From Turnera subulata (taxonomy: Eukaryota > Streptophyta > Magnoliopsida > Malpighiales > Passifloraceae): DNA of 64,000 nt. The position numbers and the translations under genes were made by a program. Of this stretch, positions 1-64,000 are shown in pieces. The notes below the pieces were generated by a model. It was not told the DNA's origin and made no database searches. It saw nothing but the letters and a program-made list of their open reading frames with translations. Where the stretch lies: the NCBI GenBank assembly GCA_028386065.3, contig JAKUCV010007341.1, positions 33,325-97,324 on the forward strand, given 5' to 3'. Every line of letters starts with the position of its first letter. The stretch's first letter is position 1.

Positions 1-115
1 TTAGTGATATCAAATATCAATCACAGCCCAATAATACAACCGGTAGTGATATACTTCTGCAAATTGAGAAGTCAGCAAAGCTGTATAAAAGGGCACACAG
101 GAATCAGCAACTTAC

Positions 116-531
116 AGGACTTGATAGAAGCTCCTCTTTCAGCTTACTATATTTCTGTCTGTTTTCAATCAGTTCCTTCTCCCACATGTCACGAGATGGA
201 GGCAAGTAACCCAGGAGTAGCTGCAAGAATTAAAGCTTGCAGAAAATTGTGCGCGTGCATCAACAAGTAATAACACTGTTGCACTTGGTAGTGAATATCT
301 ATGCAATTCATTTCCACCGCAATGTGTGCTACAAAGTGATAAGACAAGGGAACATGCAGGCCTATCGTTTTATAATTTTGCAGTAATCATAGTCTCCCTT
401 TCATCCAATTCGTATTTTTCAGTAACACATGTCATGTAACACAGTTGGAGGGATGCCTAGGTTTTCTCATAAGCTTTGGCTGCCGATTGCTGGTGCTTTT
501 CCAAGGCATATAGACATAACTGTACTACTGT

Positions 532-598
<67 letters not shown>

Positions 599-1448
599 AA
601 TAGACATACCTTCCAAACTGTTGCCCGTAAACCTCCTCCATCAGGGAGTCCCGTGCTAGCAAGTGCCTTCAATTTCTCCAGATTGATCTCCTTCTGAGAA
701 ACCTGACCAGGAAACAGAATGGAAAGACGAATAAGAAAGAAAGAAGTACAAACTTGAAATGTAGCCATAAAGCACCTTTGCTGTGTCAAATGAAGGATAA
801 TTAAAGAAGTGAACGGAAATCTTTCACATTAGTAAATGAACTGAATTGAACTATTTGCATTCACATTAGTAAAAAGCATTGATCTGAACAAGACAAACAG
901 ATGGATTACTGCCAATCCCATAACCCATCAAATCAGACCACAGAAATGACATTTATAATTCTCACCTCATACTCAATATCAGATCTTTTCTCATCAACAG
1001 CAAATGCCTCCATCTCCTTAACCTGACCCAACTCATCTTTCTCGGTCCTTTTACGGGTATGATGAACATTAATCTCTTCATCCATCTTTTTGTCACGTTC
1101 ATATTGATATTGGAATTCCAAGTCTTTAATATTACCACCTTCCTTATCTTCCAACCAAACCCCATTTGGTTCTATAATCTCCAGCTCCTTCCCGAACTCA
1201 AGCCCTCCATTTTCCTCTTCGGTAATATCCTCAAGACCTGCAACCAGGCTCCCAAGCCGGTCCGGGAAGACCCGGCGAGCTTTGTCAGGGAGCTTGATAA
1301 GCTTTCCTTGATGCATAACGTGACTGAGCTCAGGAGAGTTGAACCGGGCGAGTTGGGGTTCTGAGGGCGTGTAGCTGTTACGAGTAGCTTGAGAAAGTGA
1401 AGACAAAAATGGAAAAGAAAAGAGTGAATGTCTCCGCTTGAGGGTCAT
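116..1448 (-). CDS. TBC-domain Rab GTPase-activating protein, N-terminal exons 1-3 (gene continues left of window)
   Basis: Three minus-strand exons are visible: exon 1 966-1448 (161 codons), exon 2 610-702 (31 codons) and exon 3 116-220 (35 codons). All are in phase 0, with donors GTGAG, GTATG and GTAAG and acceptors ending CAG. Exon 2 encodes GLPDGGGLRATVWK and exon 3 continues LLLGYLPPSRDMWEKEL, the start of the TBC (Gyp1/Ypt-GAP) domain, as in plant TBC1D13-like proteins. The family stimulates GTP hydrolysis by Rab GTPases in membrane traffic. The acidic N-terminal region is poorly conserved. The start at 1448 is the first ATG; Met45 (MHQGKLIKLPDK) is an alternative. The catalytic Arg and Gln fingers would lie in exons beyond the window. 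Confidence 0.85.
532..600. repeat. (GAAA)n microsatellite in TBC-gene intron 2
   Basis: About 17 uninterrupted GAAA units lie just downstream of the exon 2 donor on the minus strand, so the TBC pre-mRNA carries a (TTTC)n tract in this intron. It is likely polymorphic. Confidence 0.95.
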
Positions 1449-4400
1449 GACTCGGTGGTTAACTCGGTTATGAATTGAACTCCGTCTTTACCATTTCAGA
1501 GAGTAGAATGGTAGTTATTGTAACCGTTGAATTGCAGTTGAAGTGAGGGATTTTGTGGTTTTAAAAAAAAGTTTGAAAATGGTTGGATTTTGTGGATTTT
1601 TGGGCTTTCAAGCCCAGGTGATTCTTTTACCCGGAAAAAGAAATACTACGTAAGCGCCCACTCACCTAAGCAAACACCATTTGTTTCTATCAAGTCCAAT
1701 GCCAAGAAATAAGAAGTAGCCCGTAAGTCCGTGATTAAGTTCTGATCCCAAATTAAGGCCATCAAAATCCAAATCCCAAGCCATGAGACTGGATTAAAAC
1801 TAGTCCAGAACACTCTTTTTCATTTTTTTCTTGAGCGGCCCAAAAGCATAATACTGTACAATCTATGGCAGTAACGTATTCAATTAATTCCACAATCCTT
1901 GATAATTTGTGGTTCTGACAGTCCGGAATATTATAATCATTCATATAACCAATCATTTTCTCAAGAAAAAAAAAAAGAAAGAAAAATACAAACAATCAAA
2001 TGTTAATGTCAGCATTATTACCTTCTTAATTCGGGGATATGGTTACAAACTACGTACATTGATTAGGCTTCTTCTCTAGACCGCAGGAAACGTAAGCTAC
2101 AAGCCTTGGCTATGTACTTTTAACTTCGCTAGTACTAAATTAATGATAGTAGAAAAATACGCTTTTTTTTTTCTGGTATACTCATGTTAATATCTACATT
2201 ATTACCTTCTTAATTCTGGGTGGGACTGCTATTCCATCATAATTCATCTCTAGCTTCCACGCTTCCTAGCTAGCTACCAGTGGTCTTAACTCTTTATTTC
2301 ACTTGAAGAGCGCACACGCTCACTACAATTAATTTCCCCCATACCATCACATCAATGGTAACCTTTTTTTCTACGCAATACATGTGAAATGAGAGATAAT
2401 ATATATGTATAAAACAAAATTATAAACTCGGTATAGATTTACTACTAATGAGAGCTGTTTTAACAAGACATTTCGATTTCAAGTCTTAAAAACTAATTAG
2501 GATTCCGCGAGTCAAAGCTATCAACCTTTATTATTTCATCATGCTTTCATTTGAATTATTCTAAACCAGTGAAAATAGGCTAGCCTAAGACACCGATACA
2601 AAAGAAAAAAATGAAACAAAACTATAACCAACCACATATAACTTTGCGTTTAGTAATAAAAGCAGTGTCACCCGCAGGTTAAATAGAACAGAAAGTAAGG
2701 GAAGGGCTTGTGTACGTGACAATGGTGTGTCGGGCCGGAGAGCAGTACTATAGCTAGGCAAGGATGGTAACTCATCATAGTTAACTATATATAATGGAGT
2801 TTTGGACCATATTGTTGTTGTTAATGATCTGTCACAAATGTGTCACTGTTTGTCAAACGAATGTGTGTACTATTCTGCAAATCTTGATGGGTGTTTGCAT
2901 TTCCCCAAGTCTCACTCATGCATGTGAGGTTGGTCTCATAATTTATGATATGTTTTAACCCGTACGTCTTATAGCAATGTCTTTGTATGCTTATATATGT
3001 GGCTAAGCTAGGGCTATTGGTCCAGACAACAAAATAAGTGCACATGCAATCGGATGAGATGTAAACCTTCTTTTTTCGTTTCCGGTCTAAAGTAGTCAAA
3101 ATTTTGATCTTTTCATAACCAATATCGAGTCAAGAATATATCAAGGTTGCTTAATTTGTTGGTCAAAAAAAAGAAACTAAAAATGGGATTTAGTAAGTGG
3201 CTGAATATATGCAGGAGAAAAATAAACTATTTGACGCAAATTAAGAAAGTATAGGATGAGTAGTAAAATTTGTATAGAAGAGTTATGCAGATACATTTGA
3301 TATATATATATATATATATGATAAGTGAATTTATTATTTTATAATTTGTCTATATGTGAACTTTTCAACGTGTTCTAAGCATTTTCTACAAGAAAAGCCT
3401 ATACGTTTCTTATACTTTTCCTGATTTATTACTTGGAAGGTAAACCAAAAATCCTTTCTTTCTTTTCTTTTCTCTTTTTTCTTGATAAGAGTACCAAACG
3501 TCCTATATTCATCCCTATTGTTCTTTGTTTTCAAAAAAGCTCGGTAGGATTAATAATGCACCACCAAAAGTGGTGGAGAATTATATCACAGAGTGGACCG
3601 CAACATAAGCATAGACTTTAGCTTTAATTTAGTTATTAAAATCCTAAGAAGGATGACCAGATGTTGTTTTCCATAACAAGACATGTAGATGAAGCTATAT
3701 TGACAAGTCTTATTTTATATACTTCTACCGGGGCTTCCCACATGAGCCATGTAAGAAGTGTTATAAGTAAAGTTCCCATAAAAATTCAAAAGATAAACAC
3801 AAATTGATCTCATGTATATAATCGGTTCAATTTCGGGTGAGAATTATTATTTTAGTAAGAATTATTTTTCTTGCTTTACTTTGCTATGAAGAAACATGAA
3901 AAAGAAATCTCTTAATCTTCACTGGAATTTGCATGGTGATATCGTTGTTGTGCAAATGATGCCGAAATCCTAAAACTGCTATATATTGGTCTTAATCGCC
4001 CACCATGTGTTAGGTGTTCAGTTCAAATCTCGCACTTTTGTAAGTTGTCCAGCTGCATCATTATAAATATTGTCAATCCAATGATGATTACATGACGCAT
4101 AGCGCTCTACGTCTTAATTAATTAGTTTTCATCAGAAAGAAAAGAACCCTAAAAATTAAGGTGGGGATTTTGGAGTAAGACACAACAAAGATTGTGGGCG
4201 CGGGTCCTAAATCATCGGTTAGGAAAAAGACATGGAGGATGAGAAAAAAAGATACTAGCATAAGAAAAGGACAAGTATTAATTAATCCAAAGAAACAGAT
4301 TATATTTGATTGTTGATTTAAAATCTCTCTTGATTTGTTAAGGCTGATTTTCTTCTTCTTTTTCTTTCTTTCTTTTTGACACTCTTTTGATCATTCAAGC

Positions 4401-5901
4401 CGAAAAGCAATGTAATTCACCCGAATCTCGAAGCTGCTTCTTGAAATTGGATGTGAAAGGTGGATTGTACTGGAATAGCTAGTGAAAACAATAATTGAAA
4501 TATAGTTTCAACTTTATTCTTATTACGTTAGTTGACAATTTTTTTTTCATAGTAGCTACTACGCACTAGAAATCATCTGGATACCATTTCATCTATGTCT
4601 TGAGTAACCAAAGTACCAAACACGGTAAGAAAAATATTAAGTTTCTAAATCGTCGTTGTTTAGTTGTCTCCAATGCTCACTTCGTAATGCTAAACTTAAT
4701 TAACTCGATCGGTTTTAACTAAATAAAAGATTACTGCTCACTAGCTTTTACTTAACGGAAACGAACTAAAATCATTCATGAATTGAGAAATCAAATTTCT
4801 ATCCGAACCTTGCTAAAATTTTGAAAATTTCCTTGAAAGATGGAGTATGCACACATGGAGTGGAAAACAAAGACAACAAATCACAAATATTTTGCATGAC
4901 CCCAATTTCATCTGAAAAAAGTAAAGATAAGCATTTAATAGAGGTTGTACAAAATGAGAAATTCCAAGGGGAAACAAAAAAGCAAAATGTGCAAGCTAAT
5001 CAGTACAACCATTAGCTTCTTTATTGATTTTATCTTTTCTTTTAAAAGGTGTTACTAGTATAATTCGTTTTGTGGGATATAGTATACGTACGACATTTGA
5101 CATCGGACATGTAGCAATGAAGAAGAGTACTTTTTGTGGAACTAGTGCATGTAACGTACATTCATGGAGAGACGAACGTGAAACCGGTTTTCTTTTCTCT
5201 TTTCAATACAGGTCATCAGCGCTATATATCTTAATTAATTTTCGATATATAATTTCTTTTCTGGAAAATTTTCAATCACCTAAATTTTGCCATAGAGGCT
5301 CCCCTCAACCTAAACTTTAATTCACTAAAAAAAACTTTGCCATACAAGTCATATATACTTACAGGTTAATGTTTTCTCATCTTCCACGCTTTTCGCATCT
5401 TACACGCAATGTGTATATATATGCAAGTCTAGCTCCTTCTTAATATGCGCCTAATCTTTTGCTCGTACGTCCCCTCTAGCTAGACTTGTTTTAATGAATT
5501 TTAACTGCCCATTTATTTCACTTCCATTTAAACTTTAAACTGATTAAGCCAGGACAGGACAAAGTTGAAACCAAACACAGAAGATGATGCATGAGTCCCC
5601 ACATCATCACATCATCCGTTTCCGTTTCCATGGATTTGGGTATGGAACAAAAACGCCTAGCCAATGGCAATGCAAATCTAGGAAAGGTGTGCCAGCCCCA
5701 TTATTTAAGAGGGTAGGTCAAGTCACTTGCAGACTGAGTGAGGGGAGAGAGAGCTGTGGGTGCGGGTGGGGATATGATCTGATACTTGTTAAATATACTA
5801 CTTGCACCTTCTTTGTACTAGAAACCTTTTTAGTTCGCCGACAAATTGTAATACGTTGCACTGGACAGTACTGGATGTGTCCACGTACTGCCTTGATCTC
5901 T
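1449..5901. other. Intergenic DNA between the TBC and SHN genes
   Basis: AT-rich sequence with no ORF resembling a known protein. It should contain the divergent promoters of the TBC gene (left) and the SHN gene (right). A roughly 40-base stretch near 1997-2035 recurs, diverged, near 2190-2225. No transposon ends or RNA genes were recognised. Confidence 0.6.
3299..3319. repeat. (TA)n microsatellite
   Basis: A run of about ten TA dinucleotides in intergenic DNA. Confidence 0.9.
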
Positions 5902-5909
5902 TATATATC
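5902..5909 (+). promoter_or_regulatory. Probable TATA box of the SHN gene
   Basis: TATATATC lies about 80 bases upstream of the SHN start codon, which leaves room for a transcription start near 5935 and a leader of about 55 bases. Inferred from sequence and spacing only. Confidence 0.5.
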
Positions 5910-5989
5910 ACAACCTTTCTGTACTTTCACCCATCTCTGAGCATTGTGTACTTTCTTTGTCTCCAAAAAATCTCTCCCTGCAACAAAGA

Positions 5990-6754
5990 ATGGTGCATTC
6001 CAAGAAAAAGTTCAGAGGAGTCAGGCAGCGCCATTGGGGTTCTTGGGTGTCAGAAATTCGACATCCTCTGCTGTAAGAATCTTCCAAGCTAGAACATTTT
6101 TCATTTCCTTTTGTCAAATTTCTTACGTTTTCCTTAAAACTTTTATTTTCCTTCCTGGTTAATTCGTATTAATTTTTGCACAGGAAAAGGAGGGTCTGGC
6201 TTGGAACATTTGAGACAGCAGAAGAGGCAGCTAGAGCTTATGATCAGGCTGCAATTTTGATGAGCGGCCGAAATGCCAAAACAAACTTCCCTGTAACTCA
6301 AGCTCCAGCAGGTGATGAAGACCAGGCCGCCGCCAAAGCAAGTCATGAACAACCTACACCCACGCCACCAAATGGCTTATCCGAGATCTTACACGCCAAG
6401 CTTCGAAAATGCAGCAAGATCCCGTCGCCTTCCATGACTTGCTTGCGTCTTGACACCGAGAACTCCGGCCATATCGGAGTGTGGCAGAAGCGTGCCGGCC
6501 AGCGCTCCGATTCCAATTGGGTCATGACCGTGCAGCTTGCAAAGAGAAACAACCAAGCCCTCCCTGAAGGCACATTGCCCTTGCCGGAGTCCTCTCAAGG
6601 TTTAGCCGGGCCGGAGCTCCGAGCAGAAATGGATGAAGAGGAGAGGATTGCACTGCAAATGATTGAAGAGCTTCTTAACAGGAATTATGCTAGCCCTTCC
6701 TTTGGAGCTCAAGATGGGGATAGTAGCAACTTTTACCTCCATGGGGATCCTTGA
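5990..6754 (+). CDS. SHN: AP2/ERF transcription factor of the WAX INDUCER1/SHINE clade
   Basis: Two exons, 5990-6072 and 6184-6754, flank a 111-base intron (GTAAG...GCACAG) and give 217 residues, close to the roughly 200 of Arabidopsis WIN1/SHN1. The protein starts [20 protein letters not shown], and the AP2 domain continues across the junction as [20 protein letters not shown], with the WLGTF and YDQAA motifs. The intron inside the AP2 domain is typical of the SHN clade. Two further clade motifs are present: the middle motif ([12 protein letters not shown] to [10 protein letters not shown]) and a C-terminal acidic motif ([18 protein letters not shown]). Known SHN proteins act in the nucleus and activate cuticular wax and cutin genes in epidermis. 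No breaks are seen, so the gene looks functional. Confidence 0.95.
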
Positions 6755-7796
6755 TTCACGGTATACTTAATTCGGTGCTTGTTTGACTTAATTAAGTGAT
6801 TGATGTGATTTGTATAGCTTGGTGTATGTATTGCACACATGATTATATATAGCTACCTATACATGATTATTAAGTATATATATAGCTTATCTATTTTGAG
6901 TGTATCTTCATAAACGGGTTCAAAAGGGGGTGATATGTAACAGGAAATATTATTTATTTTGTAATTGTGTTTATCCAAAATAATGGAGTGCTATGAGTAC
7001 CCAAAAAAATGATCCAAGGAATTAATTCGTGTTCTTTCGTATAAATGACTCTATGATTTAATCTTATATATATAATAATCCGGCTGGGGATATATATAAT
7101 GTATGGCTTTTTATCATTACAAAGCCTAACCAGCTTCCGACTCTACAGGGTAATATACTTGATCCTCTTCCAAATTTACAGGGTAATACGTGATCCTCTT
7201 CCATTGCTCAACATGCACTCCTTTTCCTTTTTTGTTGTCTTTATATATATATTGTGGACTAGAATGGTTCAAGAATTGTACGTACGAGTATGCTGCTGCC
7301 TTACAATGTTCTTTCCCTGTACACTTGACAAGTCAAAGTCAGGAATTAAGTTACAAGATATTTTATTTTATTCTTCAGACAGTACGATAATAAAACTTAA
7401 GTTTCGTGGAGATCGGAGAAATTAAGTCACAGAAAAGGACTTTCTTCTTTTTCTGCGAAATTGAAAACGATTCATATGCGAGGGAAACAGAGTAAAACCT
7501 ACGGGATTCCACCAATTGGTACCGGATAGAACTGAAACACTATTTAACTAAACATCATCCGTAATATGCTCTTTCTAGGAAAGTATACCAAGTCGTTGTT
7601 GGCTTTTCTCACACCACTAACCTTTTTTTTTTTTCCTGAAGATTTTGCTACTAGCTAGGTGGAAATTTTTGAAATTGGCGCACCTTATTGGTTTGTATGA
7701 TATTAGCATGCACGATATGATATATTGAAAAAATTGAAAAAGAAACAAGTTTCACTCCCATTATGAAAAATGAAAAGCAAAACGGAAAGTAAATAG
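6755..7796. other. SHN 3' flank and intergenic DNA
   Basis: AT-rich sequence holding the presumed SHN 3'UTR (several TATATA and AATAAT-like stretches near 6840-6990). No further gene or transposon was recognised. Confidence 0.5.
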
Positions 7797-8048
7797 AACT
7801 AATAGGAGAACTTATATGTGCAGAAAGTATTTTAGCTTGGGAGGGACCATTATGCAGACCTTGTATGGTGTAGGCTAGTTTTATCTGGGGTTGTTTTGTT
7901 CTGGTTTTTTTTTTCCTCTTAGTTATCGCCTTACTGTTTACACATATTTTCCTGAGACCATGAGGGTGTCATTCGTTTCGATGACCACCTGAGTACTTTT
8001 ATTCAATCAAGATCGTGTTTTACCCAAAAAAAAAAACTAATAGGAGAA
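7797..8048 (+). mobile_element. 5'-truncated LINE insertion with 14-bp target-site duplication
   Basis: AACTAATAGGAGAA occurs at 7797-7810 and again at 8035-8048. Between them lie 224 bases ending in an oligo(A) run (8026-8034 and into the repeat). The tail contains GAGTACTTTTATTCAATCAA, typical of plant L1-type LINE 3' ends. The perfect duplication plus A-tail identifies a severely 5'-truncated copy. Confidence 0.85.
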
Positions 8049-8249
8049 ATTAGCGAACCAAAGCATAAATGAAAAATATAAATTAAGTGTGAAGAAATTC
8101 ATACTTTTTTACCTGAATATGGGGACAAACTTAAGGGTTGATACATTAGATATATTTTTTGGCTATATTTAATTATCTACTATATATATGCTTACACAAT
8201 ATGTCAATAAAAATATGAATCACTTGAATTTCTCAGGGGGAGTAGCGAA

Positions 8250-8330
8250 TATGATCGAAGAGCTTCTTAACAGGAAATATGCTACATTAATTAATTAAAC
8301 CCAAGGGTTACATGGGCGGGGATACCCTGG
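8250..8330 (+). pseudogene. Relic of a duplicated SHN 3' end
   Basis: About 35 bases beginning at the ATGAT near 8250 match the SHN coding end near 6659 with two differences and would encode the C-terminal [11 protein letters not shown] motif. A GGGGAT-containing stretch further on also resembles the end of SHN. No AP2 domain lies upstream, so only the 3' end of a former tandem copy (or partial duplication) remains. Confidence 0.7.
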
Positions 8331-8359
8331 AGGAGGTGGTTGCTGGAAGTAGTTAACAA

Positions 8360-8463
8360 CCTAATGAACGGAAGGGAGGAGCATGTGCTAATTTAAAAAC
8401 AAAAAGAGAAACCTAATGATCGGAAGGGAGGAGCATGTGCTAATTTAAAAACAAAAAGAGAAC
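8360..8463. repeat. Tandem duplication, 2 x 52 bp
   Basis: Two adjacent 52-base units (8360-8411 and 8412-8463), each starting CCTAATGA and containing GGAAGGGAGGAGCATGTGC, are nearly identical. This is a recent local duplication. Confidence 0.95.
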
Positions 8464-8689
8464 CATATAGTATGCATATATTTTCCAGGGATAACGTCAT
8501 TTTGTGTTGGTTAAGAGAATGTAATTAATCTTGTAACATATCCATCTCCAATTTGTATAACAGAATTCGTTAAAAAAAAAATTGCTTGAATTACAGAGAA
8601 CAAATTAAGGATCATATATATATAATGCCAAGCATTGACATTTCATGTCCAGTCGTGAATTTTAAGGTCACTACATCAAGTCCGGCTGC

Positions 8690-10280
8690 GTTTGGTTCAC
8701 TGGACGGGACTGGACTGGATTGGACTGGACGGGACTGGACTGAACTGAACTGAACTGGGTAATTGTACTGTCCAATATAGCGTTTGGTATGAGGGACACT
8801 GAATGGAACTGTTGTACTGAATTATGTTTGGTTAGCTGTACACTAAACGGGACTAAAAGCTAGAATGTCATTGTCCTTGATGCGGTAGAGATTATTTAAA
8901 TACGTAATGTAGTCAAATCTAGGCTTTAAACAACATATATAACTTTATTAGACCATTTATTTTTGACAATATATATTTTGATATTATGATCATAATTTGA
9001 ATATTAAAATTAATAAATTGGTCAATATAGTATTTATAGATGATAAATACATAATTAATATATACAATTTAGACTATAATTAATACATGAAATTTTATTA
9101 TTATTTACAACATCTATATCATACTTGGAATATAAAATTAAGAAATTGGTCTCAAGATATTTTGCCAAATCAAATTCATAATATATAGGTACATACAATC
9201 ACCGAGATTTTGACAAACTAAATGGTGATTTTCTTATTTAGAAAAATAAAAAAAATAAAAAAATCTCACGTCACACCCAACTACTCAACAAATTAATTGT
9301 TGATTTTCAAATTTAGAAAAATAAAAAAGAGAAAAAATCTCACCTCACGCTTGACAAATTAAATGGTGATTTTCAACTTTAGAAAAATATTAAAGGAAAA
9401 AAAGTCTCACCTCACGCCGCAATTACTTGACAAATTAAATGATGATTTCCAAATTTTTAAAAATAAAAAAGGAAAAAGAATCTCACCCTCACTCAGCAAT
9501 TAATTAAGACTTTAAAAAATTAAAAATAATCTAATTTAGAAAAATAAAAATGGTAAAAAAATCTCACGCTCACACCGTCTTCCCTTCTCTTCTCAAAGTG
9601 ATTTCCTTAATTTAAAAAAAAATGAAAAACAACAAAAAAAACTCCCCCTCTCCCTCAAATCCCTAAACCACCGCCCCACCCCTACAGCACAGCCTTCGTC
9701 TTCCTCTCCTCCTCCTCCCTCAATCTCCGTCCCCGTTTATGGCCTCTCTCCTCGCACTCACCGCCGAAGTTGAAACCTCAGGCGTGCACACGGCGGCAAA
9801 ATCTCACCTTTTTCTCCCTCCCTCTTCACCTCCACGCCACCCTCCTCCTCCGGCCGACTCTTCTCCCCTCCGCGCCACCCTCCTCCCTCAAATCGTCTTC
9901 CTCGGCCCCCATCCTCCTCCCTATCAGATCAGTTGCCGTCGCCATGGTTATCTCCCTCGCCGTCATGGTTCTTCTTGGGTGTGGAAAAAAATATGGAGGA
10001 AAAAATTAAAACGAAAATTTAGTTTAGGTTTTGTATCTTGGATAGTTTTGTCATTAGGAAAAATATCTAGGGATAATTTTGGCATGTGAACAGGGTTGTC
10101 CCATTGGACATGTTCTTGCCGCAGCTTTTGCTGTGGACAAGAATTCATAAAATTTGTCCCAGTAGTTTGGGACGCGTGTCCCACGTAATTTGTTGTCCTG
10201 CGAGGCAAACAATACCAAAAACTAATCTGTCCCAACGCGCTTAGGACATGTCCCGTGAGGCAAACGCGAAGTGACTTAGT
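8690..10280. mobile_element. Probable non-autonomous DNA transposon
   Basis: The left end has GCGTTTGGTTCACTGGACGG followed by repeated CTGGA motifs. The right end, read on the other strand, begins GCGTTTGCCTCACGGGACAT, giving imperfect terminal inverted similarity, with subterminal GTTTGG/GGGAC motifs on both sides. The interior is AT-rich with tandem repeats (9208-9590) and then a CT-rich stretch (9640-9960). No transposase is encoded. No convincing target duplication was found, so the superfamily and exact ends are open. Confidence 0.5.
9208..9590. repeat. Degenerate ~75-bp tandem repeats, about five units
   Basis: Successive units share TTAAATGGTGATTTTCAA, then an AT-rich TTTAGAAAAATAAAAAAG stretch, then AATCTCACCTCACGC. 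They diverge progressively toward the right. They lie inside the probable DNA transposon and may be subterminal transposase-binding repeats. Confidence 0.7.
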
Positions 10281-11168
10281 AGGTACGAAGTTCACCGTGG
10301 TGACAACGGGTCGTTGGCTTTAGGTAGGTTTGCATGCTGATCACTCGTCAAGGGTTGATGTGGAAAGAAAGCTAAGTCATCAGTGCATGAACGAATAAAA
10401 CAAATTTTCTTTTTACAAATGACAATCACATTTTTCTTTTTTATCTTCTCGGTATTTTGGTCTGATATGGCATTATATGCATATGCACCAGTTACTCCAT
10501 ATTGTGCCAATACCTACATGTACATGGGTACGCTGGCTGAATGCTATAATTATGAAGATTGGATTTTTTTATATATATGTATATATATATAGGTTCCAAA
10601 TCTGGATGAATTTCTTATTCTATGGTTTTTGTTTTCAGCGAGACGCTGATATACGTAGGAATTATAATAGTCATGGTTCTTATAACCATTGACTACGAAT
10701 ATTCAAAGTCGCAAAAATTCAAGATAAAAAAATAGAAACTTTTTAAAGCATATTAATCAATATATCAGCAGATTCCTAAAATGTGACAAGTGCTTTTACT
10801 TATATATCCTTCTAAAAATTTCTATATTACAATTGACATGTAAATAATTTAATCGTAATGGTTTCACCCACACTGCTGCTGTAGTGCTCTGTTGTATTAT
10901 GACTCAAATTGGAAACATAGGTACAACCCACTTACCATGTTGATGGACTTGATGAATCCAAAACAACAGAAAGTTTATGTTCGGCCTCTTACTGTTCGGT
11001 CCCAGAGGGTAAGCCGACACCAAAGTCTTATGAAGCATTTGATGAGTTGGGTAACGTTCTGACATGGCAGCCCAAATCTTTTAATACCAGAAGAAGTTGT
11101 ATGTATCCTTAAATAGCAGTTAGCGCTTAGCACCAACGCCTATTGAACAATAATAGCCTTCTTAGTTA
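10281..11168. other. Intergenic DNA, no gene recognised
   Basis: AT-rich sequence with a short (TA)n tract near 10570-10590. Open frames here are short and resemble nothing known. Confidence 0.5.
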
Positions 11169-11580
11169 CCAGAGAAACAATAATAGCATTCTAGAACAAG
11201 AGAGTATTATTTAATACAAGATTATTTCCGACATAATTTTGTCATGATAGAACTCCATTAACTTTCTAATCATCTTTCTTTCCTTTTGTTGTATGGATTG
11301 AGTATCCTCCTGGTATTATACTCAGGGAACTCAATTTAGACTGTACTTAACATCGTATGTGAATAAAGCGTCATTTTCAATCAAAAAAAAATTCCACCTC
11401 TATTGTTAACCTCTTCGTCAAGTCCTCTCTGCCTCTGGTTTCACAATGGAACAGCTCTTCCCAGAGAAACAATAATAGCATTCTAGAACAAGAGAGTATT
11501 ATTTAATACAAGATTATTTCCGACATAATCTTATCATGATAGAACTCCATTAACTTTCTAATCATCTTTCTTTCCTTTTG
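11169..11580. repeat. 120-bp direct repeat flanking a LINE-like 3' tail
   Basis: The block 11169-11288 recurs at 11461-11580 with about two substitutions. The 172 bases between contain a LINE-like 3' tail (GTGAATAAAGCG, then an oligo(A) run near 11383-11391). The repeats are far longer than normal LINE target duplications, and the ends are not TG...CA, so neither a simple LINE insertion nor a TRIM element fits cleanly. Confidence 0.75.
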
Positions 11581-12832
11581 CAACCGTTACTTTGGAAGGA
11601 TCCAGAAAGCATTAAAGGATAGGCGCACTATGACTTAGTTTTCAAATATTGTGGGTATGACTCAATAAATCCCTCCACTTATCCCAAGAGACACTACCTA
11701 CTACTTTAAAAAACATGAGAGACAGACACTGACCAATCTACTAATCAACCAAGACAAAGACTATCTTTTGGGTCATCCTACTTCTATACAGGTCCGTATT
11801 TTGGACAACCTTGAATTAAAATCCTTGGTTTTATTTCTTCAAGTTACTTCTTTCTCCAAAATTTGGGAAAAAAAAACTTTTTTGGTTTTTTTTCCAAATC
11901 ATCTTCCTATCTGTGTGTGTATTTTCAATTTTTTTGGTCAATTTCTGTGTATATATATTCGTTTGCAGTCACTACTAACTATGCTTATTCTTTAAAGAAA
12001 GAATACTAAATTTACTACATAATTTGTTTGGTTTTTATTTTTTATAGGTTGGAAAGCTAAGATATTGCAGAAGAGATATCCAAGGTGAGTTTTGTATGTT
12101 AACCTTTTTAGTTTGAGTTTCTCTCAGCCCAAAATTTTGTTTCTGAATAGAGTAAAAACATAAAAAGACCCTCTTTAGATCGGAAGATAAAGAATTAGAG
12201 AGTTTGAGGTTGAACTTTTGATGCAAATCTTTTATAATGTCACTGTTTAATAGCAATCTTTATATTTTTAGTTTTTTCTATAGAATAAAAGTATATGAGG
12301 GTCAGAATGCTTATTAAATTATGGTTGCAAAATCAGCCGTGTAATCAGGCTTTCTTAGGTTATTAAATTTCTTTGCTTCCAAGCTTCTATTCTTTCAATC
12401 TTTATGCTGAAGTGTATGATTTTCTTTGCTAAAATTTTTTCAATTCCAGCCTCTCTATGAGCTTGAAACGCCCCGCCCCGTATTTACTGTACACAGTAAA
12501 CACGTGCCGGAACTGTGACAACCCAACCCAACAAAGCCCGACGGACTGCGTATAAAACAATAAACTGGCCAACGGCCCAATATCAAAAACTGTAAACCGG
12601 CTCTTCGGCCCAACATAGAACTCGTCACCCGAACCCCGGGGACATCAACAACAACCAACTGGCCCAAAGGCCCAAATACAACATATACTCAGCAGAAGAT
12701 TTAACAATATGCACAGCGGAAGACTCTTAACTCACATGACAACATATGCAAAGCCCAATGCAACTAATGGATCCGAGACCTGTCCGAGGGTACGCATCAG
12801 CTTGCCCGGTACGTTCCTGCACTACAAACAAC

Positions 12833-12896
12833 TCATCCTACGGGATGAAACCCCGCAGGCGAGGGGTGAGTCCGAAGCGCTCACCGACGAAAGATA
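12833..12896. promoter_or_regulatory. Conserved double-hairpin block of the LTR (E1 copy)
   Basis: A GGGATGAAACCCCGC segment, a GCGAGG linker and a GGTGAG...CTCACC hairpin, followed by GACGAAAGAT. Almost the same block occurs in E2 (15241-15300, 21316-21375), partly in E3 (32322-32370) and, in reverse orientation, in the Gypsy LTRs (56881-56940, 63058-63115), although surrounding LTR sequence has diverged strongly. This suggests a functional RNA or DNA element. Its role is unknown. Confidence 0.7.
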
Positions 12897-13214
12897 AACA
12901 GTGATATATTCAACCATAATACTTTCGAAATAAACACAATAATCACAACAATAAGCAAAAACAATCACATCACAAGGATACTGCCATAACAACCAACACA
13001 TACTTCACGACAGAGGAATCCAACTCAAACAACACATCAGAGAAAACCAACACGAACAACACGATAGAGGAATCCTACTAAATCATATCAGGCCAAGACC
13101 AAGTGAATACTCAATAATTTTTATTACCAATTTTAACTTCCGGCCCTGTCACTGGACAAGCTAGGGTCGTACCAGGTTATCAATTAATTCCGAATGCCAG
13201 GTCAAAGAACCATA

Positions 13215-13515
13215 CCAAATCTTACCATACCGGGACCACGTCCCAAATTACCAAATCACATCGGGTTCAACAACCCAAATACCAACCGGGATCAACATCC
13301 CAAAACCGGATATTCGGTATATCCGAACCACTGGGTATTTGGTATACCCCAACCACAGGCATCAACATGCCAACCGGATATTCGGTATATCCGAACCACT
13401 GGGTATTTGGTATACCCCAACCACAGGCAACAAGCCAAACGGATATTCGGTATATCCGAACCACTGGGTATTTGGTATACCCTAACCACAGGCAACAACA
13501 TGCCAACCAAATCAA
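13215..13515. repeat. Array of short inverted repeats in the E1 LTR
   Basis: Successive small palindromic units with different stems occur: GGGAC/GTCCC, GGGTT/AACCC, GGGAT/ATCCC, then alternating GGATAT/ATATCC and GGGTAT/ATACCC units in a ~66-bp tandem repeat. Loops are short, often CAAC. Equivalent arrays are in E2, E3 and the Gypsy element. Confidence 0.85.
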
Positions 13516-14905
13516 GTAACCAAACCAAGTAACCGACCATAGCATCCCAGAATTAATTTTCAAACCATCGGGTCGTACCACTACTTCCCACATATATCAT
13601 CATATCATATCAACTCCAATTTCCACTTTCTACTTTCCAATTTCCATTTCTCAATTATCCACAGTCAATAATTTATTCCAATTATCTAATCACAACACTG
13701 TCTACCGACAACAATCACAATTTCCATAACAGTCAAACAATTATCCAACTTCCTATTAGCTCAAGTTATACAACTGACCATTCCATCAACAGTTTCATAA
13801 CATCAACTACTCACAGTCCAACATCAATCACAACACAGTACCCAATAAACCAATAACAGTCATACAACGGTTCAATCAAGCAAACCAACATCTTAGCAAC
13901 AACAGCAACAATAACCGTAGCAGCCAAGTAACCAACACAATTCCATATTGCCAAATATCCATCAACAATACATGTAACACCAATTAATCACAATTAACAG
14001 TTCATCACAATATCCACACGACCAATAGCACAGTCCAACAACAGCAACATCAATAACCATAATAGTCAAATATCCAACAATGACCCTCTCAGTAGTTCAT
14101 TCAAACACACACAACTATCCACATTGACCAGTTCATCAATATTCTCAACACAATATACACAAGTCTATCACAATCCAACAACAGCATCGATAATTCCACC
14201 GCAATCAGGTAACAGTCAATAATTATTCCAACAGAACAATCTAGCAGCAAGATACGCAAACAAAGAAGCACACACAGCATTACGGCACATATCAAGGTTT
14301 ATCTATCCTCACCTTGGCCGATTACTCAACTCCGAAAATAATGACCGGTACGACGCCGGCTCCTCGGGAAACTGCCCGATATCCAAACCTATACAACAAA
14401 ACCACATATATTCACATAAATACACATAAGAGTATGTCATGATGCCAATTTTACGAAATAAACCCATCCCGGTTACTCATCTTTTATTATTATCTTTTGC
14501 AGAAAATATTTACCGTACGTATTTCCGAATATAATTTCGGTACCATACTTTAATTAAAACTCTTTTAAAAACATTCTCATAAATTAATTATATTTTTCCC
14601 AAAATAGTAATTACCATAATTTTCTGGAAAATATAACATATGTATACATAGATATTTCCAAGATATCATATTTAATAAAACTATTTACCATATTATAATT
14701 ACTAAATATTTTTATATTAGGAAAACTATATTCCAGAAAAATTAGTCATATGAAACTACTTCCTAAAACTAAATTCGTATTAATAAATATACCCATATAC
14801 ATTTTCCCAAAGACAAAATATTTTTTTCCCAAACCATTATAATATCGAAATATTATCCAAGTATATATTTTTTTTCCAAAGGTAATCAGTTACCATTTTT
14901 TTTTT

Positions 14906-17900
14906 TGAGACGCCCCGACCCGTATTTACCGTATACAGTAAACACGTGCCGGAACTGTGACAACCCAGCCCAACAAGGCCTAGCATACAGTGTATAAAGC
15001 ATAACCTTGGCTCAACAGCCCAAAAGTATAAACTACAATATGGCCCTACGGCCCAACATCAACAACATCAATAAAAACGAAACTGGCCCAATGGCCCAAC
15101 AACATTAACAATATGCACAGCGGAAGACTTAAACTCACTAACACTGTATGCGACACATGCAATCGATGGATCCAAGCCTGTCCAAGGGAAACATCGCAGC
15201 CTGTCTGGAATGCACTAAGCCTGTACATGAAACAACTCATCCTGCGGGATGAAACCCCGCAGGCGAGGGGTGAGTCCGAAACGCTCACCGACGAAAGATA
15301 AACAGTGATATATTCAACCATAACACTTTCGAAGTAAACCCAACAATCACAACAATAAGCACAAACAATCACATCACAAGGATACTACCATAACAACTGA
15401 CACATACTACACGACAGAGGAATCCAACTCAAACAACACATCAGAGGAAACTCACTAAATCATATCTAAGCCATGACCATCTATACTGACTATACCATAC
15501 ACTAGTTCCCGATCAGGACACTTCAACTCTACCACATGAAGGGTAACCGACCCAGTCTCAACAGACTATACTACACACACTCTGGTCCTGACAGACTATA
15601 CTCAACTAAGGTTCCTCATCGTATGTTGACTTACCGCTACTATGCTTGCTGATCATCCAACCCGGTACCAAAACAATCTCAACATCTCGTGAGCCTCGCT
15701 CACCGGGTAGCCGGCAACCAGCACGGACCATACCCAATCAACATCACAAACCGGTCCCCGGGTAGAATCACAACACAACACGGCAACAGCAGTCACCACA
15801 ACAACTAGTAACCACAACATCAACAATACTCAATATCTGATCAAAACGACAGGAGATACTCATCCAACAATTATCAAAAGAAGCCAACAAGCAAAGGACA
15901 ACTGGCAACCGATGCCCACGACAATGGACTACTCACAACCAACGACAATAATTAACACCCGTAAACTGGCAACCTATGCCGACCACGGTCAACCGACTAA
16001 ACTGAGGACTGACAACATCCAAGGGAATAATCAAGAGACATCATGCAAATGAACATATCACATCATAGCCCAATAAGCAAAAGCACATTTCAAACAACAC
16101 TGAGTCAAGACCAAAAGAATATTTATTATTATTTCCAATTTTAACCTTCGGGCCCGTCACTGGACAAGCTAGGGTCGTACCTGGTTATTAACTAATTCTG
16201 GATGCCAGGCCCCACCATAATCCGGGATCAACATCCCCATATCTCAAATCCGGGATCAACATCCCAATATCTCAAATCCGGGGTCAACACCCCAATATTA
16301 CAAATCCGGGATCAACATCCCAATACCATAAATCCGGGGTCAACACCCCAACCAACAAACCCTCTGGCAAGACACCACAGAACTAGTCTCTAACCATCTA
16401 GTCGTACCACTACTTTCCAAGTGACAATTATATCATCTCAATTCAATTCCAATTCTCATTCCAATTTCCGTTATCCTTTTCCCAATTATCCACAATCAAT
16501 AATCCAACATCATTCTCAACACATCATCCAAGAATCAATATCACAATCCAGACAACAATTTCATATCACCAAACTTTCACATCAAACAATTCAACAATAA
16601 CAAACCGTTCAACAATATTTCCAACACGACATACACAGGACTAACACGTTTCTACAACAGCATCAACAATACCATAGCAATCATGTAACAGTCAACAATC
16701 ATTCCAGCAGATCAAACAAACAACAAACCACAAAACTACACACACAGCATTACGGGCACATATCAGGGTTTATCCATCCTCACCTTGGCCGATTATTCAA
16801 CTCCGGAAATACTGACCGGTACGACGCCGGCTCCTCGGGAAACTGTCCGATATCAAACCTATACACAAAGCAATGTACACACATATAAATGCACATAATC
16901 GGTATACTATGATGCCAATACTACGAATTAATCCCATCCCGATTACTTATCCTTTATTTCCATCTTTTACCAAAAACAATTTACCGTACGTATATCCGAA
17001 TATAATTTCGGTACCATACTTTAATTAAAACTCTTTTCAAATATTTTTCATAAATTAATTATACTTTTTCCAAAATATAATTACCATAACATGATTTTTC
17101 TGAAAATACAATATATACTTATGCTCCCAAAGTATTTGTAGAATGTATCCTTTTCTAAAATAGTTACCATATAGTAATTTGCAAATGTTATTATTCATAT
17201 TATAATTACCTTGGTTTCTTGAAATATAACAAAATAATTACTTCATTTACTTTCACAAAATTACCATATATTTATATTTCCCAGAATAAATAATCCATAT
17301 CCCCTTTCCATAATGTTAGATAGAATAATTATTACCATCACATATATTCTTTTCCAAAGGAAATAATTATGATAAAATAATATTTCTAGAAATTAAATAC
17401 ATATATATTTACATATGTATGTATACTAGAAAGTATTTAACCAAATTTTCCAAATATAATTATAAATCCATTACTGATTACTATTATTATTTTTTATTTT
17501 TTTATTATTTTTATAAACTGGGTTGGGCCATAAATAGTGCTGGACCAGGTCTTGCACAGTACCCAGCCCAGACCCAGCCAGCCCAAACCACAAACCGGCC
17601 CAGAATAATTAGCCCACACTCACCCTGCCCATGACCCGTTCGACTCAGCCCATACCCAGATGTAATCGGGTCAGCACCACACGGATCCGGGTAGCTACCC
17701 GGGTCGTCCAACCCGTTCCACACCAAACTCGACGGTGCTGGCTCGGGCGCAGCAGCTGCAAGGCGAGGTCGGCGTGGCTGTTGTCGTGTGCAGGCGAGGA
17801 GGCGACGGCAGTAGGTGGGTCGTGGCGGCGTCGCTGTGCTGCAAGCGTCGACGGAGGAGGGCGGCGAGCCAAAGAGGAGAGGATAGCCCCGTCGGGTTTC

Positions 17901-18512
17901 CAGCCAAGCGCGGCGCGTCTGGCGGCGAAATCGAGCGGCGACGGTTGCGTCTGGTTGGCGACGGCACGGGGGTGCGATGGTGAGGGTGGTGCCGGTCGTG
18001 GTGGAGGTGGTGGCGGTGAGGTGAAGGTGGCCGGCGGCGGTGCTCCTTCCCTTCTCTTGTTTCTTTTTTTTTTCCACTCTTTTCTTTCTTTCTCTCTTAT
18101 TTTTCTTTTTCTCTCCATTTTTCTCTCTTCTCTTTTTTTTTTTTTCTTCTGCTCTCCTCCTCTCTTCTACTGGCTTTAAACTGGTTTCTTTTTTTTATTT
18201 AATTTTTTATTGTTTTACTATTAAGCATGTGAACATCAAATAATATAAATCGTCCGTATTACGGGCGAATCCGATCCGGACCAGAAAATAACCGATACCT
18301 CCTTAGTTATTTTCCGGTGTGATTTTCCGAGAAATTTCGAAACTCGAAAAATACCAACTTAGGTTCGAAAAATCCACGAGAAAACACTCGGATTCGAAAA
18401 ACGACTCCCGATTTACCTTGAACTAATTACCCAAGATTAATTCAACAGTAAATCACGGTAAAACGACTTTTACAGTCCGGTAAAAATCAAAAATTTTACC
18501 CGGGCTATTACA
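14906..18512 (-). repeat. E2 left LTR (native 3' LTR)
   Basis: A 3607-bp LTR with TG...CA ends, carrying the conserved hairpin block (15241-15300) and the inverted-repeat array (16225-16365). Its right part has a GC-rich stretch (17640-18050) and CT-rich runs corresponding to the native leader. Confidence 0.93.
16225..16365. repeat. Inverted-repeat array, E2 left LTR
   Basis: Tandem ~27-bp units alternate GGGATcaacATCCC and GGGGTcaacACCCC separated by AATATCTCAAATCC-like spacers. The stem changes on both sides while the CAAC loop stays. Confidence 0.9.
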
Positions 18513-18698
18513 GTCTACCCACCTTAAAAAGAATTTCGTCCCCGAAATTCCGTCTTATCTGTGGGTCCTACCACGATAAGATTCTGGCACACTCTGCCGG
18601 ATGTCCAAAATCAACACGAGATACCGCTTATACCCTTAAGCGACATCTCATCAGCTTACAAATACCAAACCTCACAGCTGAGGCATTCACTCTCAGCC

Positions 18699-19076
18699 AT
18701 GGACTCTCCACTTCGTTCTCGAACGACTTCAGACTCCGAGAACAACAGCTACATCGGCGGCACAGCTTTCCCAACAAGCTCCGATGAAGAGCCTCCGAAG
18801 AAGCGGTTCAAGTCCAACATCATCGGTCTGGAGGAGCACATGGTGGTCTCCCCAAAGCGACGGAAGAAGCGTGCCGGCAAGAAAGCTGAGGACAGGAAGG
18901 GCAAGGCGGTAGCTGAAAGCAGCACACCGCAGCAGAAGTTGACGCAGCTGAACGTCTCCCTGAGGAAGGTCAGCTCGGCGGTGGCACAGATCGAACTGGC
19001 GTGCATGGAGCTCTTCCCGCACTTAAGGAATGTTCAACAGCTTGTAAAAGATCTTGAGAAGCAAGTAGCTCCTTAG
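18699..19076 (+). CDS. ORF A (E2 copy): small basic, coiled-coil-like protein, antisense to the retrotransposon
   Basis: 125 residues starting MDSPLRSRTTSD. The reading frame extends further upstream, but the E1 copy begins at this Met, so this start is chosen. Two basic clusters that could be nuclear localisation signals are visible (PPKKRFK near residue 33; SPKRRKKRAGKK near 51). The C-terminal 45 residues (LTQLNVSLRKVSSAVAQIEL to LVKDLEKQV) have heptad-like hydrophobic spacing suggesting a coiled coil. Compared with the E1 copy, 17 codons differ silently and 7 change the amino acid, mostly conservatively, which suggests purifying selection. AATAAA-like signals follow the stop. I do not recognise the family, and function is unknown. 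Confidence 0.75.
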   Translation: MDSPLRSRTTSDSENNSYIGGTAFPTSSDEEPPKKRFKSNIIGLEEHMVVSPKRRKKRAGKKAEDRKGKAVAESSTPQQKLTQLNVSLRKVSSAVAQIELACMELFPHLRNVQQLVKDLEKQVAP

Positions 19077-19806
19077 AGCACTTCTTCTCTGTTGTAACAC
19101 CTTTATTAAAATAAATAAAATGAGTTTCCTTTTTAAATCAAAATTCTCTTATGTTAAGAAATCTTATGTCAAATGGAAAAATAAAACGTCTCAAGGTAAA
19201 ACAAAAATCAATAATAAGAATATAAAATCAAATTTAAAGAAATTTAAAAAAAAAACTCGTTTAACAAAATCGAACAAAAAGAAATTAAACTAAATATGTT
19301 TCATGAACGGTGTTCGTATCGGACGTGAACATCCTCGAATCACGAAACGTTCCGTACAACTAACGGTGACGTCGGTTAACCTCGTGAAAAAATACCCGTT
19401 AACTCGGAAGGCGATGTTCACGGGATCATCCTGTGTCCCTCGAAGGAAACGATACCCACTTGTTCACATTTTCCGCATAAGACAAAACGTCTGTCAAGGC
19501 TCGTATCTCTCCACGATGTCCGAACAGCTGTGAGCTTGTCGCACATGCGCTCTACTCGAAATACGGCCCCATCCGTCTGGCCTCAACGGTCACGGATGCA
19601 AGTGATAAAAGATGCAAGAAAATATAGAAAGACCATAACAAGAAAAGACAAGGTAGCCAGAGCGAAAGAAAATCATGAGTTAGGAAAAGCCTGAAAAACT
19701 CTGGCATGGGTCCGAAAAACGCGTAAAGCAATAAATGCAAGCAATGGTAAAATACAAAAGGCAAGATCTTGAAAATCAAAAACGGTAATCACGCTTCCTA
19801 TAAGAG

Positions 19807-19814
19807 TATAAAAG
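19807..19814 (+). promoter_or_regulatory. TATA box for ORF B (E2)
   Basis: TATAAAAG about 107 bases upstream of the ORF B start is conserved in E1 at 27195-27202, whereas spacer sequence around it has diverged. Further upstream (19355-19385) a conserved GGTGACGTCGGTTAAC stretch contains a TGACG bZIP-type core. Confidence 0.6.
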
Positions 19815-19920
19815 AGTGAGCGGTGATGAGTAAATTATTAAAAGCATTAAAAGCAACAAACACTCAAGCAAACAAAACCACAAAACTCCGAAAAACCAAA
19901 CACAAACACGTCCCAACACA

Positions 19921-20604
19921 ATGCCTGCTCCTTCATCCGTCTTCTTCGTCGAAGGTGCCAATCTTGGCAGAAGGAACCGACTGGCTTACAGCATGGTCAA
20001 CGAACGTGCTGAGGAGCTGCCGAACGAGCTCGGCAGAATGCCACGTCTAGTCTTCGTCGACGAACTCTATTCGTCACGATTCTTCGTCACTCCCATGGAA
20101 GAGGTATTCTACCTAGAGGACCATGGGACACTTAGGACTTCCTACTACGGCTCAGCAAACTCCGTGATGTTCTTCATCTCGGATAGGCTTCAAGAATTCA
20201 ACCTGGAGTCCACTTGCCAGACTGTGGAGCAAGGTGCTTACTACCAGCTCGCAATGACAGCCCAGAGCATACCCAGAATGACTCGGCTACCTCCAACCTG
20301 GCCAAAGGTACGTCTGCTGGTGTGGAACTGCAGAGGAGTTGCAAGACGTGCACAGGAATTCTCACGCACTCTGAGGGACCTGAAGAACCAGTACAAGCCC
20401 AACATGGTTCTTCTGACGGAGACGCAGTGGCAACCACGGGACGACCACGGTCTGATTCCACTCCGATTCCCTCAAGCTAACCGGTTCGAGATTCCTGGCC
20501 AGCACGACAGAGGCGGCATGTGGTTCTCCTGGAGCGACAGGGTCACGGTCAACGTCAACAGTGACGCAAACAGTTTCCGTGTCAACGTCGTTGCAAACCG
20601 TTGA
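19921..20604 (+). CDS. ORF B (E2 copy): novel N-terminal region joined to a partial endonuclease/exonuclease/phosphatase-like segment
   Basis: 227 residues starting MPAPSSVFFVEGANLG. The first ~130 residues match no family I recognise. Residues ~130-215 (RLLVWNCRGVARRAQ, then KPNMVLLTETQW, then DRGGMWFSWSDRV) resemble the beginning of the EEP endonuclease domain of plant L1-type LINEs, with the motif Asn in WNCRG and the Glu in TET. The protein stops before the later catalytic Asp/His motifs, so nuclease activity is unlikely. Between E2 and E1, about 30 codons differ silently and 5 change residue over ~200 codons, strong evidence of selection on the protein. It lies antisense to the LTRs, next to the primer-binding site. 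Confidence 0.75.
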   Translation: MPAPSSVFFVEGANLGRRNRLAYSMVNERAEELPNELGRMPRLVFVDELYSSRFFVTPMEEVFYLEDHGTLRTSYYGSANSVMFFISDRLQEFNLESTCQTVEQGAYYQLAMTAQSIPRMTRLPPTWPKVRLLVWNCRGVARRAQEFSRTLRDLKNQYKPNMVLLTETQWQPRDDHGLIPLRFPQANRFEIPGQHDRGGMWFSWSDRVTVNVNSDANSFRVNVVANR

Positions 20605-20980
20605 ATGTATTTCTGTTTTTATAATTTATCAAAAATCAATGTATTATTTCCCTTTTTATTAAATATAAAATATCCATGTAATATTTCCCTTTTTATAAAT
20701 ATAAAATATCAATGTACCATTTCCCTTTGCAATCAAAATAATTTTTTTTCCCTTTATCTCGAAATATCGGTATTATCAATAATATTTGTATTTTCGCATA
20801 TTATGGCATCATTTACCTCATATGTGTATGTTCCGCGACAGCTGGCGTCCCTCGACTGGATCCATAATGCACTTAACTAAAATGTTATAAAATAATAAAC
20901 AACTGGAGCGAACTATGCAAGCAAGACAACAACACACATAGACTGCCCGACAAGACCTAACGCCCGCGCCGCAACCAAAA
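20605..20980. other. E2 spacer between ORF B and the 5' LTR, including the primer-binding region
   Basis: AT-rich spacer. The last ~25 bases, read on the minus strand from the LTR, begin TTTTGGTTGCGGCGCGGGCG, aligning with TTTGGTAGCGGAGCGGGCAG next to the Gypsy 5' LTR. A 25-codon ORF (20803-20880) exists, but only one copy is available and no claim is made for it. Confidence 0.55.
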
Positions 20981-23900
20981 TGAGACGCCCCGACCCGTAT
21001 TTACCGTATACAGTAAACACGTGCCGGAACTGTGACAACCCAGCCCAACAAGGCCTAGCATACAGTGTATAAAGCATAACCCTGGCTCAACAGCCCAAAA
21101 GTATAAACTACAATATGGCCCTACGGCCCAACATCAACAACATCAATAAAAACGAAACTGGCCCAATGGCCCAACAACATTAACAATATGCACAGCGGAA
21201 GACTTAAACTCACTAACACTGTATGCGACACATGCAATTGATGGATCCAAGCCTGTCCAAGGGAAACACCGCAGCCTGTCTGGAATGCACTAAGCCTGTA
21301 CATGAAACAACTCATCCTGCGGGATGAAACCCCGCAGGCGAGGGGTGAGTCCGAAACGCTCACCGACGAAAGATAAACAGTGATATATTCAACCATAACA
21401 CTTTCGAAGTAAACCCAACAATCACAACAATAAGCACAAACAATCACATCACAAGGATACTACCATAACAACTGACACATACTACACGACAGAGGAATCC
21501 AACTCAAACAACACATCAGAGGAAACTCACTAAATCATATCTAAGCCATGACCATCTATACTGACTATACCATACACTAGTTCCCGATCAGGACACTTCA
21601 ACTCTACCACATGAAGGGTAACCGACCCAGTCTCAACAGACTATACTACACACACTCTGGTCCTGACAGACTATACTCAACTAAGGTTCCTCATCGTATG
21701 TTGACTTACCGCTACTATGCTTGCTGATCATCCAACCCGGTACCAAAACAATCTCAACATCTCGTGAGCCTCGCTCACCGGGTAGCCGGCAACCAGCACG
21801 GACCATACCCAATCAACATCACAAACCGGTCCCCGGGTAGAATCACAACACAACACGGCAACAGCAGTCACCACAACAACTAGTAACCACAACATCAACA
21901 ATACTCAATATCTGATCAAAACGACAGGAGATACTCATCCAACAATTATCAAAAGAAGCCAACAAGCAAAGGACAACTGGCAACCGGTGCCCACGACAAT
22001 GGACTACTCACAACCAACGACAATAATTAACACCCGTAAACTGGCAACCTATGCCGACCACGGTCAACCGACTAAACTGAGGACTGACAACATCCAAGGG
22101 AATAATCAAGAGACATCATGCAAATGAACATATCACATCATAGCCCAATAAGCAAAAGCACATTTCAAACAACACTGAGTCAAGACCAAAAGAATATTTA
22201 TTATTATTTCCAATTTTAACCTCCGGGCCCGTCACTGGACAAGCTAGGGTCGTACCTGGTTATTAACTAATTCTGGATGCCAGGCCCCACCACAATCCGG
22301 GATCAACATCCCCATATCTCAAATCCGGGATCAACATCCCAATATCTCAAATCCGGGGTCAACACCCCAATATCACAAATCCGGGATCAACATCCCAATA
22401 TCACAAATCCGGGGTCAACACCCCAACCAACAAACCCTCTGGCAAGACACCACAGAACTAGTCTCTAACCATCTAGTCGTACCACTACTTTCCAAGTGAC
22501 AATTATATCATCTCAATTCAATTCCAATTCTCATTCCAATTTCCGTTATCCTTTTCCCAATTATCCACAATCAATAATCCAACATCATTCTCAACACATC
22601 ATCCAAGAATCAACATCACAATCCAGACAACAATTTCATATCACCAAACTTTCACATCAAACAATTCAACAATAACAAACCGTTCAACAATATTTCCAAC
22701 ACGACATACACAGGACTAACACGTTTCTACAACAGCATCAACAATACCATAGCAATCATGTAACAGTCAACAATCATTCCAGCAGATCAAACAAACAACA
22801 AACCACAAAACTACACACAGCATTACGGGCACATATCAGGGTTTATCCATCCTGACCTTGGCCGATTATTCAACTCCGGAAATACTGACCGGTACGACGC
22901 CGGCTCCTCGGGAAACTGTCCGATATCAAACCTATACACAAAGCAATGTACACACACATAAATGCACATAATCGGTATACTATGATGCCAATACTACGAA
23001 TTAATCCCATCCCGAATACTTATCCTTTATTTCCATCTTTTACCAAAAACAATTTATCGTACGTATATCCGAATATAATTTCGGTACCATACTTTAATTA
23101 AAACTCTTTTCAAATATTTTTCATAAATTAATTATACTTTTTCCAAAATATAATTACCATAACATGATTTTTCTGAAAATACAATATATACTTATGCTCC
23201 CAAAGTATTTGTAGAATGTATCCTTTTCTAAAATAGTTACCATATAGTAATTTGCAAATGTTATAATTCATATTATAATTACCTTGGTTTCTTGAAATAT
23301 AACAAAATAATTACTTCATTTACTTTCACAAAATTACCATATATTTATATTTCCCAGAATAAATAATCCATATCCCCTTTCCATAATGTTAGATAGAATA
23401 ATTATTACCATCACATATATTCTTTTCCAAAGGAAATAATTATGATGAAATAATATTTCTAGAAATTAAATACATATTTATTTACATATGTATATATACT
23501 AGAAAGTATTTAACCAAATTTTCCAAATATAATTATAAATCCATTACTGATTACTATTATTATTTTTTTATTTTTTTTATTTTTTTTATTTTTTTTATAA
23601 ACTGGGTTGGGCCATAAATAGTGCTGGACCAGGTCTTGCACAGTATCCAGCCCAGACCCAGCCAGCCCAAACCACAAACCGGCCCAGAATAATTAGCCCA
23701 CACTCACCCAGCCCATGACCCGTTCGACTCAGCCCATACCCAGATGTAATCGGGTCAGCACCACACGGATCCGGGTAGCTACCCGGGTCGTCCACCCCGC
23801 TCCACACCAAACTCGACGGTGCTGGCTCGGGCGCAGCAGCTGCAAGGCGAGGTCGGCGCGGCTGCTGTCGTGTGCAGGCCAGGAGGCGACGGCAGTAGGT

Positions 23901-24597
23901 GGGTCGTGGCGGCGTCGCTGTGCTGCAAGCGTCGACGGAGGAGGGCGGTGAGCCAAAGAGGAGAGGATAGCCCCGTCGGGTTTCCAGCCAAGCGCGGCGC
24001 GTCTGGCGGCGAAATCGAGCGGCGACGGCTGCGTCTGGTTGGCGACGGCACGGGGGTGCGATGGTGAGGGTGGTGGCGGTGAGGTGAAGGTGGCCGGCGG
24101 CGGTGCTCCTTCCCTTCTCTTGTTTCTTTTTTTTTTTTCCACTCTTTTCTTTCTTTCTCTCTTATTTTTCTTTTTCTCTCCATTTTTCTCTCTTCTCTTT
24201 TTCTTTTTTTTTCTTTTGCTCTCCTCCTCTCTTCTACCGGCTTTAAACTGGTTTCTATTTTTTTATTTATTTTTTTATTGTTTTACTATTAAGCATGTGA
24301 ACATCAAATAATATAAATCGTCCGTATTACGGGCGAATCCGATCCGGACCAGAAAATAACCGATACCTCCTTAGTTATTTTCTGGTGTGATTTTTCGAGA
24401 AATTTCGAAACTCGGAAAATACCAACTTAGGTTCAAAAAATCCGCGGGAAAATCACGAGCGCGGGAAAACACTCGGATTCGAAAAACGACTCCCGATTTA
24501 CCTTGAACTAATTACCCAAGATTAATTCAACAGTAAATCACGGTAAAACGACCTTTACAGTCCGGTAAAAATCAAAAATTTTACCCGGGCTGTTACA
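20981..24597 (-). repeat. E2 right LTR (native 5' LTR)
   Basis: A 3617-bp partner of 14906-18512, with a conserved block at 21316-21375 and an inverted-repeat array at 22300-22440. Differences from the left copy are scattered substitutions, a ~20-bp indel near 24065 and another near 24450. Confidence 0.93.
22300..22440. repeat. Inverted-repeat array, E2 right LTR
   Basis: Same architecture as 16225-16365: units with GGGAT/ATCCC and GGGGT/ACCCC stems around CAAC. Confidence 0.9.
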
Positions 24598-24602
24598 TTT
24601 TT

Positions 24603-25902
24603 CCTAGGGTGATAATATTCCAGAAAAAAATAGATTTCCATAATATATTCGGAAATATATCAGTTTATGTGTATTATGTATATATATATATTCCATTTTA
24701 TTATTAATTTTATTATCAAGTTATTAAGCAGACTGGGCATGAACAATGGACTATTCAAGCCCATGCCCAAGCCAAAGTTTCGGCCCAACACCCAGCCCTC
24801 ACACATAACCCACAAACACTATCCCACAAATCACAGCCCAAAATCTAGCCCAAACCACAACCCATAAACCCAGCCCACGACCCATACCTACCCAAACGAT
24901 AAACCCAAAGCCCCATTAATCTCACAGCCTATAACTTATGCCCAAGCCCAAAATCAACACAAAACCCATCTCAAAAGCCCACACGACCGTCATCTTCAAC
25001 CTTTGAACTCACCGTGGCAAGGTGGGTTGCAGGCGGCTGGGCACCGACGAAGCGGCAGCTGGACGGCAGCATCAGCGGGAGAGGAGGGTGGAGGTGCTGG
25101 TGGCGGGTCATGGTGGTGTCGCGAAGGAGAAGGAAGAGCGGGCGGACCCGGCGGCAGCTCGCGGGTCGTATTGCGTCGGCTGCGTCGTGCGGTGCTGCGA
25201 CTGCGTCGGGGAGGAGGAGAAGGAGATGCAGGCGACGGTGGGGACGGTTGCAGTGGAAGGCTCGGCGGTGGACACGGGTGGAGGTGGTGGTCGGCTAGCT
25301 TCGTCAGGCGGCAGCGTCGATTGCTGCGTGTGACTCCGGCGGCAGCAGGGGGAAAAAAAAAAGAAGAAGGGAGCAGGGGAGAGGAGGGGAGGAGCTGGCG
25401 GCGCGCTGGCTGTGAGGAGGAAGGAAGGGGATGGAACGGGTTGTTTTATTTTTCTCTGGTTTGTGCCTTGGTGTTGTTGTTTTTTTTTTGCTGGAAGGTG
25501 AAGATTGAGAGAATGATTGCAGGCAGAAATTAAGAAGATCACAGGTGAGCATCACGGGTTACACAGGAAATGAACACTGGTAGCACAGAAAAAGTAGACG
25601 CTGCCCTGCATAATTGAGGCGGCTCCATTATGCAGGGCCGTGTCCAAATCGGACCAGAAATTAATCGATACCCCGTAGTTATTTTCCGGTGTGATTTTCC
25701 GAGAAATTCCGAAACCCGAAAAATACCAACTTAGTCCCGAAAAATCAACGGAAAAATCGCGAGCGCGGGAAAACTCTCGGTTTCGAAAAACGACTCCCGT
25801 TTTACCGTGAATTAATTACCCAAGATTAATTCAACAGTAAATCACGGTAAAACAATTTCTACAGTCCCGGTAAAAATCCAAAATTTTACCCGAGCTGTTA
25901 CA
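24603..25902 (-). repeat. E1 left LTR, second segment
   Basis: Continues the E1 LTR after the E2 insertion and ends ...CGAGCTGTTACA. It contains a GC-rich native leader (25010-25440) and, on the minus strand, a splice-donor-like CACG|GTGAGT at 25011-25012. The adjoining polypurine tract is at 25903-25920. Confidence 0.88.
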
Positions 25903-26045
25903 TTCTACCCCCTTAAAAAGAATTTCGTCCCCGAAATTCCGTCTTCTCCGTGGGTCCTACCACGATAAGCTTCTGGCACACTCTGCCAGGTATCCAAACT
26001 CAACATGAGATACCGCTTATACCCTTAAGCGACATCTCATCCGCT

Positions 26046-26053
26046 TATAAATA
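26046..26053 (+). promoter_or_regulatory. TATA box for ORF A (E1)
   Basis: TATAAATA lies 42 bases before the ORF A start codon. The E2 equivalent reads TACAAATA at the same place, so E1 keeps the better promoter. Confidence 0.55.
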
Positions 26054-26087
26054 CCGAACCTCATAGCTGAGACATTCACTCTCAGCC

Positions 26088-26465
26088 ATGGACTCTCCAC
26101 TTCGTTCTCGAACGACCTCAGACTCCGAGAACAACAGCTACATCGGTGGCACGGCTTTCCCGACAAGCTCCAATGAAGAGCCTCCAAAGAAACGGTTCAA
26201 GACCAACATCATCGGTCTGGAGGAGCACATGGTGGTCTCCCCAAAGCGACGGAGGAAGCGTGCCGGCAAGAAAGCTGAAGACAAGAAAGGCAAAGCGATA
26301 GCTGAAAGCAGCACACCGCAGCAGAAGTTGACGCAGCTGAACGTCTCGTTGAGGAAGATCAGCTCGGCAGTGGCACAAATTGAACTGGCGTGCGCGGAGC
26401 TCTTCCCGCACTTAAGGAACGTTCAACAACTTGTAAAAGACCTTGAGAAGCAAGTAGCTCCTTAG
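26088..26465 (+). CDS. ORF A (E1 copy)
   Basis: 125 residues, the same length and start as the E2 copy, with seven substitutions (such as K/R, S/T and V/I) and no frameshift or stop. Both basic clusters and the C-terminal coiled-coil-like segment are kept. A leader and TATA box precede it, and AT-rich sequence with AATAAA-like signals follows the stop. It is antisense to the E1 LTRs, near the polypurine tract. Function is unknown. Confidence 0.75.
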   Translation: MDSPLRSRTTSDSENNSYIGGTAFPTSSNEEPPKKRFKTNIIGLEEHMVVSPKRRRKRAGKKAEDKKGKAIAESSTPQQKLTQLNVSLRKISSAVAQIELACAELFPHLRNVQQLVKDLEKQVAP

Positions 26466-27194
26466 AGCACTTCTTCTCTGTTGTAACACCTTTATGAAAT
26501 AGATAAAATAAATTTCCTTTTTAAATCGAAATTCTCTTGTGTTAAGAAATCTTGTGTTAAATAGGAAAACAAAACATGTCAAGGCAGATTAAAAATCAAC
26601 CATAAGATTATAAAATCAAATATAAAGAAATCAAAAATTAAAACTCAGTTAACAAAATCAAAACAGAAAGAAATTAAAACAAAACATGTTCCCATGAACG
26701 GTGTTCGTATCGGACGTGAACATCCTCGAATCACGAAACGTACCGTACAACTAACGGTGACGTCGGTTAACCTCGTGAAAAAGATACCCGTTAACTCGGA
26801 AGGCGATGATCACGGGCACGTCCTGTGTCCCTCGAAAGACACGTTACCCACTTGTTCACAATTTTCGCATAAGCCAAAACGTCTGTCAAGGCTCGTATCT
26901 CTCCACGATGTCCGAACAGCTGTGAGCTTGTCGCACATGCGCTTTACTCGAGATACAGCCCCATCCGTCTAGCCTCAACGGTCACGGATGCTTGTGATAA
27001 AAGATGTAAGAAAAATAATGACACCATCAAAAGAAACGCCAAGGTAGCCAGGGCATAAGAAATCGTGAGTCAGAAAAGAGCTGTAAAACACCGGCACAGT
27101 AGCCGAATACGCGCAAAGCATTAAGTAAAGCAACGGTAAAATTCAGAAACAAAATCTTGAAAATCAAAAACGGTAATCACGCTCCCCATAAGAG

Positions 27195-27202
27195 TATAAA
27201 AG
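27195..27202 (+). promoter_or_regulatory. TATA box for ORF B (E1)
   Basis: TATAAAAG 104 bases upstream of the ORF B start matches the E2 promoter in sequence and spacing. Confidence 0.6.
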
Positions 27203-27305
27203 AAGGAGCGGTGAAGTGTAAATCACCAAAAGCAATCAAGGCAACAAAACGCTAAAGCAAAAGAAAACACCACGTTCAAAACAAAACCCCACACGTCCAA
27301 ACAAA

Positions 27306-27938
27306 ATGCCTGCTCCCTCGTCGGTGTTCTTTGTCGAAGGTGCCAATCTTGGCAGAAGGAACCGACTGGCTTACAGCATGGTCAACGAACGTGCTGAAGA
27401 GCTGCCGAACGAACTCGGCAGAATGCCACGCCTGGTCTTTGTCGACGAGCTCTACTCGTCGCGGTTCTTCGTCACTCCAATGGAAGAGGTGTTCTTCCTA
27501 GAGGACCATGGGACACTGAGGACTTCATACTACGGCTCAACAAACTCCGTGATGTTCTTCATCTCGGATAGGCTTCAAGAGTTCAACCTGGAGTCCACTT
27601 GCCAAACTGTGGAGCAAGGCGCTTACTACCAGTTCGCAATGACAGCCCAGAGCATACCCAGAATGACTCGGCTACCTCCAACCTGGCCAAAGGTACGGCT
27701 ACTGGTGTGGAACTGCAGAGGAGTGGCAAGGCATGCACAGGAATTCTCACGTACTTTGAGGGACTTGAAGAACCAGTACAAGCCCAACATGGTTCTTCTG
27801 ACAGAGACGCAGTGGCAACCACGGGACGATCACGGTCTGATTCCACTCCGATTCCCTCAAGCTAACCGGTTCGAGATTCCTGGCCAGAGAGACAGAGGCG
27901 GCATGTGTATACATATTTCGGTACCATACTTTAATTAA
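27306..27938 (+). pseudogene. ORF B (E1 copy), C-terminally truncated by a deletion into the right LTR
   Basis: The first ~200 residues match the E2 copy with five changes. After the DRGGM motif near 27904 the frame runs into LTR sequence (homologous to about 14540) and stops at 27938. The deletion removed the end of ORF B, the primer-binding site and the inner part of the right LTR. Up to that point the frame is open and conserved, so the gene was intact until the deletion. Confidence 0.8.
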
Positions 27939-29604
27939 AACTCTTTTAAAAACATTCTCATAAATTAATTATATTTTTCCCAAAATAGTAATTACCATAA
28001 TTTTCTGGAAAATATAACATATGTATACATAGATATTTCCAAGATATCATATTTAATAAAACTATTTACCATATTATAATTACTAAATATTTTTATATTA
28101 AGAAAACTATATTCCAGAAAAATTAGTCATACGAAACTACTTCCTAAAACTAAATTCGAATTAATAGATATACCCATATACATTTTCCCAAAGACAAAAT
28201 ATTTTTTTCCCAAACCATTATAATATCGAAATATTATCCAAGTATATATTTTTTTCCAAAGGTAATCAGTTACCATTTTTTTTTTCCTAGGGTGATAATA
28301 TTCCAGAAAAAAATAGATTTCCATAATATATTCAGAAATATATCAGTTTATGTGTATTATGTATATATATATATATTCCATTTTATTATTAATTTTATTA
28401 TCAAGTTATTAAGCAGACTGGGCATGAACAGTGGACTATTCAAGCCCATGCCCAAGCCAAAGTTTCGGCCCAACACCCAGCCCACACACATAACCCACAA
28501 ACATTATCCCACAAATCACAGCCCAAAATCAAGCCCAAACCACAACCCATAAACCCAGCCCACGACCCATACCTACCCAATCCATAAACCCAAAGCCCCA
28601 TTAATCTCACAACCCATAACTTATGCCCAAGCCCAAAATCAACACAAAACCCATCTCAAAAGCCCACACGACCGTCATCTTCAACCTTTGAACTCACCGT
28701 GGCAAGGTGGGTTGCAGGCGGCTGGGCACCGGCGAAGCGGCAGCTGGACGGCAACATCAGCGGGAGAGGAGGGTGGCGGTGCTGGTGGCGGGTCACGGTG
28801 GTGTCGCGAAGGAGAAGGAAGAGCGGGCGGACCCGGCGGCGGCTCGCGGGTCGTATTGCGTCGGCTGCGTCGTGCGGTGTTGCGACTGCGTCGGGGAGGA
28901 GAAGAGGGAGGAGGAGAAGGAGATGCAGGCGACGGTGGGGACGGTTGCAGTGGAAGGCTCGGCGGTGGACACGGGTGGAGGTGGTGGTCGGCTAGCTTCG
29001 TCAGGCGGCGGCGTCGATTGCTGCGTGTGACTCCGGCGGCAGCAGGGGAAAAAAAAAAAAGAAGAAGGGAGCAGGGGAGAGGAGGGGAGGAGCTGGCGAC
29101 GCGCTGGCTGTCAGGAGGAAGGAAGGGGATGGAACGGGTTGTTTTATTTTTCTCTGGTTTGTGCCTTGGTGTTGTTGTTTTTTTTTTTTTTGCTGGAAGG
29201 TGAAGATTGAGAGAATGATTGCAGGCAGAAATTAAGAAGATCACAGGTGAGCATCACGGGTTACACAGGAAATGAACACAGGTAGCACAGAAAAAGTAGA
29301 CGCCGCCCTGCATAATTGAGGCGGCTCCATTATGCAGGGCTGTGTCCAAATCGGACCAGAAATTAATCGATACCCCGTAGTTATTTTCCGGTGTGATTTT
29401 CCGAGAAATTCCGAAACCCGAAAAATACCAACTTAGTCCCGAAAAATCAACGGAAAAATCGCGAGCGCGGGAAAACTCTCGGTTTCGAAAAACGACTCCC
29501 GTTTTACCGTGAATTAATTACCCAAGATTAATTCAACAGTAAATCACGGTAAAACAATTTCTACAGTCCCGGTAAAAATCCAAAATTTTACCCGGGCTGT
29601 TACA
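27905..29604 (-). repeat. E1 right LTR, truncated
   Basis: Homologous to 14530-14905 plus 24603-25902 of the left LTR. It lacks the part that holds the conserved block and inverted-repeat array. The uninterrupted sequence near 28261-28300 shows the E2 insertion site without E2. Confidence 0.9.
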
Positions 29605-29705
29605 GAGCTTAGAAATATTTGTTTTCCCAAAAATAAAATGGAGAAGGCACTTAGAAAATCCTCTCCAGATCTGTCAAGTTAATTACTGATTATTGTGATA
29701 ATTTA

Positions 29706-30165
29706 TTGGAGAAATATAGTGAATAACTGAGAAATGAGAATAGTCTTTGGAAACTGAATATTTAATTGTTAGCACACTGTAAGGGTGTTATTACGAATCA
29801 TTTCTACTTATATCTTAAATAAAAATGCATGCATTATTTTTCAGTAATTTTTTTTTGAACTTTGTATAGGTTACAAGGATAAAAGAATTGTATAGCTGAG
29901 CTTCATTGGTAAGTCTCTATGGTTTGTGATGATCTTTTGGAGAAATATAGTAAATAACTAAGAAATGAGAATAGTCTTTGGAAACTGAATATTTAATTGT
30001 TAGCACACTGTAAGGGTATTTTTACGAATCATTTCTACTTATATCTTAAATAAAAATGCATGCATTATTTTTGAGTAATTTTTTTTTGAACTTTCTATAG
30101 GTTATAAGGATAAAAGAATTGTATAGCTGAGCTTCATTGGTAAGATTCTATGGTTTTCAATTATA
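29706..30165. repeat. 230-bp tandem duplication, two units
   Basis: The segment starting TTGGAGAAATATAG at 29706 repeats at 29936 with few differences. Each unit contains an intron-end-like TATAGGTTA and AGCTTCATTGGTAAG, i.e. a duplicated small exon-like piece of the Helitron 5' region. Confidence 0.9.
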
Positions 30166-30227
30166 ATGCGAATGCTTCAATTATTTTTTAAAATTATTTT
30201 GATAATTGAGAAATAATTAATTTTTCA

Positions 30228-31290
30228 TTGCCAACCATATTTATGTTTTTAGATTGTTCTATTACAGCTGCTAATTATGTTTTATTTTTATGGTACAAGA
30301 ATATGAGGACTAAAATGCTTAGAGAACTATGGTCACAAAAAGAGCAGCCTGATCACACTTTCTTAGAATGTTGTACTAAAAATCCAACTGAAACCTCAAG
30401 TAGCTCTTCTAAGCCAACAAAAAAGAGAGGTCGTCCTTCCAAAAAATTAAATTTAGAAGATCATAAAAAATGTCATGTTAAAAAAAGACGAACATGCCAA
30501 AAGAAATTACTAGAAAATGAAGACTCTATTCTACGTAGATTTGAGCAGCCATGTGAAACTCAACATCCACTAGAAAAGAGAATGGTGATTACCATACTTT
30601 GGAACAAAATGTAGCCTTTGCCAATACAAATGAACAATCTTTTACTCAGACAATTAGACATTCTCAGCATCAAACAATTGGACAAGCTACATATCAAGCA
30701 AGTCGAACAAGTATGATTCTTATGCATTTATCTACTTTTAGTTTTATAGATTTCGTAATTGTTCTCTTTTTTTTTTCACTATATTACTAGGCTTATAACA
30801 TACATTCTTTTGTTGGCCTTGCTTTTCATATCTAAATATAGGAATATCAGATACATATGTTGACTTTGGAGACAAAGAATATGAATGTGAGCATTGTCAC
30901 GCACTTTTTTGGTTTCAAGAACGTCTAAAACGGTCAAGCCGCAAAAAACCAAAGTTTGGAACTTGCTGTCTTGGTGGTAAAATCAAACTTCCTCCACATA
31001 AGCCTGCACCTCCCCTTCTTGATCGTCTTCTTAATCCTCAAAATGGCATAGAGAGTATTAAATTTAGAGAAAATATTAGAGCATATAATTCTATGTTTGC
31101 CTTTACATCCATGGGAGCCCAAATAGATAAATCTATAAATGATGGCCATGGACCATATGTTTTCAAAATTAGTGGCCAAATTAATCATTTGATGGGTTCA
31201 CTTTTACCTGTAGAAGGTCAAACTCCTAAATTAGCCCAACTCTACAACAAGTACAACGTCAATCTTGCAACAGAAATCAAATTGAGGACA
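30228..31290 (+). pseudogene. Helitron helicase N-terminal region, fragment
   Basis: The first part has an AT-hook-like KKRGRPSKK and a frameshift near 30570. After an intron (about 30716-30841) comes YVDFGDKEYECEHCHALFW, FGTCCLGGKIKLPP and INDGHGPYVFKISGQINH, the conserved helitron_like_N region found upstream of Rep in plant Helitron proteins. Homology stops near AQLYNKYNV (about 31250), where the sequence switches to RPA-like coding. The Rep and helicase parts are gone. Confidence 0.8.
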
Positions 31291-34200
31291 AGATGGAGTT
31301 TATACTGCTGGATGACAGGTGCTATTTATTTACAAATGATCTCTATTATTTTGTATTTTTTAATTTATAAATCGTTTTATTTTAATTATGGTTTCACAAT
31401 TCTTATCTTACAGGAAGAACAAAGCAAGGGTAACATTGTGGGCTTCCTATGCACGAACATTCGACCAACAAACACTTGAAGCTCAATCTCATCCCATCAT
31501 TGTTTTGTTTACCAGTGTTAAACCCACTAATTTCGAGGTATCATAATTATTGTTTCCTTTATTTCTAGACTTAATTATATATATCTTATCATTACATATA
31601 GTAGATTTGATTGTACTTCACATATAAGTAACATGTATAAAATTGGAATTCAATTTTTATAATCAAATATAATTATTTATTTAATTTCTTCTAAAACTTG
31701 ATTTATACAGGTGGTAATATACAATAACTCAAATTCAACCATGATTTTATTCAACCCAGAAATTCCGCAGGTCGCACATTACAAACAAATGTTAGTATTC
31801 TTTGTAACTGTATGATTATGATTTATTACTATTATTCCTCTTTCTTATTCGTTTATAAATTGGGCAGTTTCTCCAGTAGTACTGGAATCAAAATTCTTCC
31901 ATCATCACCAAGTCCAAATATTGATGTAGGTGGGATTCAGCATCTACAAAAGAAAAGTCTTGAAGAATTGCTCTTACTCAATCCAAATGACAATCTGAAG
32001 CGCCCCGACCCGTATTTACCTTACAGGGTAAACACGTGCCGGAACTGTTCTTACTACTGTAGCAGACAGTTCATACAATGTGAAATACAATACAAGCAAA
32101 CCTCAAATACAACATTCGTCACCCGATCCCGGGGACCTTATTCAAGCCAATACACTCTGAATTAATCCACAACAGATATAATACAGCAACAATAGCAAAA
32201 ACACACTAGAAAGATAAGCAGCGGAAGACTAAAATGCAGATGCAGCGGTGTATGGATCCGGGTCAGGTGGAGAAGTAAGCAGCAGCCAACGAACATCGTA
32301 CCTGAACTACGATCAACCAAACCTACGGGATGAAACCCCGCAGGCGAGGGGTGAGTCCGAAGCGCACTCAAATCCGGGGTCAACACCCCAATATCACAAA
32401 TCCGGGATCAACATCCCAATATCACAAATCCGGGGTCAATACCCCAACCAACAAACCCTCTGGCAAGACACCACAGAACTAGTCTCTAACCATCTAGTCG
32501 TACCACTACTTTCCAAGTGACAAATATATCATCATCTCAAATTCCTGTTCAATTCCTTTACTCTTCCATCATTTACCCATTTTCAATTACTTCAGATTAA
32601 TCCAAATTTCACTCAATCAACAATCACCAATCTTTCACGTTAAACAGTCCAACAATATTTCCATCACAGTATATACAAAACTAACACATTTCTACAGCAG
32701 CATCAACAATTCCATAGCAATCATGTAACAGTCAATAATTATTCTAGCAGACCAATCTAGCAACAAAATACACAACAACAAAGAAACACACACAGCATTA
32801 CGGGCACATATCAGAGTTTATCTATCCTCACCTTAGCCGATATCAAGTCTGGAACTGTCCAACTGACTCCAAGTCCGGCTCCTCAGGTATCAGCTCGTTA
32901 TCAATTCCTATATCAAACAAATAATATGCACATATAAGTGGTATGCAATGTGATGCCACTACTGTATTTACGAAAATTAAATACGGACTTGTCAAAGTTT
33001 CTTTCCCGGGTTATTTTTATCGTCGTCACAATTCACCATGTACTTCCCGGTGTCCAAATAATACTATTCTTATACCTATACTTACTTCCGGGTATTATTC
33101 CGGTACCATTCCTAATTGATAATACCCCTTCCATCTATTTTCCACAGATATGTATTTCCAAGATTATTAATTACTATTACTATTATTATTATTATTTCCA
33201 TGATTATCCCCTCAATTTAATTATCACATTTATTATTATATATTTTTTTTCCTAGAATACTATTTATTCCCAAATTATATCTATTTTATTTCCAGAATAT
33301 TACTTCCTAATTATATCCCTTTTTACCAATTTTTCCAATTAATTCCTTTTCCAGAATTTTTAAATCTATTTCAGAAATATATATTATCTTTCTTTTTTTT
33401 TTTTACTTTCGGACTGGGCCAAGTCCAAGTCCAAACCTAACCTCTAAGCCCAACTCACCCAGGCCCAGATCCTTTTGTCCAAGCCCAACTACTAAGCCTA
33501 CACACCAAAACCCAAGGCCCAAGGTCCAAGTATCCTAGCCCAAATCCATGACCCAAACGCGGGTCGCATCCATATCAGCCGGGTCGACCCACACGTGACC
33601 GGGTCAGATCCAGCTAGAACGGATCCAACCCGCCATGCTCACCTTGCTGTCGACGAAGAGGACGTGCGGCGAGACGAGGCGAGGCGTGCGGCACGGCGAC
33701 GACTGGCGCGAGGAGCAGAGGCGGCGCGAGGGGGTCTTGGGTGCAGGTGGAGAAATCAGTGAAGGAGGCCGGCAACGGGGCGGGTTGCCCTTGTCGGATT
33801 CGCCTTGTCTTGGACGGCGACGACGACAGTAGGAAGGCGGTGGCAAGTGTGGCGGTGCGAGCGAGGAAGGGGAAGAAACGGGTGGCGGCAGGCGGTGAGG
33901 AAGGGAAGAAGAAAGTGATGGTGGTGGCCAGCAAGGTGGCGCTGCCGGTGTGGGTGTTTACGGCAGGAAGGAAAAAGAAGGAAGGAAAAGAAAATGGGCT
34001 TGGGTCCTTTGTCAAAACGTCACAGTTTTGGGGTTGGGGTATATGTGTTTTTTTTTTTTGGCTTAGGTGGGTGGATGAGTTGCAGATAAACTTGTAGGAA
34101 TGGTTTTTGCTGATGTTTTGCAGAGAAAGGTTGGTGGCAGAGAGTTGCAGGCAGATGGTGATGAGGAGGGTGAGTGCAGGCTGAAGAATAAAATAATGGC

Positions 34201-35724
34201 TACTCACGGGCATAACAGGGGTGACATGAGTTCACGAGCATAATAGTAAGGAGGCGGCTGCATAATTTCAATTATGCAGTCGTGTCCTGTCCGGACCAGA
34301 GGATATCAATAATACCCCCCTTGATTAATTTCTAGCCCGATATTTCGGGGTAAATCTCGATTTTTCTCGACATTCCTGGACCCGAAAAATTCCAACTTTG
34401 GTTCGGAAAATCCGCAGAAAAATCCCGAGTGTGGAACACTGCTCGTTTTCGGATTCCGAAGCATAAATTACCGTTAATTAATTATTCAAGATTAATTTTA
34501 ATGGTAATTAACTGTAAATCAATTATTACGGTGACGGTAAAAACATAGAAATTACCGGGGCTGTTACACAATCAGGTTTAAAAAATTCTTCAGTTTTCAT
34601 GCATTAACTATACTAAATATTTTAGCATCTACCATTATCCACAATTTAAAACCTCTACTTTATTTCTATTGACAAAATAATCACTTTATTTGCGAAGCCA
34701 CAATTGTGGACATTGATACCAAGCCAGGATGGTGCTACAAGGCATGTCATACATGTTATAAAAAACTAGATGAATCAACAGGAGCACCAGTATGTCCCCA
34801 GCATGGCATCATAAACGGATTACCATTGCCATGGTTAGTTAAAAATGCTTATACATTAAACACAATAGAAATATAAATATTTTTTTAATACTAATAAATA
34901 TTTTATTTAAAGTTTATCCATCTTACTAACTTTATGTGAGTATAGCTGATGTGATTGTTTTTAGTGATGTAGATTTCTTTTTCTCTCTATTTTGACAATC
35001 CTTTCTCATATATTGATTTTTACAAAGCAAACTTTATATATAGCTTCAGGTATTAATTTTAATGTATCCAGGTACAAGATACATTGTATTGTGCAAGATG
35101 ATGTTGAGCAAACTACATTCATATTAATGGGAAGGACTGCTGAAAAGGCCTTGAACATTACCTGTTATAACCTATTTTATGAACAAGAGAATTCTAATCC
35201 CCATGTTCTTCCAACTGTTGTGTCCAACCTCATAGGGTGTCAAAAACTATTCCAAGTTCGTTTTGGCAAGCCAAAACTTAGCTCTTCCCGGTGTGATTTG
35301 ATCGTCACTTACATTCATGATGATTTCTCTCAATCACCCATTGCTCTAACATTATCTTCACAGTCTTCCTTGAGCCAAACACTAGAAAACACTTCCAAAT
35401 CCTTTCAGACACCATCAACACCTGGAACCCCATATATTGAAAAGAAATCATCTACCCAGCGAAAACTGGCCTTTCAATCAGGTGGAGAAGAGAACCCAAA
35501 GACAAGGTAATTAAATGATGCTTGATGTTTGTTTTTGTGAATTTAATATTATTTTTATTAAGTGATGAAATGAATTATGCCTATTTTATAAATAAATTTT
35601 CTTATAGGTTTTAAAAAAAGCAAGAATTATCTCCAAATTTGCATGAGGATGACTCTGGAGATGACATGCCATTGAGTTCACTATTGCAGAGAGAAGAAGG
35701 AAAAACTAGAGTGTCCCCAAAATA
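31270..35724 (+). pseudogene. RPA70-like single-strand-binding gene of the Helitron, interrupted by solo LTR E3
   Basis: Exons are separated by GT-AG introns. Near 31290-31540 is an OB-fold stretch (MEFILLDD, intron, then ARVTLWASYARTFDQQ). Near 31711-31790 is NSTMILFNPEIPQ. Near 31860-31995 the sequence ends LEELLLLNPNDN, where E3 is inserted. After E3, near 34690-34833, comes ATIVDIDTKPGWCYKACHTC with a zinc-ribbon (C-x2-C, C-x2-H). Exon 35072-35507 and a last exon 35609-35724 end PLSSLLQREEGKTRVSPK. The order matches the central OB folds and C-terminal zinc/OB domain of plant RPA1-like proteins carried by Helitrons. The N-terminal part is missing and the gene cannot be expressed normally. 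Confidence 0.75.
31996..34568 (-). mobile_element. E3: solo LTR of the same Gypsy-type family
   Basis: 2573 bp beginning TGAAGCGCCCCGACCC and ending GGGGCTGTTACA, with CAATC duplicated at 31991-31995 and 34569-34573. It carries no internal region. It keeps part of the conserved hairpin block (32322-32370) fused directly to a short inverted-repeat array (32370-32455), and on the minus strand a splice-donor-like AAG|GTGAGCATGG at 33641-33642. It formed by LTR-LTR recombination after insertion into the RPA-like exon. Confidence 0.93.
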
Positions 35725-35995
35725 GTTATAAGAGTGGCATCAATTTACTGTATTTTGGCATTTTATATTACTACATATTTTGGATGTTACCATACTTATT
35801 TTGTATTGTCTGTAATGTTTAGATGTAATAAACTTCTAAACAAAACAGACAATGAAAAAAATGACATGTACTCTTAATGTTTAGATATTGGTAATGCATG
35901 ATGTTTGTGGATATCTTTGAAAAATTTAATGAAATTTGTTAAATATGTAGAGTACTTGATAATAACCCGCAGCAACGCGCGGGCAATAAGCTAGT

Positions 35996-36619
35996 ATTAT
36001 ACTATATGTGAACAATACTAAGCAAATGACTAAATGATGAACATATCAAATATATATTAGACAATGACACAAAACGAACAAGGAAAATAGCAGAATTTAA
36101 TTTGTCGGTAGCGAAGCACAGAAACCATTGATCGAAGGGCATGATTGTTTAGAGCATACATGTCCTAATATCATAATGATGATTTGGTTATCATACCAAA
36201 CAAAATTGGTGGAAATTAATGATTGCTACTACATAATACTAGTACCAAAAAGAAAATGGTAGTGATGATGGGTCTAATTTACCAGTAACTAGGTCTAATA
36301 TTATTAGTATTAATCATTGATAAAGCTGAAAGATTGCCCTACATTATATAAACTGTGATTTGACGTGATGATTTTTCTTTCTTCCTTATCTTCTTTTCCA
36401 TTATTTTTTTTTTTTAAAAAAAATCAGCCGCTGAGGTTAGCCTAGAAGTTGATTGATCATCAATGTCCTTAATTGTGTCTTGTTTCATTACGCTGTAACA
36501 ATCAGTTGTTTGCAATGGTCCCCCGACTACTCTCACCTAATTTCATGTCCTCCCTTGAAACTATGATTCATTGTTTGTTAGTTAATTGGCCCCAATGGCA
36601 ATTAAACGCTATATTAAAG
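35996..36619. other. Intergenic DNA
   Basis: AT-rich sequence with no gene or element recognised. Confidence 0.5.
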
Positions 36620-36629
36620 TCTAATTAAT

Positions 36630-37577
36630 TGAAAATTATAAGGTACGCATTGCGTACCACGTCATCATCCTATTAGTAATATTAAGGGCCCACCTTTTAA
36701 AACACATCAGTTAATTTTAAACACGTCAATGGATCTGTCGTGGAATTTATTTCACTGCTCTTTCTATTAAAAAAAAATAAAATAACAACTTGTTTCAAAA
36801 AAAAAAAAAAGAAAACCAGTCGACGATTCTCCTTAGTTCTACCAACAGTTATCTTGCCCCTGCACTCTTGTACTCTTTGATGGTGTCTTTTATGGTCTTG
36901 GGTTTTCAAGAACCAGAAGAGAAGAGAGCTTCGACGTCGAGCTTGACGATGGTAGTGCGTTTGATTCTGGCATCAGCCGCGAACGGCGGCGGCGCTTTTC
37001 TCAGATCGTCGGGTGAGAGAGAGAACATAATGGCATCTATGTATGAGGATGCTCGCCGTCGCTTAACTCTTTTAATACCATTACTGTGATAGTTAGTTTT
37101 TTATGTTTGTGAATAATTTTGAATATAAGATTTTTTTCTTTTGTTATTCGATAAAAGTAAGGAAGAAGAAGTAAATATATTATAAAGAGATGGGGGATTA
37201 GCGGTGGCAATTGGGTGAAAGCAATGGTGGGGAAGAATCTTAGACCTAATTTCATTATTAAATTAAATTCTCAGAAGGAGAGGAGATGAGAGGTGGTGGG
37301 TGGCGCTCATGTTGCAGTGCTCCAACGTGCGGCGATGATGGCGGATGTGGTGAGAGAGAATGGCGGTGCGGAGCTTGAGGTGGTGGTCGTCTTGTGCGCC
37401 GGCGATGAAAACGATGGTGTTGAATCATGATAAATTCTTGTGCAATAGAAACAAGAAAATAAATTCCACGACGGATCCATTGACGTGTTTAAAATTAACT
37501 GATGTGTTTTGAAAGGAGGACCCTTAATATTGCTAATAGGATGATGACGTGGTACGCAATGCGTAGCTTATAATTTC
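36630..37577. mobile_element. Non-autonomous MULE-like element with long terminal inverted repeats
   Basis: TIRs of about 120 bp (36631-36755 and 37455-37577) match almost perfectly: inner sequence TACGCATTGCGTACCACGTC, then CATCATCCTATTAG and so on. TCTAATTAAT flanks both sides (36620-36629 and 37578-37587), a 10-bp duplication of the size expected for Mutator-like elements. The interior (36900-37430) is GC-richer than its surroundings and gene-like, which suggests captured host sequence (Pack-MULE), but no protein family is recognisable. Confidence 0.88.
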
Positions 37578-37587
37578 TCTAATTAAT

Positions 37588-39466
37588 CTATCTGTGGACA
37601 TGACTGTGAGCATGATTTTTTTTTTCCAAAAAACAAAAAAAGAACTTACACTACTTTTCAATGCTTAAAAGTAAAACACTGTTTTTCAATGCCAGAAAAA
37701 GTTAATTACAGTACTGCACAGAATCTACTGTGTCATGGTTGAAACTCGTTGGTTCCAGAAAAGATTATAATGTTCAAATTCCTCCATTATTCTTGTCTCC
37801 TACCCACTGGGGTTAAAATTAAAGAGGCCTGGTCATTTTTCTCTGGGAATATAGTACTTTCTACATGAATCAACTAACTCAATGCATCTAAGTTTCCATC
37901 AAAAAAAAAAAAAACTAACTCAAAGCAAATTGTAATACTCTATGATTAGTACAAAAAATAAAAGGGTTGTTTGAAAGGGAATCATTAATTTTGAGGTGAA
38001 ATCATTGAAGGGTAGCCAGCGGAGGAGTCTAATTTGGCATTCAATGGCCTCTGTTGCGACTGTTTCCGTTGACTGTCTAGACTAACATGGTCCATTTCTC
38101 ACAGGCGTAGACACACGTAGCAAAGCACCAACTATTTGACATTTATGAGAAAATGAGACGTTTTAGCTGCAAAATTATGGAGACCTAGGACCACTTTTAA
38201 GTTCGATAATGAAGGTGTATACATGAATGGAACAACAAAGGGAGACCCCCTCTCCTTATACGATGGAAGTCAACTTCTTGCAAGATGACGTAAAACAAAA
38301 AAAAAAAAGAGATTGTATTTTGTCCCCAAAGACAACATAAAAATAACCAATTTAGTTAGTTTAGATGTTTTAGTAGCATTTGTTTTCCTTTAAGTAAACT
38401 CATCATTCTTTGATGTGCTAACTTGATTAGCGATAAAAGGGCCAACTTTTCTCCAAGGTGAAAAAACTATTTCAATAATTTCATTGTCTCCTATCTCCTC
38501 CTCCATTAAAAAAGCTGCCTCGATGGGCAAGCCTATTGGACAATGTATTCCAAAACATTCTTATTTATTTCTCTAATTAATATATATGGTAAACCACAGT
38601 ATATGTGGTATCATAGATCAAAAATATACTTTTTTGTGAAAATAAATTTTGATTTATTAACATATGAAGGATAATTTATCTTTTTTTTTTCTTTGAAAAA
38701 AGAAGCGTATCACCATTTAAGATGGGAGTGTTAAGATAGGAAACAAAATATCAACATAAAAATTTCTACCGGATCAAACATCTTAACCAAATAGGATGAA
38801 TGAAGCGTAAAATTTGGTTGAACAAGTATGCCACATGTATAAAAGCAGGAGCTTTTTAAAGTTCATAGGAAGCTCTTTTCTGGACTCCAAGCCCGTACCA
38901 CTACTTTGTGGAACTTTGTTCTACCCATATTATTTTAAGGTTTGGATTATTGGGCTTAGAGCCCAATAAGTTATTCATGGGTTATGGCATTCCCAATACC
39001 GGGCACCGGACAGGAAGGAGGGAGTTCTCTAATTCTCTACTTGTTATTGTTGTTTTTTATATTAGTCGGTTTAATTACCAAGATTTAAAATTTCATTGAT
39101 GAGAAGCGTACAGTAAAAAAAATTGTTTGACAATTTAGACAACTAAAAAAACTATACCATTATCGGACTAATCTCTTCTCGTGGCTCGATGCGTCACCTT
39201 TGGGAGGTAGGGCCACTATAGCATAATTTCCATGCACATGCTCCTACTAAGATTCGAAACCTAAGACTTTGAGATATAAGGGGAATGCAGTGCAACCAAT
39301 GCTAATTGGTGAAATGATAAAGCTCCTTACCCGTTTCGCAAGCATTAGTTTCATGAAGAATAGTGCAATTACATTTGTAGCTAGAAACCAAGGTTTATTA
39401 CAGATCCTTTGCATTGTTTCACCTAAAGACTAATTAACATGACTTGTAGAAGCATACACCAACAAG
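37588..39466. other. Intergenic DNA
   Basis: AT-rich. The only element recognised is a tiny LINE-tail insertion at 37872-37923, listed separately. Confidence 0.5.
37872..37923 (+). mobile_element. Ultra-short LINE tail with 11-bp target duplication
   Basis: AACTAACTCAA at 37872-37882 and 37913-37923 flanks 30 bases made of a short tail (ending TTTCCATC) and an oligo(A) run, the product of LINE-mediated reverse transcription that stopped almost at once. Confidence 0.75.
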
Positions 39467-39548
39467 GTGGTCGTGCCGGAGTGGTTATCGGGCATGACTA
39501 GAAATCATGTGGGCTTTGCCCGCGCAGGTTCGAATCCTGCCGACCACG
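39467..39548 (+). tRNA. tRNA-Ser(AGA)
   Basis: 82 bases. Acceptor stem GTGGTCG/CGACCAC with discriminator G, anticodon stem CATGA/TCATG around loop CTAGAAA (anticodon AGA), long serine-type variable arm, and T arm GCAGGTTCGAATCCTGC. A T-run for Pol III termination follows at 39551, and CAACAAG-type sequence precedes it. It is identical to the copy at 52297. Confidence 0.97.
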
Positions 39549-39786
39549 CCTTTTTTGTTTGTGTTTGTTTTCCCCCCAATTTATTTTCCCAGAAACTAGT
39601 TCCCAATTCATGCAACTCATCTTTCCCATTCAAGCCTAGTACGAAGTTCCTTGCTTCTTGTACCTGGTTGTTCTCCCCATACATAATTTGGAGGACCATG
39701 TGAGGCCTCTATAGGTTGGGAGATAATCCGCTTCCTTCCTACTATTGTCGGAGTAAATCTCATTAATAGAAGTATGACACACCATT

Positions 39787-40640
39787 AAAGTTACGAACTT
39801 TGTGTGGAGAGCATTGCAGCAAGCATTGCCTACTCAAGTCAATCTGGTTCGAAGAAACATAGTTTCTGATCCTACCTGCAGAATATGCCATGAGGATGAA
39901 GAAACCATTGAACATTTGCTTTTCTTTTGTAGCCATGCACGTTCCACTTGGTCTGCGAGCTCAATTGGTTTTATGCCAACTATAGTCTCTGTTCAGGATT
40001 TCAAGAATTGGGGGTCTCCCATGTCTACCCAATGGAAAGGCTCTCCTCTGTTCTTCGCAGTTGCACCTGCTACGACAGCCTACTAGCTCATTTTTGGTAT
40101 CTCAACCCATTTTATGGAAGCCACCCCCTCAAGGATGGTTTAAAGCAAATTCTGACTGTTCTTTTTCTAAAGAGGACTGTCAGTTGGGTTTGGGAGTTGT
40201 TATAAGAGACCATTGTGGCAATTTGGTTGATGTGTATATGGATTACATGAAGGGAGCATCTGTGCTGCAAGGTGAAGCTTTGGGTTTATGCCTGGCAATA
40301 GAGCGTGCATCCTTTCTTCAACTTGAGAAAGTGGTTTTTGAAACAGATTCTGAAGTTCTCATCCGAAGCTTGATTATGGATCTGATTCTTGAGACAGATT
40401 GGGAAATCGAAGCCTTCATCCAGCGTATCAAAGATAGAGGGAAGTTTTTTCAAGATAGAGCTTTTGTCTATACCGGTAGGAAATCTGATGCAGTAGCTGA
40501 TTTTATAGCTAATTTTGCAAGAGTCCATAAACTAAGGGGGACTGGTGAATGTGGTTTACCACATAACTTTTGTACAGTCCTTTCCAAGGATCTAGTTACT
40601 TTAAATAAATGAATGAAATACGATGGTTTTGATGTTCACA
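39787..40640 (+). pseudogene. 5'-truncated L1-type LINE: zf-RVT and RNase H 3' region
   Basis: The first frame (about 39802-40086) gives MWRALQQALPTQVNLVRRN and then CRICHEDEETIEHLLFFC, the zinc-binding region downstream of LINE reverse transcriptases. A second frame (about 40061-40612) gives KPPPQGWFKANSDCSF, GLGVVIRDHCGN, ETDSEVLI and SDAVADFIANFAR, an RNase H (RVT_3) domain with Asp/Glu/Asp-type positions. A frameshift near 40050-40085 separates the two. An AAATAAATG-like tail and short A-run follow. The reverse transcriptase and endonuclease are missing. Confidence 0.8.
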
Positions 40641-40708
40641 AAAAATTTTATTGTGTAGCACGCTCCAGCCTTTTCCAAATTAGCTTGTGAGTAGAAAAAA
40701 CAGGGTAG

Positions 40709-40798
40709 TCAATCTATTTCCTGCACCAACTTCTTCCAGTTATCCTTGATTGCAATTACCTCGGCACTGCCACTAAATTCCACTTCAGTGCCAATCAT
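40709..40798 (-). other. Possible gene fragment (3' exon-like)
   Basis: A minus-strand frame of 29 codons, starting MIGTEVEFSGSAEVIAI and ending with WKKLVQEID and a stop, has protein-like composition and could be the last exon or a retrocopy scrap of a gene. I do not recognise the family, and no adjoining exon was found. Confidence 0.3.
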
Positions 40799-40846
40799 GC
40801 GCTTTTATAGTGATCGTCTTATTAATTCATGAAATTAAGGGAAATC

Positions 40847-40889
40847 AAATGCAGGCAAGAGTTTCGACAAAAAAAAAATGCAGGCAAGA
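40847..40889 (+). mobile_element. Ultra-short LINE tail with 14-bp target duplication
   Basis: AAATGCAGGCAAGA at 40847-40860 and 40876-40889 brackets only GTTTCGAC plus an A-run. The perfect duplication implies target-primed reverse transcription rather than slippage. Confidence 0.75.
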
Positions 40890-41239
40890 AACTATAAAAG
40901 CATCAACTACATTTAAAAAAAGGAAAAGCCCCTCCTTGTCTTTTTCTTTTATTTGTTGTAAAGGAATTCATTCATTCATAATCTGCACTGAAAAAAAACG
41001 GCTAGTACACATAACATACAAACTTACAAGGGTATCAAATAAAATGATGAGAAGGAGGCCAACACAATAGCCTTTGCCATCCACAAATGTTCTTAAAGCT
41101 AACATAATAGCTTTGCCTATTACAATACCAAACTTCAAAACATCAATAGTTATACAATCAACGAAAACATCATAGATGAACAGGCCATCAGCATCATCTT
41201 CAGCCCCTCCTTGTCTGTATATATAAGTAATGAAAATTC

Positions 41240-42510
41240 TTATATCGTTTCGCTAAAGGAGAATGGAGAAGTTATATCTTCGGTGTAAGGTATGGTATCG
41301 AACGTGGTGTTTATGATGAAACTCTCCTCCCCTTCCTCATCTTTAACATAACAATCAATTAAATCGAGAGTAGCCCAAAAACGGCGTACACACACAAGCC
41401 CATGATCGTTCATGAATCGTCGTCGCATCAAGTCATCATTGCATTTATGATATATCGGCCCATTTTTCTCAACACCAGGTAGATCAAAATTTAGGACCCA
41501 TGAAGCCTGGACGCCATATTCCATCATGACCCAATATTGGATACGATCAAAACCTGGTGCACGGAGCCAAGTTACGCAAATGTACTTCTCGCCAACCATC
41601 ATTAGCCCCTCATCATTACAGCCCATATAGTGATGATCTACTGGCATGGGAACCTTGTAAAACTTCTCCTCCTCTAAATCAAAAGCAATGACTTGTTTGA
41701 CATTATCGAACCAATGGAGTGCTCCATTCAGGAACATCCCATCCTCAGCAAGAGCATCTGCCTCCCGATAGTTACGTATCTTCTTCCAAGAATTTGTTTT
41801 CAGCGAGAAGATCTGAGTCTTGCGCTTGGAGGCTTCTGAAGAATCTCCCCAACGCCATGATAAGAAGACCTTATAATCTTGAGAGGCCGAATCATAACCA
41901 AAACCATAAGATATCCCAGAACGATCATCTTCTGATGTATACTTGGGTTTTGGCAATTCTCTATAGATACCGGTACATGGATTCCATACAACTAGTTGAT
42001 CATATAAGGAGCCAACATTCAGGCAAACCAATCCATTGCATGATCCTAGTATATCGGCTGTGGAATCCGCTCTCCTTGGCGGAAAGTACAATTTGATTCC
42101 CTTTTCATCATCGAAAGGAGGGTCCTCAAAATAAGAGAACTTTGACTCTTCAAGAACATCCTTGTAGTCTATAAAATGAAGACCGGAAGGCTTTGAGATG
42201 AGGAATCTTTGAGTACTACTACTTCTGTCGTCACCAGGGGGAGGTACAAGTAATTTGGATCTCAAATTTCCGAATTCAGGACTGAAGAGGAAAGAGGACC
42301 ATTGCTTGGAAAGCAGCCTGAATCGAGAGATGGACTGGACAGGTAATAATGCGAGTATCTCTTCCAGACTTCCACAATCACCCAAGGCAAACCATGATTT
42401 ATGGCCTCCGCGACTCTTCTTCGCTTGGCTACTGTGAATCCTGACATAATTGCTTTTAAATCCTGTGATGATGAGCCCAACCATATCGTGTTGTTGGAGT
42501 CTATAGCCAT
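41240..42510 (-). CDS. F-box protein with F-box-associated (FBA) domain, copy 1; probable frameshift in the F-box
   Basis: The main open frame covers the F-box remainder (LEEILALLPVQSISRFRLLS, 42290-42360) and a long FBA-type region (ILGSCNGLVCLN, VVWNPCTGIYRELPKP, GFGYDSASQDYKVF, SLKTNSWKKIRN, MFLNGALHWF, VIAFDLEEEKFY), ending at 41240. Such proteins are substrate receptors of SCF ubiquitin ligases. The likely N-terminus (MSGFTVAKRRRVAEAINHGL, from 42447) is in another frame. Comparison with copy 2 suggests an ~8-base insertion near 42357-42376, inside the first F-box helix. The main frame itself extends to an ATG at 42532, so an alternative N-terminus is possible. It may be a recent pseudogene. 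Confidence 0.75.
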
Positions 42511-42532
42511 AGCATAAAAAGATTAATGCCAA

Positions 42533-43170
42533 ATATATAGGAATTATACGAAAGCGTTGAGCTTAAGCAACTTTTAATTAAACAGCCGCAAGCCAAAACA
42601 GTCTAACTACAGAATTTTTTTAAAAAAAATCCTGAAAGTGAAAGAATACGATAGATGAATGGAAACACGAAATTGCATCAAAATAAAGTAAGCACAAGCT
42701 GGAACCATACAGATTTTTGAGCTTGATTCGGAGACTGGGAGAGAAGGGCACAGCGCTGTATGGAAGAAAACCGATCTAAGATTTTTTTTATGCTAAATTT
42801 ATATTGAATCTTAAATTGATTGATCAATATATATATGTTTAAGGTCGGAAGACTTGAGACTTAAACAGGGGATGACGCTTAAGAAATTGTAATGGAGAGA
42901 AAGAGAGGGACTTGGGGAAGGGGCTGGAGGATATGGAATTTGAATGGTTTTTTTTTTGGTTTCGAGGGATGCTGGTTGGAATTAATTTGGGCGGCACATG
43001 AGTTGAAGAGTCACTATGGTAGTAGTAATTTTTTGTCGTGGGAGAGAGTAGTAATATTTTGGCACATGTTTAATATAAAAATTACCCGTCTTTCCATATC
43101 TCCATATATTGTTGTTCCTAGTCTTATTCTAGGTCATTCCAGCAATTCATCATCATGCCCATGAGCCCAA
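42533..43170. other. Upstream region of F-box copy 1
   Basis: Contains leader-like and promoter sequence shared with the other copies: 42650-42860 resembles 51540-51790 and, more weakly, 50020-50170, and 43030-43160 resembles 52085-52205. The duplication unit therefore included the promoter. No separate gene is supported. Confidence 0.6.
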
Positions 43171-43241
43171 TCACGTTTTACACACACATGCCCATGATCG
43201 TTCATGAACGGTCGTCGCATCAAGTAATCATCGCATTTATA

Positions 43242-43467
43242 ACCCTAATAGGGTTTTTCTAAGCCCCCTAAAAAAGAAAATAAATTTTCGCAATTAATGT
43301 GCATAATTCTCATAGTGACTGAAATAACCTTTATTATTTTATTTTTGATTAATTACACAATACATATCACTTTATATGGAAGGGTTATTTCAGTCATTAA
43401 CAAAATAATACCTATTAATTGCGATAATTTATTTTCTTTTAGGGGGCTTATCATGTGGCCCTAGGGC
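43242..43467. mobile_element. Fold-back MITE in F-box copy 2
   Basis: The left arm TAAGCCCCCTAAAAAAG...ATAAATTTTCGCAATTAAT (from 43260) is mirrored by the right arm ending TTTTAGGGGGCTTA (to 43451). A second inner inverted pair (GACTGAAATAACC/GGTTATTTCAGTC) makes it nearly fully palindromic. CCCTA motifs at both edges may be the true ends. The target duplication is unclear. Confidence 0.7.
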
Positions 43468-43977
43468 ACAAGATAGAAAATCCATTATAATATATTGCAC
43501 CATTTTGCTCATCAAACACGTAGATCAACAAGCAGGACCCAAGATGCCCGGACGCCATATTCCATCATGACCCAATATTGCACACGATGAAAACCTGGTG
43601 CATGGAGCCAAGTTACGCAAAGGTAATTCTCGCCAACGATCACTAGCCCCTCTCCTGGGATGGGAACCTTGTAAAACTTCTCCTTCTCTAAATGAAAAGC
43701 GCAATGACTTGTTCATCATGGAACCAATGGAGTGCTCCATTCAGGAACAACCCATCCCCAGCAAGAGCATTTGCATCCCGATCATAGTTACGTATCTTCT
43801 TCCAAGAATTTGTTTTCAGCAAGAATATCCGAGTCTTGCGCTTACATGATAAGAAGACGACCATAACCAAAAGATATCCCAGAAAGATTAGCTCCTGATG
43901 TATAATTGGGTTCTGGCAATTCTCTATAGATACCCGGTACATGGATTCCATACAACTAGGTGATCATATAAGAAACC

Positions 43978-44591
43978 TGTTGGGAAAACTCGGGTAATTT
44001 TCCCACTACAAACAACTAGTGAATTGAACTGATTCGATAATTCCCAGGAAAGATGGCCTAGCCTATCTCCTTAGACAGAATTATCATTCCAAGATAAATC
44101 CCCAGGAAAGACTGGAGGAATAGTGGTTCACTTAAAACCCAGTCTCCTAGACAGGACTCACTTGCACAGTGTTATAATTCACAACCTATACCCGACAAAG
44201 GCGGCTTAGCCGGCCAACAAAAAGAACAAGGCGGCTTTGCCAGCCAACAAAGAGATAAGGCGACTTAGCCGGCCAACAAAGAGAAAAGGCGGCTTAGCCG
44301 GCCAATGTTGAATACTAAACAAATAATCAAATGCGGAAATTAAAGGCGGAATAATAAAGAAAGAACACACTCAAAAATTGTTAACGGAGTTCGGCCAATT
44401 ATGCCTACGTCTCCAGAGCACTGCTCTTTTAATAGGAGAGGAAGAATATTTAGTACAATTGTTAGGATACAATGTACTCTAATTTGGGATGCATTACTAA
44501 GGTGAGGGGAAGCCTTATTTATAGCAAAACATACCCCTCCCCTTAGATGATTTCCACGATGTGGGATGGGAATATCAACACTATTCCAACA
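43978..44591 (-). repeat. Copia 3' LTR (left)
   Basis: TG...CA ends; contains four ~29-bp tandem units (44204-44308) built on GGCGGCTTAGCCGGCC. Confidence 0.95.
44204..44308. repeat. Four ~29-bp tandem repeats in the Copia LTR
   Basis: Units of AAGGCGGCTTAGCCGGCC plus AACAAAGAGA-type spacers; the core GGC...GCC is self-complementary. The same array is at 49007-49112 in the other LTR. Confidence 0.9.
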
Positions 44592-44686
44592 AATCTCCAC
44601 CTTGTTGCTATTCAAATCCCACCAAGTACCGATCTTCTCAACCAAACAAATAACAGTGCTTCCAACTTGCGCCATCTGGCGCCAAC

Positions 44687-47600
44687 TCAAATGTGCAGGA
44701 TATTGACCAAGTCTAAACAATGTTCAAACTTGGCCCTTGTCACCACCTTGTTCATCATATCTGCAGGATTCTCTGTTGTCAAAATCTTCTGGAGAAGTAT
44801 CTCCTCTTCTTCAAGAATCTCCCGCACAAAATGATAGCGAACATCAATGTGCTTCGTCCGTGCATGAAAGACTTGATTCTTTGCCAAATGAATAGCACTC
44901 TGACTGTCAGAATATACTACAACTTGTTTCTGACCAACTCCCAAGTCTTTTAGCAACCCATAAAGCCAAATTGCCTCCTTCACAGCTTCTGTAATAGCCA
45001 TATACTCTGCCTCTGTTGTAGACAAAGCCACCGTTGACTGTAAAGTGGACTTCCAACTAACCGGGGCTCTTGCTAATGTGAACAAATAGCCCGTTGTCGA
45101 TCGCCGCTTATCCAAATCTCCTGCATAGTCAGAATCACAATATCCAACAACTCCTTGACCAAGTGATTCATCCCGCTCAAACATTAAGCCAACATCTACG
45201 GTATCTTTGATATACCGAAGAATCCATTTCACAGCTTGCCAATGACCTCTGCCAGGATCATGCATATATCTGCTCACAACACTAACAGCTTGTGAAATAT
45301 CCGGTCTCGTACACACCATTGCATACATCAAGCTTCCGACTACATTGGCATAAGGGACTTTTGCCATGTATTCTCGTTCTTCATCTGTCTGCGGAGATAA
45401 CTGGCTACTAAGCTTCAAATGAGGAGCAAGCGGAGTACCTACAGGTTTTGACCCTTCATTCATGCCAAAACGTTGTAGTACTTTCTTCAAATACTCTTTT
45501 TGTGTCAGCCAAAGCTTGCCTCCCTCTCTGTCTCTGCTTATCTCCATACCAAGAATCTTTTTGGCTTCTCCCAAATCCTTCATCTCGAACTCTCTACTCA
45601 ACTGAGCCTTCAACTTGTCAATTTCAACTTGGCTCTTTGCAGCTATCAGCATATCATCAACGTATAAGAGTAGATAGATGTAGGACCCATCTTGTAGTCT
45701 TCTCAAATACACACAATGGTCGTATTTGCTTCTTGTGTACTTCTGACCCAACATAAACTTGTCAAATCGTTTGTACCACTGTCTTGGTGATTGCTTCAAA
45801 CCGTACAACGACTTGTCTAGTTTGCACACCCAATTTTCTTTACCAGCAACTTTGTATCCATCGGGCTGAGTCATATAGATTTCCTCCTTCAAGTCACCGT
45901 GTAAGAATGCAGTCTTCACATCAAGTTGAGCTAGCTCCAAATTCAACTGTGCTACCAAGGCCAACAAAATTCTAATGGAGGAATGCTTCACAACTGGAGA
46001 AAATACCTCATTATAATCAATTCCCTCCTTCTGAGCGTAGCCTTTAGCCACCAATCTTGCCTTGTAACGAACATTACTCTTGTCAGGAAATCCTTCCTTT
46101 TTAGCAAATACCCATTTGCATCCAATTGCCTTCTTTCCCTTCGGTAGTTGTGTCAACTTCCATGTTTTGTTCTTCTGAAGAGATTCCATCTCCTCCTCCA
46201 TTGCCCCTTTCCAACTGCTACTTTCAGAACTCCGAATGGCTTCTGAAAAAGTGGAAGGAACATCATCAATGACTGGAAGTGCATAGGCCACCGTTTCGAT
46301 GAGACGTTCTGGTTTTCTTCTTTCTCGTCTCGGTCTACTAGTGGCAATTGACTCGAACTGCTGCGTAGGTTCTTGGGCCGGAACCTCTTCTTCATCTGAC
46401 TCTTCCTCTGTCAATGGAGAGTCACCATTGGTGCTCTTAGCTGGGATCACCATAGTAGGCTCAAACTCCACCTGCTTTGATACACACTCCACCTGCTGTG
46501 AAGTACCACCAGCTTCTTCTGGATTTACCTTAGTCAACATGGCAGATTCATCAAAGGTAACATCCCTGCTGATAATAGTCTTCTTTGTCTCTAGACACCA
46601 AAGACGGTATCCCTTCACTCCAGCATTAAGACCCATAAATAGAGCCTTCTTTGCTCGTGGATCTAACTTTGATTCATTCACATGGTAGTATGCAGTGGAG
46701 CCAAACACACGCAAAGAATCATAATCTGTAGCAGGTTTCCCAGACCATACCTCCAAAGGAGTCTTGCCACCTAAAGCAGAATGTGGCAATCGATTAACAA
46801 GATGTTGAGCATATGTCACAGCCTCAGCCCAAAAATTTCTGCCTAGCCCAGCATTAGACAGCATACAACGAACTTTCTCCACTAATGTCTTGTTCATACG
46901 CTCTGACACCCCGTTCTGCTGTGGTGTTTTTCTGACTGTGAAGTGCCGAACTATGCCACAATCTTGGCATATCTTCAAGAAAGGATCACTCGTATATTCT
47001 CCACCATTGTCTGTTCGGAGAACTTTAATCTTCCTTCCTGTCTGGTTCTCAACCTGAGTTTTCCATTTAAGGAAAATCCCAAGCACTTCATCCTTCTTCT
47101 TCATTGTAAACACCCACACTCTTCTGGAAAAATCATCAACAAAAGTGACAAAATAGTGTCTACCTCCAAGAGATGGAGTCTTCGCAGGTCCCCATACATC
47201 TGAATGCACATAGTCCAAAATCCCCTTGGTATTATGGATAGCAGTGCCAAACTTCACTCTTCGTTGCTTTCCCAGAACACAATGCTCACAAAATTCCAAT
47301 TTGCAAGTCTTCGTACCTTTCAACAATCCCTGCTTGGCAAGAATTTGCAAGGATTTTTCACCAGCATGTCCCAAACGCATATGCCACAGCTTCGTTGCCT
47401 CTGCATCCTTCTTGCTTCCAGAAGTTACTGCTGCAACTGCCCCAATTACTGTACTACCTTGGTAGTAATACAGATTATTCTTCCTCACACCTTTTAACAT
47501 CACCAATGCTCCTGATGTTGCTTTAAGAATTCCATCTCGGATAGTGATAATTAGGCCTTTTGATTCTAAAGCACCCAAAGAGATGAGATTCTTCTTCAAC

Positions 47601-48715
47601 TCTGGAACATATCGAACCTCTCTCAAAATTCTGGTGGATCCATCATGATTCCTCAGCTTGATTGAACCTATCCCAACTGTTTTGCATGGATTATCATTGC
47701 CCATGAAAACAACCCCGCCATTGAGCTCTTCAAACTCAAAGAACCATTCCCGGATGGGACACATATGGTAGGTGCAACCTGAATCCAAAATCCACTCATC
47801 TGCTTGTGATGTTGAGGGTGAACCAACCAAAGAGACTTCTGACTCTGCATCACTCTTGCATTCTGCAACATTTGCATCTTGTGGAGTCTTTTCTCTCTTC
47901 TTCAACTTCGGACAGTCTTTCTTCCAATGCCCTTTCTCATGACAAAAGGCACACTCATCTTTGGCAACTCTGCTTTTGGACTTGGATCTTCCTCTTCTCC
48001 CCTTTGTCTGGCTTTGTTGTCGTCCTCTAGCCACTAAGGCTTCATCTGCTGCAGGTGCTTTGTTCTTCACTTTATCTTGTTGTCTCAGCTCGTGACTATA
48101 CAAAGCAGAACATACAGCCTCCAATGATACATTCTCCTTCCCATGAAGTAGAGTAGTCTCCAGGTGCTCGAATTCATCGGGAAGAGATGATAACAGCATC
48201 AAAGCCAAGTCTTCATCTTCAAATATAACATCTAAATTGAACAGGTCTGCTACTAATTTTTTAAACAGAGTAATGTGTTCATTCATTGTAGAACCTGGTC
48301 GATACTCGAACCGGAACAATCTCTTCTTCATCAGAAGCTTGTTTTGACCACTTTTCTTCAAGAAAGTGTCTTCCAATGCCTTCCACAGTTTGTGTGCAGA
48401 AACTTCATTTTTGAAAGCATATTTCTGCTCCCTGGACAAGCACGATCGAATTGTTCCGCAAGCCAACTTGTTTACATCGGCCCACTCCTTGTTACTGATA
48501 TCGTCAGGTTTCTCTTCTTCAATAGCAACATCAAGTCCCTGCTGGAACAGCGAGTCAAGGACCTCACACTGCCACATGCCAAAATGACCGGTACCATCAA
48601 ATATCTCCACAGCAAGCTTCGAACTAGATACTGGGATCCTCGACCATCTGGATGTGGAAACCATCTCTCCTGATTGTATACTTGATGTAGCCTGTTTTGA
48701 ACCTGCTTCCACCAT
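44687..48715 (-). CDS. Copia gag-pol polyprotein, 1342 residues, intact
   Basis: Domain order is that of Ty1/Copia. Gag occupies residues ~30-230, with a CCHC knuckle [14 protein letters not shown] near 258. The protease motif [11 protein letters not shown] is near 307. Integrase has its HHCC region ([18 protein letters not shown]) near 440-475 and the catalytic core with HSDVWGP, TDNGGEY and the Glu in NGVSERMNK. Reverse transcriptase has YVDDMLI near 1020. RNase H has YCDSDYAGD and TEAEYMA near 1195-1240. No stop or frameshift is present. It copies the element's RNA and inserts the cDNA; gag forms the cytoplasmic particle. Protease wording resembles the Tork lineage, but the lineage is not certain. 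Confidence 0.95.
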
Positions 48716-48786
48716 TACAAAATCAAAAGATAGTATTCAACAATTACAAATAGCCCAAAGGACGAACCTTCGGCTCCGCTACCACT

Positions 48787-49399
48787 TGTTGGGAAAACTC
48801 GGGTAATTTTCCCACTACAAACAACTAGTGAATTGAACTGATTCGATAATTCCAGGAAAGATGGCCTAGCCTATCTCCTTAGACAGAATTATCATTCCAA
48901 GATAAATCCCCAGGAAAGACTGGAGGAATAGTGGTTCACTTAAAACCCAGCCTCCTAGACAGGACTCACTTGCACAGTGTTATAATTCACAACCTATACC
49001 CGACAAAGGCGGCTTAGCCGGCCAACAAAAAGAACAAGGCGGCTTTGCCAGCCAACAAAGAGATAAGGCGTCTTAGCCGGCCAACAAAGAGAAAAGGCGG
49101 CTTAGCCGGCCAATGTTGAATACTAAACAAATAATCAAATGCGAAAATTAAAGGCGGAATAATAAAGAAAGAACACACTCAAAAATTGTTAACGGAGTTC
49201 GGCCAATTATGCCTACGTCTCCAGAGCACTGCTCTTTTAATAGGAGAGGAAGAATATTTAGTACAATTGTTAGGATACAATGTACTCTAATTTGGGATGC
49301 ATTACTGAGGTGAGGGGAAGCCTTATTTATAGCAAAACATACCCCTCCCCTTAGATGATTTCCACGATGTGGGATGGGAATATCAACACTATTCCAGCA
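48787..49399 (-). repeat. Copia 5' LTR (right)
   Basis: Partner of 43978-44591; ends CCAGCA instead of CCAACA. Holds the second copy of the 29-bp array at 49007-49112. Confidence 0.95.
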
Positions 49400-49963
49400 A
49401 AACCAATATTCAGCTGACAAACCAATCCATTGCATGATCCTAGTATATCAGCTGTGGAATCCGCTTTCCTTGGCGGAAAGTACAATTTGATTCCCTTTTC
49501 ATCATCAAAAGGATCCGCAGCGTAATAGAACTTTGACTCTTCAAGAACATCCTTGTAGTCAGTCTATAAAATAAAGACAGGAAGGCTTTGAGATGAGGAA
49601 TCTTTGAGTACTACTACTTCTGTCTTCACCAAGGGAAGGTACAAGTAATTTGGATCTCAAATTTCGGAAGTTAGCACTGACGAGGAAACTGGACGATGAC
49701 TCCTTACAAACCAGCGTGAGTGGAGAGATGGACTGTACAGGTAATAATGCGAGTGTCTCTCCTCCACAATTACGTACCCAAGGCAAACCGTGATTTACCT
49801 CCTCCATAGTAACTGCCTTTGCCTTGGCTGCTTTTGTGAATCCTGACTTAATTTGCTCTTTTGCCTTTTTCAATTCCTGCGATCAAACCTTTACCATGTC
49901 CGTCACATCGACGGCAATAGTGTATATGTACGAAATACTAGAAATTAAGAATACTATGCATAG

Positions 49964-50009
49964 ATAGAAACATATAAATTTTTTTTGATGAAATAGAAAC
50001 ATATAAATT
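49964..50009 (-). mobile_element. Ultra-short LINE tail, minus orientation, 17-bp target duplication
   Basis: ATAGAAACATATAAATT at 49964-49980 and 49993-50009 brackets 12 bases that read, on the minus strand, TTCATC followed by A-residues. Confidence 0.7.
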
Positions 50010-50589
50010 ACATCAAAATAAAGTAAGCAAAAGCAGAAACCATACGGATTATGATGATTGCTTATTTCTTGTAACTTACTTGGAGACTGGGAGAGAAGGG
50101 CGCCCCGCTGTATAAGGAGTTGTTGTATTTTGTACAAGACTTTGTATTCTTTAAACAAATAAGTATACCATTAGATTTTTATACATATATTAAATAAAAT
50201 AAGTTGTAAAATCATAATGTAATAATATTTTAAAAAATTTATAAAAATATTTTTAGATAATTTTAATAACTTTTCCTTCCAAGTAAGTCTTATATTAATC
50301 AGTAAAATATCAATATCTTAGATACAATTGGATCATAAACAAGTATCGAGCGGGTCAACTCGCGACCCGCTAATTTTCGTATCATATGGGTCGGCTCCTC
50401 CTAATTTCTTATCCAGTTGTGGGAACCTTTTTTGCCAGGTCCAGAAAACAAAAGACGTATAAGCTGTAAAAACAAGCACTACATTGCCTAAGTCAGTTCA
50501 TGCAAGCAAGACATTATAAACACATCAACTTGAAAAAAACAAAACTCATCATCTACTTGTCTTACTATACCTTTTCACTCCTTTATTTG

Positions 50590-51410
50590 CATTATAAATG
50601 ATGGAAATCCTTATTCCATTGCGTCGCTAGAGGAGAATGGAGATGTTAGATCTTCGGTGTATGGTATAGTATGAGACGAGGAGCGAATGATGAAACGCTC
50701 ATCTCCATCCTCATCTCCACACCGCTAAATTCAATTATATCCAGAAGTCCATCACGTTGTAGACACACATGGCCATCATTGTTCATGAATCGTCATCGCA
50801 TCAAGTCATTTTCGCATTTATAATATACAGCTCCAATATTCATCCGATCTAGCTCAAAAAGTAGGACCCAAGATTCCTGGACGCCCTATTCCATCATGAC
50901 CCAGTATTGCACACGCTGTTGTGAATGGAGCCAAGTTACGCAAAGATACTGCCCACCAAGTATCTTTAGCGCCTCTAGATCCTCGCCAAAATAATGATAT
51001 ACTTCCGGTGCTGGCATCGGAACCTCGTAAAACTCTTCTTTCTCCAAATCAAAGGCAATGACTTGTTCCCCAATGTACCAATGGAATGCTCCATTCAAGA
51101 AGAGCCCATCCTCATAAAATCTTCTCGGATAACTAGGTATTTCCTTCCAAGAATTTGCTTTTAGCGAGAAGATCTCAGTCTTATACTTGTGGCCTGAAGC
51201 TATGAAGATCTTGTAATCCTGAGAGGCTGAATCATATCCAAAACAATGTGATTCCCAAGAGGTATGGTCTATTCTATACGTGGGTCTTGGCAATTCTCTA
51301 AAGATACCGGTACATGGATTCCATACAACTAGGTAAACCAACATTCACGCAAACCAATCCATTGCATGATCCAAGTATATCGGCTGTGGAATCCATACAA
51401 CTAGGTGATC
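50590..51410 (-). pseudogene. F-box/FBA copy 3, N-terminally truncated
   Basis: FBA-type sequence is readable from VVWNPCTGIFRELPRP through FGYDSASQDYKIF, SLKANSWKEIPSY, LFLNGAFHWY, VIAFDLEKEEFYEV and CVTWLHSQQRVQYWV (50886-51344), with a decayed C-terminal part to about 50600. Upstream, a sequence matching the DILGSCNGL-encoding region of copy 1 is joined straight to 5'-leader sequence, so the F-box half has been deleted. Confidence 0.8.
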
Positions 51411-52296
51411 ATAAAAGATTAATGCCAAATATATAGGAATTGTACGACGCTGATGAAAACATTTAGCTTAAACAACTTTTAATTAAATCGCGGCAATCCA
51501 AAACAGTCTAATTACAGAAATTATATAAAAAAGAAATCCTAAATACGATAGACGGATGGAAACATGAAATTGCATCAAAATAAAGTAAGCACAAGCAGGA
51601 ACCATACAGATTTTTGTGCTTGATTGGGAGACTGGGAGAGAAGGCCAGGCACAGCGCTGTATGTGGAGTCACTAGCAGCGTTGTTTTTTTAGCAAGAAAA
51701 CCTATCTAAGGTTTTTGATGCTAAATTTGTATTGAATCTTAAACTCATCGATCAATATATATACATATATTATATTTTTGGGTCGGCAGACAATTAAGAC
51801 TTAAGAGTGACGGTTTACGACTAAAAAAAGTGTTTCGATATGATATATAGTTGTACCGCTACAACCTATATATATATATGTAGCCCTTTTCCAAGTTGCA
51901 ATCGCTGGAATTTTTCATTCAAGCCAATATAGCACTTTGAAATTCTAGAGCTCTGCACTGAAACCTAAACCAGCAAACAAAATAAAACTACCAGCTCTAG
52001 GTCTCGTCTTTATTTGACTGTTTGATTTTCAATCTGATAATGTTGTTCGGATAACTTGAGCGTACGTAGTAGCAAAAAAAATTTGTCGGAAAGAGTAGTA
52101 ATATTTTGGTAGATGTTAATATATAATTCCCCCACCTTTCCATATCCCCATATATGGTTGTTCCTAGTCTTATTCTAGGTCATTCCAGCAATTCACCATC
52201 ATATTTCTTTCACATGGCTTTTGAGGAGGCTGCCTGGAATTTTGGCGGAAAGTTTTATGAGGTATAGGTCAAAACGGATGAACTTCAATAAACAAG
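51411..52296. other. Upstream region of F-box copy 3
   Basis: Shares blocks with the copy 1 upstream region (51540-51790 and 52085-52205), separated by unrelated AT-rich DNA. No gene recognised. Confidence 0.6.
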
Positions 52297-52378
52297 GTGG
52301 TCGTGCCGGAGTGGTTATCGGGCATGACTAGAAATCATGTGGGCTTTGCCCGCGCAGGTTCGAATCCTGCCGACCACG
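52297..52378 (+). tRNA. tRNA-Ser(AGA), second identical copy
   Basis: Identical over 82 bases to 39467-39548, with a T-run at 52382 and the same AACAAG just upstream. Downstream T-rich sequence is also similar, so it belongs to a segmental duplication with the F-box cluster or was copied with flanks. Confidence 0.97.
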
Positions 52379-53641
52379 CCCTTTTTTGTTTTTCTTTGTT
52401 TCCCAGTTTACTTAGTTTCATTGTTTTAATTTAAATTCCATTAAGAATACATTTCCTCAAACTTCCTTTTAAACCTGTGATGTTGTTTTGTGTCAATATA
52501 AACAGTAAAATCTGCTCCAGGAAAAGGAAAAGGATGCACAACTTTTCCCCGTGATACAATTTATTTGTGATGTTATTTTGAATCGAAAGAAAAGGAAAAC
52601 AAACCAGTGTGCCAACCTAAAGAAAACGAATGAAATGGAAGACGAACTTGCTAGTTGCCACTCACCACAGGAGAATATCAAACATTAATGTGCCCCGTTA
52701 ACATAGTTAACATAAGTTTCTTACTGCAATACAAAACCCTTGTAAGTAATATTGAGCCAAAGTGTCAAAACAAACTTGTTATTTAAAATTCTGTGGAGGA
52801 AAAGGTATGTAAGCCATTGTTTCTATTTTACAATTTAAAAGTTAGCAGAAGATGTTTTTCTCTTCAGCTATTTAAATATTTAATAATTACATTCTCCGAT
52901 GATAACCCATTTATTTATGTGCCAAATACTCCGTTCATCCCGTGTAAGTATCGAGTTTCACAACGTAATTTTCAAGAAAAGTTAAACTTGAACCTAACTT
53001 ATTGACAGACTCCACTCCAGTACAAACTGACTGCCTCTGAGATAGTTCAATTAGATGATTTCATTTACGAACATTTTTTTTTTTTTATCAATGAGAAAAG
53101 AAAGAATTCAGAACATAGGAGACATTAGAAAAGGAGAAAAAACCCACCGCCTAAGCGTCCTTTTGCATTGTCTGGAGATTTATAATGCTTCATTGATACC
53201 TATGATTGATTAGAGGTAACGTTGTCGAATCTTAGCATATCCCCATTTCGATAGATAATAGATTAATCCTATTTATTACTAAGAATGTGATGTTAAATAA
53301 ATAGCACCCTAATGACTAATGAGAGTAGATTCGCAGGGAGTCGGGATAAAGAATGGAACAAATGCAAGGTCCAAGGAGCAAGTAATCTTTTATAGGATAT
53401 TGCATTAGATACGGACATCACTATTAAAAAAAATCTCTAAGACGTTTGTGATTAAGGCCTTATACTTTGATTTAGAAAAGCCTTGGCACAAATTATCACA
53501 ACCGATGGCAACTTTTTTTTTTTGAACAGCAACCGATGGCAACTTGAGCGCTTCCTTTCTAACTTGACGTCTCCATCACCCAAAAATGGGGGAAAAAATA
53601 AGAAAAGAAACTGACTTGCAAAACATCCAGTGGCCTTGTGG
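52379..53641. other. Intergenic DNA
   Basis: AT-rich, no gene recognised. A minute LINE-tail insertion at 53499-53545 is listed separately. Confidence 0.5.
53499..53545 (-). mobile_element. Ultra-short LINE tail, minus orientation, 16-bp target duplication
   Basis: CAACCGATGGCAACTT at 53499-53514 and 53530-53545 flanks 15 bases: T-run plus GAACAG, i.e. CTGTTC plus A-tail on the minus strand. Confidence 0.75.
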
Positions 53642-53649
53642 GCCTGCAG

Positions 53650-54359
53650 TAGGGATGGCAATGGGTGCCTGTAAACAGGGAATCCGTGGGGAATCTCCGA
53701 ATGGGGAACGGGGATGGGGGTAATTTTTCTCCCACGGGGGCGGGGATGGGGGACATTTTGGCCCCGTGGGGAATTGGATAACGGGGGCGGGAAGCGCTCC
53801 CCCCGACCCGCGGAGACCCCGAAATAAGTGAAAATACAAAATTATCCTTCAACCACAATCCAATTAATATATATATATATATATCAATAATAAAATATGT
53901 TTTTATTCATTTCTTCCCTTTACATATTAAAATTAATATATATGTCTTTCTTTCTTTCATCTTGGTAAATTTAATAGAGCATTCTATAGATAAGATTTTG
54001 GTTTTTGTGATTTCTTATTCACGCTAATTATACTTATACTATGCAGCTGGTCCTATTTTTTTCCCAAGTTGACACAATTATTTTTGATTTTCGTTTCTCG
54101 TAAGAATCAACAAACCAATAAGTTAGAATTGGAGAGTAGGCAAAACTTTTGAGTTGCAATTGTAAATATATTGTACATTATTTTTATCTATGAAATTGGG
54201 GAATGGTCCCGTGGGGATCCGATTCCCCGCGGGGAACGGGGATGGGGGCATTTTTTCCCCCGAACGGGGAATGGGGGTGGGGGTGGGGGAACATTTCGAA
54301 AACGGGGGTGGGGGTGGGGAACCTTCCCCCGCGGGGACCCCAACCCATTGCCATCCCTA
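53650..54359. mobile_element. hAT-type MITE, 710 bp
   Basis: TIRs TAGGGATGGCAATGGGT and ACCCATTGCCATCCCTA with the 8-bp duplication GCCTGCAG (53642-53649, 54360-54367). Subterminal G-rich runs (GGGGATGGGGG) are abundant at both ends, and the centre is AT-rich. No transposase. Confidence 0.93.
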
Positions 54360-54367
54360 GCCTGCAG

Positions 54368-54933
54368 TTGCTAAAGAGGCCGAAATATTTTGTTTTCGTT
54401 CACTTAAATATTAATTATGATGTTAGTTAACAAAAAAGTATTAATAATCTGGATCCAATTTGGAGTTGATTAATTTTTAAGGGAGTCTTCTTCCTTAGTT
54501 CTTTCCATCTTGCCTTATATTATAGGCCTGATTATATTATAGACCTGGTTATCACTTGCATCCAATCCAACTATGGGTTGGAAGCATAAAATGGTCTTTT
54601 ATCGGAATAATTTAGAGACTGGATGGGTCAATTAAGTATTAAAAAAATAAATTATTAGTTCATTGATCGGACTAATAGTAAAATTCTTAAAATTGGAATG
54701 TTTAATTAACTAGAGCAGGATAAAGTTATGCAAGAAAAGAAAATTACCAATCCAAGTTTAATACTAGGCTAACTCATAATTTTGAAGTAAAAATGACATA
54801 AAAGTTCTTGATAAAGTCTTACATTAAAATATATAAAGATCCAAAATGGGTGACTCTTAATTAACTATAAATATATATAAAAATCAATGGTAAAGGATTC
54901 ATCTTTCCCGTAATTAGAATTTAAATTTATTTT
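54368..54933. other. Intergenic DNA
   Basis: AT-rich, nothing recognised. Confidence 0.5.
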
Positions 54934-54938
54934 GTATA

Positions 54939-57281
54939 TGTAACAGCCCAGGTAAAAATTTCATTTTTACCGGGACTGTTTAAGTTAAATTATAGTAATT
55001 TACCACTGATTTTAATCTTGGGTAATTAAATTATGGTAAATCGAGCTTAGGATTCTGAAACCGAGCCTTGTCCCACGCTCGGGATTTTTCTGCGGATTTT
55101 AAGGACCAAAGTTGGAATTTTTCCGGGTCCGGGAATCTTAGGAAAAGCCGGGTTTATCCTCGAATTATCGGGCTAGAAATAAAGATAAGTGGGTATACCG
55201 GAAATTTTCTGGTCTAGGTGGGTCACACTTCACATGCAGCATAGTAACTGCATAATTGAAGTTCAATTATTCAGCCGCCTTTTTCCTATTCAGCCTGCGA
55301 ACTACCTATTACACTTGTGATATACCAGTGACTTTTACTGCCTATAAAACTATTCTTCTTCTGCCAACATGCACACCACCATCACCTCTTCATCTTCAGC
55401 CTTCCAGTACCTGCAAAATTCAAACAAAACCATCTGAAAAAGTAGAAAAAAAAAGAAAGAAAAAGGAAAAAAAAAAAAAGAAAACACACACCAGCCACAC
55501 ACGCCGTTGTTTTACCCAACAACCCCTCCTCCATCTTCTTTTTCTTTTCTTTTCTTTTCTTCCACCGCCCCAAGCAACCTCGCCGCCGCCTCCAACCGCC
55601 TCTCCACCTCCTTTCCTTTCTCCTCCTCCCCTCTCTTCTCCTTTCTCTTTTCCTCGCCGGCCACCGCGACCCCCTGCTCCTCCTTCCTCTTCCTCCCTCG
55701 CGTGTCGCGCGCCTGCGCCCCACCTCGACACCGTCGGCCGCAGCGACGCCGCCCGCACTCCCCGCCTCTGCTGCCGCGTCACCGCGACGCCGTGTCGCCG
55801 TCCGCCTTGCCCCTGGTCTTCCGCCGTCGCGCCGTCCCGTCGTCGAGGTGAGCATTGGAGTAACCCGTTTCGCAGCCCGGTGAGGATCTGGGTCGGATCC
55901 TAGGCCACGCGGGTACTGGGCCAAGCCTGGCTCGGGCCTGCAGCTGGCCTGGGTGTTGACTTGGGCCTGGGCTTTGTGATCTGGGCTGGGATGTGGGCCT
56001 GAGTGTATGGGTTAATTGGTTGGGCTGGAATAGTACTTTCCTTTGGGCTGATCCAGAATTAAAAAAATAAAATAAAAATAATAATTATAATCTGGAAAAA
56101 AATAATAAATCAGGATATAGATTGGGAAATAATATTTGGAAATATATATATGTGGTATAAAATAATTGTTAGAGGGTAAATATTTTGGAAAAATATGACT
56201 TCGGGGAATAAAATTTATGGAGGAAAGATAATAAAGCTTATATATGTAGAAATAATAATATTGTGGAAAGAACATACTTATGGAATAATTTTGGAAAGGG
56301 TATTATCAAGGTAATAAAATACCGGAATAATATCCGGGTATAGGAATAAGTATAGTATGGTATCACTTGAAATAAATGGTGAATGATGATAATGGGAATT
56401 AACCGGGGAAGTAACCGAGCCGAGTTAGTATTTAATTTTCGGTATACAGTATTAGCATGGCATTTGCATACCATCTTATGTGTGCATACTACTTGATTGA
56501 CATAGGAGTTGATAACGAGCAATTTGTTGAGGAACCGGACTTGGAATTTGCTGGACATTTCCATAATTGATAATCGGCTAAGGTGGCTCGGATATGCCGA
56601 ATATCCGGTTGGCATGTTGCCTGAGGTTGGGGTATACCGAATACCCAGAGGTTTGGATATACCAAATATCCGGGTTTTGAGATGTGGATTGGTTCTTGAC
56701 CTAGCATCCGGAATTAATTGATAACCAGGTACGACCCTAGCTTGTCCAGTGACGGGGGCCCGGAAGATAAAATTGGTAATAACAATAAATATTCTTTTGG
56801 TCTTGGCTCAGTTTGTAAGATATGTTATTGCTTGTCTGTGATTGCTTTTAAGTATTACGGTTGCTTGCATATCACTGTTTATCCTTCGTCGGTGAGCACT
56901 TCGGACTCACCCCTCGCCTGCGGGGTTTCATCCCGTAGGTTAAGTTGTTTCGTAGTTCAGGTACGACGTTCGATGGCTGTTGCTTTCTCCTCCACCTGAC
57001 TCCGGATCCATACCTCCGCTGCATGTGCATAAAGTCTTCCGCTACTGTGTGATATACAATGCTGTATTGCTGATTTCCTGTGATATATATATTACTGATA
57101 CTATCTGCTGCTAATATTGAGCACTGTGTTGGATTGAATAATGGTCCCTGAGTGTGGGTGACAGTTGTATTTGATGGTTGCTGTTGTATAATATTTGCAC
57201 GTTGTACTGTCTGTTCTATCAATATGAATAGTTTCGGCACGTGTTTACTGTGTTACCGTAAATACGGGTCGGGGCGCTTCA
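54939..57281 (+). repeat. Gypsy 5' LTR
   Basis: TGTAACAGCC...GGGGCGCTTCA. TATAAAAC at 55343-55350 is the likely promoter. A CT/GC-rich leader (55375-55847) ends at a donor-like GAG|GTGAGC at 55848. A shortened inverted-repeat array is at 56585-56680 and the conserved block at 56881-56940. Confidence 0.93.
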
Positions 57282-57306
57282 GTTTGGTAGCGGAGCGGGC
57301 AGTAGG
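57282..57306 (+). other. Primer-binding site region of the Gypsy element
   Basis: GTTTGGTAGCGGAGCGGGCA directly follows the LTR. The core TGGTAGCGGAGC also follows the Copia 5' LTR and differs at two positions from the usual plant initiator-Met site TGGTATCAGAGC. Confidence 0.6.
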
Positions 57307-57360
57307 TCCTTGGGTGTTGCTGTGATCATTTGTGCATAGTTTGTCATGAGTTAGTATAAT

Positions 57361-57570
57361 ATGCATGCATATACATTCTCACATAGGGTAAGACGAATGA
57401 ATCCGGTTGGAGGGAATCAGCATGCTGGAAGTCACCTAGATATCGATGTCATCGCAGGTACCTTTACAGTTTTTGGTTATATTGCATGCAATTTGATAGA
57501 TCCTGGTGCCACACATTCTTTTATCGCTCAAGGTTTTGCTATACAACATAGTGTAAGAAAGAGAGTTTAA
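57361..57570 (+). pseudogene. Gypsy aspartic protease fragment
   Basis: GTFTVFGYIACNLIDPGATHSF: the active-site region, normally D-S-G-A, reads D-P-G-A. The frame ends at 57570, and the linker to RT (57571-57940) is full of stops. It begins only ~80 bases after the LTR, so gag has been lost. Confidence 0.8.
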
Positions 57571-57939
57571 CATGTCCGATGAGGGTTAGGTTACCTGCGG
57601 GCCTATTGGTCAGGTTAACCCATGTGAGCAGAGACGTTATACTTTCGTACGATAACAAGGTATTTCCTGCACGATTGGTTGCGATGAATATGGGAGGATT
57701 CGGCATAATCCTAGGAATGGATTGATTGTCGAGATATAATGTCCTGGTGAACTGTCGGACCAAGGAGGTGCTGCTGACTTTCGATGGTGGACGACAAGTT
57801 TTGGTAACGGGTATTAGGAGAGCTGCTGCTATGCGTAGCATCTCTGCTAACTAGGATTTCGGAATGAAGCCACTTAGTTCAGATGTTTTGTGGAACCACA
57901 TCACAAGTGTAGACACGGGATTCTACCCCGGAGGATATA

Positions 57940-59290
57940 TCTGTAGTGAAGGAGTTTTTTGATGCTTTCCCAGATGATTTGCTAGGTTTGCCACCCGACA
58001 AAGAGGTTGAGTATACCATCGACCTGATGTCAGGAGTCACACCCATATCGATGGCTCCATACAGGATGGCACCGACAGAACTCTAGGAGTTGAAGAAACA
58101 GTTGGATGAGCTGTTAGAGAAAGGTTTTATCATACCTAGTACTTCACCTTGAGGATCACCAGTCCTCTTTGTGAAGAAGAAGGATGGCAGTTTGTGGATA
58201 TGTGTAGACTACCGCCAATTGAACAAAGTGACGGTGAAGAACAAGTATCCGCTTCCCAGGATCGATGATCTTTTGACCAGTTACGGGGAGCTACTGTGTT
58301 TTCTAAGATTGACCTTCAGTCTGGGTATCACCAGATCAAGATTTCAGAGAAGGCATACCAAAGACCGCCTTCCGCACACGGTATGGTCATTTCGAGTTCA
58401 CAGTGGTACCATTTGGTATCGACCATTGCACCAGCTGTGTTCATGTGTTTGATGCACTTGGTCTTGAACGAGTTTTTGGATAAGTTTGTTGTGGTCTTCA
58501 TCGACGACATCCTCATTTACTCTAAGAACAAGGAGGAACATGAGAAGCATCTAAGGATAGTGCTTCAGAGGTTATGGGAGAAGCAGTTGTATGCCAAATT
58601 CAGCAAGTGTGAATTTTGGCTTGGAGAAGTTTCTTTCCTTGGACATGTGGTTGGCGGGGATGGAATTAAGGTTGACCATGCCAAAGTAAAAGCCGTTCTG
58701 GAGTGGGAGCCGCCCAAGACGGTACCAGAAGTCAGGAGTTTTCTTGGCCTTACAGGATATTACCGGAGGTTCATCGAGGGTTTTTCTTTGATAGCTAGTC
58801 CCATGACTAAGCTATTAAGGAAGGAACAGGCATTTGTTTGGAGCCGGAATGTCAGCACAGTTTTGAGGAGCTTAAAAGGAAGCTGACCACAGTATCGGTT
58901 TTTACAGTACCGCAGTCTGGTGCTGAGTATGTGTTGTTATGTGATGCATCGAGACTTGGTCTAGGAGCCGTACTGATGCAGAAAAGACGGGTGATTGCCT
59001 ACACCTCTAGGCAGTTGAGGACTCATGAGAAGAATTATCCGACGCATGATCTGGAGATGGCAGTTGTGATCTTGGCTTTGAAGATTTGGAGACACTACTT
59101 ATTTGGAGAGAAGTGTCGAATCTTCACCGACCACAAGAGTCTCAAGTACATCATGACTCGGAAGGAGCTTAACCTACGACAGAGATGTTGGGTTGAGTTA
59201 CTTAATGATTATGACTGTACTATCGAGTATCACCCAAGAAAGGCTAATGTAGTAGCTGATGATGGAGCACTGATGATTGAGAACGAGTAT
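57940..59290 (+). pseudogene. Gypsy reverse transcriptase and RNase H, degenerate
   Basis: RT motifs are spread over several frames: [19 protein letters not shown] (58171 on), [15 protein letters not shown] (58296 on), the catalytic VVVFIDDILIYSK (near 58490) and LGHVVGGDGIKVDHAKVKAV. Stops at 58084 (TAG) and 58150 (TGA), and frameshifts near 58280, 58350-58440 and 58850, break it. RNase H follows from 58838 ([39 protein letters not shown]). The end of RNase H is shortened before integrase. Confidence 0.85.
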
Positions 59291-59325
59291 GTGTACCCAA
59301 TGTCAGTAATCTACGTAGTCAGATC

Positions 59326-60066
59326 TTGGAAGAAGGTCATACGATGTCATATGCAATGCATCCTGGAAGCACTAAGATGTATCAGAATTTGAGGAGTCAC
59401 TTCTGGTGGCCTCGTATGAAGAAGGGTGTAGCTAAGTATGTTGCAAGATGTCTCACTTGCCAACAGGTGAAAGCTGACCATCAAGCTCTAGCAGGAAAGT
59501 TGAGATCTTTGACAGTGCCAGAATGGAAGTGGGAGATGATCACTATGGATTTTGTGATTGGTTTACCGGTGACTCGGAGGCATCATGATGCTATTTGGGT
59601 CATCGTTGACCGATTAACAAAAACTGCACCTTTTATACCTATCCGCCAAACTGATACCATGGACACATTGGCGGGTAAGTATGTTGCTGAGGTTGTGAGA
59701 CTACATGGGATTCCAAAGTCTATAGTCTCAGACAGGGATCCGAGGTTCACATCACGTTTCTGGAAGAACTTACAAGCAGCGCTAGGGACTAAGTTGAGCT
59801 TTAGCACTGCTTTTCATCCTCAAACAGATGGACAGTCTGAGAGGACTATACAGACACTGGAGGATATGTTGAGGACTGGTGCACTTAACTTCAGCGGGAG
59901 TTGGAATGAGTATCTACCCTTGGTTGAGTTTGCTTATAACAACGGCTACCATTCCAGCATTGGTATGCCACCTTTTGAGGCTCTCTATAGAAGGAAGTGT
60001 AGAAGTCCAGTGTGTTGGGATGAAAAAAGTATGAGACTGATCGTTGGACCGGATCTAGTCCAATAG
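59326..60066 (+). pseudogene. Gypsy integrase core, open frame
   Basis: The zinc region ([11 protein letters not shown], then CLTCQQVK) and DDE core are visible: Asp in WEMITMDF, Asp in SIVSDRDPRF, and the Glu after HPQTDGQSERTIQTLEDMLR. FAYNNGYHSSIGMPPFEALY follows, as in chromovirus integrases. The domain is uninterrupted but is separated by frameshifts and a stop at 60066 from its neighbours. Its function would be cDNA insertion. Confidence 0.9.
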
Positions 60067-60069
60067 ACA

Positions 60070-60590
60070 GTGGACAAGATCCAGACGGTGAGACAGTGTG
60101 TGAGAGCTGCTCAGGATCGGCAGAAGAGCTACGCCGACAAACACCGATGTGGGATGGAGTACAATGTTGGTGAGAAGGTTTTCCTCAGAGTAGCACCTTG
60201 GAAGGGTGTGATTAGGCTCAGAAAGAGAGGGAAGCTGAGTCCCAGGTACATCGGGCCATATGAGATCGTAGAAAAGGGTTGGACCCTTGGCGTACAGACT
60301 GTCTTTACCCGAGGAATTGTCACAGATTCATGACGTGTTTCATGTCTCCATGTTGAGGAGATACAGAACAGATCCGAGCCATGTGGTTACTACAGTAGAT
60401 GTTGAGGTCGCAGAGGATCTTACGTATACAGAGTTGCCGGGGCAGATTCTAGCCCGAGAAGTCAAACAGTTGAGGAACAGAGTCATTCCGATGGTAAAAG
60501 TGGAGCAAGCACTCTGCGAACGAGTCTACGTGGGAAGTTGAGGAACATATGCGTTCTCAGTATCCGCACTTGTTCACAGCTTCGGAGTGA
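60070..60590 (+). pseudogene. Integrase C-terminus and chromodomain-like tail
   Basis: The GPYEIVEK region (60255 on) is followed, after a frameshift, by IHDVFHVSMLRRYRTDPSHV and LAREVKQLRNRVIPMVKV. A further frame change leads to STWEVEEHMR and a stop near 60590, the layout of the Del/Tekay C-terminal chromodomain. Several frameshifts make it non-functional as one protein. Confidence 0.8.
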
Positions 60591-60591
60591 A

Positions 60592-60626
60592 TTTCGGGGA
60601 CGAAATTCTTTTTAAGGTGGGTAGGC
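60592..60626 (+). other. Polypurine tract region of the Gypsy element
   Basis: The stretch immediately before the 3' LTR, containing TTTCGGGGACGAAATTC and TTTTTAAGGTGGGTAGGC, is the plus-strand primer region. On the minus strand, E1 and E2 carry almost the same sequence beside their 3' LTRs (25903-25940 and 18513-18550). Confidence 0.8.
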
Positions 60627-63456
60627 TGTAACAACCCAGGTAAAAATTTCATTTTTACCGGGACTGTTTAAGTTAAATTATAGTAATTTACCACTGATTT
60701 TAATCTTGGGTAATTAAATTATGGTAAATCGAGCTTTGGATTCTAAAACCGAGCCTTGTCCCACGCTCGGGATTTTTCTGCGGATTTTAAGGACCAAAGT
60801 TGGAATTTTTCCGGGTCCGGGGAATCTTAGGAAAAGTCGGGTTTATCCTCGAATTATCGGGCCAGAAATAAAGATAAGTGGGTATACCGGAAATTTTCTG
60901 GTCCAGGTGGGTCACACTTCACATGCAGCATAGTAACTGCATAATTGAAGTTCAATTATTCAGCCGCCTTTTTCCTATTCAGCCTGTGAACTACCTATTA
61001 CACTTGTGATATACCAGTGACTTTTGCTGCCTATAAAACTATTCTTCTTCTGCCAACATGCACACCACCATCACCTCTTCATCTTCAGCCTTCCAGTACC
61101 TGCAAAATTTAAACAAAACCATCTGCAAAAGTAGAAAAAAAAAGAAAGAAAAAGGAAAAAAAAAAGAAAACACACACCAGCCACACACGCCGTCGTTTTA
61201 CCCAACAACCCCTCCTCCATCTTCTTTTTCTTTTCTTTTCTTTTCTTCCACCGCCCCGGGCCACCTCGCCGCCGCCTCCAACCGCCTCTCCACCTCCTTT
61301 CCTTTCTCCTCCTCCCCTCTCTTCTCCTTTCTCTTTTCCTCGCCGGCCACCGCGACCCCCTGCTCCTCCTTCCTCTTCCTCCCTCGCGTGTCGCGCGCCT
61401 GCGCCCCACCTCGACACCGCCGGCCGCAGCGACGCCAGCCGCACTCCCCGCCTCTGCTGCCGCGACGCCGTGTCGCCGTCCGCCTCGCCCCTGGTCTTCC
61501 GCCGTCGCGCCGTCCCGTCGTCGAGGTGAGCATTGGAGTAACCCGTTTCGCAGCCCGGTGAGGATCTGGGTCGGATCCTAGGCCACGCGGGTACTGGGCC
61601 AAGCCTGGCTCGGGCCTGCAGCTGGCCTGGGTGTTGACTTGGGCCTGGGCTTTGTGATCTGGGCTGGGATGTGGGCCTGAGTGTATGGGTTAATTGGTTG
61701 GGCTGGAATAGTACTTTCCTTTGGGCTGATCCAAAATTAAAAAAAATAAAATAAAAATAATAATTATAATCTGGAAAAAAAATAATAAATCAGGATATAG
61801 ATTGGGAAATAATATTTGGAAATATATATATATGTGGTATAAAATAATTGTTAGAGGGTAAATATTTTGGAAAAATATGACTTCGGGGAATAAAATTTAT
61901 GAAGGAAAGATAATAAAGCTTATATATGTAGAAATAATAATATTGTGGAAAGTACATACTTATGGAATAATTTTGAAAAGGGTATTATCAAGGTAATAAA
62001 ATACCGGAATAATATCCGGGTATAGGAATAAGTATAGTATGGTATTTTAGCACTTGAAATAAATGGTGAATGATGATAATGGGAATTAACCGGGGAAGTA
62101 ACCGAGCCGAGTTAGTATTTAATTTTCGGTATACAGTATTAGCATGGCATTTGCATACCATCTTATGTGTGCATACTATTTGATTGACATAGGAGTTGAT
62201 AACGAGCAATTTGTTGAGGAACCGGACTTGGAATTTGCTGAACATTTCCATAATTGATAATCGGCTAAGGTGAGGATGGATAACCCTTGTTATGTTGCCT
62301 GTAATACTTTGTGTGCTTTGTTGTTCGATTGAACTGCTGAATTGTTGATTGTTGACTGCATATCTGATGTGGATATTATTGTTGCCATTGGGCTGTGATA
62401 TTGATTCTGTGGATATTATGCTGAGATTGATGTTGAACTATTGCCTGTGGAAAGTTGAGAAAAGGAAATAGGAATTTGAAATGGGAATTGATTTGAGATG
62501 ATGATATAATTGTCATGTGGAAAGTAGTGGTACGACCCGATGGTTTGAAAATTAATTTTGAGATGCTATGGTCGGTTACTTGGTTTGTTTGGCTTGTTGC
62601 CTGTGGTTAGGGTATACCAAATACCCAGTGGTTCGGATATACCGAATATCCGTTTGGCTTGTTGCCTGTGGTTAGGGTATACCAAATACCCAGTGCCTCG
62701 GATATGCCGAATATTCGTTTGGCTTATTGCCTGTGGTTAGGGTATACCAAATACCCAGTGGCTCGGATATGCCGAATATCTGGTTGGCATGTTGCCTGAG
62801 GTTGGGGTATACCGAATACCCAGAGGTTTGGATATACCAAATATCCGGGTTTTGAGATGTGGATTGGTTCTTGACCTAGCATCCGGAATTAATTGATAAC
62901 CAGGTACGACCCTAGCTTGTCCAGTGACGGGGGCCCGGAAGATAAAATTGGTAATAACAATAAATATTCTTTTGGTCTTGGCTCAGTTTGTAAGATATGT
63001 TATTGCTTGTCTGTGATTGCTTTTAAGTATTACGGTTGCTTGCATATCACTGTTTATCCTTCGCCGGTGAGCACTTCGGACTCACCCCTCGCCTGCGGGG
63101 TTTCATCCCGTAGGTTAAGTTGTTTCGTAGTTCAGGTACGACGTTCGATGGCTGCTGCTTTCTCCTCCACCTGACTCCGGATCCATACCTCCGCTGCATG
63201 TGCATAAAGTCTTCCGCTGCTGTGTGATATACAATGCTGTATTGCTGATTTCCTGTGATATATATATTACTGATACTATCTGCTGCTGATATTGAGCACT
63301 GTGTTGGATTGAATAATGGTCCCCGAGTGTGGGTGACAGTTGTATTTGATGGTTGCTGTTGTATAATATTTGCATGTTGTACTGTCTATTCTATCAATAT
63401 GAATAGTTTCGGCACGTGTTTACTGTGTTATGGTAAATACGGGTCGGGGCGCTTCA
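60627..63456 (+). repeat. Gypsy 3' LTR
   Basis: 2830 bp, the fuller LTR. TATA box TATAAAAC at 61032; donor-like GAG|GTGAGC at 61526; inverted-repeat array with ~66-bp period at 62590-62855; conserved block at 63058-63115. It contains the ~490 bp missing from the 5' LTR (about 62274-62760). Confidence 0.93.
62590..62855. repeat. Inverted-repeat array of the Gypsy 3' LTR
   Basis: Four ~66-bp units each hold GGGTATACCAAATACCC-type and GGATATACCGAATATCC-type palindromes plus a GGCTTGTTGCC element. Stems differ between units but remain complementary. Confidence 0.9.
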
Positions 63457-63461
63457 GTATA

Positions 63462-63943
63462 CCTATTTGGTAGCCTTTCATTCAAAAACTTAAGCAATTA
63501 TATGTTCCAAATTCATACTTACTTTAGTTCATAGTTTATTGACTTGGATTGACTAGTCCCTGGTCTTAAAATTGTGTCTCTAGTCCATTATATAACGGAG
63601 GAAAAGATTGCAAGCAATCAAAGAAAACTGAAACCCAGTGGCAGATACTTTAGCTTTGTTCCAAAGACACCAATAGAGTTTTCAAAAAAAAAAAAGACAC
63701 CAATAGAGTTTGGGATTTAAAACTATCTCACAAAAAGGGGCATATGCCGTGGATTTTCTTTTGATCCAGAGCATAGCCTATAAATGCTACCCAAGAAAAA
63801 AGTGTTAGATAATTAACATGAACAATCATAATAATCAGGAATCAAAAGACGATAATTTAATTCCCAATTCAAACATTAACATAATACCCATTAGATCTTA
63901 GAACTAATTATCTCCCACTAATAACATGAGGTTAAAGACATAC
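63462..63943. other. Intergenic or intronic DNA at the right edge
   Basis: AT-rich; contains a minute LINE-tail insertion (63663-63711). Otherwise nothing recognised. Confidence 0.5.
63663..63711 (+). mobile_element. Poly(A)-only LINE insertion with ~19-bp target duplication
   Basis: AAAGACACCAATAGAGTTT at 63663-63681 and 63693-63711 brackets only TTC-like sequence and A-residues. It is the most extreme of the short LINE tails in this window. Confidence 0.7.
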
Positions 63944-64000
63944 CTGGTAAATCGATTATGCTGTCTTCTAAATTCTCTTAATCTCCTCTTGATTTGTCTT
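63944..64000 (-). CDS. Possible exon of a gene entering from the right
   Basis: On the minus strand an open frame (QIKRRLREFRRQHNRFT) runs to AG|GTATGTC at 63944/63943, a good donor. It is too short to identify; only composition and the splice site support it. Confidence 0.3.

Follow-up and report, generated by a model that had tools for sequence, protein, structure and literature searches.

A non-autonomous LTR retrotransposon family of Turnera subulata with two antisense genes under purifying selection

LTR elements that lack gag-pol tend to be regarded as passive parasites whose interiors are dispensable. The LARD-type non-autonomous elements have LTRs, a primer site and a polypurine tract but no gag-pol, are moved by relatives and are described as having non-coding interiors. 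Antisense open reading frames (ORFs) have been described, in the excerpts of the source at hand, between pol and the 3' LTR of Grande, RIRE2, Retand and PvRetro13, where gene23 of Grande is driven by a promoter of its own and its product is nuclear (PMC7264820). Retand, a non-chromovirus with LTRs of 315-1194 bp, carries TRP28 antisense ORFs, and 10 of 63 clusters are without at least one gag-pol domain, according to the available part of that study (PMC11963269). An ORF0 of unknown function stands 5' of gag-pol in Retrosat2, RIRE3 and RIRE8; as far as the extracts of that report go, it was not found outside grasses and evolves faster than gag-pol, with a mean Ka of 0.2574 and Ks of 1.6471 (PMC3485330). 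Retrosat-2 is placed in the Tekay/Del row of a 2019 domain survey, and the terms 'antisense', 'extra ORF' and 'additional ORF' do not occur in the portion of that survey at hand (PMC6317226). Further afield, LTR elements of bdelloid rotifers carry extra ORF3s of the DEDDy exonuclease and GDSL esterase types (PMC5408684).

Here, we analyse a 64,000-nucleotide stretch of the Turnera subulata genome, the window, which contains two related elements, E1 and E2, and a gag-pol relative of theirs, E3. The features on which the argument depends are as follows.

12464..29604, minus strand: E1, a relative of E2 whose left LTR is split by E2; bounded by the duplication GAGCT
14906..18512, minus strand: 3' LTR of E2, 97.5% alike to 20981-24597; from LTR ends and the 5-bp duplication
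18513..18560, minus strand: polypurine tract with the preceding GGGGACGAAATTCTTTTTAAGGTGGGTAG block; 36 bases identical to E3, similar in the gag-pol relative L060
18657..18664, plus strand: TATA position of ORF A; TACAAATA in E2, TATAAATA in 16 of 20 aligned rows
18699..19076, plus strand: ORF A of E2, 125 aa; ATG-started, with selection analyses
19108..19120, plus strand: putative AATAAA-type poly(A) signals 3' of ORF A, from sequence only
19806..19814, plus strand: TATA box of ORF B, GTATAAAAG
19921..20604, plus strand: ORF B of E2, 227 aa; ATG-started, with selection analyses and a weak PF03372 match
20956..20980, minus strand: primer binding site region; TTTTGGTTGCGGCGCGGGCG in E2, TTTTGGTAGCGGAGCGGGCG in many aligned copies
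20981..24597, minus strand: 5' LTR of E2; from the LTR pair alignment and LTR ends
26088..26465, plus strand: ORF A of E1, intact; from the ORF listing and the NG86 comparison with E2
27306..27938, plus strand: ORF B of E1, running into LTR sequence after truncation at about codon 200; from the ORF listing and LTR alignment
54939..63456, plus strand: E3, a degenerate gag-pol relative without A and B; with reverse transcriptase, RNase H and integrase

Anatomy of E2 and its two antisense ORFs

E2 is about 9.7 kb long and lies nested inside the left LTR of E1. Its two LTRs, of 3.6 kb each, are 97.5% alike over 3640 columns and enclose an interior of exactly 2468 bases (18513-20980); the target duplication is 5 bp, TTTTT. 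The LTR ends, this duplication and the polypurine tract beside the left LTR set the element in the minus orientation. For E2, the Gypsy-type LTRs, primer site and polypurine tract that a first-pass annotation had assigned to both elements are borne out. The primer site is almost identical in E3 and in the gag-pol relative L061; no tRNA match to it was obtained. The annotation's statement that pol is missing also held, as none of the loci L001-L059 has a match to the E3 reverse transcriptase, RNase H or integrase, a comparison that covers pol only and loci of which several contain runs of N. E2 therefore has the marks of a non-autonomous LTR retrotransposon: two LTRs, a target duplication, a primer site and a polypurine tract, and no pol.

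With a cut-off of 120 aa, the E2 interior contains two long ATG-started ORFs, A and B, both on the plus strand and thus antisense to the LTRs, as had been claimed; besides the primer site and tract, they are its only recognisable genes. The pair had been ascribed to both interiors, which is correct for E2, while B of E1 is incomplete and joined to LTR sequence at about codon 200. TATA-like promoters had likewise been proposed for both genes. The box before B lies about 110 bases 5' of its start and is the same in all 20 aligned rows (E2, E1 and 18 loci), whereas E2 itself departs from the majority form before A, with two further rows reading TATAAAA and the region absent in L016 (our count). 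These TATA boxes, conserved in the aligned copies, are candidate promoters of A and B in their own right.

The A protein has a serine-rich N-terminus, basic stretches (KKRFK, KRRKKR) and, by eye, a coiled-coil-like end, and no Pfam family scores above cut-off. From its basic stretches and coiled coil, A may be a small nuclear adaptor. B begins with some 130 residues without known relatives, followed by what is possibly the first part of an endonuclease/exonuclease/phosphatase fold. The PF03372 match in B of E2 starts at residue 134 and lies below the gathering cut-off (E 0.016; 15.4 bits against 24.5), and all ten members of one B alignment match (best E 0.0063). It spans profile positions 2-84 of 225, with ORF B ending soon after, and is therefore not a whole domain. 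A WNCRG motif and the glutamate of LLTET are reminiscent of LINE endonucleases; if the fold is right, the later part of the catalytic site is missing from B, which would make B an endonuclease-like binding protein, possibly catalytically dead. AlphaFold2 models of B are of low confidence (mean pLDDT 39.5 and 44.7), and no solved structure was convincingly related by sequence (best E 0.33).

The protein collections searched contained no homologue of A or B from outside the Turnera subulata genome, and since they may hold few plants this absence says little; viral contigs gave none either. In contig C978, ORF B lies within a listed frame of 1307 aa; a fusion was considered there and rejected, the frame being a run of N.

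Purifying selection on both proteins

We searched the window's own genome assembly (518.7 Mb, 7125 contigs). The best 150 of 8181 first-look candidates for B are 97-100% identical, seven of them with a stop; five of the best 150 of 3887 candidates for A have one (both our own counts); for the non-coding spacer the best 40 of 3305 were taken, all three totals being loose figures. Copies of the A/B element number at least in the hundreds. A second type of B, met by accident in locus L018, is 83% identical to that of E2 and as a query returned at least 150 rows, itself and 149 at 88-93%, of which we counted 57 with stops and 93 without. In 20 loci picked on B and taken at up to 10 kb (L010-L029), A is complete in 15 (one of 121 aa), contains a stop in two, and is wholly or mostly absent from L016, L025 and L029, two of these at runs of N. 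The flanking LTR pair is 96.0-99.6% alike in the 11 loci with a longest flanking repeat of more than 800 bases (the L024 repeat has another spacing); with such LTR pairs and at least 150 copies, the family still multiplied recently.

By eye, the first-pass annotation had counted 17 silent and 7 replacement differences between E1 and E2 in A, and about 30 and 5 in B. NG86 returns 17 and 8 for A, and 30.5 and 6.5 for B over 602 common bases, so that the silent counts stand and the replacement counts are slightly too low. Neither ORF has indels, in keeping with the annotation, whereas the spacer between them is 86.3% alike and gapped. Pairwise NG86 against E2 yields omega of 0.08-0.29 for A and 0.01-0.07 for B (0.14 for the distant L018 copy), the values for B being biased low because most copies were chosen by similarity to the B protein; none was chosen on A. 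The dS of B against E2 is 0.15-0.73 for the copies in those 11 loci and for others, to be set against the 96.0-99.6% likeness of the LTR pairs within loci. A codon model fitted by maximum likelihood over a tree, after dropping rows with N or with less than 90% cover, gave omega of about 0.138 for A (22 rows) and about 0.042 for B (41 rows, including E1 with its short foreign tail). Here too, and in the larger count of B variants below, similarity to the protein had guided the choice of most B copies, which lowers omega. The purifying selection that had been proposed from a single pair of elements thus extends across copies, with omega over many of them far below 1.

We also drew a sample without regard to the proteins, comprising ten of the first 15 spacer matches. 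Left aside were E2, C2472, C1742 and C6255 (already in the B list) and C5695 (a partial match); these omissions make the sample, if anything, less favourable to intact B. Pooled pN/pS against E2 is 0.147 for A (10/10 copies) and 0.063 for B (the eight of ten with cover above 80%), and ascertainment was rejected as the cause of the low omega, its effect in these copies being too small. The annotation had held that a majority of broken copies would speak against selection: A is complete in eight of the ten, and B in five, the other five having lost the start (one), acquired two stops (one) or being short (three, two of them at assembly N). The same ten have 10-19 gap openings each in the spacer and none in the matched parts of B; two have a deletion in A.

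A variant found in a single copy would mostly be young, and one common to several copies would mostly predate their insertion. Without selection, 28-29% of variants are expected to be silent. In B, across 53 copies, common variants divide 148:14 (silent:replacement) and single-copy variants 85:94 (Fisher p 2e-19), and in 12 copies not picked on B the figures are 65:6 and 67:52 (p 1e-7). In A, 33 copies give 88:35 and 36:63 (p 2e-7), and the contrast is weaker in the 11 spacer-chosen and window copies (24:7 and 29:22). Six codon variants in B and four in A lead to a stop. Rows covering less than 55% were left out of these counts, as were A rows with more than four gap letters (a 128-aa A type, L050). 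The contrast between common and single-copy variants implies that source lineages were constrained and that copies decay after insertion, and both proteins were subject to purifying selection in the lineages from which new copies kept arising. Selection on the plant, with the proteins domesticated for a host benefit, would account for an omega as low as in host genes, yet it is highly improbable given many copies in young LTR pairs rather than one conserved locus, and single-copy variants much nearer neutral than common ones.

The distribution of changes within codons bears on whether it is the proteins that matter. Codon positions 1, 2 and 3 of B have diversities of 0.014, 0.002 and 0.139, against 0.181 in the spacer, in an alignment of 20 rows that includes 18 loci picked on B; over 40 copies, the summed pairwise differences in B at these positions are 4378, 1348 and 29551. 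The five other frames of B have pN/pS of 0.19-7.6 against 0.045 for B, and their longest open run has a median of 97 aa. For A, in an alignment that includes a divergent A type, the three positions give 0.156, 0.133 and 0.307; one minus-strand frame over A is also low in pN/pS (0.295 against 0.214 for A), and in another frame the median length of the longest open stretch is 107 aa. With so weak a contrast between frames, the reading of A leans also on its start, stop and full-length frame. That the antisense transcript and not the protein is what matters, through double-stranded RNA regulation, has been proposed for such ORFs (in the excerpts of PMC7264820), but substitutions pile up at third codon positions, and the stop of B switches between TGA and TAA at one position in the aligned copies. 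An antisense non-coding RNA is thus strongly disfavoured by the codon pattern, and we consider it extremely improbable here.

Gag-pol relatives and the possible roles of A and B

E3, the gag-pol element in the window, is degenerate; its frames 5' of the reverse transcriptase are short, with gag seemingly lost, and its LTR aligns with that of E2 in pieces of 60-87% identity. The genome contains many gag-pol relatives, several with open frames of about 1540 aa among the matches listed. One, in contig C5776, could be bounded at both borders: an LTR end, the primer site GTTTGGTAGCGGAGCAGGC and about 115 bases precede the frame, and on the 3' side a chromodomain and stop are followed by about 40 bases with the tract and the next LTR start. 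Its interior is about 4782 bases, of which the 1541-codon frame (its length taken from the search table) would fill 97%, leaving no room for A and B; the occurrence of about the same frame length at several loci argues against an artefact of N in the C5776 frame. Its LTR end is 88-94% identical to the E1 and E2 LTRs in short blocks. The relative L060 has a Chromo match of 31.9 bits (cut-off 25.1), E2 itself being without pol. The annotation's description of the family as Tekay-like is supported by a chromodomain relative whose primer site, polypurine tract and LTR end are almost the same, a placement by shared features rather than by a tree; for the clade name we follow the first-pass annotation. 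In the two gag-pol elements examined (C5776 and E3) the gene sets are complementary, with A and B absent there and pol absent from the A/B loci compared. By eye, among the matches listed, every integrase match is about 10 kb or more away from any match to A or B.

We think it probable that E2 represents a helper-dependent, Tekay/Del-like family which borrows gag-pol and for which A and B are needed accessory proteins. Each gene would have a TATA promoter of its own, with transcription running against that of the LTR; gag-pol would be supplied by chromodomain elements whose primer site and tract are almost the same; and A and B might jointly aid the element's DNA or RNA in a nuclear step, be it expression in the face of silencing, nuclear entry or integration. 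The A/B mRNA is not the packaged RNA, so that a co-translational preference for the protein's own RNA cannot explain the selection, which more likely acts through few active source copies or through action at the locus of origin. That B is more tightly constrained than A, while spacer and LTRs drift, suggests for B a conserved partner (a factor of the host or a protein of the helper) and not a DNA motif that changes.

The same complementarity would be expected of a split, mutually dependent retroelement in the manner of a multipartite virus: one element would carry gag-pol, its partner A and B, and the gag-pol carrier would itself depend on these two proteins. C5776 without room for A and B, E3 without both and the A/B loci without pol all agree with this, as do the nearly identical primer site, tract and LTR end of the two classes, and it would be hard to see why a pure parasite should have a protein so strongly constrained; but nothing observed points to a benefit of A and B for gag-pol elements, of which one intact-looking helper was bounded, and we regard mutual dependence as unlikely. 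A and B could also be ordinary antisense extra ORFs of a larger gag-pol element, E2 being its deletion derivative. In its favour, the excerpted accounts place antisense ORFs in all or most copies of Grande, RIRE2, Retand and PvRetro13 (PMC7264820) and an ORF0 5' of gag-pol in Retrosat2, RIRE3 and RIRE8, with LTRs of about 3 kb (PMC3485330). Such an origin is rather less probable still, as A and B are absent from C5776 and from the degenerate E3, and TRP28 (PF04195) is not among the Pfam families matched, at E up to 1, by A or B of either E2 or E1.

A and B might instead restrain or tune the helper. B resembles part of a domain, as dominant-negative factors often do, and Ty1 has a factor for copy-number control, p22. 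A restraining factor would bring little gain to the copy that encodes it, and constraint this strong argues for a positive role, which makes restraint very unlikely.

In E2, two antisense genes stayed under selection as the LTRs and spacer drifted. Should A and B help transposition, they are a part of the machinery absent from the standard gag-pol list of plant LTR elements, and what antisense ORFs do in plant Gypsy elements can then be tested in a minimal element that has such ORFs alone. It may also be asked how selection maintains proteins made from an mRNA other than the packaged RNA. Were the gag-pol and A/B classes to need each other, which we doubt, this would be a two-component retrotransposon, with a near-invariant B held by selection over long times.

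Comparison with known systems

VANDAL elements are DNA transposons of Arabidopsis. Their VANC anti-silencing proteins have evolved different target spectra, as the available text of PMC5735166 describes; like A and B as we read them, VANC is a transposon-encoded accessory protein aiding its own family, but its targets diverged whereas B is nearly invariant. The bdelloid rotifer ORF3s would, if the fold of B is right, resemble it as acquired, nuclease-type ORFs of an LTR element, and differ in standing alongside gag and pol and in being of other types. LARD-type elements, as generally understood, differ in the interior, which is non-coding where E2 has two selected genes. Retrosat2, RIRE3 and RIRE8, as far as the extracts describe them, share with E2 an extra ORF and LTRs that are long, at about 3 kb or above, and are set apart by an ORF0 that accompanies gag-pol.

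There is also a likeness to Grande, RIRE2, Retand and PvRetro13, in which, on the partial accounts at hand, antisense protein genes likewise occur in most copies of a plant Gypsy family; A and B share with the antisense ORFs of Grande, RIRE2 and Retand their direction against the LTRs. In these families the ORFs stand beside gag-pol, whereas in E2 A and B are the only recognisable genes, and the position between pol and the 3' LTR reported in the excerpts for Grande, RIRE2 and Retand has no counterpart in E2, which has no pol. Retand, in its partial description, is further separated by LTRs of 315-1194 bp against 3.6 kb and by being a non-chromovirus, against a chromodomain relative for E2. 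The literature searched, to which most subscription papers did not belong, yielded neither this protein pair nor a non-autonomous LTR element with antisense, selected genes and no others. Antisense ORFs as such are well established for plant Gypsy elements; what we take to be new is this pair, carried by an element that has no further genes.

Differing histories of ORF A and ORF B

A second type of ORF A protein, 128 aa in length, is found at four other loci of the genome (L013, L018, L026 and L038), sharing 69-73% identity with the A protein of the non-autonomous element E2. Because this divergent A is accompanied by B proteins that are 97-99% identical to E2's B, the two antisense genes have different histories, perhaps as a result of recombination between element lineages.

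ORF B is broken at near-identical points in E1, the relative enclosing E2, and at locus L057, and in both copies LTR-like sequence is joined to the cut frame, which reads as a deletion either recurrent or common to both.

27907 (window): ORF B break in E1, base 602
about 1829 (L057): ORF B break in L057, base 599

A and B copies near integrase

In coordinate lists for the same genome, the closest A/B-to-integrase spacings among the matches listed, each ~10 kb, lie on contigs C4875 (A at 17796, integrase at 28393) and C2394 (integrase at 5132, B at 15992). In each pair A or B is upstream and antisense, and the two are probably neighbours rather than parts of a single element.

Other features of the window

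16219-16351 and 22294-22426: within the E2 LTRs, short blocks of AATCCGGG(A/G)TCAACA(T/C)CCC in tandem
41240-42484 and 50886-51344, minus strand: F-box-like gene (likeness by eye) and partial duplicate
43975-44593 and 48784-49401: repeats, 98.9% alike, flanking the Copia-looking element
44687-48715, minus strand: Copia-looking element (type judged by eye), one open 1342-aa frame

The Copia-looking element, which looks recent, sits between the F-box-like gene and its partial duplicate, themselves 76% alike over 833 columns.
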